DNA of 64,000 nucleotides from positions 3,321,001 to 3,385,000 of the forward strand of contig NZ_OY782507.1 of NCBI RefSeq assembly GCF_963677725.1. The letters run 5' to 3'. A program made the translations under genes and the position numbers. Below the pieces are notes generated by a model, which did not search any database, was not told where the DNA came from, and was given only the letters and a program-made list of their open reading frames with translations. The DNA is from an uncultured Cohaesibacter sp. (GTDB lineage: Bacteria > Pseudomonadota > Alphaproteobacteria > Rhizobiales > Cohaesibacteraceae). Below are positions 1 to 64,000 of the stretch, piece by piece. How positions within the stretch are numbered: position 1 is the stretch's first letter; each line of letters begins with the position of its first letter.

Positions 1-36
1 TTGTTGCGAGCATTGCAAGTTTTGACAGGCGCTTCA
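1..36 (-). CDS. N-terminus of a secreted or lipoprotein-like protein (cut by window edge)
   Basis: Twelve codons are visible, beginning MKRLSKLAMLAT and running off the left edge. A GGAG lies 8 bases before the ATG, a good ribosome binding site. Two basic residues followed by a hydrophobic run look like the start of a signal peptide, so the product is probably exported. Nothing more can be said about its function. Confidence 0.5.
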
Positions 37-202
37 TTTTTAATTCTCCGTTTACTTTCAGATCCATCCAAATAAAATTGTAGACCAAAAAGATTTTTTC
101 TTTTTTGGACTGCGTTCTTGAATAGACAACGGGCAACGGCCTTTAAGGTTCCAACTTATATTTCAATTTTGTACAGGCCGGTTTTTTGGGTTTTATTAAG
201 CC

Positions 203-240
203 GCATCTATTTCAAGTCAGATCTGATCTGAAATAGATGC
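203..240. repeat. Perfect 12-bp inverted repeat at the 3' end of the DUF1206 gene
   Basis: GCATCTATTTCA (203-214) is exactly complementary to TGAAATAGATGC (229-240). The 14-base loop contains the palindrome TCAGATCTGA. The right arm is inside the last codons of the minus-strand gene ending at 217. No U-run follows on the minus strand, so this is not a classical intrinsic terminator. It may protect the 3' end of the mRNA or slow transcription. Confidence 0.6.
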
Positions 241-1035
241 ATCCTCCAAGTTGATTTTTCTCCAAATTGCTTCTGCGAAGGAATAGCCCGCAAACAGGAT
301 GACTCCGATCCCCAAGGCGGATAAAAACCACACGCCAAACGGCAGATATTGAACATATACCAGAGCATCTTTCACGTCCGGTGGGGCACCATCACCGCTT
401 TCAATGCCCAGAAAGCGAAAGATCATAATGGTGGCAATGATGGCAAACACGATGCCGCGCGCCGTTAAGCCCACCATGGAGATTGGGTGAATAAACGCCA
501 TGACACTGGCGTCGGCCTGAAAATGATCGGCATATTTCTGGGTGAATGCTTTCCACCAATGCGCGATGGCAATGCCAATGAAAATACAGGCCAGCACGAG
601 TGCGACATATTTCTGGCCGATAACCTGTCCCATTTGCTGTGCAAGCCCACCGGACTCGCCGCCATTATCAGACGCAAAGGCACCGATTAGAGAGGCTGAA
701 TAAAGGGCCAAACCGGAATAGGTGACAGCGCTTGAAAACAAGCCCACTCGTATGGCCAGTCCTTTTGCTGACCAACCGTGATCATCGGTGTCCAGAATAG
801 ACTGCACCAGACGCCACATAATATATCCGACCAAACCCACGATCAGGATAACGATGAGTGTCTCGCCAAGGGGCTGCTTGAGAATCTTGAGTATCGCGCC
901 TTTGGTGCCTTTGCTTTGGGCAGCACCCCAAGCGGCAAAAATCGCAAAGCCGCCCACGATCAAATAGACGACGCCGCGTGAGAAATAGCCGGCGCGCGCC
1001 AGATATTTGATCCAAGTTTGTGAATTGCTTTGCAT
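217..1035 (-). CDS. DUF1206 family integral membrane protein
   Basis: A 272-residue protein made of three similar units of two hydrophobic helices each, about six membrane segments in all. The first unit begins near residue 8 (YLARAGYFSRGVVYLIVGG) and its ARAGYFSRG-type motif recurs as LTARGIVFAI near residue 190, which is the internal repeat of the DUF1206 family. The family has no established biochemical role; it is often found among envelope or stress genes in alphaproteobacteria and actinobacteria. It lies 44 bases downstream of the PAP2 phosphatase gene on the same strand, so the two may be co-transcribed. No strong ribosome binding site precedes the ATG. A 12-bp hairpin overlaps its stop codon. 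Confidence 0.8.
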   Translation of the reverse strand: MQSNSQTWIKYLARAGYFSRGVVYLIVGGFAIFAAWGAAQSKGTKGAILKILKQPLGETLIVILIVGLVGYIMWRLVQSILDTDDHGWSAKGLAIRVGLFSSAVTYSGLALYSASLIGAFASDNGGESGGLAQQMGQVIGQKYVALVLACIFIGIAIAHWWKAFTQKYADHFQADASVMAFIHPISMVGLTARGIVFAIIATIMIFRFLGIESGDGAPPDVKDALVYVQYLPFGVWFLSALGIGVILFAGYSFAEAIWRKINLEDASISDQI

Positions 1036-1079
1036 TGCGCTGATGCTTTCTAATTAGGGCAAGGATTTTCCCGGTTTCG

Positions 1080-1862
1080 TCACGGGGCAGAATGCCCAAA
1101 TGATCCTTTGTGTTTTTTGTCTGTGGCAAACCAATTGGCCAACAGCCAACAAAAGGCAGCCCAAGCCAGTCCGAGAAACCAGCCAGCGATTACATCCGTT
1201 GGCCAGTGAACGCCGAGATAAACGCGGCTAAGGCCAATCAAAATTGCCAGAGAAAAAGCGCTGACATAGATAAACCGACGCAGCATTTTGTGATCAATGA
1301 AGCGGGCAATCATTGCCGCTATACTCAACCAGAAAATCATCGATATCATCGCATGGGCGCTGGGGAAGCTGGCAGTAAAGGTACGATCCAGATGGGTCAT
1401 AAAGTCCGGCCGAGCGCGATCAAACAGGAGTTTGAGGCCATGGGACACGATCGTCCCGCTGACCAATGTCGCCAGCAGGATTAACGCTGCGCCCCGCCGT
1501 TTCGTGATGAAAAACCCGATCAGCACCAACAAAGCCACCAAGGTCAAAACCGTGCCGCCGCCCAACGCAGTGAGTTCAAGGAATATTTCTTCAACCCATG
1601 CGGGGCCCAACGGGCTGGGCGGTGGTCCCTGCTCGACAAAGAAGCTCATAACCGTCTGATCAAACGCGATTGTGGCGTCTGTTGATACCAGATAGGCAAT
1701 AGCAGCAAATCCGAGCAACCCCGTGATGAGCACTCCCCAAACAAGAGTGTTCATCATCTTCAAATTGCCATGTTCCTTTTCATCACGGATGTGTGGTGAA
1801 GATGGCCCCGATGAGGGGGAGGAAGGCGAGGGCATTTGCGAAACTGGGTGCGGATTCTGCAT
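1080..1862 (-). CDS. PAP2-family membrane-associated phosphatase
   Basis: A 260-residue protein with all three PAP2 signature motifs: KLLFDRARP (K-x6-RP), SFPSAHA (PSGH-type with catalytic His) and SRVYLGVHWPTD (SR-x5-H-x3-D). The family removes phosphate from lipid phosphates such as phosphatidate or undecaprenyl diphosphate at the outer face of the inner membrane. About five or six hydrophobic segments follow a Ser/Pro-rich N-terminal stretch of roughly 35 residues. That stretch is unusual and could be non-native, because no strong ribosome binding site marks the annotated ATG; a downstream Met-Met near residue 36 is the alternative start. Which lipid it acts on cannot be told from sequence. 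Confidence 0.88.
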   Translation of the reverse strand: MQNPHPVSQMPSPSSPSSGPSSPHIRDEKEHGNLKMMNTLVWGVLITGLLGFAAIAYLVSTDATIAFDQTVMSFFVEQGPPPSPLGPAWVEEIFLELTALGGGTVLTLVALLVLIGFFITKRRGAALILLATLVSGTIVSHGLKLLFDRARPDFMTHLDRTFTASFPSAHAMISMIFWLSIAAMIARFIDHKMLRRFIYVSAFSLAILIGLSRVYLGVHWPTDVIAGWFLGLAWAAFCWLLANWFATDKKHKGSFGHSAP

Positions 1863-1951
1863 ATATTGAAACCATGGATAGGGTCAGGAATTGTTGGAAA
1901 TGCGCTCGCCTTGGTGATCAGATCCCTGGAGGCGATGTCGACTGGACAGGC

Positions 1952-2227
1952 TTATGAGTTGTCCGAAGACCTGTTGCCTTTGCCCAGATCCCGCTCGGCG
2001 CGTACGTCTTTGTCGAGCTTTTCAAAGCTCTCGATGACGCCATCGGTTTCTTGCTTGACGTCGGGAACGGCGTGGCGCTGGTTGCGAACCTGCGCTTGGT
2101 CATTTCCCTGAAGCTGGTTGTTGCCCATTTTGTCCTGCGCAATATCAGCCTCGGTCAAGGCGTCACCGTCTTTGTTTTTCGAGGGAGTGTTTTGCTCTGC
2201 AGCTGATTTCTTTTCGTTGCTAGGCAT
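1952..2227 (-). CDS. Small hydrophilic protein, 91 residues, unknown function
   Basis: The start chosen is MPSNEKKSAAE, because a strong AAGGAG sits 7 bases upstream; the open frame extends further but without a ribosome binding site. The protein has no hydrophobic segment and is rich in Asp, Gln, Asn, Lys and Glu, suggesting an extended or disordered soluble protein, possibly stress related. I recognise no domain. It lies between the ExoD-like gene and the PAP2 gene on the same strand. Confidence 0.65.
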   Translation of the reverse strand: MPSNEKKSAAEQNTPSKNKDGDALTEADIAQDKMGNNQLQGNDQAQVRNQRHAVPDVKQETDGVIESFEKLDKDVRAERDLGKGNRSSDNS

Positions 2228-2348
2228 GTCGGTCTCCTTTCGTTCATATAAGGTAAAACGAAACAGGAGCGAGATTGGTTCCAAGAAGGACATATGAGTG
2301 CCGTCATCCCGACGCCCAAAAGAATGATTCCATGAGCCTTTTGTCGCT

Positions 2349-2924
2349 CTAGGCGAACCAGAGCATTGCGCTTGCAACCGCACCAATGCAACTCGTTATA
2401 ATCAGCACAAGGCCATCACGCGCTGCCAGTGCAAATCCGATGATCGAAAGGGCAATGGATGGGATAAACACCCCGCCAGGTACCAGAGCCAAGGGGAACA
2501 GGCTCAGTGCAAAGGCCGCGATCAGGATGGCCGTCAAAATAGCCCATGGAGATTGCGTCATAAAGGTGAGCCGTTCCGAGAAGAGAAAGTTCAATTTGCT
2601 GATATAGGGTCTGATTTTCTCAATGGCTGACCTGACACGATTGCCGTCAACGCCACGCGATTTTATGAATTTGGGCATGGATGGTGGAGAATCTCTTAGC
2701 GCATATTGCCCGGCCAATAACAGGAATAGAAGCCCCAGAAACAGACTGGCACCCGGAATTGCGCCAATGGGAGATGTCGATACCAACCCCAGAACTGCAA
2801 TGATCGGACCATGGGCGCGCCGACCAAACGCATCGAGAAGATCGCCGATAGTGAACGTCTCTTCGTTGTCCGCCTTCTCTTCGATGGTATCGAGGATGTC
2901 GGATATCAAAGCGTTATAACTCAA
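2349..2924 (-). CDS. ExoD-family membrane protein
   Basis: A 191-residue protein beginning at TTG, with GGAG 7 bases upstream supporting that rare start. Residues 1-40 are soluble (IGDLLDAFGRRAHGP is a typical ExoD segment). Hydrophobic helices follow around residues 40-75, 125-165 and 170-190. ExoD was described in Sinorhizobium as affecting exopolysaccharide synthesis and alkali tolerance; the molecular role of the family is still unclear. It lies among other minus-strand envelope genes, 80 bases downstream of the AI-2E-like permease gene. Confidence 0.85.
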   Translation of the reverse strand: MSYNALISDILDTIEEKADNEETFTIGDLLDAFGRRAHGPIIAVLGLVSTSPIGAIPGASLFLGLLFLLLAGQYALRDSPPSMPKFIKSRGVDGNRVRSAIEKIRPYISKLNFLFSERLTFMTQSPWAILTAILIAAFALSLFPLALVPGGVFIPSIALSIIGFALAARDGLVLIITSCIGAVASAMLWFA

Positions 2925-3004
2925 GGGCTTGCTCCGTCATTTTGATAGGCAGTCCGGTTTGCAAGGCATCCGCGATGGTCCCAAATGGGCCTTTTGCCCA
3001 AATG

Positions 3005-4108
3005 TCATGAGGGTTTGGGAACTGCGGGGCCTTGTCTGGCGGGGCCCACGGATGACAGTTCTGCATTCTGCACGAACAACGTGATCATCATGAGGATCGG
3101 CACTGCGATGAAACCTCCCACGGGCCCCCACAGCCATATCCAGAATACCAGCGAGAAAAAGATCACAAATGGATTGAGTGTCATCACGCGACCCAAAACC
3201 ATGGGCGTGAGAAACTGGGCTTCGAGAAAGTTGATAAACAGGTAGGTCGCAGCAGGTGTCACAATGCCGGAGAAATCCGTTGAAACTGCCAAGCCCACAG
3301 CAAGCATAATAAAGGTCATAATGGCGGGGCCAATATAGATGACAAAGTTCAACACTCCTGCCAGCAGTCCCCACAGGATGGGGGAGGGAACATCCATAAC
3401 CCAAAGGGCGCCTGAAACCACGAATGCCAACGTTATGTTGATCAATGTGATATGCAGCATATAGGAAGAAATCTGTTTCTCGATTTTGACCAGAACGCGC
3501 GCGAGCTTTATACGGCGTCTGCCTTTCTTGAGCTGCGCCAGAATTGTTCGACGCAATCCGTTGCGCGTGGCTATGAAAAAGAAAAGGCAGGCCAGGAACA
3601 AAATGATCTGCGCGGCCAAGGACGGTGCGAGAAATGCCACCTGAGCGACTGTATTGGTTTCGGACACATTGACCGTTACGTCGGAAACTGCCGCGCCGGT
3701 CATCGCGTTTAACTGCTCTTGCAGGCTGGTCACAGAGGCCAAAAAGCCTTTCCAGTCCGCCAGTTCAGCTTGCAGGCGCAACCAGATCTGGGGTAGGCGG
3801 TCCAACCATTCAGAAAGCGGGACGGCAAAACCGACCAGAGCGATTGCGATCGCGGTCAGAAAGAATGCCACCATCAGCATCGCGGATAACCAGGCTGGAA
3901 TCCCAATGGATTCGATCCGGTCAGCCATTGGCCCTAATACCAATCCCACGATGACTGCCAAGAACAGAGGCGAGAGTATCGCTTTTGCCAAATGCAAAAC
4001 CACGATCAGCAGGACGATAGCCATAAAGATAAGCGAGATAAATGCGCACCTCTTTAAAATGAATTCGACCCTTGGATCGTACGGGTTCTGAGATCGCATT
4101 CTCGACAT
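3005..4108 (-). CDS. AI-2E family (PerM/TqsA-like) membrane transporter
   Basis: A 367-residue protein of usual length for the family. It has paired hydrophobic helices at about residues 25-90, a soluble segment at 100-160 and a block of helices from 165 to 350. The C-terminal half contains the family-typical run around PILWGLLAGVLNFVIYIGP and GPVGGFIAVPILM. Family members have been linked to export of autoinducer-2 or to Na+/H+ exchange, so the substrate cannot be assigned. The start at MSRMRSQNP has no strong ribosome binding site; a second Met three codons later is possible. It is probably the first gene of the minus-strand run that includes the ExoD-like gene. Confidence 0.85.
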   Translation of the reverse strand: MSRMRSQNPYDPRVEFILKRCAFISLIFMAIVLLIVVLHLAKAILSPLFLAVIVGLVLGPMADRIESIGIPAWLSAMLMVAFFLTAIAIALVGFAVPLSEWLDRLPQIWLRLQAELADWKGFLASVTSLQEQLNAMTGAAVSDVTVNVSETNTVAQVAFLAPSLAAQIILFLACLFFFIATRNGLRRTILAQLKKGRRRIKLARVLVKIEKQISSYMLHITLINITLAFVVSGALWVMDVPSPILWGLLAGVLNFVIYIGPAIMTFIMLAVGLAVSTDFSGIVTPAATYLFINFLEAQFLTPMVLGRVMTLNPFVIFFSLVFWIWLWGPVGGFIAVPILMMITLFVQNAELSSVGPARQGPAVPKPS

Positions 4109-4672
4109 ATAAGTGCTCGCTGATTTTTAAGAGAAATTATAAAGGTCAACGTGCAGGTGAGGGTCTTTGTTCCTTTCCAAATCAGGACAGTTTTCCAAGA
4201 TGTCCGCGTCTCAAGGCTGTGCATGGGGTTTTGACAAAGCGTCTTGGAAGAATAAAAGCCAGCCGATCTTGTTGGCGCAAGAATGGATAGCTTTCAAAAA
4301 TGCACTTGATTGGTTGGATGTCGGCCCAGATCGCAAATCAGCGTTTGGTGTTGCGATGGGCTCTCGTCCCTCTTGCGCGATCACGGGTTCCTTTGTCCTT
4401 ATATATAAAGAGACATCGGCGTGAAGAGATCGAGCATGCAGGCTTCTTAGTGAGGAATACTTCTTGCCGACTGCGATCCTATCGGGCGTTTCATCAATGT
4501 GAATGGTCGGGAAAAACAAATCATTCGAACCGTCCGGGCGAATAGATTCCAACTTTCAACGAGAAAGTCTGGAACCCATCCGCCTCTGCGACGTTGATTA
4601 GACAACAGCACGTGAGGTTCGAAGGTCGCGTGCAGTTCGAAGTCTAATTGTGCAACATAAGGAGCATGCCAA
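4109..4672. other. 564-bp intergenic region, no gene recognised
   Basis: This separates the minus-strand AI-2E-like gene from the plus-strand PRC-barrel gene, so it must hold divergent promoters. Short open frames on both strands have no convincing start signal or recognisable protein. I could not fix a promoter with confidence. Confidence 0.5.
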
Positions 4673-5611
4673 ATGAAACGCATTCTTGCAACCACCGCCA
4701 TGACACTTCTTCTCTCTACGGCTGCGATGGCAGACGATCATATGTCCAGCTTTAAAACCTATGAAGAGCAAAGCGTAAATGACATTTATGCTTCGGACTT
4801 CATTGGTATGCGCGTTTACGCCGCTGAAAAAGATTATGACTCATTTGACGAGAATGCCGCTGTTGATGCAGGCGCGGAAAAAGAATGGGATGATATCGGT
4901 GAAGTCAACGACATCATTCTGAACCGCGATGGCAGCGTGAAAGCCGTTATTCTCGGTGTTGGCGGCTTCTTGGGTATTGGCGAGAAAGACGTTTCCGTTG
5001 ATATGAGCAGCATCAAGATGGTCAACGAAAAAGACGACGAAGGCGACTTCTTCCTTGTTGTCAATGCCAACAAGCAGTCTTTGACCGACGCTCCGAGCTT
5101 TGAGCGTATGATGGATAATGCCAAGGAAGAAATGGATGCTGCCGGCACCAAAGTCAAAAACTATGCGGATGGCGCTGCCAAGGATCTCTCCAAGACCATG
5201 TCAGATGCCAAGGACAGTATCACAAAGACGGCTAAAGAAACCAAGGATGGCATGGCCAAAACCATGGATGAAACTCAGCGTCAGATGTTTGGTGTTCCAA
5301 GCGTTGAGCGTGAAGGCTGGAAGACCGTTGTATCTACCGAGCTGACCGCTGATGATCTGACCGGTGCCCGTATTTACAGTGTGAAAGATGAAGATATCGG
5401 TGAAATCGATAAGCTTCTGGTCAACACTGACGGTAAGATCGAAAAGGCCGTTCTTGACATTGGTGGCTTCTTGGGTATCGGCGAGCACCGTATTGCCGTG
5501 ACCATGGGTGAGCTGAAAATCCTGCGCGATGACAATGGTGGCGGTGTGCGCGTTTACATCGACGCAACGCAGGAAGAGCTGGAAAAGCAGCCAGAATATA
5601 AAGGTTCGTAA
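4673..5611 (+). CDS. Exported protein with two PRC-barrel domains
   Basis: A 312-residue protein with a Sec signal peptide (cleavage after about residue 20, ...TAAMA/DDHM). A first PRC-barrel lies at about residues 32-118 and a second at about 215-300. Each carries the same core, VGGFLGIGEKDVSV and IGGFLGIGEHRIAV, so the gene arose by internal duplication. Between them is a Lys/Thr/Asp-rich helical linker (about 125-205) with SxTKTAKETKDG-like repeats resembling a late-embryogenesis type segment. Periplasmic PRC-barrel proteins are common in alphaproteobacteria and are often stress induced; their ligand is unknown. AAGGAG lies 8 bases before the ATG and a strong terminator follows, so it is a single-gene transcript. 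Confidence 0.88.
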   Translation: MKRILATTAMTLLLSTAAMADDHMSSFKTYEEQSVNDIYASDFIGMRVYAAEKDYDSFDENAAVDAGAEKEWDDIGEVNDIILNRDGSVKAVILGVGGFLGIGEKDVSVDMSSIKMVNEKDDEGDFFLVVNANKQSLTDAPSFERMMDNAKEEMDAAGTKVKNYADGAAKDLSKTMSDAKDSITKTAKETKDGMAKTMDETQRQMFGVPSVEREGWKTVVSTELTADDLTGARIYSVKDEDIGEIDKLLVNTDGKIEKAVLDIGGFLGIGEHRIAVTMGELKILRDDNGGGVRVYIDATQEELEKQPEYKGS

Positions 5612-5660
5612 GATCTGAGACGAATAGTGCGACACTAAAAACGTTTCTGATTTCTTCAAG

Positions 5661-5694
5661 AAATGCATCCCGCCTAACTCGGCGGGGTGCATTT
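5661..5694 (+). terminator. Rho-independent terminator of the PRC-barrel gene
   Basis: A 14-bp stem (AAATGCATCCCGCC at 5661-5674 paired with 5681-5694, one G-U pair), a 6-base loop TAACTC, and a run of six T from 5692. It lies 50 bases after the stop codon. Confidence 0.9.
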
Positions 5695-5700
5695 TTTATT

Positions 5701-6319
5701 TAGAGCTTGATGATTTCACTCGTCGAGGGGCGCCTGTATTTCTGGTCTCCCGGACATAAGGTTCGATAAATGTCGAGTGAAACAAACGCGGATAAAATCT
5801 ATTGAGGTATGCTGGGATGTTCGGCCGAAATCAAAATACTGGCCGTTATGGTGAAGTCTGATGCTTTCCGGGCCAGCGTGCGTGCTGGTCCAAGGCTGCG
5901 ATAGAGAGACAATGCGGGCATGGCTTATATTCACATCTGAGCCAAAGGCATTCACCACAGGTTCAGCTCGGCCAGCCGCTGCGGGGCTATCCTCAGAAAG
6001 CCAATGAAGAGCAATTGCCTCAATAGGTGATCAGGTGCTGTGAGATGTGCGCGTCTGTCGTCTGTTTGCGGCGGCTGCGTCCTGTATATTCAACGAAAAG
6101 GAGGGGGAATTGCTGTTGAGGGGAAGGGACACTATGCAAGGAGGAGCTTGACGACAACCGTACGTCAAGCCGCTAGAGCCTCGTGGAGCATCTGTTTTTG
6201 GAATGTCGCAATGGAAAAAGGGCGGTCACTCACGCCTGCTGCAAGTGGTGAGAAGGCATATATGACGTCTGGCCGATGCTGCTGGGCTTTCGGCCTTAAA
6301 TGGATTATCGCTGACGCAG
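5701..6319. other. About 620-bp intergenic region, no gene recognised
   Basis: This lies between a plus-strand terminator and the 3' end of the BrkB-like gene. Two open frames (5716-5958 minus, 6040-6345 plus) show no family resemblance, no plausible ribosome binding site and odd residue composition. It may be eroded sequence. Confidence 0.5.
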
Positions 6320-7282
6320 CTATTTGGCAGCTTTGGCCTCTATGATGGATTCTCCCAAAGTGTCTGCCTTGGTTGCCCCGCGTGACCCCATTGGTTTATC
6401 AGGGCCTATTGTTGAGTCCAATTTGGTTTGCGCCTCGATCTCGGCGTTAAATTCAGCACCCATCAAGATGATAAAGGTCGAAATCCATAACCACATCAGC
6501 AGGATGATTGCCCCAGCCATACTTCCAAATGTTTCATTGTAGCTGCCGAAATTGGAAACATAGATCGAGAAGCCGATTGATGCGATCAACCAAAGGACGC
6601 AAGCGGTCACCGCCCCCGTCGTCAGCCATTGCCATTTGGCTTCGGTGCGTGATGGGCCAAATCTGTAAATGATGGATAAGCCTGTGACGACCAATATGGC
6701 CATCAGGATCCAGCTCGCGGTAGAAAAAAGGCCTTCTATCCAGCCCGGAATTGCCAAGATGTTAAAAAGGGCAGGCAGGGCAATCGCGGCGGTTACTGCG
6801 AAAACAAAACCGATGACCATAATGAGCGTCAAGATCAGCGTAACCAGAATGACTTTAAAAAAACCGCGTTTTTCCTTCTCGTCATAGGCCACGTTCAAGC
6901 CTTGAACCAGGCTGGCCATGCCGCGCGAGGCAGAATAGAGCGACAAGCTCAATCCCAGAACCAGCGCCAGTCCCAAGCCGCCCTGCTGTGACCCTGCCAC
7001 AGATTTGGCTTGGTTGAGGATGATGTCGGCAGCATCTTTGGGAACGAAATTGGTGATCAATTGAAGTTTGCGGGCGACTTCCACGGGCTCCACGACAAGG
7101 CCTGCGATTGCCATCAGGGCTGTGATCGCTGGAAAGATTGCCAACAAAGTATAAAAGGCGACGCCCGCTGAAATGAGGCTTATGCGATCTTCGATCAGTT
7201 CATTCTTGACCCTGAACAGTATGTCTTTCCATCCTGAAAAGGGAATTTGAACCGGATTTTTCGCTTCGCGACCTCTTGGCAT
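6320..7282 (-). CDS. YihY/BrkB-family inner membrane protein
   Basis: A 320-residue protein with the YihY/BrkB pattern: an N-terminal amphipathic segment (WKDILFRVKNELIEDRISLISAG), then about six membrane helices to residue 270. The family core YTLLAIFPAITALMAIAGL is at residues 46-64, and GAIILLMWLWISTFIILMGAEFNAE closes the last helix pair (about 253-277; quoted here in two parts by position). The C-terminal 45 residues are hydrophilic. The family was once called ribonuclease BN in error; it is now regarded as an envelope protein of unclear, possibly transport, function. The neighbouring 22-residue membrane peptide gene lies upstream on the same strand. Confidence 0.85.
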   Translation of the reverse strand: MPRGREAKNPVQIPFSGWKDILFRVKNELIEDRISLISAGVAFYTLLAIFPAITALMAIAGLVVEPVEVARKLQLITNFVPKDAADIILNQAKSVAGSQQGGLGLALVLGLSLSLYSASRGMASLVQGLNVAYDEKEKRGFFKVILVTLILTLIMVIGFVFAVTAAIALPALFNILAIPGWIEGLFSTASWILMAILVVTGLSIIYRFGPSRTEAKWQWLTTGAVTACVLWLIASIGFSIYVSNFGSYNETFGSMAGAIILLMWLWISTFIILMGAEFNAEIEAQTKLDSTIGPDKPMGSRGATKADTLGESIIEAKAAK

Positions 7283-7315
7283 CTGGTGGTTTTTCCTGAT
7301 CGTCGTGATGCTTGC

Positions 7316-7367
7316 AATGGCGCTTTGAAAACAAACCGCGTCATCGGTTTATTTTCAAAGCGCCATT
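7316..7367. repeat. Long near-perfect inverted repeat upstream of the BrkB-like gene
   Basis: Positions 7316-7331 (AATGGCGCTTTGAAAA) pair perfectly with 7352-7367. Inside, AAACCG (7333-7338) pairs with CGGTTT (7345-7350), giving an extended stem of 22 bp with a single C/A mismatch and a 6-base loop. T-rich sequence follows on the plus strand, but no gene is transcribed towards it from the left. On the minus strand it lies in the 5' leader of the BrkB-like gene. Confidence 0.75.
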
Positions 7368-7506
7368 TTTCAGTATTTTAATTGCATTCTGGTGAACGGC
7401 TGTCCCAGAGAATTGCTCTATACAAGCGCGATCGGTGTGATCATTCAAGCCTTAAGGCAGGCATGACTATCTAACCGATAAAAATCGTTTATTGGAGAGC
7501 TATAGA

Positions 7507-7575
7507 TCACGTAACGAAATTCAGGATCGCAAGGACGATGACAACGAGACCTACAATGTAAATGATATTATGCAT
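7507..7575 (-). CDS. 22-residue hydrophobic membrane peptide
   Basis: A very short gene with a strong start: AGGAG lies 7 bases before the ATG. The product begins MHNIIYIVGLVVIVLAIL and ends NFVT. It is almost entirely one hydrophobic helix, as in the tiny single-span proteins found in many Hyphomicrobiales genomes. Function is unknown; such peptides often bind larger membrane proteins or are stress induced. It lies upstream of the BrkB-like gene on the same strand, separated by a long inverted repeat. The case rests on the ribosome binding site, the clean transmembrane composition and family-like form. Confidence 0.6.
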   Translation of the reverse strand: MHNIIYIVGLVVIVLAILNFVT

Positions 7576-8053
7576 GAAATGCTCCTACATGTTGAATATG
7601 GTGCTTACCTATTCAACGATAGACATTGCATTTTGTTCCTATCTTTGTGGTGACTTTCGGTTTTGCTACTCCCCATAACGGTGAGTTTTGAAATCATTTC
7701 AAGCGGTTGTTTTGTTTTCTGTGCACCCTGTTTTTCTGCCGCTTTTTCGGGAATCTCCGTGTTGAGGGAGTGATCAAAGATGTCGGCAAGTCCCATTGAT
7801 GCGCATCTTGGCGCGACATGACCGTGCGATCTGCCCGGTCTCACAGTCTTCTGCCTGCTTGGATTGCGTTCATGCATCGGATTTGGGGAACTATTGAACC
7901 TCATTGCCGTTATAATGTTAGATGCTTGCAATATTGGTTTGGGGCTGCAATCAGCCTTGAAAAAGGCGCTGAGGGTGACACATTTGGATGCCCGCGCAAC
8001 AGATTGTTCGATCCCCCTGCTTGAAATCTGGCAAGCCAACCAAGGAGGATGAA
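7576..8053. other. 478-bp region between divergent genes, no further gene recognised
   Basis: This holds the promoters of the minus-strand 22-residue peptide gene and the plus-strand hydrolase gene. A 144-codon minus-strand frame (7605-8039) crosses the start of the hydrolase gene and has no family resemblance, so it is not called. Confidence 0.5.
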
Positions 8054-8953
8054 TTGGCCCTTTCTAAAACGAGCCCTTCCCGTGGCAGTACCTCGCCTGA
8101 GGTCTTCGGATTTTACGATGAAGATACCGGGGGAATTCAGTATTTGGTTGCCGACCCTCAAACCCGCAAAGCAGCGTTGATCGACGGGATCATGACATTT
8201 GATGCTGAAAGCGCCTCGACGAGCAGCGATGGTATCGAGGCGATTTTGCGGTTTGCCCAGAGTGAGGGTTTGGAAATTGACTGGATATTGGACACCCATC
8301 CACATGCTGATCACTTGATGGCGTCATCTTACCTCAAGGATCGGTTGAAGGTGCCGAACGCAATCGGAGCGAAAGTCAAAGAAATCGCCGAGCTGTGGCG
8401 CGACTATTACAACATGCCGGATGCGTTTGATCCTGAAAGCTGTTTCGATCATTTGTTCGAAGATGGAGACACATTCAAGATTGGCAACTTGCCGGTAAGG
8501 GTCATGCTCTCACCGGGGCATACTCTTGGATCCATCACCTATATTGTCGGCGACGATGCCGCCTTTGTGCATGATACATTTATGCATACAGATGTTGGAA
8601 CCTCGCGTGCCGATTTTCCCGGAGGCACGGCAGACCAGCTCTATGACTCCTTGCAGGATATCCTGAAATTGCCCGATGAAACACGCCTCTTCATTGGCCA
8701 CGATTATGGAACCGACGATCGGACACTTCCAGCCTGGGAATCGAGTGTGGCCGAGCAACGCCGGCACAATGCGCACATTGGTGGTGGTGTGAAGCAGGCG
8801 GACTATGTGGAGATGCGACAAGAGCGGGATGAAACGCTAACGCTTCCTGACCGCATGCTGCATGTCATCCAAATGAATCTTCGTGCAGGCCAGCTTCCGC
8901 CTGCAGAAAATGATGGCAATCATTACCTCAAAATACCGCTAAACCGTTTCTGA
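8054..8953 (+). CDS. MBL-fold hydrolase, persulfide dioxygenase-like
   Basis: A 299-residue metallo-beta-lactamase-fold protein with the HPHADH metal motif, a following GHT His (LSPGHTLGS), the bridging Asp (VHDTF) and a late His (GHDYG). The compact form and the sequence GFYDEDTGGIQYLVAD at the N-terminus resemble the ETHE1/Blh group, which oxidises glutathione persulfide to sulfite using one iron bound by two His and one Asp. The start is taken as TTG at 8054 because AAGGAGG lies 5 bases upstream; an ATG 22 codons earlier lacks such a site. It stands alone, without the rhodanese or BigR regulator often seen next to it, so glyoxalase II-like activity remains possible. Confidence 0.82.
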   Translation: MALSKTSPSRGSTSPEVFGFYDEDTGGIQYLVADPQTRKAALIDGIMTFDAESASTSSDGIEAILRFAQSEGLEIDWILDTHPHADHLMASSYLKDRLKVPNAIGAKVKEIAELWRDYYNMPDAFDPESCFDHLFEDGDTFKIGNLPVRVMLSPGHTLGSITYIVGDDAAFVHDTFMHTDVGTSRADFPGGTADQLYDSLQDILKLPDETRLFIGHDYGTDDRTLPAWESSVAEQRRHNAHIGGGVKQADYVEMRQERDETLTLPDRMLHVIQMNLRAGQLPPAENDGNHYLKIPLNRF

Positions 8954-9143
8954 AGCGGGCGCAGCGCGACTGAAGCTGGTCCCTCGCTCTGAGCGCTGCT
9001 GGGAGGGGCTGGTCGTTGACATCGATGATGCCGTGTTGATCCTACAACCCATCAATCAACCCCTGCAAAATACCTTCAGCAAATATGAGTGTGAGCCAGC
9101 CATGAATGCTGAAGGTGGCTTGGGCTTAACGCAACATTCGCAG

Positions 9144-9170
9144 ACGACGCACCGATCTTGGGTGCGTCGT
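9144..9170. terminator. Hairpin between convergent genes
   Basis: A perfect 10-bp GC-rich stem, ACGACGCACC (9144-9153) with GGTGCGTCGT (9161-9170), and a 7-base loop. It lies between the stop codons of the hydrolase (8953, plus) and Na/Pi cotransporter (9206, minus) genes. No clear T-run follows on either side, so termination efficiency is uncertain, but the position suits a bidirectional terminator. Confidence 0.5.
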
Positions 9171-9205
9171 AGCAGGGGTGGTTCCTTCTGACGCGGTGCG
9201 GGTTC

Positions 9206-10900
9206 CTAGGAGCTTTCTCCGGTCACATGGCGCGTATTGTCCTGCAGATTTTCGATCAGTCGCGTCTCCAGCAATTGACCCTTCTGATAGAGGATCGGAT
9301 AGGCGATGCTTGCGATCTGGCTGTTGAAGTCCTGCAGGGCGCGCAAGGTCTCCAGATGGATGTCACTGCTTTCAAAAGACGATGCCTTGCCATTTGACAG
9401 GCGTTTGAGGTGGGATCGGCGGCTCAGGCGTTCATAGCGTGTCACATCACCCTTTTCGGCAACGAGCAGGCGAGCGCTTTCCAAATCGCTGGAAATCAAC
9501 ACGTTGGATGCCAAGGACATATTGGCCAAGGCTTTTTCATGCAGATATAGCAGCTCGGAGCGCCCTTCTTTGGAAAAGCGGAGGTTTGACTGGTTCTTTT
9601 CCTGTGCAAGCGGGAGCAGTCGCCGGGCCACAATGTCGCCGGCTGATTTGAGTGCAATTGCATAATCCATCAGATCGTGCAGTTGTTTGCGTTGCTTTTT
9701 CGCAAGGTCCTTTTGCGGAATGGCCGCAATGAAGGCTCGGACATCGGACAGACTGGTATTCACATTCCGATCAAGCTCGATAACCATCTTTATTCTGGTT
9801 GCATCTCCCGTGTCATAAATGTCCATAATCGGGCGAAACATACGATCGAGTTGATCTGACATGCGCAACAATTCGCGCTTGAGGTTGGCGACGGCGGAAT
9901 TGGGCGTGCCGATCTTGCCTTGGTCCAGAGCTGAGTGAACCGCTTCGAGTTTGTAACTGTCTTCTGCAGCTTTGTTTTGGGGCATCAAGAGCGTGACAAC
10001 GGGTTCAAGATAGCGGCAGAAGGGGAGCATGAGCAGAAGCATGCCATTGAAGATCAGATGATTGGTAATCAGGGCCTGACCCGGACTTTGTTTGGGCAGA
10101 ATGTCCGTGATTGGCAGATTGTTGACCAGCAGAACGGCAATCAAGGCCCAGCTTCCGCGCACGACAAGATTGGCCAGCATGATCTTGCGCCCGGAAACGC
10201 CCATGCCACGGCTCAACCACAAGGGGATGAACGCGCTGCCCAGATTAGCCCCAATGACAAGCGAGATCCCGGCATCCAGTGGCAAAGCTCCGATGCTGAC
10301 GAGCGTGACGCACATCAGGATCGTTGCGACACTGGAATGCATGACGAAAGCAAGTGCTGCGCCAACGATGAAGGCGGTGAGATAATCTTCTGACAAATAT
10401 TGGGCGATGGCCGGCAGAAAATGGCTGTCCCGAATGGGCGTCATGGCGTCTCGCAGCAATTGCAGAGACAGCAGAATGAAGGCGATGCCCATCAGGATGC
10501 GCCCAATCTGACGCGGGCGTAAGGATTCCACCTTGACGAACAGCCAGCCACCGGTTGCCAGCAGCAAGGGAATGAGCCAATCAAGTTTGAAGCTCAGCAA
10601 TTGAATCACCAGCGCGGAACCGAAATCGGCCCCCAGAACAATCGCCAGACCAGGGCCAAACCCAATCAGATTGCTGGCGGCAAAGCCGGCAACAAGAAGG
10701 GCAACTGCAGCCGAGCTTTGCAGGATAACCGCCAGTCCGAAGCCTGCTGCGCTCGAGTTGAACGGGTTTTGGTGCTTGGTCAGCAGGTGTTGGAAGGATG
10801 CTCCATACGTGCGTTCAATGCCGGTGCGGACCATCCGCACAGCAAAGAGCAGAAGCATTGTTGCTCCGATGAGATTGAGAAGAAACATCACCGTAGGCAT
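9206..10900 (-). CDS. Na+/phosphate cotransporter family protein with PhoU-like C-terminus
   Basis: A 564-residue protein. The N-terminal half (about 1-310) has two Na/Pi-cotransporter repeats, each with the family glutamine/serine motif: ILQSSAAVALL near residue 60 and VMHSSVATIL near residue 185. The C-terminal third (about 345-560) is helical and resembles PhoU. The family imports inorganic phosphate with sodium; in bacteria several members are instead efflux or osmotic transporters. The start MPTVMFLLN is chosen because AAAGGA lies 7 bases upstream. The open frame continues 22 codons further but without a ribosome binding site. Two palindromes lie about 140-195 bases upstream. Confidence 0.88.
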   Translation of the reverse strand: MPTVMFLLNLIGATMLLLFAVRMVRTGIERTYGASFQHLLTKHQNPFNSSAAGFGLAVILQSSAAVALLVAGFAASNLIGFGPGLAIVLGADFGSALVIQLLSFKLDWLIPLLLATGGWLFVKVESLRPRQIGRILMGIAFILLSLQLLRDAMTPIRDSHFLPAIAQYLSEDYLTAFIVGAALAFVMHSSVATILMCVTLVSIGALPLDAGISLVIGANLGSAFIPLWLSRGMGVSGRKIMLANLVVRGSWALIAVLLVNNLPITDILPKQSPGQALITNHLIFNGMLLLMLPFCRYLEPVVTLLMPQNKAAEDSYKLEAVHSALDQGKIGTPNSAVANLKRELLRMSDQLDRMFRPIMDIYDTGDATRIKMVIELDRNVNTSLSDVRAFIAAIPQKDLAKKQRKQLHDLMDYAIALKSAGDIVARRLLPLAQEKNQSNLRFSKEGRSELLYLHEKALANMSLASNVLISSDLESARLLVAEKGDVTRYERLSRRSHLKRLSNGKASSFESSDIHLETLRALQDFNSQIASIAYPILYQKGQLLETRLIENLQDNTRHVTGESS

Positions 10901-11040
10901 GACGTATCCTTTCTTGCCGGCTCGCCATGAAAAACTGGTCGGCAATTTGATGGTTGCAGTTCGCAAAATGGTTCGGCAGCGCGATGAGAACTGGAAATCG
11001 GACCATCGCGTGATTGGATGATCCTGATGTCGCGCCGAGC

Positions 11041-11094
11041 TGCAATCGATTGGTCAATATCGATTGCAATGTGATCTTTGGCTAATCACATTGC
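11041..11094. promoter_or_regulatory. Two adjacent perfect palindromes upstream of the Na/Pi cotransporter gene
   Basis: TGCAATCGAT (11041-11050) pairs with ATCGATTGCA (11059-11068). GCAATGTGAT (11066-11075) pairs with ATCACATTGC (11085-11094). The two palindromes share three bases. Each has 10-bp arms and an 8-9 base spacer, the form of dimeric repressor or activator sites. The gene between 10901 and 11342 is otherwise absent, so this 442-bp gap appears purely regulatory. The binding protein is unknown. Confidence 0.5.
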
Positions 11095-11342
11095 TTCACA
11101 AGTCACTCAAACGAGCGCTTGTTTTTATGTGAACAGGTCGAGCAAATATTTTCACTGAGTTTGCCTCAGTTTTTGATCTTGGTCCGATGTGTTACAGCTG
11201 GAAAATGGCTCCCAAATGGCAATGCAAGTGAAAAGCCATCGGCGACCCTTGGTGGGGGACTGTCATCTGATTTCGTGCGGTTTACGCAAGGTTGTTTTGC
11301 ACATTTCTGTTCTTTGCTACCTTACATCTACTCCTTGTCACC

Positions 11343-11624
11343 TTAACGGCTTTCTGACAGAGCGAGCACCGCTTTGAGGAAGGTGATTTCCTTTTTGTTC
11401 AAGCCGTTAGATATTCGAAATCTAACAGATTGACCATCACGTTCATCTTGAACGAGGCCCGCCAGCTTTAGTTTCTTGAGATGACGGGACATGTTGGATT
11501 GTGGAATATCCAGTTTTTCCATCAACTCGAAAAGGCGAAGCTCGCCGCCATCTACAAGAAGACGCATCACATCTCTGCGCACTTTCTTGCTTAGGGCTGA
11601 CATAACTTTATCAACGTTGGACAT
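11343..11624 (-). CDS. ArsR-family winged-helix regulator
   Basis: A 93-residue protein of usual ArsR length. The winged helix covers nearly all of it, with recognition helix around QSNMSRHLKKLKLAGLV and wing QDERDGQSVRFRIS. There is no Cys pair of the ArsR/SmtB metal site (no Cys at all), so it probably senses something other than a heavy metal, or redox by another route. It is divergent from the PgtC-like operon, and a palindrome just before its start codon is a good candidate for autoregulation. It might also act on the divergent sensing genes; that is inference from position only. Confidence 0.85.
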   Translation of the reverse strand: MSNVDKVMSALSKKVRRDVMRLLVDGGELRLFELMEKLDIPQSNMSRHLKKLKLAGLVQDERDGQSVRFRISNGLNKKEITFLKAVLALSESR

Positions 11625-11641
11625 ATTGCGGCTCGCCGTTC

Positions 11642-11659
11642 TATGTTGAATGAAACATA
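11642..11659. promoter_or_regulatory. Candidate ArsR operator
   Basis: TATGTTgaatgaAACATA is a palindrome with 6-bp arms and a 6-base spacer, 18 bases before the ArsR start codon. Related ATATGTT and CATATG half-sites follow at about 11687-11710. Placement suits autorepression. Confidence 0.45.
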
Positions 11660-11915
11660 TGCTTATTTTGGCAAATGCTCAAGTGGAAATATGTTCGCTT
11701 GTGCATATGTCGCAAATCGCATAGTGATTTTTTGTCAATATGCTAGTCTATCCATGAATGCACAGGCATTCAAACAAGGCGATTTTACCGGGGTGAAGTT
11801 CGGTGTCATTCTAACTTTCGCCTTAAGGAATATACTGACGTTTCTGTGGAAAAAGCGTACGGTTGACCGTGTATCACAACAATTCTCAGGTTTAGGCGCA
11901 CTTTTGAGGAGCGAA

Positions 11916-13304
11916 ATGAGATCTCGAAGCCTCATCAAGACTTGGTTCAACATGGTTTGCCTATCGGTTGCTGTGGTTTTGCTGGCATCGGCGCCGAGTC
12001 GCGCGCAGTCCAGCGTAAAGCGAACAGATGACAGATTGGTGATAGTTACGTCATTTCCACCAGCTCTTTTCAATAGATTTCGAACCGAGTTCGAAAAACT
12101 GCATCCTTCATTGAAAATATTCATTCGCAGCAAAAAGACGTCAGCGGCAATTTCCTTCATCAAGGAGCGGCCCAAAGAGCCCGTTGACTTGTTCTGGGCA
12201 TCGTCGCCGGATGCATTTGAAATCTTGAAAAAATCCGGTCAATTGATAAAGGCATTCGATGTTGCGGGCGATTTGGTCCCGCGCATCGGCTCCTACCCGC
12301 TGGACGATCCTGACGGATATTACAGGGGCTGGGCGATTTCTGGATATGGTATCGTTTGGAACAGCGATTATCTTTCTGATCGGGGCCTGCCTGTTCCCAC
12401 TAAGTGGGAAGACTTGGCCAATCCTGCTTATAAACGCCATATCGGCATGTCTGCGCCTTCACGCTCCGGTACCACCCATTTGATTGTCGAGAGCATATTG
12501 CAAAGTCAGGGATGGGAGAAAGGCTGGCGCACCTTATCGGAAATCGGCGGCAATCTGGCGACAATCACCGCGCGCAGTTTCGGTGTGATTGATGGCGTGC
12601 GCGCGGGCCGATTTGGCATTGGTATCTCGATCGATTTTTTGGGACAGTCGGCAAAAGTTGACGGTGCGCCAGTGGAATTTCTCTACCCGAAAGGGACGGT
12701 TTTCTTGCCTGCCAATATCGGGCTGGTGGCTCGCTCGACCAATCGTGAGGCCGCGATGGCCTTTGTCGATTTTGTCTTGTCCACCAAAGGACAAACCCTG
12801 TTGTTTGAGCCAACGATCAATCGTTTGCCTGTCTCTCGGTCCGTTTATAAGCTGGCTCCCAAAGGTTACCCCAACCCATTCAGTGATGAGCTGGCTCGCA
12901 AGAGAATCCAGTTTGATACGAACCTGTCTCAGCAACGCTATCAAATGGTAAATTCCCTGTTTGACGTCATGCTTACCTATCGGCAGGCAGCGGTGCGACG
13001 CACTTGGGATGCGATTCACACGGCGGAACATTTGCTTGAAAAACGGGAGCTGCCGGATTTGAAGGCGCAAATCGACAAGGCGCGCAGTTTGATGAGTGCG
13101 GTTCCCGTCAGTGGTGCACAGGCGAGAGACGCCGATTTTGTCTCGCATTTCGCCAGACACAAGCCGGGCATGTCCTTGCCAGATATCCAGCTTCGCCTTG
13201 AAGCCGAATGGGCCAGATTTGCGCGTGCGCATCAGGACCAGGCCTTGTTCATTGCTAAAGATGTTTTGGCCAAACTCGAAGCTGCGGGTATGGAACGGCC
13301 ATGA
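11916..13304 (+). CDS. Periplasmic binding protein of a PgtC-like sensing system
   Basis: A 462-residue protein with a signal peptide (cleavage near ...SAPSRAQ, about residue 30) followed by an iron/putrescine-type binding-protein fold (residues about 38-330: LVIVTSFPPALFNRF at the first strand, KWEDLANPAYKRHIG and PANIGLVARSTNREAA later). A helical C-terminal extension covers about 340-460. No ABC permease or ATPase is adjacent; instead the gene overlaps the histidine kinase gene by 4 bp. This matches Salmonella PgtC, the periplasmic partner of sensor PgtB and activator PgtA. It probably binds an external acid or sugar phosphate and signals to the kinase. Start chosen for GAGGAG 6 bases upstream. 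Confidence 0.8.
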   Translation: MRSRSLIKTWFNMVCLSVAVVLLASAPSRAQSSVKRTDDRLVIVTSFPPALFNRFRTEFEKLHPSLKIFIRSKKTSAAISFIKERPKEPVDLFWASSPDAFEILKKSGQLIKAFDVAGDLVPRIGSYPLDDPDGYYRGWAISGYGIVWNSDYLSDRGLPVPTKWEDLANPAYKRHIGMSAPSRSGTTHLIVESILQSQGWEKGWRTLSEIGGNLATITARSFGVIDGVRAGRFGIGISIDFLGQSAKVDGAPVEFLYPKGTVFLPANIGLVARSTNREAAMAFVDFVLSTKGQTLLFEPTINRLPVSRSVYKLAPKGYPNPFSDELARKRIQFDTNLSQQRYQMVNSLFDVMLTYRQAAVRRTWDAIHTAEHLLEKRELPDLKAQIDKARSLMSAVPVSGAQARDADFVSHFARHKPGMSLPDIQLRLEAEWARFARAHQDQALFIAKDVLAKLEAAGMERP

Positions 13305-15205
13305 AAGAGAAACTGCGCGTTGGTATCCGTGGGCGATTGTTGTCGGCCTTTGCAATCGTGACCTTCGCCATGATTGCCTCCTCGGCCATGGCTTGGGTCT
13401 TGTTCACCCGGCTTGGCGATACCGTGGATGAGGTTGTTGGACGCAATGTGTCGGCGGTGACATTCGCAGCGCAGCTGGCGGAGTATGGGGGCGGGATTAT
13501 CGGTTCGGCACCCGCACTGGCTGCCGCGCAGGACAATGTTGATCGCGAGCGTGTCTGGACCGACCTGTCCGAGCGTCTCGATACCATGACCAAGCTTTTG
13601 GAAAGCAGCTCCGAGGATTCTGATATCGGCGCTGTGGTTGAGGATTTTCGCAAGGATGTGAATGCGTTGCAAGGCAACCTGCAAAATCTCAATGCTGTGG
13701 TGTCGAGGCGGTTGTTTCGCAGTGATCAGAAACGGGAGATGGGCGAGCGGCTGCGCTGGGCCTCGGCGGACTTCCTGAATGAAGTCGATCCGATGATCGA
13801 TGATACCCGTTTCAACATCAGTCTGGCACTTAGTCGCGATGGCGAGAACAAGGCCTATCTCAAGGAGGAACTGGTTCGCGAAAGAGCTCTGTTCATGATT
13901 CATGCCGACGGCAGTCTGATGGCGGAATTGATCGGTCGGGCTGCCAACATACCCGATGCGGACACCTTGCGCGGGACCGAGCTGTATTTCCATGAGATCA
14001 GCGGTAAGATCGACAAGAACTATCAGACGATCAAAGCGGTGCCCGGCGCTTTGTCGCTGCTTCAGTCCATTCAGGATATTCAGGCTTTCGCCAACGGGCG
14101 GTCGAGTTTGTTCAAGTTGCGCGCCAGCGAGCTGGATGACGTCAATACCGAACAAGCCCTGCTGGCCAAGAACCAGACCTTGCTGAGCCATCTGGACCAT
14201 TTGATTTCAAAGCAGGTTGCCGCTGAAACCTCCGATGCAATGAAAGCCGTGGAACGCTCCCGTCTATCGATCAACAAGGGGCGGGCATGGCTGGCTGTGG
14301 CTGTCTTTATCGGTGTGATCGTTGCTATCCCCGTGGTGTGGCTTTATGTCGACCAAGGATTGGTCGGGCGTCTTAGAACGCTGGATACCAGCATGCGCAT
14401 CATTGCCAACGGAGATCTCAAGGCAGAGGTCCCTGTGAGGGGCAATGACGAAATCGGTGACATGGCGACGTCCTTGCGCACCTTTCGCGATACCTTGAGC
14501 GAAACTCAGGCGGAACTCGTTCAAGCGGCGAAACTGGCCGCACTTGGTCAATTGATGGCGGGCATATCCCACGAAATCAACCAGCCCTTGTCCGCGATCC
14601 GCCATTATTCCCGCAATACCGGCCTATTGATCGATAAAGGGCGCGATGTTGAGGCAAAGGACAATCTGCAAAAGATTTCCAAACTGGTCGCCAGAGCCAA
14701 TCGGATCACGGAAAGCTTGCGTGCGATGTCCCGCAATGCCAAGCATGATTTGCGTCCCACGGATATGGTTGTGGTGGTCGATGAAGTGCTGGCGCTTTTG
14801 GCGCGGCGTCTGGGAGACAACGACATTGAAACCAAGGTGGAGATTGACGAGGCGTGCCGCCATGTCATCGCGGGTCAGGTGCGTTTGGAGCAGGTCATTC
14901 TGAACCTGGCCACCAATGCGATTGACGCCATGATGGACGCGCCGGTCCGTCGCCTCACCATTGCGGCCCGTGATGGCGGGGAGTGGGTTGATCTGTTCAT
15001 CGAGGATACGGGGGCTGGCATTCCCGAAGCCATGATCGAGCGCATTTTCGACCCCTTTTTCACCACCAAGGATGTGGGGCAGGGGCTTGGATTGGGTTTG
15101 TCGATTTCGTACAATCTTGTCAAGGGATTCGGGGGCAGCATGAGAGCGGAAAGCTCGGTCGGCGAAGGCTCCGTGATCAACATAAAATTGAGGCCTGCGA
15201 CGTGA
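13301..15205 (+). CDS. PgtB/DctB-like sensor histidine kinase
   Basis: A 634-residue membrane kinase. The first transmembrane helix lies at about 15-35, a large helical periplasmic domain at about 36-335, and a second transmembrane helix at about 337-358. A HAMP linker (about 360-410) follows, then the HisKA dimerisation domain with the phospho-acceptor His424 in GISHEINQPLSAIRHY. The ATP-binding domain has N-box NLATNAIDA, G1 DTGAGIPE and G2 GLGLGLSI. It is complete by motif. It should phosphorylate the sigma-54 activator encoded 16 bases downstream, in response to the binding protein encoded upstream (ATGA overlap). Confidence 0.9.
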   Translation: MKEKLRVGIRGRLLSAFAIVTFAMIASSAMAWVLFTRLGDTVDEVVGRNVSAVTFAAQLAEYGGGIIGSAPALAAAQDNVDRERVWTDLSERLDTMTKLLESSSEDSDIGAVVEDFRKDVNALQGNLQNLNAVVSRRLFRSDQKREMGERLRWASADFLNEVDPMIDDTRFNISLALSRDGENKAYLKEELVRERALFMIHADGSLMAELIGRAANIPDADTLRGTELYFHEISGKIDKNYQTIKAVPGALSLLQSIQDIQAFANGRSSLFKLRASELDDVNTEQALLAKNQTLLSHLDHLISKQVAAETSDAMKAVERSRLSINKGRAWLAVAVFIGVIVAIPVVWLYVDQGLVGRLRTLDTSMRIIANGDLKAEVPVRGNDEIGDMATSLRTFRDTLSETQAELVQAAKLAALGQLMAGISHEINQPLSAIRHYSRNTGLLIDKGRDVEAKDNLQKISKLVARANRITESLRAMSRNAKHDLRPTDMVVVVDEVLALLARRLGDNDIETKVEIDEACRHVIAGQVRLEQVILNLATNAIDAMMDAPVRRLTIAARDGGEWVDLFIEDTGAGIPEAMIERIFDPFFTTKDVGQGLGLGLSISYNLVKGFGGSMRAESSVGEGSVINIKLRPAT

Positions 15206-15221
15206 CCGCAAGAAGCAAATC

Positions 15222-16571
15222 ATGAATATCAATCGTGTCATGTTGGTCGACGATGAAGAAGACGTCCGTCTTTCCGTTGCGCAAACGCTGGAGCTGGCTG
15301 GCTTTGAAGTCGAAACCTATTCTCATGCGGATGAGGCTTTGCGCACACTTGCGCCGAATTGGCCCGGTATTGTCATTACTGACCTGAAGATGCCGCGCAT
15401 CGATGGCCATGCGTTTCTGAAGCGCATCATGGCGATTGACAGCGACTTGCCGGTCATCATTCTGACAGCTCATGGGGACATTCCGATTGCCGTACAGGCC
15501 ATTCGGGACGGCGCCTATGATTTCATGGAAAAATCGGCCGAGCCGGACTATTTGATTTCCATTATCTATCGGGCGCTGGAGAAGCGCTGTCTGGTTCTGG
15601 AAAATCGCGGTTTGCGCCGGGAACTCGGAACAGCCCGCGAGTTGGAAGGACGACTGATCGGCAAATCTCCTGCGATGGAAAAACTCCGCAAGCTTGTCCT
15701 GAATCTGGCCGATACGGATGTTGATGTCCTGTTGCTCGGGGAGACCGGCACGGGCAAGGAGGTCACTGCGCGCTGTTTGCACGATTTCGGCCGGCGCGGC
15801 GAGCATCCATTCATCGCGCTCAATTGTGGGGCTTTGGCTGAAAGTGTTATCGAAAGCGAGCTGTTCGGTCACGAAGAAGGCGCCTTTACCGGTGCCAATA
15901 AGCGCCGCATCGGAAAGATCGAATATGCCGAGGGTGGAACGCTTTTTCTCGATGAAATCGAGAGCATGCCAGCCAATATGCAGGTTCGTCTGTTGCGGAT
16001 CTTGCAGGAAAGAGCCTTGGAGCGCGTTGGGGGCAATGAAAGCGTGAATGTCAACATTCGGGTGATCGCGGCCTCCAAGGTTGATTTGCGTGACGCTGTT
16101 GCCGCCGGATCGTTTCGGGAAGACTTGCAGTATCGGTTGCAAGTGGCGCAGGTGAAGTTGGCCCCCTTGCGCGGACGGATAGAGGATGTGCCGCTGCTTT
16201 TTCGCAATTTTGTGGACGCAGCTGCGCTCCGGTATCGCCGGCCCATGCCTGATATCGACACAGCAACGCTGCAAGCCTTGATGCAACGCCCATGGCCCGG
16301 AAATGTTCGCGAGCTGCGCAATGTGGCGGAACGGTTCGTGCTCGGTTTGAATGAGCCGGAGGATCTTGTCGGCGAGGGAATTGGGAGCGATGCAGGCGCG
16401 TCAAACTCCCTTGGGGAACAGATGGCGTCTTTCGAACGGGCCGCGATCGCAAAGGCGCTCAAGAGCCATAACGGACAAATTGGGGTCACTGCCGAAGCGC
16501 TCGGTCTACCGCGCAAGACCCTCTATCTGCGCATGCAGAAATATGACCTGAACCGCGAAGATTTCATGTGA
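15222..16571 (+). CDS. NtrC/DctD/PgtA-family sigma-54-dependent response regulator
   Basis: A 449-residue protein with three domains. The receiver (about 5-120) has acidic pair DDEEDV and phospho-acceptor Asp in ITDLKMPRIDG. The AAA+ domain (about 145-375) has Walker A GETGTGKE, the sigma-54 contact loop GAFTGA, and Walker B GGTLFLDEIESM. A Fis-type helix-turn-helix closes the protein (GVTAEALGLPRKTLYLRMQKY). It should activate a -24/-12 promoter by ATP hydrolysis when phosphorylated. Such a promoter lies 122 bases downstream, ahead of tctC. Confidence 0.92.
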   Translation: MNINRVMLVDDEEDVRLSVAQTLELAGFEVETYSHADEALRTLAPNWPGIVITDLKMPRIDGHAFLKRIMAIDSDLPVIILTAHGDIPIAVQAIRDGAYDFMEKSAEPDYLISIIYRALEKRCLVLENRGLRRELGTARELEGRLIGKSPAMEKLRKLVLNLADTDVDVLLLGETGTGKEVTARCLHDFGRRGEHPFIALNCGALAESVIESELFGHEEGAFTGANKRRIGKIEYAEGGTLFLDEIESMPANMQVRLLRILQERALERVGGNESVNVNIRVIAASKVDLRDAVAAGSFREDLQYRLQVAQVKLAPLRGRIEDVPLLFRNFVDAAALRYRRPMPDIDTATLQALMQRPWPGNVRELRNVAERFVLGLNEPEDLVGEGIGSDAGASNSLGEQMASFERAAIAKALKSHNGQIGVTAEALGLPRKTLYLRMQKYDLNREDFM

Positions 16572-16692
16572 CAATTTTGACCGAAAGCCTTTTGGCGTCT
16601 GGGTCATTTTTGACATAAAATCCAAAGCCAAAAGAATCTCTTCCAAAAATTTTAATTATAGAATTCAATTGGTTGTCGTTTTTCTGAACGGT

Positions 16693-16708
16693 TGGCATGC
16701 CGCTTGCT
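16693..16708 (+). promoter_or_regulatory. Sigma-54 (-24/-12) promoter of tctCBA
   Basis: TGGCATGCCGCTTGCT matches the consensus TGGCAY-N6-TTGCW with GG and GC exactly 12 bases apart. The expected start of transcription is near 16719, giving a 185-base leader to tctC. The region just upstream (about 16570-16640) has TTTTGACC...GGTCATTTTTGA and CTTTTGGC...GCCAAAAG inverted elements that could be the activator sites. Confidence 0.85.
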
Positions 16709-16903
16709 GTCTTTATGGAAGCCACGTTGGGTGCTGTTGTGCTCAACGCGTGAGGGAGGACTATCTGCGCCAAGGGATCGACAGTCAGATCATCGCACCT
16801 GTTGGGAGGTATGCGGGGTTTGATGTCGAAATACCTGTATTGGACGCAAGACGTCTCACAGTGGCAACAAGGCAAATTTTTGCAGACCTATAGGGAGTAT
16901 CAC

Positions 16904-17851
16904 ATGTTAGCAAAAACACTTTTGGCAAGCGCTGTTATTGCGTTTGGGTTGCCATCCATCGCCAACGCGGCTGATTATCCGAGCAAGCCCATTTCGATTG
17001 TCGTGCCTTCCAAGGCTGGCGGTTCGACTGACAGCACTGCACGGATGTTCGCTGAACTGGCGGAGAAAAATAATCCCGGATTTGAATTCGTCATCAAGAA
17101 TGTTCCCGGTTCCGGTGGCCAAAAAGGGTTTGAGCAGATTGCCCGCGCCAAAGCGGATGGTTACACCATCGGTCTGAACTTCACGCCTCAGTTGGTTGCG
17201 CACATTGTTTCCAAACGTGCGAAATACACCCTTGATAGCTTCAAAGTGATGGGTAATGTTGCTCAGGATCCGGCCATTGTCGTGGTTCCCAAGGCAAGCG
17301 AAATCAAGTCCATGGACGATCTGGCTGCCATGGCCAAGGACAAGGCGCTGACGGTTGCAGTCAATGGCATCGGCTCTGACGATTTCCTTGCTGCCAAAGC
17401 TTTTGAAGAAGCTGCTGGCGTTTCCTTCAACCTGCTGCCAACCAAAGGCTCCACTGAGCAGAAGGCAGGCGTGTTGGGTGGTCATGTGGACGCAGCCTTC
17501 ATGAACCTGTCGCAGATGATCAAACAGCATATGGCAGGCGATGCGCATATCATTGCTTTGCTGACCGACGAGCGTGATCCGCATCTCAAGGACATTCCGA
17601 CGGCTGCTGAGCAGGGATATGACGTGAAAATGCGTGCAACCCGTGGCTTCGTCGCCCCAGCCGGTATTGATCCTGAAATTCAGGGCAAGCTTGACTCCAT
17701 CTTCACAGAAGTCACCAACAGCGACGCGTTCAAAGAAAAAGCTGCCAAAGGCAATATCTTCCTGCTTCTGCAGAATGGCGATGACTATCTCGCATATTTG
17801 AAAGATCTTCAGGCCAAAACGCAAAGCGTCTATGACAAAGCGCCTTGGTAA
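16904..17851 (+). CDS. tctC: Tripartite tricarboxylate transporter binding protein TctC
   Basis: A 315-residue periplasmic protein with a signal peptide ending SIANA/ADYPSKPI. The mature start YPSKPISIVVPSKAGGSTD is the standard TctC/Bug opening, where the PxxxGG-type loop binds the carboxylate. It is of normal family length. The start is chosen for AGGGAG six bases upstream; the frame extends 34 codons further without such a site. It delivers a carboxylic acid to the TctB/TctA membrane complex. Its stop overlaps the tctB start (TAATG), so the three genes form one operon behind the sigma-54 promoter. The ligand is unknown; citrate, tartrate, aromatic acids and amides are all known for this family. 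Confidence 0.9.
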   Translation: MLAKTLLASAVIAFGLPSIANAADYPSKPISIVVPSKAGGSTDSTARMFAELAEKNNPGFEFVIKNVPGSGGQKGFEQIARAKADGYTIGLNFTPQLVAHIVSKRAKYTLDSFKVMGNVAQDPAIVVVPKASEIKSMDDLAAMAKDKALTVAVNGIGSDDFLAAKAFEEAAGVSFNLLPTKGSTEQKAGVLGGHVDAAFMNLSQMIKQHMAGDAHIIALLTDERDPHLKDIPTAAEQGYDVKMRATRGFVAPAGIDPEIQGKLDSIFTEVTNSDAFKEKAAKGNIFLLLQNGDDYLAYLKDLQAKTQSVYDKAPW

Positions 17852-18294
17852 TGACTACGAAACTCGTAGATCGATCAGTTCTTGTACTGATGATCGTGGG
17901 TGCTGTGCTGTTGTTTAACAGCACAGCTTCCTACACCGGTATCGCCGTGTCGACCTCGGCCAAGTATGTCAAGTTTCTGGCTGTTTCAATTGGCTTGCTT
18001 TGCACCGTCCAGCTCGGCTTCAGTCTTCATCGTGACAAGGGGCAAGAGCCACTCGTTCTGACGGAACATTATCCTCGGTTTCTCAGCCTGATTGCGGGAT
18101 TGATCCTGTTTGCGCTCTTCTTCGAGCGTTTGGGCTTTTTCGTCTCTGCTGGCATTTTCATTCCGATCATTTCAGTTGTCCTTGGATATCGGCGCTACGT
18201 GACGATTGGCCTGACAACGTTGGGTGTCCTGTTGTTCGTGTATCTGGTGTTTATCCAGCTTCTGGCCGTGAACTTGCCAATCGGTGGAAGCTAA
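17851..18294 (+). CDS. tctB: TctB small membrane subunit of the tripartite tricarboxylate transporter
   Basis: A 147-residue protein with four hydrophobic segments, at about residues 8-28, 35-55, 76-98 and 105-145. It is the poorly conserved small subunit that partners TctA. It is recognised mainly from size, topology and position between tctC and tctA; the segment LIAGLILFALFFERLGFFVS is typical. The ATG overlaps the tctC stop codon. Confidence 0.85.
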   Translation: MTTKLVDRSVLVLMIVGAVLLFNSTASYTGIAVSTSAKYVKFLAVSIGLLCTVQLGFSLHRDKGQEPLVLTEHYPRFLSLIAGLILFALFFERLGFFVSAGIFIPIISVVLGYRRYVTIGLTTLGVLLFVYLVFIQLLAVNLPIGGS

Positions 18295-18309
18295 GGATCG
18301 GGAAATGCA

Positions 18310-19818
18310 ATGCTTGAATATGTTTCTATCGTTCTCTCTTTTGAATCGCTGCTGACCATTTTCGTTGGCACCGTAGCTGGTGTTGCTATTGGCGGCATGC
18401 CCGGTTTGACGGCAACCATGGCAGTGGGTCTTCTGGTGCCGTTTACCTACACCATGGATCCGACCCCGGGGCTGATGTTGCTTGGCGGCATCTATTGTGG
18501 TGCGATGTATGGTGGTTCGATCCCGGCAATTCTGCTGAACACGCCCGGTACACCTGCTGCGGTCGCAACGGCCATCGAAGGGTATCGCATGAGCCGCAAT
18601 GGCAGGGCAGGCGTGGCGCTCAAGACGTCGGTCGTGGCCTCTTTTTGCGGTGGTAGCTTTTCTGCGCTCATTCTGCTGCTGTTTGCGCCCTTTCTTGCGA
18701 TGCAGGCTTTGAAATTCGGACCTGCGGAGACCTTTTTGCTGGCGCTTATGGGATTGGCCGGGATCGTGTCCATTGCAGATGAGAATTCCTCTTTGATCAA
18801 GGCTCTGATTGCCGGATTGATCGGGATGATCATCGCGATTGTCGGCACTGACGATATGTCCGGTAGCCTGCGCTACACGATGGGCATGATCGAACTGGTC
18901 GATGGCATCGACTTCATGCCTGCCTTGATTGGCCTGTTCTCGATGATCCAGATGCTTGAACTGGCTGGGATGCACAAGCAATCAATCGACACATCGCTCT
19001 TGGAAAAGGCCAGCAAGAGAGAGCCTTTGCCCAAAGGCATCAAGAAATTCATCGCCTTGGGGTCTGCTACGGGCACTGTTATCGGTATTTTGCCGGGCGA
19101 AGGCGCAACTATCGCAGCCTTCATTTCCTACAATTTCTCCAAACGCATCTCCAAGGTCAAAGAGATGTTCGGCAAAGGCAATCCGGAGGGTATTGCTGCC
19201 GCAGAGGCAGGCAATAACGGCTGTGTTGGTGGCTCGCTGGTGCCCACACTCACACTTGGTATTCCGGGTAATTCGGTGGCTGCCGCGTTGATGGGGGCGT
19301 TTATCATTCACGGAATGATCCCCGGGCCGGAATTGTTCACCGAATATGCGGACCGAACTTATCCGTTCATTATTTCCCTGTTCGTTGCGAATGGTGTGTT
19401 CTTGCTGGTCGGGATCATGTTTGCCCCGTATCTTGCCCGCGTTGCTTTGGTGCCGCCTGCATTGATGGTGCCTGTCGTCAGCGCATTTGCCGTGCTTGGC
19501 TCCTATGCCCTTAACAATTCGGTGTTTGATGTCTACCTGATGATTGCGTTTGCCGTGGGCGGGTTGGTGCTCAGAAAAGTGGGCTATTCACTCGAAGCGC
19601 TGATTCTGGGCCTGATCCTTGGTCCCATCGCAGAAGGTGGATTCTCGCAAGGCATGATTATTGGTCATGGATCACCTTGGGTCTTTTTTGAAAGCAACAT
19701 CGCCAAGGTTATGTGGTTCATCATCTTCATCCTCTTGGTGCCACCGCTCTATAGCTACTTCAAGACGATGCGGCATCACCATAACGGGACCGGCTCGGAC
19801 AATGAACAGGCTGGATGA
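18310..19818 (+). CDS. tctA: TctA large membrane subunit of the tripartite tricarboxylate transporter
   Basis: A 502-residue protein with about 11-12 membrane helices. The family signature is present: GGMPGLTATMAVGLLVPFT near residue 28, YGGSIPAILLNTPGTPAAVA near 70-89, and a second-half copy GGSLVPTLTLGIPGNSVAA near 308. TctA forms the Na+-coupled translocation path. It begins 15 bases after tctB. A second, different tctA lies at the right edge of this window. Confidence 0.93.
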   Translation: MLEYVSIVLSFESLLTIFVGTVAGVAIGGMPGLTATMAVGLLVPFTYTMDPTPGLMLLGGIYCGAMYGGSIPAILLNTPGTPAAVATAIEGYRMSRNGRAGVALKTSVVASFCGGSFSALILLLFAPFLAMQALKFGPAETFLLALMGLAGIVSIADENSSLIKALIAGLIGMIIAIVGTDDMSGSLRYTMGMIELVDGIDFMPALIGLFSMIQMLELAGMHKQSIDTSLLEKASKREPLPKGIKKFIALGSATGTVIGILPGEGATIAAFISYNFSKRISKVKEMFGKGNPEGIAAAEAGNNGCVGGSLVPTLTLGIPGNSVAAALMGAFIIHGMIPGPELFTEYADRTYPFIISLFVANGVFLLVGIMFAPYLARVALVPPALMVPVVSAFAVLGSYALNNSVFDVYLMIAFAVGGLVLRKVGYSLEALILGLILGPIAEGGFSQGMIIGHGSPWVFFESNIAKVMWFIIFILLVPPLYSYFKTMRHHHNGTGSDNEQAG

Positions 19819-19860
19819 TGTCATACGGCAAGTGTGTGTCATGATCAGCGTTGCTTGAAT

Positions 19861-19892
19861 GGTCCTCCGTTTTGCTTGGCCTACGGAGGGCC
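19861..19892 (+). terminator. Hairpin downstream of tctA
   Basis: GGTCCTCCGT (19861-19870) pairs with ACGGAGGGCC (19883-19892) with one G-U pair and a 12-base loop. It lies 43 bases after the tctA stop. No T-run follows, so it may be a weak terminator or 3' stabiliser. Confidence 0.4.
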
Positions 19893-19955
19893 AGTTCACC
19901 GCGTCGTCTGGCTTGAGGACGCAGTCGAACAATTGAAGCCATAACGAAAAAGCGT

Positions 19956-20006
19956 CTTCCGCCCCCGGCTGCAGGATTATTCAAATCCATTTGCCGAGGG
20001 CGGAAG
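19956..20006 (-). terminator. Rho-independent terminator of the minus-strand DhaK-DhaL gene
   Basis: CTTCCGCCCCCGGC (19956-19969) pairs with GCCGAGGGCGGAAG (19993-20006) with one mismatch. Read on the minus strand, the stem is followed within four bases by TTTTT. It lies 38 bases beyond the kinase stop codon. Confidence 0.75.
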
Positions 20007-20043
20007 GCGCGTATCAGTCCTGTCGCCAGTGCGTCATGGCACC

Positions 20044-21804
<1,761 letters not shown>

Positions 21805-21894
21805 GTCTTCCTCCTTAATTGACAAGCCTCGTGCGTCTACGCAACACAAGGACTTGATTTGGCAGCATGGCGGACCTGCCTATGACCCAATTCC

Positions 21895-22848
21895 TCAGGT
21901 TTCATAGAGCAACGCCCGCGCAACTGTTTCGTCTGTTACCAGCCGATTGACAAACTTCCCGCGCAGAATGGCGCGGATGATTGGCAGCTTGCTCCGCCCG
22001 CCGGATGCGAGGATCGAAACAGGCTTTTCGCGTATCTTTTCAACGGGAAGTGCCATAATTGAACGATTGAGCGGGTGATCGATGACATTGCCCGCCGGGT
22101 CCAGAAAGAAACCTAGAATGGAGCCAACGGCATCTTTTTCGAGCAGCTCCGGCAGGGCCTGCTTGACGCGTGGCAGACCCATGATTTTTGAGCGATGCGT
22201 AAGGTCGGCACAAGAAATCAGACACGGCTGAACCTCTTCGGCGTGCTGCATCGCTTCCATCAGCATTTCATCCTGCAGAAAGGAATCCCGGTCGGAACTC
22301 GTCCGGCAGTAGATGGGGGCGGTGAGCGAAAAGCACTCCACGTCGATGGCATTGGCCATGGCAGTTGCCACCTCGGTGGTGTCATTGCCCGAACCGCGTG
22401 TTATCGCGCCCATGAGCCCGACGACATGGGACAGGTTGCCATGACGTCCACTCAGGCGGCGAACCGAATGGCTGAGCGTCTTGCCCCAGCCAATTCCGAC
22501 GCCATCATAGCGGCCCATGTGGTTTTCGAGCATGAGGCCCGCAGCTTCACCAATCGTGCGCTGGTTTTCGTCAAAATCCTCAACCGCAGGCAGCACGGCC
22601 GCCTCTTCAAGGCCGTAGCGTTGTTTGAGGGCTTCCTCCAGCTTGACGCAATCGACCAGCGGCAATCGCAAATCCACGACGACCGATCCGTCGGTTCGGA
22701 TCTGACCGATAATCCGATTGACCCGCAAGCGCGTCACCTGGAGCTTGTCAGCGATCTGCTGTTGGGTCATCCCGCCGACGAAATAGAACCAGGCGATGCG
22801 CGCCCTCAGAAGGTCCGCTTCTGTATCTTGTGACTGTATGTTTTTCAT
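21895..22848 (-). CDS. SorC-family sugar-responsive transcriptional regulator
   Basis: A 317-residue protein with an N-terminal helix-turn-helix (MTQQQIADKLQVTRLRVNRI, about residues 27-46) and a C-terminal sugar-phosphate sensing domain (about 60-315) with GIGWGKTL and LASGGRSKLPII typical of the SorC/DeoR sugar-binding fold. Such proteins respond to a phosphorylated intermediate of the pathway they control. Its gene overlaps the SIS gene by 4 bp and precedes the DhaK-DhaL kinase, so it most likely controls both arms of this divergent sugar locus through sites between 23397 and 23584. Confidence 0.9.
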   Translation of the reverse strand: MKNIQSQDTEADLLRARIAWFYFVGGMTQQQIADKLQVTRLRVNRIIGQIRTDGSVVVDLRLPLVDCVKLEEALKQRYGLEEAAVLPAVEDFDENQRTIGEAAGLMLENHMGRYDGVGIGWGKTLSHSVRRLSGRHGNLSHVVGLMGAITRGSGNDTTEVATAMANAIDVECFSLTAPIYCRTSSDRDSFLQDEMLMEAMQHAEEVQPCLISCADLTHRSKIMGLPRVKQALPELLEKDAVGSILGFFLDPAGNVIDHPLNRSIMALPVEKIREKPVSILASGGRSKLPIIRAILRGKFVNRLVTDETVARALLYET

Positions 22849-23396
22849 TCGAGATTTGTATGGTTGTGTCGCATATCATCTGTGCTGATCGCAAGGAGTT
22901 GCTTCAGCTTTAAAAGTAAACACTCGAATACTACATACTGCGCGCCCTCGTAAAGCGAACCCATCGGCAATGTCGAGCTTTTGGACCCCATGTCATCCGC
23001 CATGGTTTGGGCGGGTATGACCAGAACCTGATCGGCCGACATGGCACAGGCACCATCCGGTTGAGCGGTGATGCACAGGGTTTTGGCGCCGGCTTCCTTT
23101 GCGGTGTCGATCAGGGCGGCGACGGTGGAAAAATATCCCGGACCTGCTGAAACAATAAGTAGATCTCCGGCGCCCAGTGGTGGTGTCGTCATGTCTCCCA
23201 CCACAGAGACCTTCAACCCGAGATGGAAGAGACGCATGGCAAATCCCTTGATTTGCAGTCCTTCCCTACCGACGCCATACAATGCGATTCTGTTCGCCGA
23301 ACGGACCGTTTCAACAACCTCATCGCAGTTTTTTTCATCCAATTTTTCAACGACTTGAGCAAGTTCTGCGAGTGCATTTCGGCATAGCGTCTTCAT
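22845..23396 (-). CDS. SIS-domain sugar phosphate isomerase, hexulose-6-phosphate isomerase-like
   Basis: A 183-residue single SIS domain protein resembling 6-phospho-3-hexuloisomerase in size and layout. It has IALYGVGREGLQIKGFAMRL at about 34-53 (phosphosugar loop), the second loop LLIVSAGPGYFSTV, and a conserved helical C-terminus YEGAQYVVFECLLLKLKQLL. These enzymes interconvert aldose and ketose phosphates. The start is chosen for GGGAGG eight bases upstream; the frame extends 54 codons further without support. It is the first gene of the minus-strand arm and overlaps the SorC gene. The actual substrate is probably a small-chain ketose phosphate made by the nearby kinases. Confidence 0.82.
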   Translation of the reverse strand: MKTLCRNALAELAQVVEKLDEKNCDEVVETVRSANRIALYGVGREGLQIKGFAMRLFHLGLKVSVVGDMTTPPLGAGDLLIVSAGPGYFSTVAALIDTAKEAGAKTLCITAQPDGACAMSADQVLVIPAQTMADDMGSKSSTLPMGSLYEGAQYVVFECLLLKLKQLLAISTDDMRHNHTNLE

Positions 23397-23477
23397 GGTT
23401 TCAGTCCCTCCCGAATTTGAAAAATGCGGCTTTTTGTTCAGCTGTGACAGCGCAACAGTAACATATGTATTTTTTGA

Positions 23478-23506
23478 TTTACATCTGAAATTCCCTACCC
23501 TATACT
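23478..23506 (+). promoter_or_regulatory. Sigma-70-type promoter of the sugar ABC operon
   Basis: TTTACA (23478-23483), a 17-base spacer and TATACT (23501-23506) fit the -35/-10 consensus closely. The predicted start near 23513 gives a leader of about 70 bases before the binding-protein ATG. It lies in the 188-bp divergent region where the SorC regulator would act. Confidence 0.55.
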
Positions 23507-23584
23507 CTTTTTTGCAGGCGCAGTTCAGGAGGCACAGAATGTCGTTGTCATTGTGCAAAACTCACCTGCATTTGGAGGACAAAC

Positions 23585-24532
23585 ATGAAAAAACTTACAG
23601 TTGCACTACTCGCAACCATCGCAATTGCGTTGCCTCAGATCGCTGTGGCCGCAGACAATGCCGGGATGGAGAAAAAAGACAGTTACCGCTTCGTGATCAT
23701 TCCTAAAGTCGTCCATCCATGGTTCGACCTGGTGAATGACGGCGCCAAGCAGGCCGCCGCAGTCATCGAAGCCCAGACCGGCTCCAAAGTTCAAATTGAT
23801 TACAGCGCCCCGCAGCAGGCGGACGTCGTTCAGCAAAACCAGATCGTGGAAAGCTCGATTTCAACGCGTCCTGACGGGATCGCGATCGACCTTCTCGATG
23901 GCAGCGGCAACCGTGCATCCTTGGAAGATGCCGTCGGGCAGGGCATCCCGGTTACCGTCTTTGACTCGGTCCCACCCGAAGGCATGAACCTGACGTCCAT
24001 CGGCAATGATTTCTGTGAGCAGGCTTCCATCGCATCCCATCGTCTTGCAAAACTGCTTGGTGAAAAAGGAGAAGTCGCCATCATGATGGGCGTGCCGACC
24101 GCACCAAACCATGCAATCCGTGCAGAATGCCATCAGAAAGTCTTTGACAGCTATCCTGACATCAAGGTTGTCGCAACCGGTATTGATAATGACAGCATCG
24201 AAACTGCCCAGAAGCAGGCTGCCGCGATCATGCAGGCCAATCCGAACCTGAAAGGCTGGGTCGCATGTGATGCTGCCGGTCCAATCGGTATCGGCCAGGC
24301 CATTCAGGAAGCCGGCAAAGTTGGCGACGTGCAGATGGTGGGGCTTGATAACCTTCCCGAAATGCTGCAGCTGATCCGCGACGGTGTTGCCGACAGTTCT
24401 TCCTCTACCAAGCCGCAGATGCAGGGCTATTGGGCCGTCATGGCCATGTGGCAGCAGTCGATGGGTCTTCAGACACCCAAATATATCGACACCGGCATTG
24501 CAGTCCTGACCAAGGACAATGTTGGCGAGTGA
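23585..24532 (+). CDS. Sugar ABC transporter periplasmic binding protein
   Basis: A 315-residue ribose-binding-protein-like (Peripla_BP_4) protein. The signal peptide ends IAVAA/DNAG at about residue 23. The mature fold has the opening strand RFVIIPKVVHPWFD, the hinge-facing PDGIAIDLLDGSG and the late GDVQMVGLDNLPEMLQLIRDG. GGAGGA lies 6-7 bases before the ATG. It should capture a pentose- or tetrose-like sugar or polyol for the ATPase and permease encoded downstream; a GC-rich hairpin after its stop probably gives it higher expression. Confidence 0.9.
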   Translation: MKKLTVALLATIAIALPQIAVAADNAGMEKKDSYRFVIIPKVVHPWFDLVNDGAKQAAAVIEAQTGSKVQIDYSAPQQADVVQQNQIVESSISTRPDGIAIDLLDGSGNRASLEDAVGQGIPVTVFDSVPPEGMNLTSIGNDFCEQASIASHRLAKLLGEKGEVAIMMGVPTAPNHAIRAECHQKVFDSYPDIKVVATGIDNDSIETAQKQAAAIMQANPNLKGWVACDAAGPIGIGQAIQEAGKVGDVQMVGLDNLPEMLQLIRDGVADSSSSTKPQMQGYWAVMAMWQQSMGLQTPKYIDTGIAVLTKDNVGE

Positions 24533-24542
24533 TGTCTCTAAG

Positions 24543-24574
24543 GCCCGGTGGACGGTAAGCTCCGCTCACCGGGC
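24543..24574 (+). promoter_or_regulatory. Intercistronic hairpin after the sugar-binding protein gene
   Basis: GCCCGGTG (24543-24550) pairs perfectly with CACCGGGC (24567-24574), loop 16 bases, no T-run. It lies 10 bases beyond the stop. Such stem-loops in binding-protein operons block 3' decay and raise binding-protein mRNA relative to the rest. Confidence 0.55.
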
Positions 24575-24702
24575 TACTCCATCCGAATAAAGCCCGCATT
24601 GCTGATCATCCGATCCATCGGAAGAGACTGCCGCCAAGGCGGCTTCCCATCTATATCGCCACGTCTTTGTGCGAGTGCGTGGCACAGCCTTGAGACATTA
24701 TC

Positions 24703-26214
24703 ATGGCCTTTCTCGAAGTCGAAGACCTGACGCGCGACTATCCCGGCGTCCGAGCGTTGAGCGAAGTCACCCTCAAGCTTGAGTTGGGTCGCGTTCATAT
24801 TCTGGCGGGAGAAAACGGCGCTGGAAAATCCACTCTCGTAAAGCTGGTGACTGGAACTGACACTCCAAGCGGCGGACGAATCCTGATTGACGGTCAGGAT
24901 GCGCATCTCAATCCGGATCTGCACCGGTTTGTCGCCTATGTGCCTCAGGAGCTAAACCTTTTCCCGCATCTCTCTGTTTCCGAGAATCTGTTCCTACCCT
25001 ACAATCGCTCCAGCCTGTCCGGGCGGTTGGTGAACCGGCGACAGATGGATATTGAAGCGCAGAAATATCTTGATCGCTTCGCCATTTCGGCCGGTCCGGG
25101 CGAATTGGTTCGCGACATTTCCGTTCCCGAGAAGCAGCTTTTGCAGATTGCCCGGGCATCGGTCAATTCAGACATGAAGGTGCTGATCCTTGATGAGCCG
25201 ACATCCTCTCTGACATCCTCGGAGATTGAACGGGTGCTGGATATAATCAAGGCTTTCCGTGATCAGAACCATGCCATCGTGTTCATTTCTCACAAGATCG
25301 ACGAAGTGCTGGCCATCGGCGACGACTATACGGTCCTGCGCAACGGCAAAAAGGTTGTCGACGGGCAGATTGCCGACATCGACGAGGCTGGCCTCATCAA
25401 GGCCATGTCAGGGGAAGAATTGGCGTCCAGCAAGCATTTCCAACCCGAAATTCCCGCCGGGCAAGCCGAGCAGGAGCCTATTCTTGAAGTCTCCGGGCTT
25501 AATGGCCCCATGTTTGAAGATGTTTCGTTCGAGCTCAAACGTGGCGAGATCCTCGGATTTGCCGGACTTCTTGGTGCCGGGCGCTCAGAGGTGATGCAGA
25601 CGATCTTTGGCTATCTCAAGGCCAAGAGCGGCGATGTTAAACTCGAGGGTTCTCCCTTCGCGTTGGGCAAAACCAGCCGTTCTGTTCGCTCTGGTATTCT
25701 CTATCTGTCTGAGGAGCGAAAGCTCCACGGCATTCTGCCGCAACTGAGATTGCGGGAAAATATCGGCATCTCGATTCTGGATCAGATTGCCAGCTGGACC
25801 GGCATCAATCTGGCCTCGGAGCGCGTCAAAGTGCGTGACATCGTGAAGGTCTACGACATCAAGGCAGCGGGCATTTCGCAGCAAATGTCGCATCTGTCCG
25901 GTGGCAACCAGCAAAAGGCCATCATTGGTCGGGCAATGGCAACGACCCCCAAGCTGATCATCTTTGATGAGCCGACCAAGGGGATCGATGTCCGGACCAA
26001 AAGCGAAATCTACAAGATCATGAAACGTCTCGCCGAAGAAGGCGTCGGTATCATTTTGGTGTCGTCGGAAATGGACGAGCTGCGGAAATGCGCCAACCGC
26101 ATCGTCACGATGTATTCGGGCAAAGTGACTGGATGTTTCGAAACCTCAACCACAAATAACGAGACCCTGCTTGGTGCAATGTTCGGGTCGGAGGCAAACT
26201 CAGATGCAGCCTAA
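24703..26214 (+). CDS. Sugar ABC transporter ATP-binding protein with two ABC domains
   Basis: A 503-residue RbsA/XylG-type protein. The first ABC domain (about 1-235) has Walker A GENGAGKST and Walker B VLILDEPTSSL. The second (about 250-495) has the degenerate Walker A GLLGAGRSE that is normal for this family, signature HLSGGNQQKAIIGRAM and Walker B LIIFDEPTKGID. It energises import by the adjacent permease. Its 3' end overlaps the permease start by 11 bp. Confidence 0.93.
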   Translation: MAFLEVEDLTRDYPGVRALSEVTLKLELGRVHILAGENGAGKSTLVKLVTGTDTPSGGRILIDGQDAHLNPDLHRFVAYVPQELNLFPHLSVSENLFLPYNRSSLSGRLVNRRQMDIEAQKYLDRFAISAGPGELVRDISVPEKQLLQIARASVNSDMKVLILDEPTSSLTSSEIERVLDIIKAFRDQNHAIVFISHKIDEVLAIGDDYTVLRNGKKVVDGQIADIDEAGLIKAMSGEELASSKHFQPEIPAGQAEQEPILEVSGLNGPMFEDVSFELKRGEILGFAGLLGAGRSEVMQTIFGYLKAKSGDVKLEGSPFALGKTSRSVRSGILYLSEERKLHGILPQLRLRENIGISILDQIASWTGINLASERVKVRDIVKVYDIKAAGISQQMSHLSGGNQQKAIIGRAMATTPKLIIFDEPTKGIDVRTKSEIYKIMKRLAEEGVGIILVSSEMDELRKCANRIVTMYSGKVTGCFETSTTNNETLLGAMFGSEANSDAA

Positions 26215-27166
26215 TCCTTTCCTGTCTGTGTTACGCAACCCGCTTGTGGGCGTCTTCGTCGCGTTGCTGGTGATCTTTGTCATTTCGGCCATGACTTCTC
26301 CCTATTTTCTGACCTCCTACAACATGTCCGTGGTCGCGCGCTCGCTGGCATTCGTCGGGCTGATCACCATCGGCCAGTCGATGCTGATGATCCTTGGTGA
26401 ACTTGATTTGTCCCTCGGTGTCATCGGGGGGCTTTGCGGTGTCGTCAGCGGCATGCTGATGGTCAATCTGGGGCTGGATCCCTGGCTTTCCATGGCGCTG
26501 TGCCTGACCCTTGGGGCCGCTCTTGGGTGCTTTAACGGCTTGATGGTCACGTTTCTCAAACTGCATTCGCTCGTTCTGACCATCGGTACGGCCGGTGTCT
26601 TCGGGGGCGCCAATCTGGTGCTGACCAAGGGGGTTGCCATCACCAACATCCCCAAGGAAATCCAGTTCCTTGGCCGCGGTGATTTGTTTGGCATTCCCAT
26701 GCCCTTCATCGTCATGTTCGTCGTTCTTGTCGTTGCGTCCTTTGTGATCATGAAGACACCTTTCGGTCGATACATCTATGCCATTGGCGACAACACCCCG
26801 GCCGCCCGCATGCTGGGGATCAAGGTTGATACGGTGCGCGTCCTCGTCTTTACCATTGCAGGGATGCTTGCAGCACTTGCCGGTCTTTTGATGGTGACCC
26901 GCCTTGGCACCGCACAGCCTTCAATCGGTGAGACATGGGTCCTGCCTCCAATTGCAGCCTCGGTTATTGGCGGTGTTGCCACCACCGGCGGCGTTGGTAC
27001 GCCTCTTGGCGCTATTCTGGGCGCTGCGATCATCGGCGTTATCGAGAATATCATCGTGCTGTTTGGGGTCTCGCCTTACTGGCAAGGGGTTGTAAGCGGC
27101 TTCATCGTGGTTCTGGCGATCTCGTTTGACTCGATCTCGCGTCGCTATATTCGCGGAGACCGCTAG
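26204..27166 (+). CDS. Sugar ABC transporter permease (RbsC-type)
   Basis: A 320-residue protein with 8-10 hydrophobic helices and the family motif GRYIYAIGDNTPAARMLGIK, which contacts the ATPase, at about 193-212. Start ATG 26204 is chosen because GGAGG lies 9 bases upstream, inside the end of the ATPase gene. It forms the membrane channel of the importer. No second permease gene is present, consistent with a homodimer as in ribose transporters. Confidence 0.92.
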   Translation: MQPNPFLSVLRNPLVGVFVALLVIFVISAMTSPYFLTSYNMSVVARSLAFVGLITIGQSMLMILGELDLSLGVIGGLCGVVSGMLMVNLGLDPWLSMALCLTLGAALGCFNGLMVTFLKLHSLVLTIGTAGVFGGANLVLTKGVAITNIPKEIQFLGRGDLFGIPMPFIVMFVVLVVASFVIMKTPFGRYIYAIGDNTPAARMLGIKVDTVRVLVFTIAGMLAALAGLLMVTRLGTAQPSIGETWVLPPIAASVIGGVATTGGVGTPLGAILGAAIIGVIENIIVLFGVSPYWQGVVSGFIVVLAISFDSISRRYIRGDR

Positions 27167-27250
27167 GCGGAAGGCTATCAATCGATAGACATGGTTCTGG
27201 GCGGCACGTTTCGCCCAGACGACCCGAAGATCTGACCTTGGGAGGAAAAT

Positions 27251-28132
27251 ATGAAACTTGGTTTGAACCTGTCTTTTGCCATCAAACGCTGGATCGAGCC
27301 TGAACGACTGGCTGCACTGGTCGCAGACGATCTGGACACCCGGTATGTACAGTTCACATGGGACCTTGTGGATCCGTCCTGGCCTGAGGCTGCGCGCGAC
27401 GCTCTTGCACGCGCTTATGCCAAGGCCTTTAAGAATGCCGGTGTGATCATCGAAAGCTCGTTTGGGGGGCTTGCCTCTTATACCTACAACCATCTGCTTG
27501 CTCCGACCCCTGAACTCAGGGTTCTTGGCAAGCAACATCTGCAAAATGCCATCGACATGACCGCGGCCATGGATGTGCCTTGCGCCGGTATGCCTTTTGG
27601 CTCCTTCAGTGCGGATGACGCGGCCAATCCGGCCCGCCGGGAAGAGATTTACAAAATGGCGCTCGAAGCCTATGTCGATCTCACCCGCCATGCCAAAAAA
27701 CAGGGATTGAGCATGTTGATGGTGGAACCGGTGCCTCTGGCAACGGAATTTCCCTCTTCCGCGATGGATGCCTTGCGCTTGATGAAAGATCTCGACGGTC
27801 AGACCGATATTCCCGTTCGGTTGTGCGTCGACTGGGGTCATGCGCTTTTCAAACCGCTCTTTGGCGACAAGGCCGATATGGACTATTGGATGGAAACCTG
27901 TGGCTCCTATATCGGGGCATTCCATTTGCAGCAGACCGATGGACTATATGACCGGCACTGGAATTTCACGCACGATGGCATTATTACGCCGCAATTGCTC
28001 AGTGATTTCTGGGATCGTCACGACCTCAAGGATCAGACCTGCTTCCTTGAAATCATCTATGCGTTCGAAGAGACTGATGAGTTTGTTCTTTCCGACATGA
28101 AAGAAGCGATGGCGATGTTCAAGAAGGTTTGA
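27251..28132 (+). CDS. TIM-barrel sugar phosphate isomerase/epimerase
   Basis: A 293-residue xylose-isomerase-like barrel. Putative metal ligands are Glu in MVEPVPLATE, Asp in CVDWGHA, His in GAFHLQQTD and Glu in FLEIIYAFEE. GGGAGGA lies just upstream. Family members act on free sugars or sugar phosphates; relatives next to DhaK-type kinases include the tetrulose-phosphate epimerases and isomerases of erythritol and threitol catabolism, which is a plausible but unproven role here. It is encoded between the sugar permease and the second DhaK-DhaL kinase in one operon. Confidence 0.82.
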   Translation: MKLGLNLSFAIKRWIEPERLAALVADDLDTRYVQFTWDLVDPSWPEAARDALARAYAKAFKNAGVIIESSFGGLASYTYNHLLAPTPELRVLGKQHLQNAIDMTAAMDVPCAGMPFGSFSADDAANPARREEIYKMALEAYVDLTRHAKKQGLSMLMVEPVPLATEFPSSAMDALRLMKDLDGQTDIPVRLCVDWGHALFKPLFGDKADMDYWMETCGSYIGAFHLQQTDGLYDRHWNFTHDGIITPQLLSDFWDRHDLKDQTCFLEIIYAFEETDEFVLSDMKEAMAMFKKV

Positions 28133-28210
28133 CAGACCGGTTCGAAAGCATCTTAGATAGATCTGAAAACGGGACAGACCACAGCCATTCGAACATAGAA
28201 GTCAACTCCA

Positions 28211-30019
28211 TTGAGCAAAGCCAAGAAACTGATCAACGCCCCCGAAACCGTCATCATGGATATGGTCGCGGGAATGCTTGGTGCCCACTGCGACATTCTG
28301 GAACCGGTGGGCGATTCAGGACGCGTGATCCGCGCCAAGGACGGCCCCCGCAAAGGCAAAGTGGGGATCGTCATTGGGGGTGGATCGGGGCATGAACCGG
28401 CTTTTGCCGGCTATATCGGGCGTGGGTTGGCGGACGCAACCGCCATTGGAAATGTCTTTTCCTGCCCTCCACCGGACCCCATCGTAGAGGCCGCCAGAGC
28501 GGTTGATGGCGGGGAAGGTATCCTGTTTCTTTACGGCAACTATGCAAGCGACTCGATGAATTTCGATATGGCCGCGGAGAAGCTGTCTGAAGACGGCATC
28601 AAGGTCTGCTCGGTTCCCGTAACGGATGATGTTTCCTCAGCTCCCCCGGAACGACGCCATGAGCGCCGTGGTGTTGCGGGTGACATTTTCGTCTTCAAGA
28701 TCGCCGGTGCCGCCGCTGATCGGATGATGCCGCTTGACGATGTGAAAAATATCGCCCTGCGGGCAAACCTCTCCACAGCGACGATGGGCGTTGCCCTCAA
28801 ATCCTGTTCCTTGCCGCAAACCAGAAAACCCAATTTCGAAATTGGCGAAAACGAGATGGAAATCGGTATGGGGCTGCATGGGGAGCCCGGCATCCGACGC
28901 ACGTCTCTGGACACCGCCGACAATGTTGCTGACCTCTTGATGGCGTTCATTCAAGAGGAACTTCAACTGACTGCAGGGGAAAAAGTCGGGGTGCTGGTCA
29001 ACGGTCTGGGCTCCACCACCACGATGGAGCTCTATATTCTCTTTAACCGCCTCAAACAGTCCCTTGATGAGATGGATGTCTTAATCCATCGCTCGTTTGT
29101 CGGGGAATTTGCCACCTCTCTTGATATGGGTGGGGCCTCCATCTCTGTTATCAAGCTTGATGATGAGATGGCGGAGTTGCTGGACCATTCCTGCTATTCC
29201 GTTGCTCTTGCCATTGGCGCTCCGCCTGAGCCGATCGATCAGAAAGACTGGCTGCCAATGGTGCCAGTTGCAATTGATCCTGAAGCAAACAAAGCCTCCG
29301 GCACCTCTTTGGGTGGCGAGGCGGCGCGACCGGGTGGTGAGATCACCAGCTCAATCTTCATCAACATGGTCCGGGCGGCGGCAATCGCCGTCGAAGACAA
29401 GGCCGATTGGTTGTCTGAACTGGATGGTGTCATTGGAGATGGTGGGCATGGGATCACCATGCGCGAAGGCTGGCGATCGGTGCGCAAGGCCCTTGAGATC
29501 TATCCAGAGGATGAAGACATCGAAGCCATTTGCAATCACGTTGCCGGAATATTCCTAAATGCAGTGGGATCCACACCCGGTCCTCTTTATGCCACTGCTC
29601 TGAGGACAGCCTCAAAGGTGGCAGCAGGGCGAGATGGGCTGGATACCGAAGCCACTGTAAAATTCATTGAAGCGGCAGCGGACGGCATCCGCTTTCGTGG
29701 CAAGGCCAATCCCGGTGACAAGACAATGCTGGATGCCTGGTGGCCAGCAGCCGAAGCAGCAAGGGCTGCCTTCACAAAGGGTGCCGACACCACCGACTGC
29801 CTGCGTGCCGCTGCAAAGGGAGCTGAACGCGGCATGAAACAGACTGCGGAAATTGCAGCACGACACGGTAGGTCATCAAAGATGGGTGAACGGTCTCTCG
29901 GCCATATCGATCCGGGTGCTGCGTCCAGCTTCGTTGTGATCGATGCTCTGCGCCGGTCTTTTGAAGCTCAAACCCTTGACCCTGTCGAAAGTGCGGCCCG
30001 TCCGATTTTCAAGACCTAA
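28211..30019 (+). CDS. DhaK-DhaL fusion kinase, copy 2, with altered Mg-ATP loop
   Basis: A 602-residue DAK-family protein starting at TTG without an evident ribosome binding site. The DhaK half (about 1-335) is intact by motif: GGGSGHEPAFAGY, GNYASDSMNFD, GLHGEPGIRR with the covalent His. The DhaL half (about 375-590) reads DGVIGDGGHG where copy 1 and the family have GDGDHG, so one of the three Asp that hold the two Mg ions is Gly412. This predicts weak or no ATP-dependent activity, or a changed donor or role. It follows the TIM-barrel isomerase by 78 bases. Pairwise, the two copies share the same layout but differ along their whole length, so they are not a recent duplication. Confidence 0.9.
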   Translation: MSKAKKLINAPETVIMDMVAGMLGAHCDILEPVGDSGRVIRAKDGPRKGKVGIVIGGGSGHEPAFAGYIGRGLADATAIGNVFSCPPPDPIVEAARAVDGGEGILFLYGNYASDSMNFDMAAEKLSEDGIKVCSVPVTDDVSSAPPERRHERRGVAGDIFVFKIAGAAADRMMPLDDVKNIALRANLSTATMGVALKSCSLPQTRKPNFEIGENEMEIGMGLHGEPGIRRTSLDTADNVADLLMAFIQEELQLTAGEKVGVLVNGLGSTTTMELYILFNRLKQSLDEMDVLIHRSFVGEFATSLDMGGASISVIKLDDEMAELLDHSCYSVALAIGAPPEPIDQKDWLPMVPVAIDPEANKASGTSLGGEAARPGGEITSSIFINMVRAAAIAVEDKADWLSELDGVIGDGGHGITMREGWRSVRKALEIYPEDEDIEAICNHVAGIFLNAVGSTPGPLYATALRTASKVAAGRDGLDTEATVKFIEAAADGIRFRGKANPGDKTMLDAWWPAAEAARAAFTKGADTTDCLRAAAKGAERGMKQTAEIAARHGRSSKMGERSLGHIDPGAASSFVVIDALRRSFEAQTLDPVESAARPIFKT

Positions 30020-30079
30020 CGCTCTGTGGCTCTGATGCTTTGTAGTGGATGGCGTGTTGCGCTGGCATAAGAGCACTGC

Positions 30080-30712
30080 CTAGAGGCCTTTGCAGCCATT
30101 GAGAAAAAAGCGCGTGCAATGGTCCGCCCAACGGGTGATGTCCTCTTCGGTCATCTCCTCTTGCCAGCGCATCATGGACTGGCGCTGAATGCCATTGATC
30201 ATCGTGCGCAACATGACAGCTGCCTGAGGCGGGTTCGGGCAATCAATGTCGCTCTTGCTGCATAGATGCACAATCCGGCTGTCAAAGGCGTGCGCGAACC
30301 TGTCCACCATTGTTTGATAATTTTCCAGAATTTCAGGGAACCGCTCCATTTCTGTCATGATGATGACAACTGTTCGCTTGGCCCTTGGGCTCAGAAGCAA
30401 ACGAGTATAAAAGAGCACCAGACGCGCCAACTCCTCTTTGCCCGTATTCTCGGGTTGTGGTCGATGCTCTAGCATTTGAAGCTCTTTGTGCAGCCAGTCT
30501 TCGGCCACCATACGGAACAGTTCGTCCTTGTTGGGAATGAATTTATAAAAGGTACGGGTGGAAATGCCGGCTTTCTTTGCCAGAGCTCTGACCCGTGTCT
30601 GCTCGTATCCAGAGGTCAGGAATTCTTCTGCAGCGACAGAAATGAGCAATTTGCGAATTTCACCATCCTTGTAGGTCGGCGGGCGGCCCGGTGAGCGTCG
30701 TTGTTCGGTCAT
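30080..30712 (-). CDS. TetR/AcrR-family regulator of the adjacent export operon
   Basis: A 210-residue protein with an N-terminal helix-turn-helix at about 30-65 (ALAKKAGISTRTFYKFIPNK) and a helical ligand domain. CAGGAG lies 8 bases before the ATG. It is divergent from the HlyD/ABC-2 operon across a 107-bp gap, the usual layout for a repressor of an efflux system. The gap has TTGACT (30735-30740) and TATAGA (30759-30764), a possible promoter for the export operon. Confidence 0.87.
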   Translation of the reverse strand: MTEQRRSPGRPPTYKDGEIRKLLISVAAEEFLTSGYEQTRVRALAKKAGISTRTFYKFIPNKDELFRMVAEDWLHKELQMLEHRPQPENTGKEELARLVLFYTRLLLSPRAKRTVVIIMTEMERFPEILENYQTMVDRFAHAFDSRIVHLCSKSDIDCPNPPQAAVMLRTMINGIQRQSMMRWQEEMTEEDITRWADHCTRFFLNGCKGL

Positions 30713-30819
30713 GTCTGCAACTCCTGAATCACTCTTGACTTCTTGTGATAATGGATAATATAGAAGATGGCTGTTTTCCTAATTAGCGCAAGTGCGTTTT
30801 CCCCGGTGGGTATTGAAAT

Positions 30820-31812
30820 ATGTTGAAAAGCAAAATCCTTCCACTCGTCATTTTTCTATTCCTTCTTGTGGGGGGCTATGTGGTCTGGTCCATCCTTTAC
30901 CCCGAGGAGCTTCTGGTTCAGGGGGAAGTGGAGGCGACGCGTGTGGATGTTGCCGCCCAAGTCGCTGCCCGTGTTGCGGAAACTCCTGTCGGATTTGGCG
31001 ACAAGGTAAAAGCCGGTCAGGTTCTGATCAAACTGGAAAGCCCTCAATTGAGAGCCAGTTTGGCCTCGGCCAAGGCTGCTCTTGATGTCGCCAAGGCCAA
31101 TCGCGATCTGGCTTTTTCGACCCGCCCGGAAACGATTGATGCGGCAAGGGCTGCTTTGGGCCAAGCCAAGGCGTCGGAGGAACTGGCGCAGAAGACCTTT
31201 GACCGTCTGGAAAAACTGCGCGACAGCAACACCGTTTCCGCGCAAAGCTATGATCAGGCATATAAATCGCTGACGGCTGCCAAAGAAGCCGCGCTCGCCG
31301 CAGAAGCGCAGCTGAAACTGGCAATTGAAGGCGCCAGCGCCGAGACAAAAGCCGTTGCCGAAGCGCAAGTTGAGCAAGCAGAGGCCGCTGTAGCGCAGAT
31401 CCAAACCAATATCGATGAGCTGACGCTCTATGCGCCGATTGATGGCCAGATTACCGCCCGGATGGCGGAAAAGGGCAAATTCTTTGCCGCCGGAGCGCCG
31501 CAGATTTCCCTGATCGACAGTGACCATCCTTGGTTCACCTTCAACCTGCGTGAAGATCTTCTCAACGGTCTGGCTGTTGGGGATGCCCTCAAAGTCATGA
31601 TACCCGCCCTTGGGGACCGGGAGCTTGACGTCAAGATTACCGCGATCAATGTCGAGGGTAGTTATGCCAACTGGCGTGCCACAAAGGCGACCGGTGACTT
31701 TGACTTGCGGACATTCAGCATTCGTGCCGAGCCGGAAAAGCCTGATGAAGATCTGCGTCCGGGTATGAGCGCGCTCATTTCGTGGTCCGTTCCTGAAAAG
31801 ATGGATCGATAG
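30820..31812 (+). CDS. HlyD-family periplasmic adaptor protein
   Basis: A 330-residue membrane fusion protein. It has one N-terminal transmembrane helix (about 7-27), a biotinyl-lipoyl half (VEATRVDVAAQVAARV...VGFGDKVKAGQVL), a long Ala/Glu/Lys-rich coiled-coil hairpin (about 75-190), the second lipoyl half (LYAPIDGQITARMAEKGKF) and a beta-barrel domain. It links an inner-membrane exporter to the outer membrane. It is first in an operon with two ABC-2 permeases (3 bases to the next gene). Confidence 0.9.
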   Translation: MLKSKILPLVIFLFLLVGGYVVWSILYPEELLVQGEVEATRVDVAAQVAARVAETPVGFGDKVKAGQVLIKLESPQLRASLASAKAALDVAKANRDLAFSTRPETIDAARAALGQAKASEELAQKTFDRLEKLRDSNTVSAQSYDQAYKSLTAAKEAALAAEAQLKLAIEGASAETKAVAEAQVEQAEAAVAQIQTNIDELTLYAPIDGQITARMAEKGKFFAAGAPQISLIDSDHPWFTFNLREDLLNGLAVGDALKVMIPALGDRELDVKITAINVEGSYANWRATKATGDFDLRTFSIRAEPEKPDEDLRPGMSALISWSVPEKMDR

Positions 31813-31815
31813 GGG

Positions 31816-33051
31816 ATGTGGAAAGGACATCTTCCCGCAGGCTTCCGCCGAATGATGCGGCGCGAGATGCACCAGATCGCGGATCGTCCGGCTCTGGGTA
31901 TGATGCTGGGGCCGTTGCCGCTCATTATGTTCATCACGCTGGCCTACATGTTTCATGCCGGTCTGCCGACCAGCCTGCCCGTTGCCGTGGTTGATCTGGA
32001 TGGGTCCTATATGTCCCGTCAGGTAACGCGTATGGTGGATGCGACTGCGGACGTGGATGTGACTTTGCGGCTGTCTTCGTTGACCCAAGCCAAACAGGCG
32101 CTGCTTTCGCGCCGTGCTTATGCGGTGCTCTATATTCCGCAGAATATGGAACGGGATCTACAGCGGGGCTATCGGCCCGATCTGGTTATTTTCATCAACA
32201 ACCAGCTCTATACCACGGGCAGTATTGCCAAACGCGCCATTGGAGGCGCTGTTAGCAGCTTTAATGCGGGCGTGTCGGTCCAGACCCGTATGGCGAGGGG
32301 GAGTGACAGGGACAGCGCCATGGCTGCTGCCAATCCTGTTCCGCTGCAGACCAATGCGCTTTTCAATCCGACACTGGATTATATCCAGTTTTTGCTTGCT
32401 TCAATCATGCCCGCTTTGCTGCAAATATTTATCAGCGTCAGCACGGCCTTGTCCTTTTCGCGGGATCATCACACTGAAGCCGGCCTTGCGCGCGCCTTGC
32501 GGCTCGGGCGAACCCCATTGCGCATGATCGCGGGCAAAATGGCACCCTATACGATCATCTGGTGCTTCATGATGATGCTGACTGACGCCATTCTCTTCGT
32601 TGTTTTCGATGCCGCCTTTAATGGCAATATCCTGTTTCATTTTTTCTATAGCCTGATTTTTGTGCTGTCTTGTCAGTTCCTCGGGGCGACCACTGCGCTT
32701 CTGAGCCGGGATGCGGTGGCAACGCTCGGATTTGCGGGATTGTTGACCGCTCCTGCCTTCGGGTTTGCCGGTATCAGCTATCCGCGCATGATGATGAGTG
32801 CCTTTGCGCAGGGGTGGGGAGCGATTATTCCGCTGACGCCCTATCTGGAATTGCGGACTGATCAGGTGCTGCGCGGCACGCCTTTGTTGATCTCGATGCC
32901 GACCATGGGGTGGGCGCTCGCCGTTGCTGCCGGATGGGGGGGCATCCTGTTGCTGTTGACTTGGGCAATCCCGCGCAAGAAAGCCAGACAAAAGCTCGCC
33001 AGCGCTCAGCAAGACAGCTCCGCACAAGCGGAACAGGGAGCTGCATCATGA
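31816..33051 (+). CDS. ABC-2-type permease, first of a pair
   Basis: A 411-residue protein with one N-terminal helix (about 30-50), a large extracytoplasmic domain (about 55-185) and five C-terminal helices (about 190-385), the YhhJ/YbhR-type exporter layout. It has PVAVVDLDGSYMSRQVTRMV, a conserved opening of the external domain. The hydrophilic C-terminal tail is Gln/Ala rich. Its stop overlaps the next permease gene by 4 bp, so the two likely form a heterodimer. No ATPase gene is adjacent. Confidence 0.87.
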   Translation: MWKGHLPAGFRRMMRREMHQIADRPALGMMLGPLPLIMFITLAYMFHAGLPTSLPVAVVDLDGSYMSRQVTRMVDATADVDVTLRLSSLTQAKQALLSRRAYAVLYIPQNMERDLQRGYRPDLVIFINNQLYTTGSIAKRAIGGAVSSFNAGVSVQTRMARGSDRDSAMAAANPVPLQTNALFNPTLDYIQFLLASIMPALLQIFISVSTALSFSRDHHTEAGLARALRLGRTPLRMIAGKMAPYTIIWCFMMMLTDAILFVVFDAAFNGNILFHFFYSLIFVLSCQFLGATTALLSRDAVATLGFAGLLTAPAFGFAGISYPRMMMSAFAQGWGAIIPLTPYLELRTDQVLRGTPLLISMPTMGWALAVAAGWGGILLLLTWAIPRKKARQKLASAQQDSSAQAEQGAAS

Positions 33052-34178
33052 AGCGCTTCTGGGATGCCTATCTGAACACCTTTCGGGTCATTTTTACGAC
33101 CTATAGTTCCTTCTCAACGATGGTCTTTGCGATCCTGCTTTATGCTGTTCTCTATCCCCAACCTTATGTGGGAGAAGTGGTGCGTGATGCGCCGGTGGTG
33201 ATGGTTGATCAGGATCATTCATCTCTCAGTCGCACACTCACACGGCGGATCAACACGACTGATGGGGTTACCATTGTCTCCAAGGTTGCGGATCTGCAGC
33301 AGGCAAAAGATCGGTTCTTTCATCGCGAGGCCTTTGGCATTGTGGTCATTCCGCCCGATTTTCAAAAGAATTTGCTCAATGGTCATCCGTCCCCCATCGC
33401 GGTTTATGGCGATGGCAGTTATTTCCTGATTTACAGTTCCATTGTTTCGGGGGTGCGTAGTGCTGCCAGCAGTTTGGGCGCGGAAGTCCAGATGTCCCGT
33501 CTGACCGCCGCAGGGATGGATGTTGCAACTGCGACCGCGATGATCTCGCCTGTCACAATCACAACGGTTTCCCTGTTCAACCCGCAAGGTGGCTATACCA
33601 GCTATGTGGTGCCTGCTGCCTTCGTGCTGATCTTGCAGCAAACCCTGATGATGGGGATTGGTATCCTGCAATCGGGACGAAAGGTCGGCCGTGGCATCGA
33701 GGCGCTTGCAGCCCCGCTTGCCTATGTCAGTCTTTATCTGATTTGGATTTATTTTTCGCAAGTCTTGTTGCCGCAGTTCTATTCCATCCCGAAGATTGGC
33801 GACACCCTCACGCTGTTTATGGTGGCCATTCCCTTCCTCACGGCGACAACCGCGATGGGCTATGTCGTTGCCCGCCTCATTCCATGGCGGGAAGGGGTGG
33901 TGTTCTTCCTCATCACGTTTGGTTTGCTGTTCTTCTTTGCTTCAGGTGTGTCCTGGCCGATCGAGGAAGTCCCGCTGCCGGTACGCCTGATCACCTTGAT
34001 GGTTCCCTCCACTTCGGCGATTATGGCCTTTGTGCAAGTTGACCAGATGGGTGCCGGGTTCGATGCCGTGCGGCAAGCGGTGTTTATCTTGCTTGGCCTT
34101 ACGGTTTTCTATTCCGCCATTGCTCTGGCGATCGGGGCGAAGCGTTTGCGGGTAGAAGACAAGACACCAAAGGTGTGA
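33048..34178 (+). CDS. ABC-2-type permease, second of a pair
   Basis: A 376-residue protein with the same topology as the preceding gene product: one N-terminal helix, an external domain opening APVVMVDQDHSSLSRTLTRRI, and five or six C-terminal helices. The start ATG at 33048 overlaps the upstream stop (ATGA); the frame extends upstream but only inside the neighbouring gene. It completes a possible HlyD-permease-permease exporter for drugs, lipids or a cell-surface compound; the substrate is unknown. Confidence 0.87.
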   Translation: MKRFWDAYLNTFRVIFTTYSSFSTMVFAILLYAVLYPQPYVGEVVRDAPVVMVDQDHSSLSRTLTRRINTTDGVTIVSKVADLQQAKDRFFHREAFGIVVIPPDFQKNLLNGHPSPIAVYGDGSYFLIYSSIVSGVRSAASSLGAEVQMSRLTAAGMDVATATAMISPVTITTVSLFNPQGGYTSYVVPAAFVLILQQTLMMGIGILQSGRKVGRGIEALAAPLAYVSLYLIWIYFSQVLLPQFYSIPKIGDTLTLFMVAIPFLTATTAMGYVVARLIPWREGVVFFLITFGLLFFFASGVSWPIEEVPLPVRLITLMVPSTSAIMAFVQVDQMGAGFDAVRQAVFILLGLTVFYSAIALAIGAKRLRVEDKTPKV

Positions 34179-34304
34179 TGGCATTGTCATGTCATCAAAG
34201 CAATTTTTTGGCTGCCGGACGGTCGCCAAAGAAGGTGTGATGTGGGTTTGAATGTCTTTTTGACGCTTTATCGACCAGAAGGGTCAAAGCCTCAAGACAT
34301 GCAG

Positions 34305-35528
34305 TCAGGCTGCATTTTGTATGGAATTGACCATGTTGCGGCCATTTCTCTTGCCAAAATAGAGCGCACTATCGGCCTGGTCTAACAGCCTCTTGGCGTC
34401 CATGGTCTTGGCGGCATTCTGGGTCGCTACGCCAATACTTGCGGTCACGACATTTGCGGTGCTCGATTTTTTGTGCTTGATGCCAAGAGAGAAAATGGCG
34501 TCACATATTTGATTGGCGACGGCTTCGGCTTGCTGGTTGTCAAAGCCAGCCAGAATGACTGCAAATTCCTCGCCGCCAATACGGCTGGCAAATCCCGTGT
34601 CACAAGCGCTCTTGATGGCGTTGGCCACCTGCTTCAGGCAGGCATCGCCACCCGGGTGCCCATAATAGTCATTGTAATCTTTGAAATGGTCGATATCGAT
34701 CATCAAGATCGAAATGGGGGTCTCCTCGCCTTCGGCTTTTTCGATTTCAGCTGCAAGACGGCTATCAAACGCACGGCGATTGGGCAGCTCGGTCAGAGGA
34801 TCCGTCTGCGATAACCGTGCGAGTTCTTCAGCCTGCTGCTGGATGACGACCGTGCGAATGCTCTCTCGCAGCATGAGCAGAAAGTTGTTTCGATCTGATT
34901 TCTCGATGCGATAACTTGCAACCAGGGAAAAGATCATAGCTGCAACATAGGTCTCAATAATCGCCGAAACAGTGTTCCACGAAACGTTCATATACATGAT
35001 TGCCGACAGCGACATGGACAATGTCGCAAAGCCAGACGCAATCACCTTGTATTTGAAGGTCATCGGAAAGGCGATATTGAACGCAATGATTGCCAGCACT
35101 TGGCCGAAATAAATGCCTAACACGCCTTTGTCGGCAAGAAAGGCGTGATTTGCCGCAGGCATGAGTGAAACGAACACACACAGCATTGTGAACACAAGTT
35201 CTCGCCTTGATTTTTTCTGCGGGAAAAAGTGCAACAATGTCACGCCCAATAAAGTGGGCAAACTAACCAAAAAATGTGAGGTCCAAAGAAAGTCACTGGT
35301 AAATTGCGGCTTGACTTCGCCCTTGGCAACAATGCCCAAAACGATAGCCTCAAAGACAAAGAGAGAAATCAGTGCGGCCAAGACAAACTGCTTGTTCCGC
35401 AAGATATGGATATTCTCTTGATATCGATCTTCAAGCTCGGGACTAAACCGAAGAGAAAACTTGGTTTGCGCCAGTTCCGCATCGGTCAGCGCATAGAGAT
35501 GTGACTGAGCAAGATTGCCTGTGACCAT
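34305..35528 (-). CDS. Membrane-anchored diguanylate cyclase (GGDEF)
   Basis: A 407-residue protein. The N-terminal 200 residues have about six hydrophobic helices after a short cytosolic lead. The C-terminal GGDEF domain (about 235-400) has the active-site variant RIGGEEF, which is catalytically competent, and the upstream DIDHFKDYND metal and substrate motif. It makes cyclic di-GMP from two GTP. No obvious inhibitory RxxD site lies five residues before the motif. No EAL partner is nearby. The membrane part could sense a signal; no named sensor domain is evident. Confidence 0.9.
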   Translation of the reverse strand: MVTGNLAQSHLYALTDAELAQTKFSLRFSPELEDRYQENIHILRNKQFVLAALISLFVFEAIVLGIVAKGEVKPQFTSDFLWTSHFLVSLPTLLGVTLLHFFPQKKSRRELVFTMLCVFVSLMPAANHAFLADKGVLGIYFGQVLAIIAFNIAFPMTFKYKVIASGFATLSMSLSAIMYMNVSWNTVSAIIETYVAAMIFSLVASYRIEKSDRNNFLLMLRESIRTVVIQQQAEELARLSQTDPLTELPNRRAFDSRLAAEIEKAEGEETPISILMIDIDHFKDYNDYYGHPGGDACLKQVANAIKSACDTGFASRIGGEEFAVILAGFDNQQAEAVANQICDAIFSLGIKHKKSSTANVVTASIGVATQNAAKTMDAKRLLDQADSALYFGKRNGRNMVNSIQNAA

Positions 35529-35772
35529 GAAAGACGTTCCTAATACGCGTATATCTCAGCAATACCGCGTATTTGTGAACAAAGAGACAATCCTCACCTG
35601 TCTGGATTATGCTTCGTGGCACTCTGGCTCATTTTAACGTCCCGGCAACACCCTTCTAAAAGGGCATCGGGAAGGGTTTATTAGCTGCAGCCTTCGCCCC
35701 TGTCGCCTGTGTGGCGGTCCACAGGCCTTATCGATCAAGAGGAGAGGGGGCCTCAGACAACGTCCGTCTCTC

Positions 35773-36426
35773 TTAGATCAGTTTATAGATACCCCAGCCG
35801 ATCAGAAGGGCCGCAAACAGGGCGGGTATGATGATGCGTTTCGGCAAGTTCGCCTTGGCAATGCGCTCGCCGATGAATTGAGCAAGGATCGCCAAGCCGA
35901 AATATCGAATCCCGCGCGATAGAGCAATTGCGACAATGAACACGATGAAATTTCCGCCCACGACGCCTGCGCCCAGCGTTGCCAACTGCATTGGTGTCGG
36001 CAAAAGCGAGACAGTGAAGACCACCCAGAACAGACCGCCTTCCGATAGCCTGCCTTTCATTTCTTCGAAGCCGTCGCCGAAGCCAAGCCAATGAACTAGC
36101 GGCAAAACCACCGGTTCGGCAAGCCAAAGTCCGACCAGATAAAAGAGTGTCGCACCAATAAGGCTGCCAATCCATATCCAGACCGCAATGCTGAGCGCAC
36201 GCTTTGGGGCGCCGATCATGAGCGGAGCCACCAGCGCTTCGAGCGGAACGGGAACAACCGTGGTTTCGCCAATTGACAAGAGGGTAAGTCCGGCGCGGTG
36301 GCTGGCCAAACGCTCCATCCGATCTGGCGCTTTGCCACCGGTATTTGGCTTGCCGTTTGGAGCAATTCCTGGGGCGGTATCTTGATCAGTGCCTTGGGAG
36401 GAGTCTTGGTTGGTGGCTGCGGTCAT
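35773..36426 (-). CDS. DedA/VTT-like small membrane protein (YqaA-like)
   Basis: A 217-residue protein with a Gln/Asp/Gly-rich N-terminal tail of about 40 residues and then four or five helices. The region ETTVVPVPLEALVAPLMIGAP and the following VSLLPTPMQLATLGAG are in the style of the VTT/DedA fold (re-entrant helix with Pro). DedA proteins are flippases or proton-linked membrane proteins for isoprenoid or phospholipid carriers. The N-terminal tail is unusual for the family, and a shorter start at a later Met is possible. Confidence 0.72.
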   Translation of the reverse strand: MTAATNQDSSQGTDQDTAPGIAPNGKPNTGGKAPDRMERLASHRAGLTLLSIGETTVVPVPLEALVAPLMIGAPKRALSIAVWIWIGSLIGATLFYLVGLWLAEPVVLPLVHWLGFGDGFEEMKGRLSEGGLFWVVFTVSLLPTPMQLATLGAGVVGGNFIVFIVAIALSRGIRYFGLAILAQFIGERIAKANLPKRIIIPALFAALLIGWGIYKLI

Positions 36427-36605
36427 GCAGGCTTGATCCCTGTTCCTATGATGGGGCAGTGTCTGTTGCGCTTTCGGCTCAAGTCTGTCAGCACGGTTCG
36501 ATTGACTATTTGAAGTAGCGTATTATTTAACTTTTCGGCATTTTTTTCGCTGTGATGCACAGAAAGGTCAAAGCATCATGCCTTTTGTGAGGCCTTTACT
36601 GGCCC

Positions 36606-36983
36606 TCACCGGCCCTTAAGTGTTGAGTTCGGTTCTGCATCAGCGGACTCTTGTCGCGACAGTTCTCGCTTTAGAAGGTCGATATTGCGGTTGTTGGCTT
36701 TGAATGCCAAGTCAAAAAGGTCGCCCAGAACCGGTATGCCACCCAAGACAAAGTCAAGACCGGAATTTATTGCCATTCGGCTAACGACACGCTTTCTCGC
36801 ACCAAGTTTATGGGCCTTGTAGACCAGAAAAGCCGACGGCCCGAATGCTGCTATGTCACCAATGCCGGGAACCAATCCCAACAGAGCGTCCCAGCCAAAG
36901 CGAATGCTTGTGCCCGGTATTCGATAGTGGCTGTCCAGAAAGGATGCAAGATCGTCAAGCTTTTCAATCTCGGTCTTTGCCAT
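36606..36983 (-). CDS. DUF4112 family membrane protein
   Basis: A 125-residue protein starting MAKTEIEKLDDLASFLDSHYRIPG. The segment RFGWDALLGLVPGIGDIA followed by a hydrophobic helix, and GGIPVLGDLFDLAFKANNRN later, are the two hallmark motifs of DUF4112. The start was placed at this ATG because the longer frame upstream runs across a YqaE-type gene in another frame. It lies 5 bases after that small gene and is probably translated together with it. Function unknown. Confidence 0.85.
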   Translation of the reverse strand: MAKTEIEKLDDLASFLDSHYRIPGTSIRFGWDALLGLVPGIGDIAAFGPSAFLVYKAHKLGARKRVVSRMAINSGLDFVLGGIPVLGDLFDLAFKANNRNIDLLKRELSRQESADAEPNSTLKGR

Positions 36984-36988
36984 CAGCT

Positions 36989-37147
36989 CTATTCCCGCGC
37001 CACAATATAGACAGCATGGACAAGGCCGGGGATATAGCCAAACAATGTGAGTATGATATTGATCCAAAAGTGTTTTCCAAAGCCAACCTGCAGGACGACA
37101 CCCAAAGGAGGAATAATAATGGACAGGATAATGCGGATGAGATCCAT
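36989..37147 (-). CDS. yqaE: YqaE/Pmp3-family small membrane protein
   Basis: A 52-residue protein with two hydrophobic helices, beginning MDLIRIILSIIIPPLGVVLQ and ending in HAVYIVARE. The IIPPLGV...GKHFWINIILTLFGYIPG pattern is diagnostic of the Pmp3/YqaE family, which affects membrane potential and salt tolerance in yeast and bacteria. It is too short for many gene finders. It is followed after 5 bases by the DUF4112 gene on the same strand. Confidence 0.85.
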   Translation of the reverse strand: MDLIRIILSIIIPPLGVVLQVGFGKHFWINIILTLFGYIPGLVHAVYIVARE

Positions 37148-37207
37148 AACAGCTCTTTCTATGTCGATCTTTTGAGCGAGCCAGATTGGTCAAATTATTA
37201 AAGCTAG

Positions 37208-37229
37208 GGGCCGGATGCATATCCGGCCC
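37208..37229 (-). terminator. Hairpin between the PNPOx-like and YqaE genes
   Basis: A perfect 9-bp stem, GGGCCGGAT (37208-37216) with ATCCGGCCC (37221-37229), and a GCAT loop. Read on the minus strand it ends the upstream PNPOx-like gene transcript and is followed by CTAGCTTTAATAATTT, a modest T-rich tract. A terminator role is likely but not certain. Confidence 0.5.
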
Positions 37230-37354
37230 AATGAAGCTTTTTACCCATTCCACGCTTTGTGGGGTGAAGCGTGCAGCAATCGGGTCTGCTTTTTCGCGCC
37301 TTGGGATCGACGGCGCTGGTGTGGACCTTCTGGCTCACTTGAATGGCGCACTGA

Positions 37355-37867
37355 CTAGATGTGCGGATGGTCGTTGAATGACAGGGTAATATGTTCGCCG
37401 ACATCGGGCCGTTCGTCGGTAATGTTGGCTTTGGCGATTTCCCAACCAAATTCGAGCAGGCTCCCGCTAGACACCCAGACCGCAGCCTGGCTGGGTGAGA
37501 AAGCGATCATAACCAGTTCCGGATCGTCTTTGCCTTCGAACCATGCGGCCACCATTGGAGACCAAAATCGGTCAATCACTGCTCGTTCTGTCGAGATTGA
37601 ACAAGTTCCAAAGATACTGGCGTAATAATCTTGATCTTTGGACACCAAGGATATTTGCGCATTGGAGTCGCTGCCAAGGGCTTTCACCAGCTCGCTGCTG
37701 TTTTTGGCATAAAACCAGATAACGCCCTCATCCTTTGCAGGGAGAGGAGCCATTGGCTGCATATGCAGTCCCAACTTGGGAATACCCATCGTAACGGCAG
37801 TTACGTCGTCGACGTTATCCCAAAACTGTTTTTTGGGATCGGACTTGGTTTGTGAGAGATCGGCCAT
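37355..37867 (-). CDS. Pyridoxamine 5'-phosphate oxidase-like (general stress protein 26-type) protein
   Basis: A 170-residue split-barrel flavin-binding-fold protein. Features include FWDNVDDVTAVTMG at the start, an internal strand EGVIWFYAKNSSELV, the loop SKDQDYYASIFGTCSIST, and the RFWSPMVAAWFEGKDDP segment that is typical of general-stress PNPOx-like proteins. These bind FMN or F420-like cofactors or haem and are induced in stress; the substrate is unknown. Start: GGAG lies 3 or 6 bases before two adjacent ATG codons; the second is used here. It is divergent from the beta-lactamase gene. Confidence 0.82.
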   Translation of the reverse strand: MADLSQTKSDPKKQFWDNVDDVTAVTMGIPKLGLHMQPMAPLPAKDEGVIWFYAKNSSELVKALGSDSNAQISLVSKDQDYYASIFGTCSISTERAVIDRFWSPMVAAWFEGKDDPELVMIAFSPSQAAVWVSSGSLLEFGWEIAKANITDERPDVGEHITLSFNDHPHI

Positions 37868-38136
37868 CATTATCTCCAATATTTGCAATTTCCTTGACGT
37901 GCTGAAGATTCAACGCAACACCGCCGCGTTTGGTTCCTTCTTATCAAAACCGGTTTGTCCGTTGCCGATGGATTTGGGACTGAGGTCGGCGCAGTCTGAT
38001 TGTTTTCTGTTTGATCCTGAAGCAGCTCAAGATCATAGTACAGAAAATGACATCACTTAATGTTTGCGCAATAGCGTGTGTTGGTCCTGCCCTTGAGTGA
38101 ATCAGCTTTCGGCGAACGTTTAATGGGGGATTATCA

Positions 38137-39018
38137 ATGACAAGACACTGCCTTTCGTTCCTCAAAACTGCCGGTCTGAGCCTTGTCCTATGTGCAATCT
38201 TTTCCGGCGTCGTGGCGGCGCAGGGGCTGAAGACGGCTGTCTCGACATGGGAAAGCAAGCTTGATGCACGCATCGGTGTGATCCTGCGCGATGGATCGTC
38301 AGACTGGGAAATCAGCTATCGTGCCGATGAGCGCTTTCCTATGGCCAGTACGTTCAAGTCCCTGTTGTGCGGTGCGGTTCTCGGGCGTGTCGATGCTGGA
38401 CAAGAAAGCCTGGACGCGTTGGTCACCTATAGCAAAAAGGATCTGGTCACCTGGTCGCCGATAACTGAAAAGCACGTGAAAAGCGGAATGAAGGTTGCCG
38501 ATTTGTGCGAGGCGGCCATCACGATGAGCGACAACACTGCGGCGAACCTGTTGCTTTCCCGCGTCAAAGGGCCTGATGGCCTGACAGATTTCCTGCGGGA
38601 GATTAGCGACACAGCAACCCGTCTGGACAGATGGGAGCCCGCGTTGAATGAAGCCACTCCTTCCGATCCGAGAGACACAACAAGCCCGCGCGCGATGACG
38701 ACATCCCTGAACAAGCTTCTGTTTGGCAATGTCCTTAAGCCTGCTTCCGCTGGGCATCTGAAGCAGTGGATGATTGATGATAAGGTCGCTGATAAGCTGA
38801 TCCGCCCCCATATACCAAATGGGTGGATCATTGGAGACAAGACCGGGGCTGGAGGTCATGGCACGCGAGGGATCGTCGCCTTTATCCAATCGTCAGAAGG
38901 GCAGACCTATCTTGTGGCCATCTACATTACGCAATCCAAGGCCTCTTTTGATGTGAGAAATCAAGTCATTTCAGACATCGGCCGTGCCCTCATTTCCGAG
39001 ATCAAAGAGCGCCGCTAG
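38137..39018 (+). CDS. bla: Class A serine beta-lactamase
   Basis: A 293-residue exported enzyme with signal peptide ending VVAAQ (about residue 29). All class A motifs are intact: S71-T-F-K74 (catalytic Ser and general base), S131-D-N, E167 in RWEPALNEA (deacylating Glu with following Asn), and K235-T-G. It should open the beta-lactam ring in the periplasm; spectrum cannot be predicted from this. It is a chromosomal-looking gene with similar composition to its surroundings and no adjacent mobile element or AmpR-like LysR regulator. GGGG lies upstream of the ATG but is weak. Confidence 0.93.
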   Translation: MTRHCLSFLKTAGLSLVLCAIFSGVVAAQGLKTAVSTWESKLDARIGVILRDGSSDWEISYRADERFPMASTFKSLLCGAVLGRVDAGQESLDALVTYSKKDLVTWSPITEKHVKSGMKVADLCEAAITMSDNTAANLLLSRVKGPDGLTDFLREISDTATRLDRWEPALNEATPSDPRDTTSPRAMTTSLNKLLFGNVLKPASAGHLKQWMIDDKVADKLIRPHIPNGWIIGDKTGAGGHGTRGIVAFIQSSEGQTYLVAIYITQSKASFDVRNQVISDIGRALISEIKERR

Positions 39019-39166
39019 CGATTAAAGTGAACGACCCGCTCGGTTGTGACAATGGCAGACAGCCAGCCAATATACCCGTTTACACGGTGGCTCAAAATCT
39101 GACTCTCTTGAGATACCACCTCGGCGTGCTTTCTCATACATATGTGGGCATTCAAGACCCACACAC

Positions 39167-39703
39167 CTACAGCAGCCCGCATTCACGCAAAATGATGTCC
39201 GCTCGTTCGTTCACGGATACCTTGGGCAGCACACTTTTGGTGTAACCTAAATTTTTCAAGGCTTGTTCGATGCGAAGATGCTCATCGACCGCTGCATCAA
39301 ACCCATGTCTGCGCTCAGCATCACCGGCGAAAAGCTCTTGCCATGGCGGGACCATGAAAACGCGCTTGGCATAGGGACGATATTTGCCAAGCGTTTCCTT
39401 TGCCCTCTGGCCGCCGGAATGCTCCAGAGCAACAGCCGCATCGATCAGTCCCCTATCGAAGAAAACGGGACCATCAAGATGCTCTGCTGCTTCCAGATCT
39501 GCTTTTGCCATCTGGATTGCTCGAAGCGCGAAGGCTTTCAAATCCACCCACGGCAGCGCTTTGCCGTCGCCTGCCACTTCATCCGCGACGATGCGACGCC
39601 CCGGTTCTGGCACGGTTGCAAAGCCACGCTCCGCCAAGACATCTAGCAAGGTGGATTTTCCACCACCTGAACACCCTGTCAACAGAATGAATCTATCATG
39701 CAC
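39167..39703 (-). CDS. Small P-loop ATPase (AAA_28 type)
   Basis: A 178-residue protein starting at GTG (39703) with RFILLTGCSGGGKSTLLDVL, a Walker A motif, at once. Walker-B-like DGPVFFDRGLIDAAV follows at about residue 84. The layout is that of AAA_28 predicted ATPases related to nucleotide kinases. An alternative TTG start 31 codons upstream (39796) has no better ribosome binding site, whereas GAAAGG lies 8 bases before this GTG. Function unknown. It follows the quinone-reductase gene on the same strand. Confidence 0.75.
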   Translation of the reverse strand: MHDRFILLTGCSGGGKSTLLDVLAERGFATVPEPGRRIVADEVAGDGKALPWVDLKAFALRAIQMAKADLEAAEHLDGPVFFDRGLIDAAVALEHSGGQRAKETLGKYRPYAKRVFMVPPWQELFAGDAERRHGFDAAVDEHLRIEQALKNLGYTKSVLPKVSVNERADIILRECGLL

Positions 39704-39808
39704 TGCATTTGCCTTTCTCTTTGCTATCTGGGGGCTCTGTGAACCCTTGTCGCTCTGACGGCCGCGATGCAACCGGTTGAAAAAGAAGGGCTCCAAGCGC
39801 CTTGCAAC

Positions 39809-40417
39809 TCAGCGAGCATTTTGAGCGAAATGATCAACTTTGGTGAGCCACTTTTCGCGTTTGTTCGCGGTGGAGTGCTTTGTCGTGGCGAAATTGGTGA
39901 CCCGTACCGGGGAAAAGCCGACATAGCCCAGAATCTGATTTTTAATCTGCTTGGCGAGAGCTGCTCCCAAAAACAGCTTGAAGTACCAGCTGGGCGTATC
40001 TGATGTGATAAACACATGCGCGGTTTTGCCGGTGAGCAGTTTTTTGGGAAGTGCAGCCCCTTTCTCTTGTGCAAAGGCTTTACCGGGGAGAAGGATCCGG
40101 TCAAACAAGCCCTTTAATTTTGCAGGCATTCCGCCCCACCACAAAGGGTGCGCCAGGACGAAGTGGTCGCATTTCTCAAGGGCATCCCAGAACGCGCTCA
40201 GATCGGGTTCCAACTTTGGCGCGCTCTTGTAGGTCGCTTGACCGAAATCGCTGTTAAAGCGCATATCTGAAAGATCGAATCTGGAAACAGTATAGCCAGC
40301 TTCTTGTGCTTTTTGTTGGTATCGGTCTGCGATACCTTCCGACAGACTGATCCCGGCAGGGTGTCCATTCAAGATCAAGATATGCTTGCCATTGTTTGCA
40401 TTGTTGCCGTTTGTCAT
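39809..40417 (-). CDS. NAD(P)H:quinone reductase-like flavodoxin-fold protein
   Basis: A 202-residue flavodoxin_2-family protein. HILILNGHP near residue 11 is the phosphate-binding strand; HPLWWGGMPAKLKGLFDR near residue 88 is the family signature, where the aromatic pair stacks on FAD or FMN. These enzymes reduce quinones or nitro compounds by two electrons. GGAG lies six bases before the ATG chosen. The gene is divergent from a TetR regulator and two identical-type palindromic operators lie between them, so it is probably derepressed by a quinone or electrophile. Confidence 0.88.
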   Translation of the reverse strand: MTNGNNANNGKHILILNGHPAGISLSEGIADRYQQKAQEAGYTVSRFDLSDMRFNSDFGQATYKSAPKLEPDLSAFWDALEKCDHFVLAHPLWWGGMPAKLKGLFDRILLPGKAFAQEKGAALPKKLLTGKTAHVFITSDTPSWYFKLFLGAALAKQIKNQILGYVGFSPVRVTNFATTKHSTANKREKWLTKVDHFAQNAR

Positions 40418-40433
40418 TCGAAACTCCATAAAA

Positions 40434-40447
40434 TTGACTGCGGTCAA
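40434..40447. promoter_or_regulatory. Palindromic operator 1 of the TetR/quinone reductase pair
   Basis: TTGACTGCGGTCAA (extended AAATTGACTGCGGTCAATTT, 40431-40450) is nearly a perfect palindrome and matches operator 2 at 13 of 14 bases up to its last base. It starts 17 bases upstream of the reductase start codon. Confidence 0.75.
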
Positions 40448-40488
40448 TTTCTATATAGAATGGCACCGTCATTGCACAAGATCAAAAA

Positions 40489-40502
40489 TTGACCGCGGTC
40501 AT
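40489..40502. promoter_or_regulatory. Palindromic operator 2 of the TetR/quinone reductase pair
   Basis: TTGACCGCGGTCAT, the same palindrome as operator 1 with centre 55 bases away, about five helical turns. It ends 8 bases before the AAGGAG of the TetR gene. Paired, phased sites suggest two TetR dimers and autorepression plus repression of the reductase gene. Confidence 0.75.
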
Positions 40503-40520
40503 ATTTTAAGGAGAAAGCCG

Positions 40521-41117
40521 ATTCAAAAGAGAAGCCATGAGACGCGAGCCAATATTCTGGAAGCGGCCCGAAAACTGACAAAAGGGAAACTCTTTGACGA
40601 CGTTTCTACGGATTCCATTGCAAAAGAATCCGGTGTCGCCAAAGGAACGATCTTTGCGCATTTTGGCGACAAGAATGGGTTGCTCTCTTATCTTGTCGCC
40701 GAACGCATTCAAACTATTGTTGATGACTGGAGGGAGGATCCAGCTTACGCGGAAAGCCAGCATGAGCTTCTCGTTTCTCAGAGTATGAAGCTGATCAACC
40801 TTCTCAGCACAGATAGAACCATTCTTCAAATCTATCTGGATTTTTCCGGAGCAACGTCACAAAAAACGTCTCAGCACTTTCTCGAAGCCCTCGATGCGCT
40901 GGAAGCGAAGTTGATGTCTTTTCTGGAAGACTGGAAAAAGACCTCTTCGGAGGCGATCAGGACGGATATTGCCCCTGTAGATCTGGCGGCAGGGATTTCG
41001 GCTTTTGTCACAACAGCTGCCATTTATCGCTCCTGCGGCAAGATAGCGTCTGACGCCGATTGCCGTACTCTTTTGGACCGCCAATTCCAAGCGTGGCTGA
41101 TGCCCGGTTGCCATTAA
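40521..41117 (+). CDS. TetR-family repressor, probable ATT start
   Basis: About 198 residues with N-terminal helix-turn-helix (SIAKESGVAKGTIFAHFGDK, about residues 35-54) and a helical ligand domain. The only good ribosome binding site, AAGGAG, is followed after 7 bases by ATT in the right frame (reading I-Q-K-R-S-H). No ATG, GTG or TTG is in frame close by. A TTG at 40386 or 40434 would place the operator inside the gene. So either ATT is used, which is rare and usually self-limiting, or the true start is upstream. The palindromes in its promoter are its probable operators. Confidence 0.72.
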   Translation: MQKRSHETRANILEAARKLTKGKLFDDVSTDSIAKESGVAKGTIFAHFGDKNGLLSYLVAERIQTIVDDWREDPAYAESQHELLVSQSMKLINLLSTDRTILQIYLDFSGATSQKTSQHFLEALDALEAKLMSFLEDWKKTSSEAIRTDIAPVDLAAGISAFVTTAAIYRSCGKIASDADCRTLLDRQFQAWLMPGCH

Positions 41118-41340
41118 TATGGCCACCAAAACACAGTGTTCCAAGGTCTGACGACTGCGCTCACTCAAAAGGGGGACTGCATCGCACAGAAGTTTCTCGC
41201 GAAAACAATTCAAGACGGGGCGTGCAGGGCAATCGTGAAAACTCTTGTTGCATTTTTGAGGCAATTGGATTGATCCTTGTGATCAATCCGCCTGTAAGGC
41301 CGGGCGCGTTTCTTGTTGACCGCGAATTGGAGCGAATTTT

Positions 41341-42261
41341 GTGGCGAGCAAAATAATTGATCTTCGTTTGATAACCTACTTTCTTCGAACGGCTGAACTG
41401 GGCAACATCACCAAGGCAGCACGTTCCCTCAATGTTGCTCAACCCACCTTGTCAAAAGCCATTCAGCAGCTTGAGTACCAGTTACGCGCGCCGCTATTCA
41501 ATCGAACGGCACAGGGTGTGGAAGTCACTCCGGTTGGCGAACGCCTGCTCCGCCACGCAAGATTGGTATCAGCGCAGGTGACAGATGCGATCGAAGAGGT
41601 GGAGGCCATGCGAGATGGCTCCGCAGGGCAGGTGCGTATCGGTGCAGGCCCTTCATGGGTGCGCCGCAAGCTGCCAGATGCCGTGTCGATTGCGCTTAAA
41701 GAACGGCCCGGAATTCATATCTCCATCACAAGCGGTTTTGATGAGCGCCTGCTTGCGGGGCTGGACGATGGGGCTCTTGATTTTGTCGTGGCGGAAAAAC
41801 CGCTCTCGGGAGGAGAGCAGAAAAACGCTTTCGAGTTTTTGACCGATGACGCGCTAATTGTCATGGGACGGCCGGATCATCCTTTGGCAAAAGGCAACAA
41901 TATCTCGCCCCGCGAAGCGCTGGCGGCAGACTGGGCCCTTCCACCCCAGCACACACTTGCCCGCCGAAAACTGGATGGTCGTATCATCAGTCTGGGGGAG
42001 ACGCCTCCTGAGCCGATCTTGGAGACCAACTCCCAATCATTTTTGCTTAGTTTTGTCTTGAAGCATGACGTGTTGCTCTACACGACACGTTCGGTGAAAC
42101 GTATTCCCGAAGGCCGAGATCTGGTTGAGATCGATGTTCCTGAGCTTGCCTCCTCACGCACGGCTGGATTGATTTATCGGCAACCGAAATTGTTGACGCC
42201 TGCAGCGCAGTTTCTCGTGGAGAAAATCAAGCAAGTTTGTCAGAAAGATCCCATTAATTGA
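41341..42261 (+). CDS. LysR-family transcriptional regulator
   Basis: A 306-residue protein beginning GTG with GGAG eight bases upstream. The winged helix is at 5-65 (FLRTAELGNITKAARSLNVA, then QPTLSKAIQQLE), followed by the periplasmic-binding-like effector domain at about 90-300. It lies 216 bases ahead of the sulfatase/ABC operon on the same strand, and a LysR-type inverted repeat lies between, so it probably activates that operon in response to its sugar or a metabolite. Confidence 0.9.
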   Translation: MASKIIDLRLITYFLRTAELGNITKAARSLNVAQPTLSKAIQQLEYQLRAPLFNRTAQGVEVTPVGERLLRHARLVSAQVTDAIEEVEAMRDGSAGQVRIGAGPSWVRRKLPDAVSIALKERPGIHISITSGFDERLLAGLDDGALDFVVAEKPLSGGEQKNAFEFLTDDALIVMGRPDHPLAKGNNISPREALAADWALPPQHTLARRKLDGRIISLGETPPEPILETNSQSFLLSFVLKHDVLLYTTRSVKRIPEGRDLVEIDVPELASSRTAGLIYRQPKLLTPAAQFLVEKIKQVCQKDPIN

Positions 42262-42353
42262 TCGCAATTCGGTGCGTTCTGGATAGGCATGCCTTTAAAA
42301 TTATTGCCTTTTTGGTGGTACGAGCCGACATGATGGTGGAGTGTGGCTTGAGA

Positions 42354-42370
42354 CATAGCTATTGGCTATG
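42354..42370. promoter_or_regulatory. LysR-type operator in front of the sulfatase/ABC operon
   Basis: CATAGC-TATTG-GCTATG, 6-bp arms and a 5-base spacer, the LysR T-N11-A form. It is 107 bases upstream of the binding-protein start codon. A likely recognition site for the LysR regulator encoded just upstream. Confidence 0.6.
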
Positions 42371-42476
42371 AAGATCATAGTTTTTATCATTTCAGGAATG
42401 AAGAAGCTGGTGGCATAGTTGGTCTGTAGTCCGGTGGGCGGAGGAGGCCTGATTTGGACGCAATGGGAGGAAATTT

Positions 42477-43811
42477 ATGATCAAGAGGCATTTGAATGCT
42501 GCCGGTCTGCTGGCTGGCACAGCGCTTTCGTTCGCTTTGGTGAGTTCAGCCATGGCAAAGGAAGCACCAATCACGATTGTCATCAATCAGTCGCCGTGGT
42601 TCCCCGGCTTCCAGTCGGTTGTCGAACTGTATGAAGAGACCACAGGCAACACAGTTGATCTCGACGTCAATCCTTTCGCGGGATCGTTGGAAAAGCAGCG
42701 GACAGCCGTCAGAACGGACCAGAGTCCATTTGATTTGCTGATCATGAATGCAGGCTTTTTCGTCGAATTCTACAAGGGCGGATTCCTTGATCCCCTGACC
42801 GATATCGACCCGGACTTCAAGCTTTCGGCGGACATCTATAACTTTGATGAGTCTGTGTGCTGGGACGCCACGTCCATGAGCGTTACTTGCGGCGGGGATG
42901 GCAAATTATTGAGTGTTCCGGTAAACCCGAACATTCTGATTTTGCACTATCGGTCTGATCTATATGAGGAAAAAGGCCTGGAAATTCCCAAGACCTGGGA
43001 TGAGTTGATGGCCAATGCCAAGGTCCTCAACGACCCGCCAAAGAGATATGGGATTAGCCAACGTGGCCAACGCGGTGCCTTTGACGTCACTTATGATGTC
43101 TTTCCCTATATTTGGTCTTTTGGTGGCGGCATCTTCAAGGATCAAAAAGCGGGTGACTTCACCATCACGATCAACAGCCCTGAAACCCTTGCGGGCATGG
43201 AAACCTATATCAAGTTGGCTCGAGAGGTCGGCCATCCTTCAACGGCAGGTCAGACGCAGACCAACGTCATCCAGAATATGGCAACGGGAAAAGCAGGGCA
43301 TATCATGTCGGTGCTGTCTCCGGGGCTGTTTGACGATCCGAACCAGTCGGCTGTCGTTAACAAGGTGAATTACGCGCCAACGCTTGCTTCCAAGGACCAT
43401 GAAGCAGCAACGCCGCTGGGCCACTGGCTCGCAGGTGTACCAAAGAATGTGCCGGATGAGCGCAAGAAAGCCGCTTTGGCGTTCCTGAACTGGTTCCAAA
43501 GTCAGGAAGCGCAAGAAGCTTATGCCCGTGCGGGCTCAGCTCCTGTCAGCCGAGCCGTGCTGGAAGGCCCCATGTCCGACACGCAGGAGTTCCGCTGGAT
43601 GAAGGCTATGGCCAAGGCCATTCCGACAGCCAAGCTGACTTTCCTTATTCCTGAATCAAGTCAGGTTCTGGCTGTTACGGAATTGCGGCTGAATGAGGCG
43701 ATCGGTGGGCAAATGGAGCTCAAGGATGCGCTGAATAAAGCAGCGAAGGAAATCGCTGAGATCATGACCAATGCGGGCTATGACGCCCCAACCCTGCCCG
43801 ATCTCGAGTAG
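42477..43811 (+). CDS. ABC transporter extracellular solute-binding protein, family 1
   Basis: A 444-residue periplasmic sugar-binding protein. Signal peptide ends VSSAMA/KEAP (about residue 24). Typical family 1 segments are ITIVINQSPWFPGFQSVVEL at the first strand and KKAALAFLNWFQSQEAQEAY in the C-terminal helix. GGGAGG lies six bases before the ATG. It delivers an oligosaccharide, glycerol-phosphate-like or sulfated sugar to the permeases and ATPase of this operon. A hairpin after its stop is likely to boost its mRNA. Confidence 0.9.
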   Translation: MIKRHLNAAGLLAGTALSFALVSSAMAKEAPITIVINQSPWFPGFQSVVELYEETTGNTVDLDVNPFAGSLEKQRTAVRTDQSPFDLLIMNAGFFVEFYKGGFLDPLTDIDPDFKLSADIYNFDESVCWDATSMSVTCGGDGKLLSVPVNPNILILHYRSDLYEEKGLEIPKTWDELMANAKVLNDPPKRYGISQRGQRGAFDVTYDVFPYIWSFGGGIFKDQKAGDFTITINSPETLAGMETYIKLAREVGHPSTAGQTQTNVIQNMATGKAGHIMSVLSPGLFDDPNQSAVVNKVNYAPTLASKDHEAATPLGHWLAGVPKNVPDERKKAALAFLNWFQSQEAQEAYARAGSAPVSRAVLEGPMSDTQEFRWMKAMAKAIPTAKLTFLIPESSQVLAVTELRLNEAIGGQMELKDALNKAAKEIAEIMTNAGYDAPTLPDLE

Positions 43812-43821
43812 TCCTCCCATG

Positions 43822-43847
43822 GCTGTCCCGCGTCCGCGCGGGGCAGC
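43822..43847 (+). promoter_or_regulatory. Intercistronic hairpin after the binding-protein gene
   Basis: GCTGTCCCGCG (43822-43832) pairs with CGCGGGGCAGC (43837-43847), 11 bp with one G-U pair and a TCCG loop. No T-run follows. It has the same position as the hairpin in the other ABC operon of this window and should favour binding-protein mRNA over the membrane genes. Confidence 0.6.
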
Positions 43848-43870
43848 TCATAAAAGCACGGAAAATCTTC

Positions 43871-44746
43871 ATGAATACGGATCGCTTTTGGCGCTATGCC
43901 ACATTAGCACCCGCAGTCCTGCTCTTTCTCCTTCTGACGATCCTTCCGCTTTTCAATCTGTTGGCCTTGAGTTTCAACGATATTGAGTGGGTGAATCGCG
44001 AGGCCGTCTGGGAATGGGTCGGTTTGCGTAACTATGTTCGACTCTTCTCCGATACATTGTTCCGTGCGGGGATCGTCAACACCATTCTGTTTGCTGTGGT
44101 TGCTGTTGCCTTCCAGATGGTGCTTGGTTTCTGGCTGGCGCTGCTGACAAGCCGTGTCACGAGACTGAAAATCTTCTACCGAACCGTCTTCATTTTGCCC
44201 ATTCTGGTGCCCGGCATCATCATCGGTGCAATCTGGAAGCTGATGTATTCCTATGATTTTGGCGTCCTCAATCAGGTTATCCTGTGGTTTGGCGGTAATC
44301 CTGTCGATTGGCTTGGCAACCCCAATCTTGCCTTGATGAGTGTCGTCATCGTCGACGTTTGGCACTGGACACCCTTCTGCTTCCTTTTGATGCTGGCCAG
44401 CCTTGAAAGCCTGCCGCAGGATATTTTCGAAGCGGCCGAGGTCGATGGCGCCCGCAACTGGCAAGTTCTGCGCTTTCTCATTCTGCCGCTCATGATGCCA
44501 GCGATTATCGTCACGTTCATCTTCCGAATGATCCTTGCCTTCAAGGTTTTTGACGAGGTCTACCTGCTGACAGGGGGCGGCCCCGGCACCTCGACAGAGG
44601 TCATTTCCTTCACGATCTATCGACGCTTCTTTACGGAAGATCAGGCCGGATATGGGTCGGCCATGTCGCTCGCGACCATTATCGTCATTGCATCCATGAT
44701 CATCGCGGCCTCTCGCTTTGCTGCCCGAAAGGAGCCTAACGCATGA
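43871..44746 (+). CDS. Carbohydrate ABC transporter permease, MalF-type
   Basis: A 291-residue protein with six hydrophobic helices and the EAA loop EAAEVDGARNWQVLRFLILPL at about residues 188-208, where the ATPase docks. The N-terminal helix begins at about 11. It pairs with the next gene, whose start overlaps its stop by 4 bp. Confidence 0.93.
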   Translation: MNTDRFWRYATLAPAVLLFLLLTILPLFNLLALSFNDIEWVNREAVWEWVGLRNYVRLFSDTLFRAGIVNTILFAVVAVAFQMVLGFWLALLTSRVTRLKIFYRTVFILPILVPGIIIGAIWKLMYSYDFGVLNQVILWFGGNPVDWLGNPNLALMSVVIVDVWHWTPFCFLLMLASLESLPQDIFEAAEVDGARNWQVLRFLILPLMMPAIIVTFIFRMILAFKVFDEVYLLTGGGPGTSTEVISFTIYRRFFTEDQAGYGSAMSLATIIVIASMIIAASRFAARKEPNA

Positions 44747-45573
44747 TCAATCTGACCAAATTCGGGCCCTTTGCGCGCCATGCGATGCTGTTCGGCTTTG
44801 CCTTGATCGTGCTGTTTCCATTCGCATGGATCATCATGGCCAGCTTCAAGACGCAGATTGCCTTGTTGATGGGGCAATGGAGCTTTTCGCCGACCCTCTA
44901 CTCGTATGACTCGGTGATCACTGGCAAGACGTCCGACTTTCTCACCAATTTCAAGAATTCCTCGATTATCGCCATCAGCTCGACAATCATCGTGCTGACG
45001 GTTGCCACACTGGCGGCCTTTTCCCTCTATCGGCTGCGCTGGGCAGACTGGGTTCTGCGCTTGCTTCTGGCCTGGTCGGTCATCTTTCATATGGTGCCGC
45101 CGATTACACTCGCCGGAGCTTGGTACACGATGTTCCGTTCCGTCGGTCTTGATAACACCTATACCGGCATCATTCTCGCACATACGACCATCAACCTGCC
45201 GATGGCTCTTTGGATGATGGGCGTTTTCATTTGCGACGTGCCAAAAGAGCTGGTCGAAGCGGCCAAGATTGACGGTGCCAGAACGCCCCAAATCCTTCGT
45301 TCCGTCGTCGTGCCTATCGTCCGGCCCGGATTGGCTGCCACTGGTATCCTGTGCTTCATTTTCTCGTGGAACGAGTTCCCTGTCACCCTGACCCTGTCGC
45401 AACGGGCAACGGCCACGGTGCCCCTTGGTATCGGCAAATATGCGCAGGAAAACACCATCGCTTTCACTGAAATGGCTGCGGCCTCGGCGCTGTCCATCAT
45501 ACCAGCCTTCATACTGCTGATCTTTGCCCAGCGCTTCATCGTGCGCGGGTTGACATCTGGCGCAGTCAAATAG
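44743..45573 (+). CDS. Carbohydrate ABC transporter permease, MalG-type
   Basis: A 276-residue protein with six helices and the EAA loop EAAKIDGARTPQILRSVVVPI at about 169-189. It partners the MalF-type permease to form the channel. Overlap with the upstream gene (ATGA) shows translational coupling. Confidence 0.93.
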   Translation: MINLTKFGPFARHAMLFGFALIVLFPFAWIIMASFKTQIALLMGQWSFSPTLYSYDSVITGKTSDFLTNFKNSSIIAISSTIIVLTVATLAAFSLYRLRWADWVLRLLLAWSVIFHMVPPITLAGAWYTMFRSVGLDNTYTGIILAHTTINLPMALWMMGVFICDVPKELVEAAKIDGARTPQILRSVVVPIVRPGLAATGILCFIFSWNEFPVTLTLSQRATATVPLGIGKYAQENTIAFTEMAAASALSIIPAFILLIFAQRFIVRGLTSGAVK

Positions 45574-45582
45574 GAGTTCCGC

Positions 45583-47109
45583 ATGCGTACCGTTTTTCTT
45601 CTATTTGACAGCCTCAACCGGCATATGCTCGAGCCTTATGGGGGCTCGACGGTCCCGACGCCCAACTTTACCCGGCTGGCAGCACGCTGCGCCACGTTCG
45701 AGAAGCATTATGTCGGCTCCATGCCCTGCATGCCCGCTCGTCGTGACATGCTGACCGGGCGGCTCGGGTTCCTGCATCGCAGTTGGGGGCCTGTGGAACC
45801 GTTTGATGTCTGCTTCACCGAAGAGCTGATGGAGCAGAAAGGAACCTATTCCCACCTCGCGACGGATCACTTCCACTATTGGGAAGACGGTGGTGCCACC
45901 TATCACAATCGCTACGACAGCTATGATTTGATCCGCGGACAGGAAGGCGACCCTTGGGTGCCTGCTGCCTGTCCCGATTGGGCGACCCTTCGGGAGCTGG
46001 TCCACGAGAAACAATATTCTGAAAAACCGCGCAGTTATCCGCGCAAGAATATGGTCAATCGCGAGCGTATTCGCTCGGAAGAGGATTTCCCCAGTCACAA
46101 GACGGTTGAAGCCGGCCTTGACTTCATTGATCGCAACAAGGCGTGCGACAACTGGTTCCTGCAGATCGAGTGTTTCGATCCGCATGAACCGTTCCAAGCT
46201 CCGGATCGGTTCAAGGACCCTTTCCAAACAGACTGGAACGGTCCGGCGCGTGACTGGCCACCCTATGATCGGGTCGGAGAATCCGAGCTTGAAAGCGAGG
46301 AGCTGCGCGCCAATTATCGGGCAACCCTGTCCCATTGCGATCATTTGCTTGGCCAGATCCTTGATGTCTTTGACGATCAGGATTTGTGGAAAGATACAGC
46401 CCTGATTGTCACCACCGATCACGGGTTCCTTCTTGGCGAACATGATTTTTGGGCCAAGAACCGGATGAACCTCTACGAAGAACTGGCTCATATCCCGCTC
46501 TTCCTGCATGACCCTCGGCATCCTTGTCCGGGAGAGCGTGTTGATGCACTGACCCAAACACCTGATTTGTGCGCGACCTTTATGGACTTGTATGAGGCAT
46601 CGATGGCGCCCGAAATGCAAGGGCTGTCGCTTCTGCCGATGCTGAAGGGCGCGCCGGGGCATGAGGCCGTCATGTTCGGCTTCTTTGGTGGAGCGGTGAA
46701 TGTCACCGACGGGCGGCATACCTATTTCCGCTATCCCTTCGATCTCGCCGAGCAGGACATTTATCAGTACACCCTGATGCCGACCCACATCTTTGACTTC
46801 TTTGCAGACGCCGAGCTGGAAAAGGCAACTTTGGTTCCGCCCTTTTCGTTCAGCCGGAACATGCCTTTGTTGCGGGTGCCTGTCCATGAAACAAGCGCGA
46901 TGTACAAGACCTATGGTCCGGGGTGTCTGATGGAAAACACCACGGTTCTTTACGATCTTGATGCGGACCCCGGGCAGACGACCCCGCTTGATGATCCGGT
47001 ATGTGAGGCCCGGATGGAACGTCTCCTTTCGCAGCTGATGAAGCAGGTTGACGCCCCGGCTGAAGCATGGCTGCGCCTGAGACTGGATCTCCCCGGAGAG
47101 GCGTCATGA
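45583..47109 (+). CDS. Cytoplasmic type I sulfatase (formylglycine-dependent)
   Basis: A 508-residue sulfatase of the alkaline phosphatase superfamily. The catalytic motif is C49-M-P-A-R in SMPCMPARRDMLTG; Cys49 must be oxidised to formylglycine to work. Metal ligands include Asp9 in LFDSLN and D279-H280 in TTDHGFLLGEH. There is no signal peptide, so it acts on an imported sulfate ester. It sits between the permeases and the epimerase-like gene of the ABC operon with GGAG 7 bases upstream. The substrate is probably a sulfated monosaccharide or glycoside. The maturase that would activate it in the same operon is frameshifted in this sequence. Confidence 0.9.
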   Translation: MRTVFLLFDSLNRHMLEPYGGSTVPTPNFTRLAARCATFEKHYVGSMPCMPARRDMLTGRLGFLHRSWGPVEPFDVCFTEELMEQKGTYSHLATDHFHYWEDGGATYHNRYDSYDLIRGQEGDPWVPAACPDWATLRELVHEKQYSEKPRSYPRKNMVNRERIRSEEDFPSHKTVEAGLDFIDRNKACDNWFLQIECFDPHEPFQAPDRFKDPFQTDWNGPARDWPPYDRVGESELESEELRANYRATLSHCDHLLGQILDVFDDQDLWKDTALIVTTDHGFLLGEHDFWAKNRMNLYEELAHIPLFLHDPRHPCPGERVDALTQTPDLCATFMDLYEASMAPEMQGLSLLPMLKGAPGHEAVMFGFFGGAVNVTDGRHTYFRYPFDLAEQDIYQYTLMPTHIFDFFADAELEKATLVPPFSFSRNMPLLRVPVHETSAMYKTYGPGCLMENTTVLYDLDADPGQTTPLDDPVCEARMERLLSQLMKQVDAPAEAWLRLRLDLPGEAS

Positions 47110-48122
47110 CAGACAAACGCAAAGCCACCCCGAAGGCACAGCTCAAACATCTGACCGGCAATTTGCAGCAGTTGGCAGCCGTGCGCAGCATCATTCTGGA
47201 TGAAGGACCTGCGCTGGGGCAACGTGCCCTTGCTTTCTCAACCGGTGGCGGTCTTGATTTCTGGATCTTCTCGGACCGCACGATGGATATCGGACCGCTT
47301 TGGTTCCACGGTATGCCGGTTGCTTGGCATCATCCCTCCGGCATGCTCTCGCCCGCGCTTCACGACACGCACAGAGATCGAGAAACCGGCATCGAAAGGG
47401 CCTTGACCGGCTTTATGATGACATGCGGCCTTGATAATGTGCGCCAGCCACAGGATGGTCTGCCGCTGCATGGAACGTTGCCCTTTACGCCAGCGCGTGT
47501 CACCGCTTATGGCGAAGACTGGAACGCGGCCACTCCGATCCTGTTTGCCGAAGGCACCATTGTCAGTGCGCATTTGGGAGGGTCCAGCTTTTCACTGCTG
47601 CGCCGGATTGAGGCCCCCATCGGTGGCACCAGTCTGGAGGTGACAGACACGATTGAGAATATCGGACCAGAGCCCGGTCTCTTCCGCATCCTTTACCACA
47701 CCAACTTCGGCTTTCCTGCCGTTGGCGCAGGAACGCGGGTTTTGCTGAATGGCCGTGAGCTGATGCAGCATGAGCCACCCGTTGAAGGCAATCAAAGTCG
47801 CAAAGCCAATGCTGTATGTCACCCGGCAGGCTCAGGCCGTTTTCTAGCCTCGCTTGAGCGTCCTGCCTCGGGACAATGGCAGGGCATCAGGGTCAATCTT
47901 GAAGGCGACGCCCGAAACTTACCCTATGTCCAGATGTGGTCGGATCCGCGCCCCTATCGCAACATTGTCTCTATTGAACCGGTAAATTGCGACCGCCGTG
48001 ACGATGGCACCAGCACGGACGGCATGAAACTGATGCCCGGTGAGGGTTGGGCATCCACCCTCAAATACTCATTCAACTATCTCGATGCATTCAAGAAAGG
48101 AGCCCCAAATGGCAACAGTTGA
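47106..48122 (+). CDS. DUF4432/aldose 1-epimerase-like protein
   Basis: A 338-residue galactose-mutarotase-fold protein of the DUF4432 group. The core includes DFWIFSDRTMDIGPLWFHG and LYHTNFGFP late in the sequence, where a mutarotase-type acid/base pair is expected. It overlaps the sulfatase stop by 4 bp and the next gene overlaps its own end. A role in binding or mutarotating the desulfated sugar is likely, but DUF4432 members are mostly unassigned. Confidence 0.8.
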   Translation: MTDKRKATPKAQLKHLTGNLQQLAAVRSIILDEGPALGQRALAFSTGGGLDFWIFSDRTMDIGPLWFHGMPVAWHHPSGMLSPALHDTHRDRETGIERALTGFMMTCGLDNVRQPQDGLPLHGTLPFTPARVTAYGEDWNAATPILFAEGTIVSAHLGGSSFSLLRRIEAPIGGTSLEVTDTIENIGPEPGLFRILYHTNFGFPAVGAGTRVLLNGRELMQHEPPVEGNQSRKANAVCHPAGSGRFLASLERPASGQWQGIRVNLEGDARNLPYVQMWSDPRPYRNIVSIEPVNCDRRDDGTSTDGMKLMPGEGWASTLKYSFNYLDAFKKGAPNGNS

Positions 48123-49203
48123 ACTGAAGGGGGTCACCAAGAATTTGGGCAAACTTGAAGTCATCAAGCCCCTTGATCTATCGATCCACGAGGGCGAGTT
48201 TCTGGTGCTGGTTGGACCGTCGGGATGTGGCAAATCGACCTTGCTGCGGATGATTTCAGGACTGGAAACCATTTCCAGCGGAGACCTTTTTATCGGGGGG
48301 CGGCGTGTCAATGATGTGTCGGCGCGCGATCGCGGCATTTCCATGGTGTTTCAGTCCTATGCGCTTTATCCGCATATGACGAGTGCCGAGAATATGAGCT
48401 TTTCACTGCGTCTGGCGGGACTGAGCGCGGACGATCAGGCAAAACAAATTGCCCCGGCAGCTAGTGTGCTAGGTCTTGATTCCTATCTGGACAGGCTTCC
48501 CAAAGAGCTGTCGGGTGGTCAGCGGCAAAGGGTGGCAATGGGACGCGCCATCGTGCGTGAACCGGATGTTTTCCTCTTCGATGAACCGCTCAGCAACCTT
48601 GACGCCAAGCTACGTGTCCGCATGCGTGCCGAACTCAAGGAATTGCACCAGAAGCTAAGCACGACAACCGTCTATGTGACCCATGATCAGATTGAGGCCA
48701 TGACGTTGGCAGACCGGATTGTCGTTCTCAGAGACGGAGAGATCGAACAGATAGGGGAGCCTTTGGAGCTCTATGATCATCCGGCCAATCGCTTTGTTGC
48801 ATCCTTTCTTGGCTCGCCGTCCATGAATTTCTTCGATTTACCGGTTGTGCAAGACGGTGGCTGTCGAGCCGTTTTTGAAGATGGGGATCGTCTGATGTTG
48901 CCCCAGTCCATCGCTGATATCGACACAATCACCGTGGGCATACGCCCCGAAGCCCTTCGGCTGGTTTCTGACGCCGAGGAAGGAAGTATCTCTGCACAGG
49001 TGGTGGTGGTCGAAGCGACAGGGGCCGAAACCGAGCTTGTGCTGCGCAAGGGAACGCATGAGCTTATCGTCAGTTTCCGCGATCGCATCAGCATTCGCCC
49101 CGGAGAGATCGTTCATCTCGCCACGGATCCAGACTCTTTCCATCTGTTCGACCCTCAAACAGGTGTCGCCTTGATCGGCAACAAATCTGGTGACGGCAGA
49201 TAA
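48109..49203 (+). CDS. Carbohydrate ABC transporter ATP-binding protein, MalK/UgpC-type
   Basis: A 364-residue protein. The ABC domain (about 1-235) has Walker A GPSGCGKST, Q-loop FQSYALYPHM, signature ELSGGQRQRVAMGRA and Walker B DVFLFDEPLSNLDAK. A C-terminal TOBE-type regulatory domain (about 240-364) follows. Its first bases overlap the end of the DUF4432 gene. It energises the importer of this operon. Confidence 0.94.
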   Translation: MATVELKGVTKNLGKLEVIKPLDLSIHEGEFLVLVGPSGCGKSTLLRMISGLETISSGDLFIGGRRVNDVSARDRGISMVFQSYALYPHMTSAENMSFSLRLAGLSADDQAKQIAPAASVLGLDSYLDRLPKELSGGQRQRVAMGRAIVREPDVFLFDEPLSNLDAKLRVRMRAELKELHQKLSTTTVYVTHDQIEAMTLADRIVVLRDGEIEQIGEPLELYDHPANRFVASFLGSPSMNFFDLPVVQDGGCRAVFEDGDRLMLPQSIADIDTITVGIRPEALRLVSDAEEGSISAQVVVVEATGAETELVLRKGTHELIVSFRDRISIRPGEIVHLATDPDSFHLFDPQTGVALIGNKSGDGR

Positions 49204-49240
49204 ACTGGAAAGAATTCCAGAGCAAAGGAGCGTGCGCTGC

Positions 49241-50571
49241 ATGAAGGCGATGAAGGATCAACCTTTTCAGGTGATGGCGAAACCCATCGGGCCGCGGTGC
49301 AACCTTGATTGCAAATATTGCTACTATCTGGAAAAGGAAAAACTGTATCCCGAAACAAAGAAATTCGAGATGCAGCCCGATGTGCTGGAGACCTATATCC
49401 GCGATTTCATCGCCTCGCAAGTTCGTCTCAAGGTGCCGGAAATCTGGTTCAACTGGCAGGGCGGTGAGCCGACCATTCTCGGGCTCGACTATTTCCGCCA
49501 GATCGTCGCGTTGCAAAAGCGCTATGCGCCGAAAGTGCAACGATCCGCAACGCGTTGCAAACCAACGGTATGTTGCTGGATGAGGAATGGGCCGTGTTCC
49601 TGAAAGAAAACGGATTTCTCGTCGGCATCAGCATCGATGGGCCGCAGGAGATCCATGATGCCTTTCGCTATGACAAGGCAGGGCGGGCCAGCTTCAAGAG
49701 CGTGATGCGCGGCTATGAGCTGCTCAAGACCCATGGGGTTGAGCACAATATTCTCACCGTGGTGCATCGGGAAAATGCAAAGCGCCCGCTCGAAGTCTAC
49801 CGATTCCTCAAGCAAATTGGGGCTGAGTTCATCCAGTTCATTCCCATTGTGGAGCGAAGTGCGGACGGCGAGACCCTTGCTGGCGCACCACAGATCGACG
49901 AGGACGGTGTGCAGTATGAGGTGACGCCGTGGAGCGTGTTGCCGCGCAGCTACGGCTCCTTTCTGAAAACCATCTTTGATGAATGGGTGACCCGTGATGT
50001 CGGCTCCGTCTTCGTCCAGTTTTTCGATATGCAGCTGGGGCTGTTCATGGGGAAGCCCGCGTCCCTCTGCGTCTTTGCCGAGACATGCGGGCAGGGGCTG
50101 GCGATGGAGCATAATGGCGATCTCTATGCCTGCGATCATTATGTCTATCCGCAGTTCAAGCTGGGCAACATCACCGAGACACCGGTTGATAGTCTTGCCA
50201 ATTCCTCTCTGCAAAAACAATTTGGCGATGCCAAACGGGACACGCTGACCGAACAGTGCCGAAGTTGCGAAATCCGTTTCGCCTGCAATGGTGGCTGCCC
50301 CAAACACCGATTCCTTACAACAAAAAGCGGCGAGTCCGGCCTCAACTATTTCTGCCGCTCAACCACCCTGTTTGTGAAACACGCACGGCCTTATTTAGAG
50401 ACCATGGTTAAACTGCTGGAAGCAGGGCGACCGGCAAGTGATATCATGCCCCTCATCAACAGTGGCAAGCTGCACGCAAGCAACAAAGTAAGACTCGCAA
50501 GCGCCCCAAGTCGCAATGCGCCCTGCCCATGTGGCAGTGGCCGCAAATTCAAGCATTGTTGCGGGGCTTGA
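49241..50571 (+). pseudogene. Anaerobic sulfatase-maturating enzyme (radical SAM), frameshifted
   Basis: The family is ~380-430 residues, but here two frames are needed. Frame one (49241-49603) has the radical SAM cluster C20-N-L-D-C24-K-Y-C27 and reads normally to ...RYAPK, then runs out of family sequence. Frame two resumes at about 49537 (ATIRNALQTNGMLLD) and continues to 50571 through SPASM-type Cys motifs (CRSCEIRFACNGGCPKHRF). At 49532-49537 the bases AAA-GT-GCA leave two bases where a codon is expected: one missing base. The C-terminus ends in the SEC-C zinc motif NAPCPCGSGRKFKHCCG. It should convert Cys49 of the sulfatase to formylglycine. It is either a pseudogene or a sequencing error. 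Confidence 0.88.
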
Positions 50572-50653
50572 TCTTGTTCCGTCTCAGTATCAATGGGCCA
50601 GATTGGGTTGATTTGTCGGAAATCGCAGCAACATTTCAACTCTTCTGAAAGCG

Positions 50654-50675
50654 AAGCCCAAGGATCCTTGGGCTT
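50654..50675 (+). terminator. Terminator of the sulfatase/ABC operon
   Basis: AAGCCCAAG (50654-50662) pairs perfectly with CTTGGGCTT (50667-50675), loop GATC, followed by GTTTT. It lies 82 bases after the maturase stop. Confidence 0.85.
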
Positions 50676-50712
50676 GTTTTCTGCTTTCGCCTAATCTTTT
50701 CCTGTCGTTTGA

Positions 50713-51396
50713 TCAGGTGAACATGTAAGCGCCTATATAGGAGCCTTTCTGTGGGGCGGGAGGGGCGAAAAAGATCGCTGACCCTATGTGAGAAATATAT
50801 TCGTTGAGGCGGTCCAGTGATCCCAGTCGGCTCTGCATTGCTTCGAAAATGGCTGGGTCATTCTGATAGCTGACAAAGTGCAGCCCTGCATCCAGCATCC
50901 CGACCTGGTTGATATCGTCTGTATAATTGTAGGACCGGCGCAACAGCTTGAGGCCTCCCATATTTTCATGGGCGGCAAGGCTCATGTGTGAGGTTGCCGG
51001 TATGACCGTTTCGCCATTTTTCTTTACGGCCTCGAAATCGGGCTCGTCAAATTCATGTTCTCCAGAAAGAGGCGCGCCTGATACCTTGAACCGTCCAAAC
51101 ACGTCATTTTGGTCATCAACCCGGTCCGTGTCCCAGCTTTCGATAAACATGCGGATCTTGCGCGAGACCATATAGGAGCCGTTATGCTGCCAGTCCGGGC
51201 CATCCTTAATCCAGACAAAACGGTCATAGTCTTCCTGTGTGGTGATGTTGCGCGTGCCGTCCCGGAAGCCGAGCAGATTGCGCGGGGTCGTCTGGCCCGG
51301 CCCTGCGGATGCCCGGCCAAAGCCCATGATCGCCCAACGGGTGGAGGCCACACCGGCTGCCTTGGCGATGCGCGCCAGAATGCGAACGGCATGTTC
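50713..51396 (-). pseudogene. efeB: efeB remnant (3' part of a Dyp-type haem peroxidase)
   Basis: The frame reads EHAVRILARIAKAAG...TPRNLLGFRDGTRN, then ...KNGETVIPATSHMSLAAHENM..., and stops at 50713 after IGAYMFT. GFRDGT is the Dyp-peroxidase signature. The intact protein is ~430 residues; only the C-terminal ~225 are here, including the region that carries the proximal haem His (SHMSLAA). The N-terminal half is missing, and it is joined out of frame to an efeO fragment. It has no start codon of its own with a ribosome binding site. Confidence 0.82.
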
Positions 51397-51764
51397 TTGA
51401 GTAACTCGGCTGCATAGGCCTTGGTCTGATCCGTGACCTTGCTCGCCTCGAACAGATCCCGTTCGATGGCGTGGTAACCGTGCCAGCCAACGTCGGGGTC
51501 GATATTGGACGCACGCATATCGATCAGATAGTCGAGGTTGCCGTGATTGTCTGTCGCGTCAAAGCCTTCGAGCACGAAGCCGTCCACATCGGATTCGATC
51601 CGTTCATAGAATGGGCGCGCCAGCGGATAGTCGTGTTTGGCTTTCTCAAGATCGCCAGCATCGATATCGTCCTTGAGGCGGGAAACGGCAACAACCATGG
51701 CGTCGATCGTTTCATTGACATATTGGGCGTAACTTGCTTGCCCGGATGGCGTCTTGAGCTCGAT
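51390..51764 (-). pseudogene. efeO: efeO remnant (imelysin/M75 domain fragment)
   Basis: The frame reads QIELKTPSGQASYAQYVNET...KAKHDYPLARPFYERIES...GWHGYHAIERDLFE...AYAAELLKN, which is the N-terminal part of the EfeO M75 domain including its HxxE motif (HAIE). No signal peptide, cupredoxin domain or C-terminal half is present. At about 51390 it switches to the efeB frame. EfeUOB imports ferrous iron in bacteria, so this is a decayed iron-uptake operon. Confidence 0.78.
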
Positions 51765-51874
51765 TTGACAGCTAAACCTATTCTGTTTCACCCAAAAAAT
51801 ATGTAAAACGGCTGATATCAAGGTTGGCATAATGTGGGAATTTGTCGCACATATGCCCGAATACGGGAAATTGC

Positions 51875-51916
51875 GAATAGGAAAATGTGGGAAAATGTGT
51901 GCAAATGTGAGAATAG
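51875..51916. repeat. Three tandem decamers upstream of the DeoR gene
   Basis: GAAAATGTGG, GAAAATGTGT and GCAAATGTGA stand end to end at 51881-51910, flanked on each side by GAATAG (51875-51880 and 51911-51916). A further AATGTGGGAA lies at 51831-51840. A 10-base period places every repeat on the same face of the helix. It is a likely operator of the adjacent DeoR regulator, 27 bases before its start codon. Confidence 0.65.
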
Positions 51917-51942
51917 AGAGCGAACGGGCGGTATTCAACAAA

Positions 51943-52728
51943 ATGCTGAAAGCTGACAGACTCAAGGAAATCGAACGCCACTTGAAAGAAGACGGCAGTA
52001 TCGTCGTCTCAAAGCTCAGTGCGCAGTTTGCCGTCTCGGAAGAAACGATCCGTCGGGATCTGGACAGTTTGAGCAAAACGCTATCGTTCAGACGCGTGCA
52101 TGGTGGCGCCTATCTTGTGAAGGGATCTGACAAAGAAGTCCCAGCCACGTTGCGTGAGACATTCTTTACAGCAGAGAAGTGCCTTATCAGTCAGAAGGCT
52201 GTGGGGGACATTTCAAACGGCGACACAATCATGCTCGACAGCAGCACAACCGCGCTGTTTATCGCGCGTGAGCTGTTCAGACAGAAAAAGAACGTTCTTC
52301 TTATCACCAACTCCCAAAAGATCATTTCAGAAGTTCCCGAAACAGGTGATGTCGAGGCGATCTGCATTGGCGGACGCCTCAGAAAAGAAACATGGTCGTT
52401 TGTCGGACCGGCTGCGTTAGACGCGCTTCGCGGACTTGCCGCGGATATGGCATTTGTTAGCTGCACATCAATCCACCCGCAGTTTGCAATGACGGACAAT
52501 CACGAAGGAGAGGCTGCAATCCGCAGGCTCATGATCGAAAGATCCGGTCGTGCGACGCTCGTGATCGACCACACCAAATTCGAAAAACCTGCCACTCACA
52601 AAATCTGTGAGTTCGACGAGCTGGACGAGATCATTCTGGATTATTCCGTCTCGGAAGATCTGCTCGAACCAATTCGACAAACCGGGCTTGGACTGCACGT
52701 CTGTTCTGACGCCAAGCCGGAGGAATAA
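51943..52728 (+). CDS. DeoR/GlpR-family transcriptional regulator
   Basis: A 261-residue protein. The N-terminal helix-turn-helix (MLKADRLKEIERHLKE..., then SEETIRRDLDSLSK at about 34-47) is typical of DeoR repressors; the C-terminal domain (about 75-235) has DSSTTALFIARELF with a sugar-phosphate-binding Thr/Ser cluster and the late DHTKFEKPA signature. The start is placed by the standard family N-terminus; no strong ribosome binding site precedes it. It begins the DHAP-shunt-like operon; the alcohol dehydrogenase gene follows after 36 bases. Its ligand is probably a phosphorylated intermediate of the pathway. Confidence 0.88.
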   Translation: MLKADRLKEIERHLKEDGSIVVSKLSAQFAVSEETIRRDLDSLSKTLSFRRVHGGAYLVKGSDKEVPATLRETFFTAEKCLISQKAVGDISNGDTIMLDSSTTALFIARELFRQKKNVLLITNSQKIISEVPETGDVEAICIGGRLRKETWSFVGPAALDALRGLAADMAFVSCTSIHPQFAMTDNHEGEAAIRRLMIERSGRATLVIDHTKFEKPATHKICEFDELDEIILDYSVSEDLLEPIRQTGLGLHVCSDAKPEE

Positions 52729-52764
52729 GCCGCTCAACACGTAACTGAGAAATCGAGAAATGCG

Positions 52765-53931
52765 ATGGAAGACTTCAATTTTTGCAGTAGAACTAAAATA
52801 ATTTTTGGCAAAGGAAAAGAGAATGAAGTCGGCCTTCAGGTAAAGCCATTCGCGGATAAAGTTCTGCTTCATTATGGTGGCGATTATCTGGAAAAGAATG
52901 GGATTCTTGATCGCATTGTTGGTTCGCTGAAAGCAAGCGGTGTTGAGCCTGTCCTGTTTGACGGTGTGGTTCCCAATCCAAGATTGTCTGTTGTGAAGGA
53001 AGGCATCGACCTTTGCCGCAAGGAGCATATTGGCTTCATTCTCGCAATTGGTGGCGGCAGTGCCATTGATTCTTCCAAGGCCATCGCACTAGGCGTGCCA
53101 TATGACGGGGATGTCTGGGACTTCTATACCGGAAAGGCTGAGCCTGAAACGGCTCTGAAAGTCGGGACTATTCTAACCATTCCGGGTTCTGGCTCGGAAA
53201 TGTCGGAAAGCAGCATCATCACCAATGAGGCTGATGACACCAAATATGGTATCGACAATCCCTTGATCGTGCCTGAATTCTCGATCCTCAATCCCGAAAT
53301 GTGTTTCACCATTCCGCCATTCTTCATGGCCAGCGGGCTTGCTGATATTCTCTCGCATCAGTTCGAGCGTTATTTCACGCCAACAAAATTCTGTCTGTTC
53401 AGTGACCATCTCCTTGAAGGGGCGATGCAGGCGGTTATCGCCCTTGCGCCAAAGATCCTTGAAGCGCCGCAAAATTACGATTATTGCGCTGAATTCATGT
53501 GGCTGGCCACAATCTCGCACAATGGGGTTCTGGATGCTGGTCGACAGTCCGATTGGGCTTCGCACCGGATAGAACACGAGATTAGTGCCCTTTACGATAT
53601 CACGCATGGAGCGGGGATGGCGATCATCTTCCCTGCATGGATGAAGCATGTGAAGTCCACCGATCTGGATCGCTTTGCGCGCCTTGGTGCTCGTGTATTC
53701 GGCATTGATCCAAACGGTCGGAGCAAGGACGAAATCGCTGATTTGACCATCCAGGCCGTTGCAGATTTCTTTGCTTCGCTAAAACTGAAGATCTCGTTGG
53801 CGGAAGCACAGGTGCCGACGGACCGATTTGATGAAATGGCGTCCAAGGCATTGGGCCGCAGCGATACGATCGGCCGTTTCAGGAAGCTCTCTCACGACGA
53901 CATTGTCGCGATACTCAAGCTGGCCGTCTAG
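52765..53931 (+). CDS. Iron-containing (group III) alcohol dehydrogenase
   Basis: A 388-residue protein. NAD(P) loop GGGSAIDSSKAIAL at about 94-107 is the family signature, and metal-ligand residues Asp/His occur in SHQFERYF and DITHGAGMAIIFP (the HG..GxGH-type motif). The fold matches butanol dehydrogenase-type enzymes. In this operon it could reduce the aldehyde released by the class II aldolase (acetaldehyde or methylthioacetaldehyde) to an alcohol. It is the first enzyme gene after the DeoR regulator. Confidence 0.9.
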   Translation: MEDFNFCSRTKIIFGKGKENEVGLQVKPFADKVLLHYGGDYLEKNGILDRIVGSLKASGVEPVLFDGVVPNPRLSVVKEGIDLCRKEHIGFILAIGGGSAIDSSKAIALGVPYDGDVWDFYTGKAEPETALKVGTILTIPGSGSEMSESSIITNEADDTKYGIDNPLIVPEFSILNPEMCFTIPPFFMASGLADILSHQFERYFTPTKFCLFSDHLLEGAMQAVIALAPKILEAPQNYDYCAEFMWLATISHNGVLDAGRQSDWASHRIEHEISALYDITHGAGMAIIFPAWMKHVKSTDLDRFARLGARVFGIDPNGRSKDEIADLTIQAVADFFASLKLKISLAEAQVPTDRFDEMASKALGRSDTIGRFRKLSHDDIVAILKLAV

Positions 53932-54103
53932 GCGCCAGACTTGCACATCTCTCTGACACTTTAGCGTTTAGAACCGCTGAAAGGCAGGCCAGAATCTCCA
54001 GTGACTTCAATCCGATCTCAAAAATAAACCAATAACCATGCGCGCTTTGCCGGGAAGACAGATGTGCGTGGTGACCCAAATAGACGTGTCTTGGGAGGAA
54101 ATC

Positions 54104-55417
54104 ATGACACAAAAATCCAATGCCAAGGGGCTGCTGCCTCTGCTGTTTTTCTTGGTAATCTACATCTTTACCGGCATTGCCACCGGCAACTTTGGCGCGA
54201 TGCCTTTGTTGGTTGGGTTCATGGCTGCATTCGGTGTGGCTCTTTGTCTGGACCGACTGGGCGAAAAAACCAGTTTTGACGACAAAGTCATGCTGTTCTC
54301 AAGGGCGGGGGGCGAGGAAACCATCATTCTGATGGTCGTCATTTTCCTGCTGGCGGGCGCATTCTACTCTGTTGCCGATGCCATGGGCGCGGTGAGTTCA
54401 ATCGTCAATCTTGGCTTGTCGGCCATGCCAAGCAATATGATCTTGCCAGGCCTGTTTCTGATCGGCTGTGTGTTGTCTTTCTCTATGGGAACATCCATGG
54501 GAACGGTGACGGCGCTGGCTCCGATCGGCGTGGGGATTGTGGAGCAGACAGGTGCCAATATGCCGCTGGTCATGGCTACCGTTATCGGTGGGGCCATGTT
54601 TGGTGACAACCTGTCCTTTATCTCTGACACGACCATTGCGGCCGTGAGAACGCAGGACGTAAGCCTGCGTGACAAGTTCAAGATGAATGGTCTTATCATT
54701 CTGCCCGCTGTGATCTGTACTGTTATCATTCTGGCAATGATTCCAATATCTTCAGACGTATCTGTTGAATCCGGATCTTACAGCCTCGTCAACATCATCC
54801 CCTATGCAGCCATCATCATCACTGCTTTGATCGGATGGAATGTCATGGCTGTGCTCGGGGTCGGTATCGGACTGGGTGTCTTGGTCGGTCTGTTCAATGG
54901 CAGTTTCAATCTGGTTGAAATGCTCGGTGTTCTTCAGCGCGGCATGGGCTGGATGGAAAATCTGGCGATCATCGCCATCGTCGTTGGTGGCCTCGTTGGG
55001 CTGATGAAATATTACGGCGGGATCGATTACCTTTTGAAAACGGTAACGAGCATGGTCAAAGGCAAGATCGGCGGTCAGTTCGGCATCGGTGCTCTGGTGT
55101 CATTGATCACGGTTTCCACGACCAACAACACGATTTCTATTCTGGCTGCGGGTCCTTTGGCAAAGGATATCTCTGCTGAATATGATATCGATCCAACGAA
55201 AACGGCTGCATTGCTTGATATTTTTGCGGCAGGCTTCCAGGGGCTGTTGCCTTATGGCGGGCAATTGCTTCTGGCTGCAGGCCTGGCGAAGATTTCACCG
55301 GTCGAGATCATGCCTTACGGCATCTATCAGATTTTGATGATCGTCTTTGCAAGCCTTGCAATTTTCCTTGGCAACTCGGCATCCAAAAACAAGCCGACAC
55401 CGGCTGCTGAAGCCTAG
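54104..55417 (+). CDS. NhaC-family Na+/H+ antiporter-type transporter
   Basis: A 437-residue protein with 11 or so hydrophobic helices. The family shape is shown by FGAMPLLVGFMAAFGVALCL near the start, MGTSMGTVTALAPIGVGIVEQ around 126-146, and GDNLSFISDTTIAAVRTQ around 167-184, the NhaC ion-binding region. NhaC proteins exchange Na+ for H+, and some relatives exchange other cations or organic solutes. GGGAGGA lies 6 bases before the ATG chosen. In this operon it may import the substrate of the DHAP-shunt enzymes, or simply handle ions. Confidence 0.85.
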   Translation: MTQKSNAKGLLPLLFFLVIYIFTGIATGNFGAMPLLVGFMAAFGVALCLDRLGEKTSFDDKVMLFSRAGGEETIILMVVIFLLAGAFYSVADAMGAVSSIVNLGLSAMPSNMILPGLFLIGCVLSFSMGTSMGTVTALAPIGVGIVEQTGANMPLVMATVIGGAMFGDNLSFISDTTIAAVRTQDVSLRDKFKMNGLIILPAVICTVIILAMIPISSDVSVESGSYSLVNIIPYAAIIITALIGWNVMAVLGVGIGLGVLVGLFNGSFNLVEMLGVLQRGMGWMENLAIIAIVVGGLVGLMKYYGGIDYLLKTVTSMVKGKIGGQFGIGALVSLITVSTTNNTISILAAGPLAKDISAEYDIDPTKTAALLDIFAAGFQGLLPYGGQLLLAAGLAKISPVEIMPYGIYQILMIVFASLAIFLGNSASKNKPTPAAEA

Positions 55418-55439
55418 AGGACAGAAGGTCCCAAGAAAA

Positions 55440-55477
55440 AAGGGCGCGGCTTTTAGACTTCTAACCCCCGCGTCCTT
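55440..55477 (+). promoter_or_regulatory. Hairpin between the NhaC-type and MtnA-like genes
   Basis: AAGGGCGCGG (55440-55449) pairs with CCGCGTCCTT (55468-55477), one G-U pair. No T-run follows. It lies 22 bases after the transporter stop and may separate or attenuate the two halves of the operon. Confidence 0.4.
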
Positions 55478-55545
55478 CCCCGCCTAAAGGATTTCAAATC
55501 CCGCAATTTGCGTGATCATTTCAAGTTTGCAGAAAGGAGTTCGTC

Positions 55546-56598
55546 TTGGAACGACAAGATAAAGACCTCGGTTTCCTTTTGCGTTTTGAAAATGTTGCAT
55601 GGTACGAAAACGGATCCGTCCGTATTCTGGACCGGCGCGTTTATCCCAGAAAAATCGAATTTGTCGAATGCGTTAGGCACGAAGACGTTGCCCAGGCGAT
55701 TGCCGACATGGTGACCCAAAGCGCGGGACCCTACACCGCAGCCAGCATGGGGATGGCCCTTGCCTGTCACGAGGTTCGTGACAAGCCACAAGCCGAGCAA
55801 CTAAACCACCTGAAAAAGGCGGCCTACACGCTCTCCCATGCGCGCCCAACCACCGTCAATCGGATGACGCTCATAACGCAAGGGTGTCTCGCCGTTGCCA
55901 GAACAGCCTTGGAAGGGGGCAGGGCGGCAGATCAGGCCATACTCGACCATACGATTGATTCAATGAACCGGCGCTATGCCAAGATCAGTCAGGTGGCTGA
56001 ATATCTGGTTTCTCTGTGGCCTCAGAATGCGACAGTCATGACCCAATGCTATGGCGAAACAATCGTCGGCACGATGCTGCGCGAGGCCCGCAACAAGGCC
56101 AAGACTGTCAAACTCTTCTGCCCTGAAACCCGTCCTTTTCTTCAAGGGGCGCGGCTGACTGCAAGCGTTGCAAATGATCAGGGGTTCGATGTGACGGTGA
56201 TCACCGACAACATGCCAGCCACGGTCATGGCCACCAAGGGCATTGATGTGTTCACATCCGCCGCCGACAGCATTTGCAGAGACGGCCATATCGTCAACAA
56301 GGTTGGCACGCTGCAGATTGCCATCGTCGCCCATCATTTCGGCGTTCCTTATTATGTCACCGGCATTCCTGACAAAGAACTGCCCACCATAAATGATGTC
56401 CGAATAGAAGAGCGCGACCCGATTGAGGCCCTGAGTTTTAATGGCGTCAAGAATACGGCTGAAGGCGTGAAGGGCTTTTATCCAGCCTTTGATGTGACGC
56501 CGTCAGGGCTGGTCAGTGCAGTTATCACGGACAGGGGACCATTCGCTCCTCAGGATCTGAACCGCTACTTCAGCCTTTCCGACACCGCTTACTGGTAA
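55546..56598 (+). CDS. mtnA: MtnA-like methylthioribose-1-phosphate / deoxyribose-1-phosphate isomerase
   Basis: A 350-residue protein of the eIF2B-alpha/MtnA family. The catalytic pair is visible as Cys168 in VMTQCYGETI and Asp241 in TSAADSICRDG, corresponding to the family THC and GADRI motifs. CPETRPFLQGARLTA and ITDNMPATVM are also family blocks. It interconverts a ribose-1-phosphate and ribulose-1-phosphate (methylthioribose, or 5-deoxyribose in DHAP-shunt homologues). Starts at TTG with AGGAG six bases upstream. The MtnK-like gene follows after 42 bases, so they act in sequence. Confidence 0.9.
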   Translation: MERQDKDLGFLLRFENVAWYENGSVRILDRRVYPRKIEFVECVRHEDVAQAIADMVTQSAGPYTAASMGMALACHEVRDKPQAEQLNHLKKAAYTLSHARPTTVNRMTLITQGCLAVARTALEGGRAADQAILDHTIDSMNRRYAKISQVAEYLVSLWPQNATVMTQCYGETIVGTMLREARNKAKTVKLFCPETRPFLQGARLTASVANDQGFDVTVITDNMPATVMATKGIDVFTSAADSICRDGHIVNKVGTLQIAIVAHHFGVPYYVTGIPDKELPTINDVRIEERDPIEALSFNGVKNTAEGVKGFYPAFDVTPSGLVSAVITDRGPFAPQDLNRYFSLSDTAYW

Positions 56599-56640
56599 TC
56601 ACATTTCTCGCAAGCTCATCTTTGAAAAGAAGAAGACGCA

Positions 56641-57855
56641 ATGACCAAGTTCGAAACCCATTTCAAAATGACCGACGCCGACGCCATAGACTATGTCCGG
56701 ACGCAGTTGGCCTATTTTGATGATGATGCGCAGCTCACCTCCAGCATGATTGCTGATGGCAATATCAATTATGTTTTTCGTGTCGTTGACGAGAAGAGCG
56801 GCAAGTCCCTCGTACTCAAACATGCCGACGTGTTGCTGCGTTCATCCGGGCGCCCGCTGGATGTCTCCAGAAGCCGGATTGAAGCACAGATTCTCGACAT
56901 TCAGTCGGTATTGGCTCCTGACTTCGTGCCGCGGGTTTTGAAATATGACGAGACCATGTGTGTTCTGGTCATGGAAGATATCTCGGCGTTCAAAAATCTG
57001 CGCTATGAGCTGCTCCAGCGGATTACCTTTCCGCATCTGGCCGAAAATATTACCACGTTCATGGTGGATACAATGGTGCCAACCACGGATCTGGTGATGA
57101 ATTCGGGCGAGAAGAAACGCCTCGCCGCAAAGTTTGTGAATGTGGATCTGTGCGATATCTCTGAGGATCTTGTCTTCACCGAGCCATATATTGATTACAA
57201 AGGCCGCAATGTCATTTCCGTTGGCAACGAGCAGTTTGTTCAAGAACATCTTTATCACGATGAAAGCCTGCTCCTGGAAGTTGCCAAATTGAAGAACAAT
57301 TTCAAGAACAACGCGCAAGCTCTCATTCATGGCGATCTTCATTCCGGTTCGATTTTCTGCAATCAGCAGGGCACCAAGGTCATTGATCCCGAGTTCGCAT
57401 TCTTTGGCCCCATTGGATACGACTTGGGCAATGTGTTGGCGCATCTGGTATTTGCTTGGGCGAATGCAGAAGCAACCGAGGATGATCAGGCCGTGCGCCA
57501 GAAATTTGGCGCTTGGTCTTCCCAGACGATCACTGACATCATCACCCTCTTCACTGACAAGTTTATGGCTTCGCTCGAGAAGAATGTGGTGGAACCAACA
57601 GCCCGCTCGTCTGCCTTCAGGGAGTGGTACACGGCGTCTGTTCTTGGCGATGCTGCCGCGAGCATGGGTATGGAGATCATCAGGCGCGTGGTGGGTGACA
57701 CCAAGGTCCTCGACCTCACCTCGATTGCGGACGGTGAGACCCGCCTTGCCGTCGAACGTTCACTGATACAGATCGGCAAAGATCTGATCCTGCAAAAGAA
57801 TTTGTCACAAGCTACCGAGCTCTGCCGTGAGCAGTTGGTAAACTTGCGGGCTTGA
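56641..57855 (+). CDS. mtnK: S-methyl-5-thioribose kinase-type enzyme (MtnK)
   Basis: A 404-residue APH-fold kinase. The glycine loop and Lys lie at about 40-60 (ADGNINYVFRVVDEKSGKS). HGDLHSGSIF near residue 230 is the catalytic loop, and IDPEFAFFGPIGYDLG near 247 is the MtnK metal loop. It phosphorylates the 1-OH of a 5-substituted ribose (methylthioribose; 5-deoxyribose also fits the shunt). It supplies the MtnA-like isomerase encoded just upstream. Confidence 0.9.
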   Translation: MTKFETHFKMTDADAIDYVRTQLAYFDDDAQLTSSMIADGNINYVFRVVDEKSGKSLVLKHADVLLRSSGRPLDVSRSRIEAQILDIQSVLAPDFVPRVLKYDETMCVLVMEDISAFKNLRYELLQRITFPHLAENITTFMVDTMVPTTDLVMNSGEKKRLAAKFVNVDLCDISEDLVFTEPYIDYKGRNVISVGNEQFVQEHLYHDESLLLEVAKLKNNFKNNAQALIHGDLHSGSIFCNQQGTKVIDPEFAFFGPIGYDLGNVLAHLVFAWANAEATEDDQAVRQKFGAWSSQTITDIITLFTDKFMASLEKNVVEPTARSSAFREWYTASVLGDAAASMGMEIIRRVVGDTKVLDLTSIADGETRLAVERSLIQIGKDLILQKNLSQATELCREQLVNLRA

Positions 57856-57933
57856 GGCGGCCTGTCATGGGCTGGTTCTTTCAGCCCGGAGAGCTTCAAT
57901 AGCTGCATGCTTGTGTTTTAGGGAAAGATGAAA

Positions 57934-58968
57934 ATGAAACGCGTGTTACTGGTTTGTGAGTTGGAAGAAACTGAGAAAGAGTATCTTTCCAAAAACTACG
58001 ATCTGCTGATGGCAGGGGCGGCGACGGGAGAATGCGACGAGCTGACCGAGGCTGCTCTTGCTGCGTTGATGGCCTCTCACCAACCCCACATCTTGCTGGT
58101 GAATTCATCTCCGGCAACAGCAAAGGTGCTGGCTGCGTCAGACTGTCTTGAACTGGTCATTTGCGCGCGCGGAACCCCCAACAATGTGGATCTGGACTAT
58201 TGCAAAGACAAGGGATTGCTCCTTTGTAATACGCCTTCCAGAAACGCCAATTCAGTTGCTGAATTCACGATCGGCCTGATGATGGCAGCAACGAGGCAGA
58301 TCCCGCAGTCTATGGAAGCGATCAGGGATCACAGGATCGTGCTTGAGGGAGATCCTCTTGAAGGGGGCAGCAAGGATGTCACTTGGATCCACTCGGATCT
58401 GCCCTTCATTCCCTATGAGCGTTACAATTCTCTGGAGATCGCCGGGGCAACGCTGGGACTTGTCGGGCTTGGATTTATCGGTGGCCTTGTGGCTGAAAAG
58501 GCCAAGGCCCTTGGTATGGAAATACTGGTCTATGACCCGTATCAGAACAAGGAAGCCTTGGCATCAAAAGGCTACAGGCTCGTTGAGTTTGAAGAGCTTA
58601 TCAAAGCCTCTGATGTGATCAGCCTGCATGCAAAGGAAACCGAGCAGACCCGGAATATCATCGATGCCGAAGCCTTCAATATGATGAAACCCTCGGCCTA
58701 CCTGATTAATACAGCTCGCGGGTCACTGGTCAATTATGATGATCTGATGCAGGCGCTCAAAAGCGGCCAGATTGCAGGCGCTGCAGTTGATGTCTTTCCG
58801 TATGAGCCGCTGCGGTCCAATGATCCGCTGATCAATACCCCGAACCTCACAATGACCCCGCACATTGCAGGTGCCAGCCGCAATGTGGTTCAGCACCATA
58901 CGCGTATGGTCATGCGCTCAATCCGCGAGTTCGAAAATGGTGATAAGCCGAAGTTCGCGGTCTTCTGA
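57934..58968 (+). CDS. D-isomer-specific 2-hydroxyacid dehydrogenase (PGDH-like)
   Basis: A 344-residue protein with the GLVGLGFIGG NAD loop at about 175-184 and the catalytic triad Arg (NTARGSLVN), Glu (DVFPYEPLRSND) and His (MTPHIAGASRN). Family members reduce 2-keto acids or oxidise D-2-hydroxy acids, including 3-phosphoglycerate. Two in-frame ATGs lie 6 bases apart; the second is nearer the proper spacing from AGGGA. The enzyme has no assigned step in the DHAP shunt, so it may act on an aldehyde-derived acid or a different branch. Confidence 0.87.
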   Translation: MKRVLLVCELEETEKEYLSKNYDLLMAGAATGECDELTEAALAALMASHQPHILLVNSSPATAKVLAASDCLELVICARGTPNNVDLDYCKDKGLLLCNTPSRNANSVAEFTIGLMMAATRQIPQSMEAIRDHRIVLEGDPLEGGSKDVTWIHSDLPFIPYERYNSLEIAGATLGLVGLGFIGGLVAEKAKALGMEILVYDPYQNKEALASKGYRLVEFEELIKASDVISLHAKETEQTRNIIDAEAFNMMKPSAYLINTARGSLVNYDDLMQALKSGQIAGAAVDVFPYEPLRSNDPLINTPNLTMTPHIAGASRNVVQHHTRMVMRSIREFENGDKPKFAVF

Positions 58969-59027
58969 GAGATTGAGAGCTGCAGGGGTCGGTAAACAAA
59001 GACAACGAGAATGACTTGGTCAGGACA

Positions 59028-60596
59028 ATGAAAACAGATTTGGTACTTGGACTGGATGTTGGCACGACAAACGTCAAAGCCCTGCTTGTTTCCGATCATG
59101 GTGAAGTGCTCAGGGTCGCGTCCCGGCGCAACCCAGAGGAGGATCGTGTTCCGGGCCATTCGGAAACCGACATGGTCGGTCTTTTCGAACGCTGTTGCGA
59201 GGTTCTTGTTGAGGTTGTTGCCGATGTTGACGCTTCGCGGATATGTGCGATTGGTGTGAATGGCCAAGGCGAAGGCCTCTGGGCACTGGGTGAAGACAAA
59301 AAGCCCGTCGGGCCCGCCATCCAATGGAATGACGCCAGAGCCAATGAAACTGCGCGCGAATGGAGCGCCGATGAAACCATACTCAAGGCCTTTCGAGCGG
59401 CGACAGGCAGCGTGCCCTTTAGCGGTGCGACCACTGTCATTCTTGCCTGGCTGAAACAGCATGAAGCCGAAACCTACAATAAAATCAGACATATATTCTG
59501 GTGCAAAGACTGGGTGCGGTTCTGCCTCTGTGGTGAGATTTTGAGTGACTATACAGACGCGTCAACGTCAACGCTGGATCTGGACAAGCGCGATTGGGCC
59601 GTTGACCTGTTTGACCAGCTTGGTATCAGAGAGGTCGCCAACTGGTTGCCTGATCTGAAGGAAAGCTATGAATGCGGCGGTTATCTTCTGCCGGAAGTGG
59701 CTGAACGAACCGGTCTTCCTGCCGGATTGCCGATAGCGGTTGGCGCTCTTGATGTTGTCGGGACCGCCATTGGCATGGGGGCACAATCGGAGGGCGATAG
59801 CTGCGTTATCCTTGGAACGACCTGTTGTTGTGAGACGGTGAGTAGCTCGGCGGATATTGAACAAGGCTCCACAGGTGGTGTCGAGTGTTTTGCAATCGGG
59901 CAAAAATATATCAAGGTTACAGCGTCCATGGCTGGCGCTCCAAGTTTGGACTGGGCCATCAAAACGCTGCTGAGCGCTGAGGAGCAGAACAGCAAAGACC
60001 TGTTCGAAAAGATTGATCAATGCGTCAATGCTCTGCCGCCAGTGCCGGAAGGCATCATCTTTCATCCCTATATCAGCGAGGCAGGAGAGCGGGCGCCCTT
60101 TAATAACCCCGGTGCGAAAGCTCAGTTTTTCGGGCTGAACCAGAATGCTGACAAGTGGTGCATGCTCAAGGCTGTCTATGAAGGGGTTGCCTTCTCGATA
60201 CTGGATTGTATCGGCGACTTGAAGGGGCGCCTGCTTTTGTCGGGAGGGGGCGCGCGATCAGGCGTATGGCCGCAAATTATCGCGGATTGCACCGGCCTTC
60301 CCGTTTTGACCTTCGATGAAGCGGAGAGTTGTGCAAAGGGGGCTGCCTTCTTTGCCTGCAAATGCGCTCACCCCGACTTGTCGTTGGATGCCATTGCTGG
60401 CCGGTTTGAATGCTCCAACCAGACGTATCAGCCAAAAGCAAACGCCCACTGGATCTACGAGGCTCACTTTCCGTTCTATAGGGGAATCCGTGAGCAGCTC
60501 GACGGTATATGGCGGCAACACCAGCAATATCAGCACAAACTGAGGGCTGAGAAGCAAACAGCTGCGAGCGAACAAGTCTCGTTACCGCTTAATTGA
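59028..60596 (+). CDS. FGGY-family carbohydrate kinase
   Basis: A 522-residue kinase. The N-terminal ATPase phosphate loop is DVGTTNVKALL, the family segment IGVNGQGEGLWALGEDKKP lies near residue 85, and WNDARANETAREW follows. The C-terminal domain has GGGARSGVWPQIIADCTGLP. The family phosphorylates pentuloses, polyols and related sugars; it resembles the L-xylulose/AI-2 kinase type more than glycerol kinase, but the sugar cannot be assigned. Its start is an ATG with a weak AGGA; an upstream TTG is possible. It precedes the aldolase gene by 50 bases. Confidence 0.87.
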   Translation: MKTDLVLGLDVGTTNVKALLVSDHGEVLRVASRRNPEEDRVPGHSETDMVGLFERCCEVLVEVVADVDASRICAIGVNGQGEGLWALGEDKKPVGPAIQWNDARANETAREWSADETILKAFRAATGSVPFSGATTVILAWLKQHEAETYNKIRHIFWCKDWVRFCLCGEILSDYTDASTSTLDLDKRDWAVDLFDQLGIREVANWLPDLKESYECGGYLLPEVAERTGLPAGLPIAVGALDVVGTAIGMGAQSEGDSCVILGTTCCCETVSSSADIEQGSTGGVECFAIGQKYIKVTASMAGAPSLDWAIKTLLSAEEQNSKDLFEKIDQCVNALPPVPEGIIFHPYISEAGERAPFNNPGAKAQFFGLNQNADKWCMLKAVYEGVAFSILDCIGDLKGRLLLSGGGARSGVWPQIIADCTGLPVLTFDEAESCAKGAAFFACKCAHPDLSLDAIAGRFECSNQTYQPKANAHWIYEAHFPFYRGIREQLDGIWRQHQQYQHKLRAEKQTAASEQVSLPLN

Positions 60597-60646
60597 AATC
60601 TCAAATTGTTGCGACCAGAGAAGCAGGCAATAGACAAGGAAATACA

Positions 60647-61276
60647 ATGAATTACAACAGCTGTAAAACTGAACGAGAGTGCGTTGCCTACTTCATGCGG
60701 CGTCTTTATCAGAACCAATTGACGACATGTTCGGGTGGCAACCTGAGTATGCGGCTCGATGAAAAACATGTGATCATCACGCCGTCCAGTTTGGATAAAG
60801 GGGTGATCGAAGCCGGTGAAATCGGGCTTGTGACCATTGATGGGGAAAATCTGACCCCGCATCTCAAGACGAGCATTGAAACGGGAATGCATCTGGAAAT
60901 CTTTCGCCGTCGTCCAGACGTCAAAGCCATTGTGCATGCCCACCCAGTAATGGCATCGACCTTTACGGCGGTCGATATGGATATCAATACGACACTCACC
61001 GCAGAATCCTATTTGGTCTTGGGCAATGTTGTGAATGCCCCATACGCACTGATGGGTTCAAAAGAGCTTTCGTTGATCGTTGGCGAAGCCGCTGAGAAGA
61101 GCAATGTTATCGTCATGAAAAATCATGGCATTACCACCATCGGCAAGTCCATGCTTGACGCTTTTGACAAAATGGAATTGTTGGAAGCTTCCGCCAAAAT
61201 GACCATCAATGCCGCGATTCTTGGTGGAGTAAGCCCACTGACTGCTGAGCAGCGAGCCGAGCTTGATAACTGGTAG
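60647..61276 (+). CDS. Class II fuculose-1-phosphate-type aldolase
   Basis: A 209-residue zinc aldolase. Phosphate-binding CSGGNLS lies at 28-34, catalytic Glu78 is in SIETGMH, and Zn ligands are His97 and His99 in VHAHP and His160 in MKNHG. It cleaves a ketose-1-phosphate to DHAP plus an aldehyde. With the MtnK-like and MtnA-like enzymes of this operon it completes the core of a DHAP shunt. AAGGA lies 6 bases before the ATG chosen; upstream frame belongs to the previous gene. Confidence 0.92.
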   Translation: MNYNSCKTERECVAYFMRRLYQNQLTTCSGGNLSMRLDEKHVIITPSSLDKGVIEAGEIGLVTIDGENLTPHLKTSIETGMHLEIFRRRPDVKAIVHAHPVMASTFTAVDMDINTTLTAESYLVLGNVVNAPYALMGSKELSLIVGEAAEKSNVIVMKNHGITTIGKSMLDAFDKMELLEASAKMTINAAILGGVSPLTAEQRAELDNW

Positions 61277-61422
61277 GGGTATGGCGTGAGCGAAGCGCCC
61301 CTGAATTGCTTGGGGGCGATTGCTTGGGGCTATTGGGTTTGAATTATGCTGACACGGCTGCTTCTCAGCCTGGCAGGTTATGGTTTGACGGCTTAGTTCG
61401 ACAGCGGCATCATCATCGCGCC

Positions 61423-62556
61423 TTAACGATCAAGTATCGTTTCACCCACCTCATCAAGCCCACGTAGGCCAACAAGACCAAGATCCTGATGCAACTCCTT
61501 TTTCAGGATTTTGATCGCCTGTTCAACCATCGACTGACCACCAACAGCTGCTGCATACAGCATAGGCCGTCCCACAAAGACGAAATCAGCGCCAAGCGCC
61601 ACAGCTTTCAAGATATCGGTACCACGGCGAATGCCGCCATCCACACCGATTATCATTTCACCCGCTTCCTGTCGCGCGGCCTGCAACGCGCGCACGCCGC
61701 TGATGGCGAAATCGAGTTGCCGCCCGCCATGATTGGACAGGATCACGCCATCGCAACCATGTGCGCGGGCACGCGCCACATCCGTATGCGCAAGCAGGCC
61801 TTTCAAGACCAGCTTTCCTTTCCAGATATCGCGGATCAGGCGCACATGCTCCCAATTCAGATGATCTTTACGACCAAAATCACGGACCACATTTTTGGAG
61901 ACGATCGGCACCCCGCGTTCGGCAAAGGAATTCTCGAAATGCGGCATCCCACGCTCTACGAGACTTCTTAGAAAGGTTCCGAAAACCCATCTTGGTTTGA
62001 GCGCAAAATCGAAGATCAAACGCGGCGTAATCCTCAGCGGCGTTGAAAAACCGGCGCGCAGATTATTCTCGCGGTTCGCTAGAACCGCTGTGTCGGCGGT
62101 CAAAACGAGTGTTTTGTAACCTGCCCGTTCAACGCGCTGTACCAACGCACGAATACGGTCTTCCTCGCCTGGCAAATAGGCTTGAAACCAGGCATCTGGA
62201 TTGCTTTCCAGCACACGCTCCAAAGGGGTGAGCGAGGAGCCGCTCAAAATAAACGGTATGCCAGCGTCTTTCGCAGCACGTGCCAGCACGACATCACCAT
62301 CCAATGCCATGAGCGAAGAAATGCCCATGGGTGCAATGCCGAATGGAGCATCATATAGTTTATCGAAAAGGGGACGCGTGATTGTGCGGCCTTCTACGCC
62401 GCGCAAAACATTGGGGATCAGTCGCATTTCAGAGAAAATAGCGCGGTTATCCGCATAGGCAGAAGAGGTTTCCGCAGCGCCCGCAATATATCCAAAGAGC
62501 GGGCGCGGAAGCCTCCGACGTGCAGCGATTTCGAAGTCATCCAGATTCAAAATCAT
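61423..62556 (-). CDS. FMN-dependent alpha-hydroxy-acid oxidase/dehydrogenase (LldD-like)
   Basis: A 377-residue TIM-barrel flavoprotein. Typical features are FGIAPMGISSLM near residue 70, catalytic His in ILSNHGGRQLD at about 278, and VDGGIRRGTDILKAVALGADFVFVGRP at about 304 (quoted as IRRGTDILKAVALGADF). It oxidises an L-2-hydroxy acid such as lactate, glycolate or mandelate, passing electrons to oxygen or quinone. It follows the amidohydrolase gene by 12 bases on the same strand, with a second tctA upstream, so it may oxidise the imported acid. Confidence 0.9.
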   Translation of the reverse strand: MILNLDDFEIAARRRLPRPLFGYIAGAAETSSAYADNRAIFSEMRLIPNVLRGVEGRTITRPLFDKLYDAPFGIAPMGISSLMALDGDVVLARAAKDAGIPFILSGSSLTPLERVLESNPDAWFQAYLPGEEDRIRALVQRVERAGYKTLVLTADTAVLANRENNLRAGFSTPLRITPRLIFDFALKPRWVFGTFLRSLVERGMPHFENSFAERGVPIVSKNVVRDFGRKDHLNWEHVRLIRDIWKGKLVLKGLLAHTDVARARAHGCDGVILSNHGGRQLDFAISGVRALQAARQEAGEMIIGVDGGIRRGTDILKAVALGADFVFVGRPMLYAAAVGGQSMVEQAIKILKKELHQDLGLVGLRGLDEVGETILDR

Positions 62557-62568
62557 ACCGTCGGCTCC

Positions 62569-63372
62569 CTAGAAACTATAGAGTTTTTCAGCATTTTTCC
62601 ATGTGCAGGCAAGATATTGCTCGCTAGACAGAACCCTTTCCAGCAGCTTCAGCATCGGTGGGATTTGTGGAAGCGGTGGTTTCGTCATCACATGCGGCCA
62701 GTCGCTGCCCCAAATGCACTGATCCGGATAGCCTTGTGCAATCTCCGCTACCAAAGCGTCCAGATCGTCATATTGTCCGATCTGACGGCTGACACGGGTG
62801 GGAGAAAGTTTGACCCAGACGCGGCCCGTATCCATCAGACGGCGCAACTTGTGCAGGTCCTCCGGCACGTCAGGGTCGACATGGGCAATATGGTCCAGCA
62901 CCAGTGAAACCTCTTTGGGAAGCTTCGGCATCAGAGACGCTATGTCGTCGAAACTGCGTGGCTCGGTGTTCAGCTCGATGTGCCAGCCGACGCTAGCGGC
63001 GACTTCGCCAAGAGCGGGCAATGTGTGAAGATCACTGTCACCCAACCGTGCTCGGTCCTGAATTCTGATGGCCCTCACTCCGGCTGCATGCAGTGCTTTG
63101 AGGTCAGCGGTTTCCGGGTTGATGGCCGCTACACCGCGCAGAGAGAGCTCCTCTGACTGTGAGAGCGTTTCAACAAGCCGGGAATTGTCGGTTCCATCGA
63201 TGGACGCCTGAATGATAACCGCGCGCTTGATGCCGAACGGTGCCACTTCCTGAGCATAATCCGCAATGTCCATGAGCGGGGGCGCATAGGCTCCGCTGGT
63301 CTTGGCAGGCCGTTTGGAAAAGGAATGGATGTGGCAATCGCAAATCATGTCGGAATTGGAACGATTAGCCAT
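62569..63372 (-). CDS. Amidohydrolase-family TIM-barrel hydrolase (LigI-like)
   Basis: A 267-residue protein with an HxH pair, CDCHIHSF near residue 10, and late WGSDWPHVM, plus LNTEPRSF and VLDHIAHVD that carry the other metal ligands. The pattern is that of the COG3618/LigI group, which opens lactones such as 2-pyrone-4,6-dicarboxylate. It starts with ATG overlapping the tctA stop (8 bp). In context it should act on the acid brought in by the tctA-type transporter. Confidence 0.85.
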   Translation of the reverse strand: MANRSNSDMICDCHIHSFSKRPAKTSGAYAPPLMDIADYAQEVAPFGIKRAVIIQASIDGTDNSRLVETLSQSEELSLRGVAAINPETADLKALHAAGVRAIRIQDRARLGDSDLHTLPALGEVAASVGWHIELNTEPRSFDDIASLMPKLPKEVSLVLDHIAHVDPDVPEDLHKLRRLMDTGRVWVKLSPTRVSRQIGQYDDLDALVAEIAQGYPDQCIWGSDWPHVMTKPPLPQIPPMLKLLERVLSSEQYLACTWKNAEKLYSF

Positions 63373-64000
63373 CGCGACCGGACCTCTTTTTTCTGTAATA
63401 CACAAAGATACTGGTTGCGACCGAAATCACAATCAGTGCCAGCAAAATGATCGTTATGGGGGACCCTGCAAAAATCCCGAACTTTCCGCCGCTTGTCAGC
63501 AAGGCCTGACGCACGCTTTGCTCAAAGGGATGCCCGAGAATGAGACCGATGAGCAGTGGCGGAAGCGGAAAGCCGCTGCGTCGGAAGAGAAAGCCGAAAA
63601 AGCCGGCGCCCAACATGACCCAAACATCAAACAGGTTGTTGTTCACCGAGAAAGCGCCAAACAATGCCAGAATAGAAATTGCTGGCAGCAGGTGCCGTGG
63701 CTGAATGCGCGTTACATGAATGGCCGCACGGAAAAGAAGAAGGCCAAGGATAACGGTCGGTATGGAGGAGAATAACAGCGCTTCAAAAATGGCGTAAACT
63801 TCAAGCCCGTTCTTTTCAAATAGAAACGGACCGGGCGCCAAACCATGCAGCATGAATGCACCAAGGATGACTGCCGTGACCGCGTCGCCGGGAATGCCAA
63901 GCGCCAGTGTGGGGACCAGTGCACCACCTGTCACTGCATTGTTGGCAGCCTCGGGTGCGGCGATGCCTTCAACGGCGCCCTTGCCGAAGGTTTCCGGCTC
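63365..64000 (-). CDS. tctA: TctA large subunit of a second tripartite tricarboxylate transporter (partial)
   Basis: The C-terminal 212 residues are visible and the gene runs off the right edge. It opens EPETFGKGAVEGIAAPEAAN, which is the family loop, then NAVTGGALVPTLALGIPG. About five or six membrane helices follow. It ends in RKKRSGRDG. It is a different protein from the TctA of the first cluster. The amidohydrolase gene overlaps its stop, and the hydroxy-acid oxidase follows, giving a small-acid uptake and catabolism operon. Confidence 0.9.
   Translation of the reverse strand, partial: EPETFGKGAVEGIAAPEAANNAVTGGALVPTLALGIPGDAVTAVILGAFMLHGLAPGPFLFEKNGLEVYAIFEALLFSSIPTVILGLLLFRAAIHVTRIQPRHLLPAISILALFGAFSVNNNLFDVWVMLGAGFFGFLFRRSGFPLPPLLIGLILGHPFEQSVRQALLTSGGKFGIFAGSPITIILLALIVISVATSIFVYYRKKRSGRDG

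Follow-up and report, generated by a model that had tools for sequence, protein, structure and literature searches.

Modified riboses are a waste of S-adenosylmethionine chemistry, and a known route turns them into a central metabolite. Many organisms make 5'-deoxyadenosine and methylthioadenosine (MTA), whose sugar moieties are either toxic or released from the cell. In the window (the whole 64-kb stretch of DNA that we analyzed), eight genes form one plus-strand run at 51943-61276, encoding in order a DeoR-family regulator, an iron-containing alcohol dehydrogenase (Fe-ADH), an NhaC-family transporter, an MtnA-like isomerase, an MtnK-like kinase, a 2-hydroxyacid dehydrogenase (HADH), an FGGY-family kinase, and a class II aldolase (Table 1). 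We think it somewhat probable that this is an inducible operon catabolizing imported 5-substituted pentoses (5-deoxy- or 5-methylthio-) in the style of the DHAP shunt, giving DHAP and an aldehyde that is then reduced. If so, bacteria would feed on modified-ribose waste through an operon dedicated to its uptake and degradation; alphaproteobacteria have such a set of genes, and Enterococcus and Fusobacterium have part or all of it.

Gene content of the locus

The original prediction placed a kinase, an isomerase, a class II aldolase, an Fe-ADH, and a DeoR regulator in a single plus-strand run. All five are full-length open reading frames in this span, and the catalytic residues claimed for them are in place: HGDLHSGSIF in the kinase, Cys168 and Asp241 in the isomerase, and Glu78, His97, His99, and His160 in the aldolase. 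The gene list was correct for these five but missed the NhaC-family transporter, the HADH, and the FGGY kinase. The named genes match their families far better than chance would give, with best E-values between 8e-42 (aldolase, Pfam) and 8e-111 (kinase, NCBIfam), and the identical eight-gene order is found in two congeneric genomes. Scans for promoter-like sites (11 versus 7.2 expected) and terminator-like sites (21 versus 11.4 expected, none at the end of the eight-gene run) were uninformative. Our whole-genome searches covered the window's phylum; beyond the phylum, we searched plasmid records and made one short-pattern scan of a genome collection. None of the papers listed by our literature searches described this eight-gene set in its title, abstract, or accessible text.

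Table 1. Genes and candidate operator of the locus, in window coordinates.
Feature	Position	Strand	Evidence and remarks
Candidate operator	51831..51913	+	AATGTGNGAA, three exact copies (51831, 51884, 51904) and a one-mismatch copy (51894), just before the DeoR gene
DeoR-family transcriptional regulator	51943..52728	+	HTH_DeoR 9.9e-14, DeoRC 2.5e-42; ORF may start at 51832
Iron-containing alcohol dehydrogenase, butanol dehydrogenase/YqhD type	52765..53931	+	Fe-ADH 1.9e-44; best PDB 6l1k, E 5.6e-118
NhaC-family transporter	54038..55417	+	PF03553 1.4e-18; 54104 is the likelier start, near which conservation sets in
MtnA-like ketose-1-phosphate isomerase, divergent clade	55546..56598	+	Cys168, Asp241; TQSAGPY replaces VRGAP
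MtnK-like 5-methylthioribose/5-deoxyribose-type kinase	56641..57855	+	TIGR01767, 2olc, tree
D-isomer-specific 2-hydroxyacid dehydrogenase	57928..58968	+	Best PGDH, 209 bits, under cut-off 454
FGGY-family carbohydrate kinase, XylB-like	59016..60596	+	XylB 295 bits versus cut-off 380; fails every NCBIfam cut-off listed
Class II aldolase/adducin-family enzyme	60593..61276	+	PF00596 8e-42; likely start 60647, with AAGGAA ahead of it

A distinct clade of kinases and isomerases

The kinase passes the S-methyl-5-thioribose (MTR) kinase equivalog TIGR01767 (371 bits, cut-off 275), matches the MTR kinase structure 2olc (E 3.1e-64), and retains DPEF as well as HGDLHSGSIF (residues 230-239). The isomerase passes the PRK05720 subfamily (343 bits, cut-off 271) but misses the MtnA equivalog TIGR00512 (205 bits, cut-off 279), keeping the catalytic Cys and Asp without the VRGAP and GADR motifs. 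In its clade, TQSAGP(Y/F) stands for VRGAP, T(Q/H)C(Y/F)(G/A)E for TxCN(A/T)G, and AAD(S/T/V) for G(A/T)DR.

In the trees, the kinase and the isomerase each belong to a clade of eight rows (support 100/100 and 100/99, respectively) that brings together the same five outside lineages: Pseudovibrio, Fusobacterium, Enterococcus raffinosus, Acetoanaerobium, and Lactobacillus intestinalis. Neither clade includes the DHAP-shunt enzymes of E. coli or the salvage enzymes of Bacillus, and the kinase is about 31% identical to the E. coli DHAP-shunt kinase. Left out of the trees were the window copies (L001, L037, L088), an E. coli plasmid copy (L071), and matches with an aligned length under 200 residues (under 150 in the aldolase tree); the kinase and isomerase trees were built without Bacillus thuringiensis DrdK and DrdI. 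Neither enzyme falls among unrelated sugar enzymes, the placement that the original prediction had named as damaging to it; both cluster with homologues encoded near FucA/DrdA-like aldolases. Pseudorhodobacter and Polaromonas have isomerase relatives at 41-43%, and the stretches around these relatives gave no match at 1e-6 to Fe-ADH, NhaC, FGGY, or HADH. The Polaromonas stretch contains a class II aldolase-family match.

The class II aldolase

Judged by profile comparison, the last step of the DHAP shunt, that of the aldolase, is the least secure of the assigned steps. Glu78, His97, His99, and His160 (numbered from 60647) are invariant across a 15-sequence alignment, and a predicted model of the enzyme has its highest TM with DrdA (6btd; TM 0.86/0.88, rmsd 2.1, third by E-value). 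The window aldolase is about 27% identical to DrdA and reaches 101.5 bits against the DrdA-type PRK06833 (cut-off 264), unlike the aldolases of the Pseudovibrio, Fusobacterium, and Enterococcus loci, which pass. It carries SIE for SSE and TPSS for TPSG and ends without the C-terminal FxxY tail, so that the tail tyrosine is absent. In the best tree, the window trio adjoins MtnB (92/48, not starred), and the aldolases of the five other lineages group with DrdA and FucA (88/89); constraining the window aldolase and the DrdA-like aldolases together gave p-AU 0.222, by which a joint clade is neither shown nor rejected. Simple orthology to DrdA/Ald2 is not upheld on the PRK06833 score, the tree, and the motifs. 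As to other identities, the enzyme falls short of MtnB (TIGR03328, 84 bits versus cut-off 137; 56 bits to Klebsiella MtnB versus 101 to the Pseudovibrio aldolase) and of L-fuculose-phosphate aldolase (TIGR01086, 60 bits versus cut-off 400). The earlier DHAP-shunt reading is partly supported: the kinase passes its equivalog, the isomerase passes PRK05720 but not TIGR00512, and the aldolase fails PRK06833.

Related loci

A FucA/DrdA-like aldolase lies near the kinase/isomerase pair in all five of the other lineages. The pair occurs with Fe-ADH and NhaC in four of six lineages (the window's, Pseudovibrio, Fusobacterium, and E. raffinosus) and with HADH and FGGY in two of the six; within 10 kb of the pair, neither Fe-ADH nor NhaC had a match in Acetoanaerobium or L. 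intestinalis. When 72,556 plasmid records were searched for NhaC, the top three were Fusobacterium or Enterococcus records whose loci also encode this kinase and isomerase. The proposed role of the Fe-ADH as aldehyde reducer fits its closest solved structures, which are butanol dehydrogenases (6l1k; Table 1).

The E. raffinosus locus has all eight gene classes, with HADH, FGGY, and aldolase in the same order as in the window. Orthology between the two FGGY/HADH pairs was not upheld (HADH, 26% identity; FGGY, no mutual match at 1e-3), and their presence in both loci may for this reason reflect independent recruitment. The Enterococcus FGGY scores 48.5 bits against that of the congener L035. The window FGGY fails the cut-offs for L-fuculokinase (TIGR02628, 105 versus 471 bits) and rhamnulokinase (41 versus 528). 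The HADH has no obvious step in the proposed DHAP-shunt variant, which counts against that proposal.

Source of the sugar

The original prediction saw no nucleosidase or phosphorylase gene here and suggested that the free sugar would come from elsewhere or from outside. The first point holds for the PNP_UDP_1 family, as none of the genome's three members lies in the window: these are a purine nucleoside phosphorylase, an MTA phosphorylase (MtnP; PRK08931, 518 bits versus cut-off 437), and an AMP nucleosidase, with no MTA/SAH nucleosidase (MtnN) among them. A canonical MtnA is also present in the genome. Searches of the genome for acireductone dioxygenase (PF03079; the control matches five of 14 genomes, above cut-off in two) and for a RuBisCO-like protein (PF00016; control, five of 14) gave no match. 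With MtnP and MtnA present, and MtnN, acireductone dioxygenase, and a RuBisCO-like gene not found, free sugar is not the expected product of the host's MTA route. For the same reason, the gene complement suggests that the kinase's sugar probably comes from outside, an idea strengthened by the failure to find MtnN in the genome. Universal methionine salvage was rejected for this genome on the missing acireductone dioxygenase match and the lack of an MtnB dehydratase in the operon, and the MTA-isoprenoid shunt on the missing RuBisCO-like match.

Candidate operator

Three of the four exact matches to AATGTGNGAA in the 64 kb lie upstream of the DeoR gene. In 200 Markov shuffles, the mean was 0.8 per 64 kb and the largest count 5, and three copies within 100 bp occurred in none; with one mismatch allowed, the window showed no enrichment (14 found versus 20 expected). 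Elsewhere, exact copies upstream of DeoR number three in the congener L035, one in L036, and none in L002. The DeoR protein would regulate the operon by binding these repeats.

Proposed pathway and alternatives

In the reading that we favor, the NhaC-family protein would import 5-deoxyribose, 5-methylthioribose, or a close analogue, which the MtnK-like kinase, clear as to family, would convert to the 1-phosphate. The isomerase, with its catalytic Cys and Asp, would form the ketose 1-phosphate, and the aldolase, with its metal ligands and Glu, would cleave this to DHAP and acetaldehyde or methylthioacetaldehyde. From its family and its linkage to the kinase/isomerase pair in four of six lineages, the Fe-ADH is predicted to reduce the aldehyde to the alcohol. 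L-Fuculokinase and L-rhamnulokinase phosphorylate a free ketose at O1; the FGGY kinase and HADH would be accessory, most likely providing a second entry by such a reaction, and a single aldolase would serve both branches. A broader version is tentative and rather doubtful: a cross-phylum DHAP-shunt variant that has a kinase/isomerase clade to itself. In it, the Fe-ADH would carry out the alcohol dehydrogenase step that the 2018 work left unassigned, NhaC would be the 5-deoxy-/5-methylthio-pentose transporter, and FGGY plus HADH would open another way in for ketoses, acids, or alditols with a 5-substituent, leading to the same aldolase. A dedicated uptake-and-degradation operon, as in the reading that we favor, would point to candidates for both of the missing parts, the transporter and the alcohol dehydrogenase, and assign a function to an FGGY/HADH pair found repeatedly in bacteria and also in a haloarchaeon.

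The same chemistry could act on another pentose, either unsubstituted or with a larger or charged 5-substituent, such as ribose or an S-ribosyl compound. That the kinase and isomerase form a specificity clade of their own, with the isomerase motifs replaced, would fit such a substrate, as would the FGGY, HADH, and NhaC-family proteins, which the accessible text on the published E. coli cluster does not name, and the inclusion of the methionine transporter MetT in the NhaC family (PMC3228920, in part). However, the kinase passes the MTR kinase cut-off, and B. thuringiensis DrdK, a different enzyme, accepted 5-deoxyribose and MTR as substrates, though not ribose (PMC6079011, in part), and we regard another pentose as unlikely.

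We give a still smaller chance, one that makes it distinctly improbable, to two pathways sharing one promoter, with HADH-FGGY-aldolase as an independent ketose or sugar-acid cassette. In this genus, the kinase/isomerase branch would then have lost the aldolase that belonged to it, and would either rely on the one in the cassette or end elsewhere. Neighboring FGGY, HADH, and class II aldolase-family genes do occur in Sinorhizobium, Streptomyces, and Klebsiella, and in Halomarina the three are within 12 kb of one another, all without this kinase/isomerase clade beside them; Pseudovibrio has a DrdA-like aldolase and no HADH or FGGY seen in the 12.8 kb examined, and the window aldolase is of a type other than the DrdA-like ones. 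Yet E. raffinosus combines the HADH-FGGY pair, a DrdA-like aldolase, and the kinase/isomerase pair, so the co-occurrence is not limited to one genus. That the operon works in methionine (sulfur) salvage and not in the catabolism of carbon sources is very hard to credit: the names of the kinase and isomerase, the position of the window trio beside MtnB in the best aldolase tree, and the consecutive MtnB-FGGY-HADH of Klebsiella point that way, but neither acireductone dioxygenase nor a RuBisCO-like gene was found in the genome and the aldolase fails the MtnB cut-off.

Comparison with known systems

The eight-gene operon looks like a variant of the known DHAP-shunt route, plus a putative transporter, a putative aldehyde reductase, a second sugar kinase, and an oxidoreductase. 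The same kinase-isomerase-aldolase trio has been shown experimentally, in the accessible parts of the reports, in E. coli (PMC10986504) and B. thuringiensis (PMC6079011). The E. coli DHAP shunt (mtnK-mtnA-ald2-permease, MtnR) shares with the window an MTR/5-deoxyribose-type kinase, an MtnA-type isomerase, a class II aldolase, a transporter, and DeoR-family control (PMC12632272, PMC10986504, both in part). It differs in the clades into which its kinase and isomerase fall and in its transporter, which is annotated, in the same partial sources, as GRP family rather than NhaC. The window further encodes Fe-ADH, HADH, and FGGY, and no MTA nucleosidase was found in its genome. A blastn search of window positions 54038-57855 against 5,426 E. 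coli genomes gave no match at 1e-5. The B. thuringiensis drdK-drdI-drdA system for 5-deoxyribose disposal has the three enzyme classes in common with the window, whose aldolase model has its highest TM with DrdA, but the window aldolase lies below the PRK06833 cut-off and lacks the tail, and the window has extra genes.

L-Fucose and L-rhamnose catabolism follows a similar logic of FGGY kinase, class II aldolase, and Fe-ADH (ketose 1-phosphate to DHAP and lactaldehyde), whereas the window FGGY is under the fuculokinase and rhamnulokinase cut-offs and a fucose or rhamnose isomerase is absent among the eight genes. In the DHAP-ethylene and DHAP-methanethiol shunts of Rhodospirillum and Rhodopseudomonas, the proposed reducer of the aldehyde is an alcohol dehydrogenase, described in 2018 as putative and unknown (PMC5893883, in part). 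Those shunts start with an MTA phosphorylase instead of a kinase; the window operon encodes a specific Fe-ADH.

Organization of the operon and its surroundings

Eight plus-strand genes occur in a single run, separated by successive gaps of 36, 106, 128, 42, 72, 47 and -4 bases, and this run is a real operon. The original prediction had named five of its genes (kinase, isomerase, class II aldolase, iron-containing alcohol dehydrogenase (Fe-ADH) and DeoR regulator), all of which are present, and every catalytic or motif residue that it quoted was verified; it had left out three more inside the same span, encoding an NhaC-family transporter, a 2-hydroxyacid dehydrogenase (HADH) and an FGGY kinase. 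The minus-strand genes downstream are probably a separate organic-acid operon. The pieces upstream, EfeB-like (Dyp-peroxidase) and EfeO-like (imelysin), look like a degraded iron-uptake remnant, and the broken radical SAM frame farther upstream reflects a frameshift or sequencing error.

Features of the window, the host genome and the loci compared
Feature	Location	Strand	Description
Radical SAM / SPASM / SEC-C protein	window 49190-50571	+	broken near 49.55-49.60 kb into two frames that overlap
Imelysin-like and Dyp-peroxidase-like fragments	window 50713-52076	-	upstream; overlapping in different frames beside operon start
Operon	window 51943-61276	+	DeoR regulator, Fe-ADH, NhaC-family transporter, MtnA-like isomerase, MtnK-like kinase, HADH, FGGY kinase, class II aldolase
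FMN-dependent alpha-hydroxyacid dehydrogenase, amidohydrolase, TctA	window 61423-64000	-	next genes downstream of operon, convergent
Canonical MtnA	host genome 3836637-3837650		427 versus 279 bits
Enterococcus raffinosus megaplasmid cluster	L068 3224-12256		DeoR (divergent), NhaC, HADH, FGGY, aldolase, Fe-ADH, kinase, isomerase
Klebsiella plasmid genes	L103 18489-21631		MtnB, FGGY kinase, HADH in a row
Fusobacterium vincentii second NhaC-family gene and ORF	L067 1-2598		about 1.6 kb from FucA/DrdA-like aldolase

Conservation within the phylum

All eight genes recur in the same order in two other genomes of the genus, with proteins 71-97% identical. Of 18 genomes of the genus, 3 gave kinase matches below 1e-200, and of 20 in the family, 3 gave HADH matches below 1e-60. 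Across 397 genomes of the order, no further full-length kinase match exceeded 37% identity, and the best-scoring isomerase besides the window's own among 398 genomes of the phylum, a sample whose match list lacked the two congeners, was 36% identical. In genome G355, one TGA falls within the FGGY match, and the open frame still spans 514 aligned residues. An uncultured Pseudovibrio has a kinase 61% identical to the window's, at a locus near a contig end that reads DeoR, Fe-ADH, aldolase, NhaC, isomerase and kinase, followed by a minus-strand ORF; its aldolase is of a different type (33% identical to the window aldolase).

Three exact copies of AATGTGNGAA lie within 83 bases before DeoR, versus 0.8 expected per 64 kb. 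Allowing one mismatch, there was no excess over the whole window (14 found, 20 expected). Exact copies upstream of DeoR numbered three in one congener and one in the other, and none was found before the Pseudovibrio DeoR.

Relatives of the kinase and isomerase beyond the phylum

Among 72,556 plasmid records, the best kinase matches (43-48%) came from F. vincentii, two E. raffinosus, Acetoanaerobium noterae and Lactobacillus intestinalis; the same records gave the best isomerase matches (48-64%), and the Fusobacterium and Enterococcus ones were the three top-ranked for the NhaC-family transporter (55-56%). Gene content at these loci was read from tblastn at 1e-4, ORFs and family scans. The E. 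raffinosus cluster, in a record without annotation, holds all eight gene classes of the operon. At the Fusobacterium locus, Fe-ADH, NhaC, isomerase and kinase are joined by an aldolase gene that is encoded on the opposite strand some 4 kb ahead of the isomerase; the loci of Acetoanaerobium and L. intestinalis have only kinase, isomerase and aldolase within 10 kb on each side. Counting the window's genus once, a class II aldolase accompanies the kinase/isomerase pair in all six lineages, Fe-ADH and NhaC in four and HADH plus FGGY in two, counts that rest on a small number of lineages and a biased plasmid collection. As a limited control, 27 more distant kinase loci, which had only some 1.5 kb of flanking sequence, gave no hit to Fe-ADH, NhaC, HADH or FGGY at 1e-8. 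Separately, the ORF adjoining the second NhaC-family gene of F. vincentii resembles methionine gamma-lyase.

In maximum-likelihood trees of 41 kinase and 66 isomerase rows, for which the program flagged several long branches and uneven composition, window, congener, Pseudovibrio, Fusobacterium, Enterococcus, Acetoanaerobium and Lactobacillus kinases formed one eight-row clade (100/100), and the same eight rows grouped for the isomerase (100/99), next to sister sequences from Pseudorhodobacter and Polaromonas, the latter a fragment. Neither clade includes the kinase or isomerase of the E. coli DHAP shunt, the Bacillus reference sequences or the second MtnA encoded by the host. Throughout the isomerase clade the catalytic Cys and Asp are kept, TQSAGP(Y/F) stands in place of the VRGAP(A/L)IG of the other sequences aligned, T(Q/H)C(Y/F)(G/A)E replaces TxCN(A/T)G, and AADS (AADT or AADV in two) replaces G(A/T)DR. 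The VRGAP motif probably contributes to phosphate binding.

The aldolase

The aldolase is the weak link of the DHAP-shunt reading. Against PRK06833, the family of DrdA-type aldolases, it scored 101.5 bits with a cut-off of 264, a threshold exceeded by those of Pseudovibrio, Fusobacterium and E. raffinosus (276-356 bits). Residues Glu78, His97, His99 and His160 are conserved in the window aldolase, as are the Asn of the GGN motif and the Tyr that follows AES; SIE takes the place of SSE and TPSS that of TPSG, and the FxxY tail found in FucA-like enzymes is missing. Residues Y209 and R212 of the FucA tail have no counterpart in it. According to structure titles, T26, N29, S71, E73, Y113, Y209 and R212 of E. 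coli FucA have been probed by mutation. A predicted model (pLDDT 86, from a six-row alignment) had its top TM-score to DrdA (0.86/0.88), with FucA and YgbL close behind; in the ranking by Foldseek E-value, DrdA came after a FucA and YgbL. A 35-row tree did not settle its position.

HADH, FGGY kinase and the source of the sugar

In Klebsiella, Sinorhizobium meliloti and Streptomyces, HADH/FGGY-type pairs sit next to a gene of the class II aldolase family, and in Halomarina such a pair lies about 12 kb or less from one; the proteins of these pairs are 31-37% identical to the window's. The Klebsiella neighbour is a true MtnB by PRK09220 (333 versus 226 bits), and its plasmid genes lie about 9 kb from mtnK/mtnA; we found no role for this FGGY/HADH pair in the open-access literature. 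The E. raffinosus HADH is 26% identical to the window's, and its FGGY is far more distant. In the fucose and rhamnose routes, kinases of the FGGY family place the phosphate on O1 of a ketose, a reaction whose product would feed the operon's aldolase. By analogy, a putative FGGY step would convert a free ketose to ketose 1-phosphate for cleavage by that same enzyme.

The host genome has three PNP_UDP_1 genes, encoding a methylthioadenosine (MTA) phosphorylase (518 versus 437 bits), a purine nucleoside phosphorylase and an AMP nucleosidase; no MTA nucleosidase is among them, and a remote one could have escaped the search. Canonical MtnA lies away from the operon, and neither acireductone dioxygenase nor a RuBisCO-like gene was found in the genome. 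With an MTA phosphorylase and no MTA nucleosidase found, the host's own MTA would yield sugar 1-phosphate directly, and a kinase acting on free sugar would fit uptake of that sugar from outside the cell.

Comparison with known DHAP shunts

In B. thuringiensis, DrdK, DrdI and DrdA are reported to convert 5-deoxyribose to DHAP (PMC6079011). The E. coli mtnK-mtnA-ald2-permease cluster is described as required for growth on 5-deoxyribose, with a DeoR-family regulator, MtnR (PMC10986504, PMC12632272); its plasmid-borne copy was matched by 1,224 of 5,426 E. coli genomes, 1,068 of them over at least 80% of the cluster. In a preprint about corrinoid gene clusters, the legend of a figure mentions MtnK, MtnA and Ald2 (PMC10418091). 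The alcohol dehydrogenase of the R. palustris shunt is called putative and unknown (PMC5893883), and a review notes many candidates in most genomes (PMC6302742). The methionine transporter MetT is assigned to the NhaC family (PMC3228920). For F. nucleatum, a 2024 paper raised a possible MTA-isoprenoid shunt and called for further study (PMC10878106); the F. vincentii locus would offer a DHAP shunt. Judged from its genes, the window operon would be a variant of the DHAP shunt, which it resembles in logic and in two of the three core enzymes, and is a candidate for full membership, with the aldolase the least secure of its parts.
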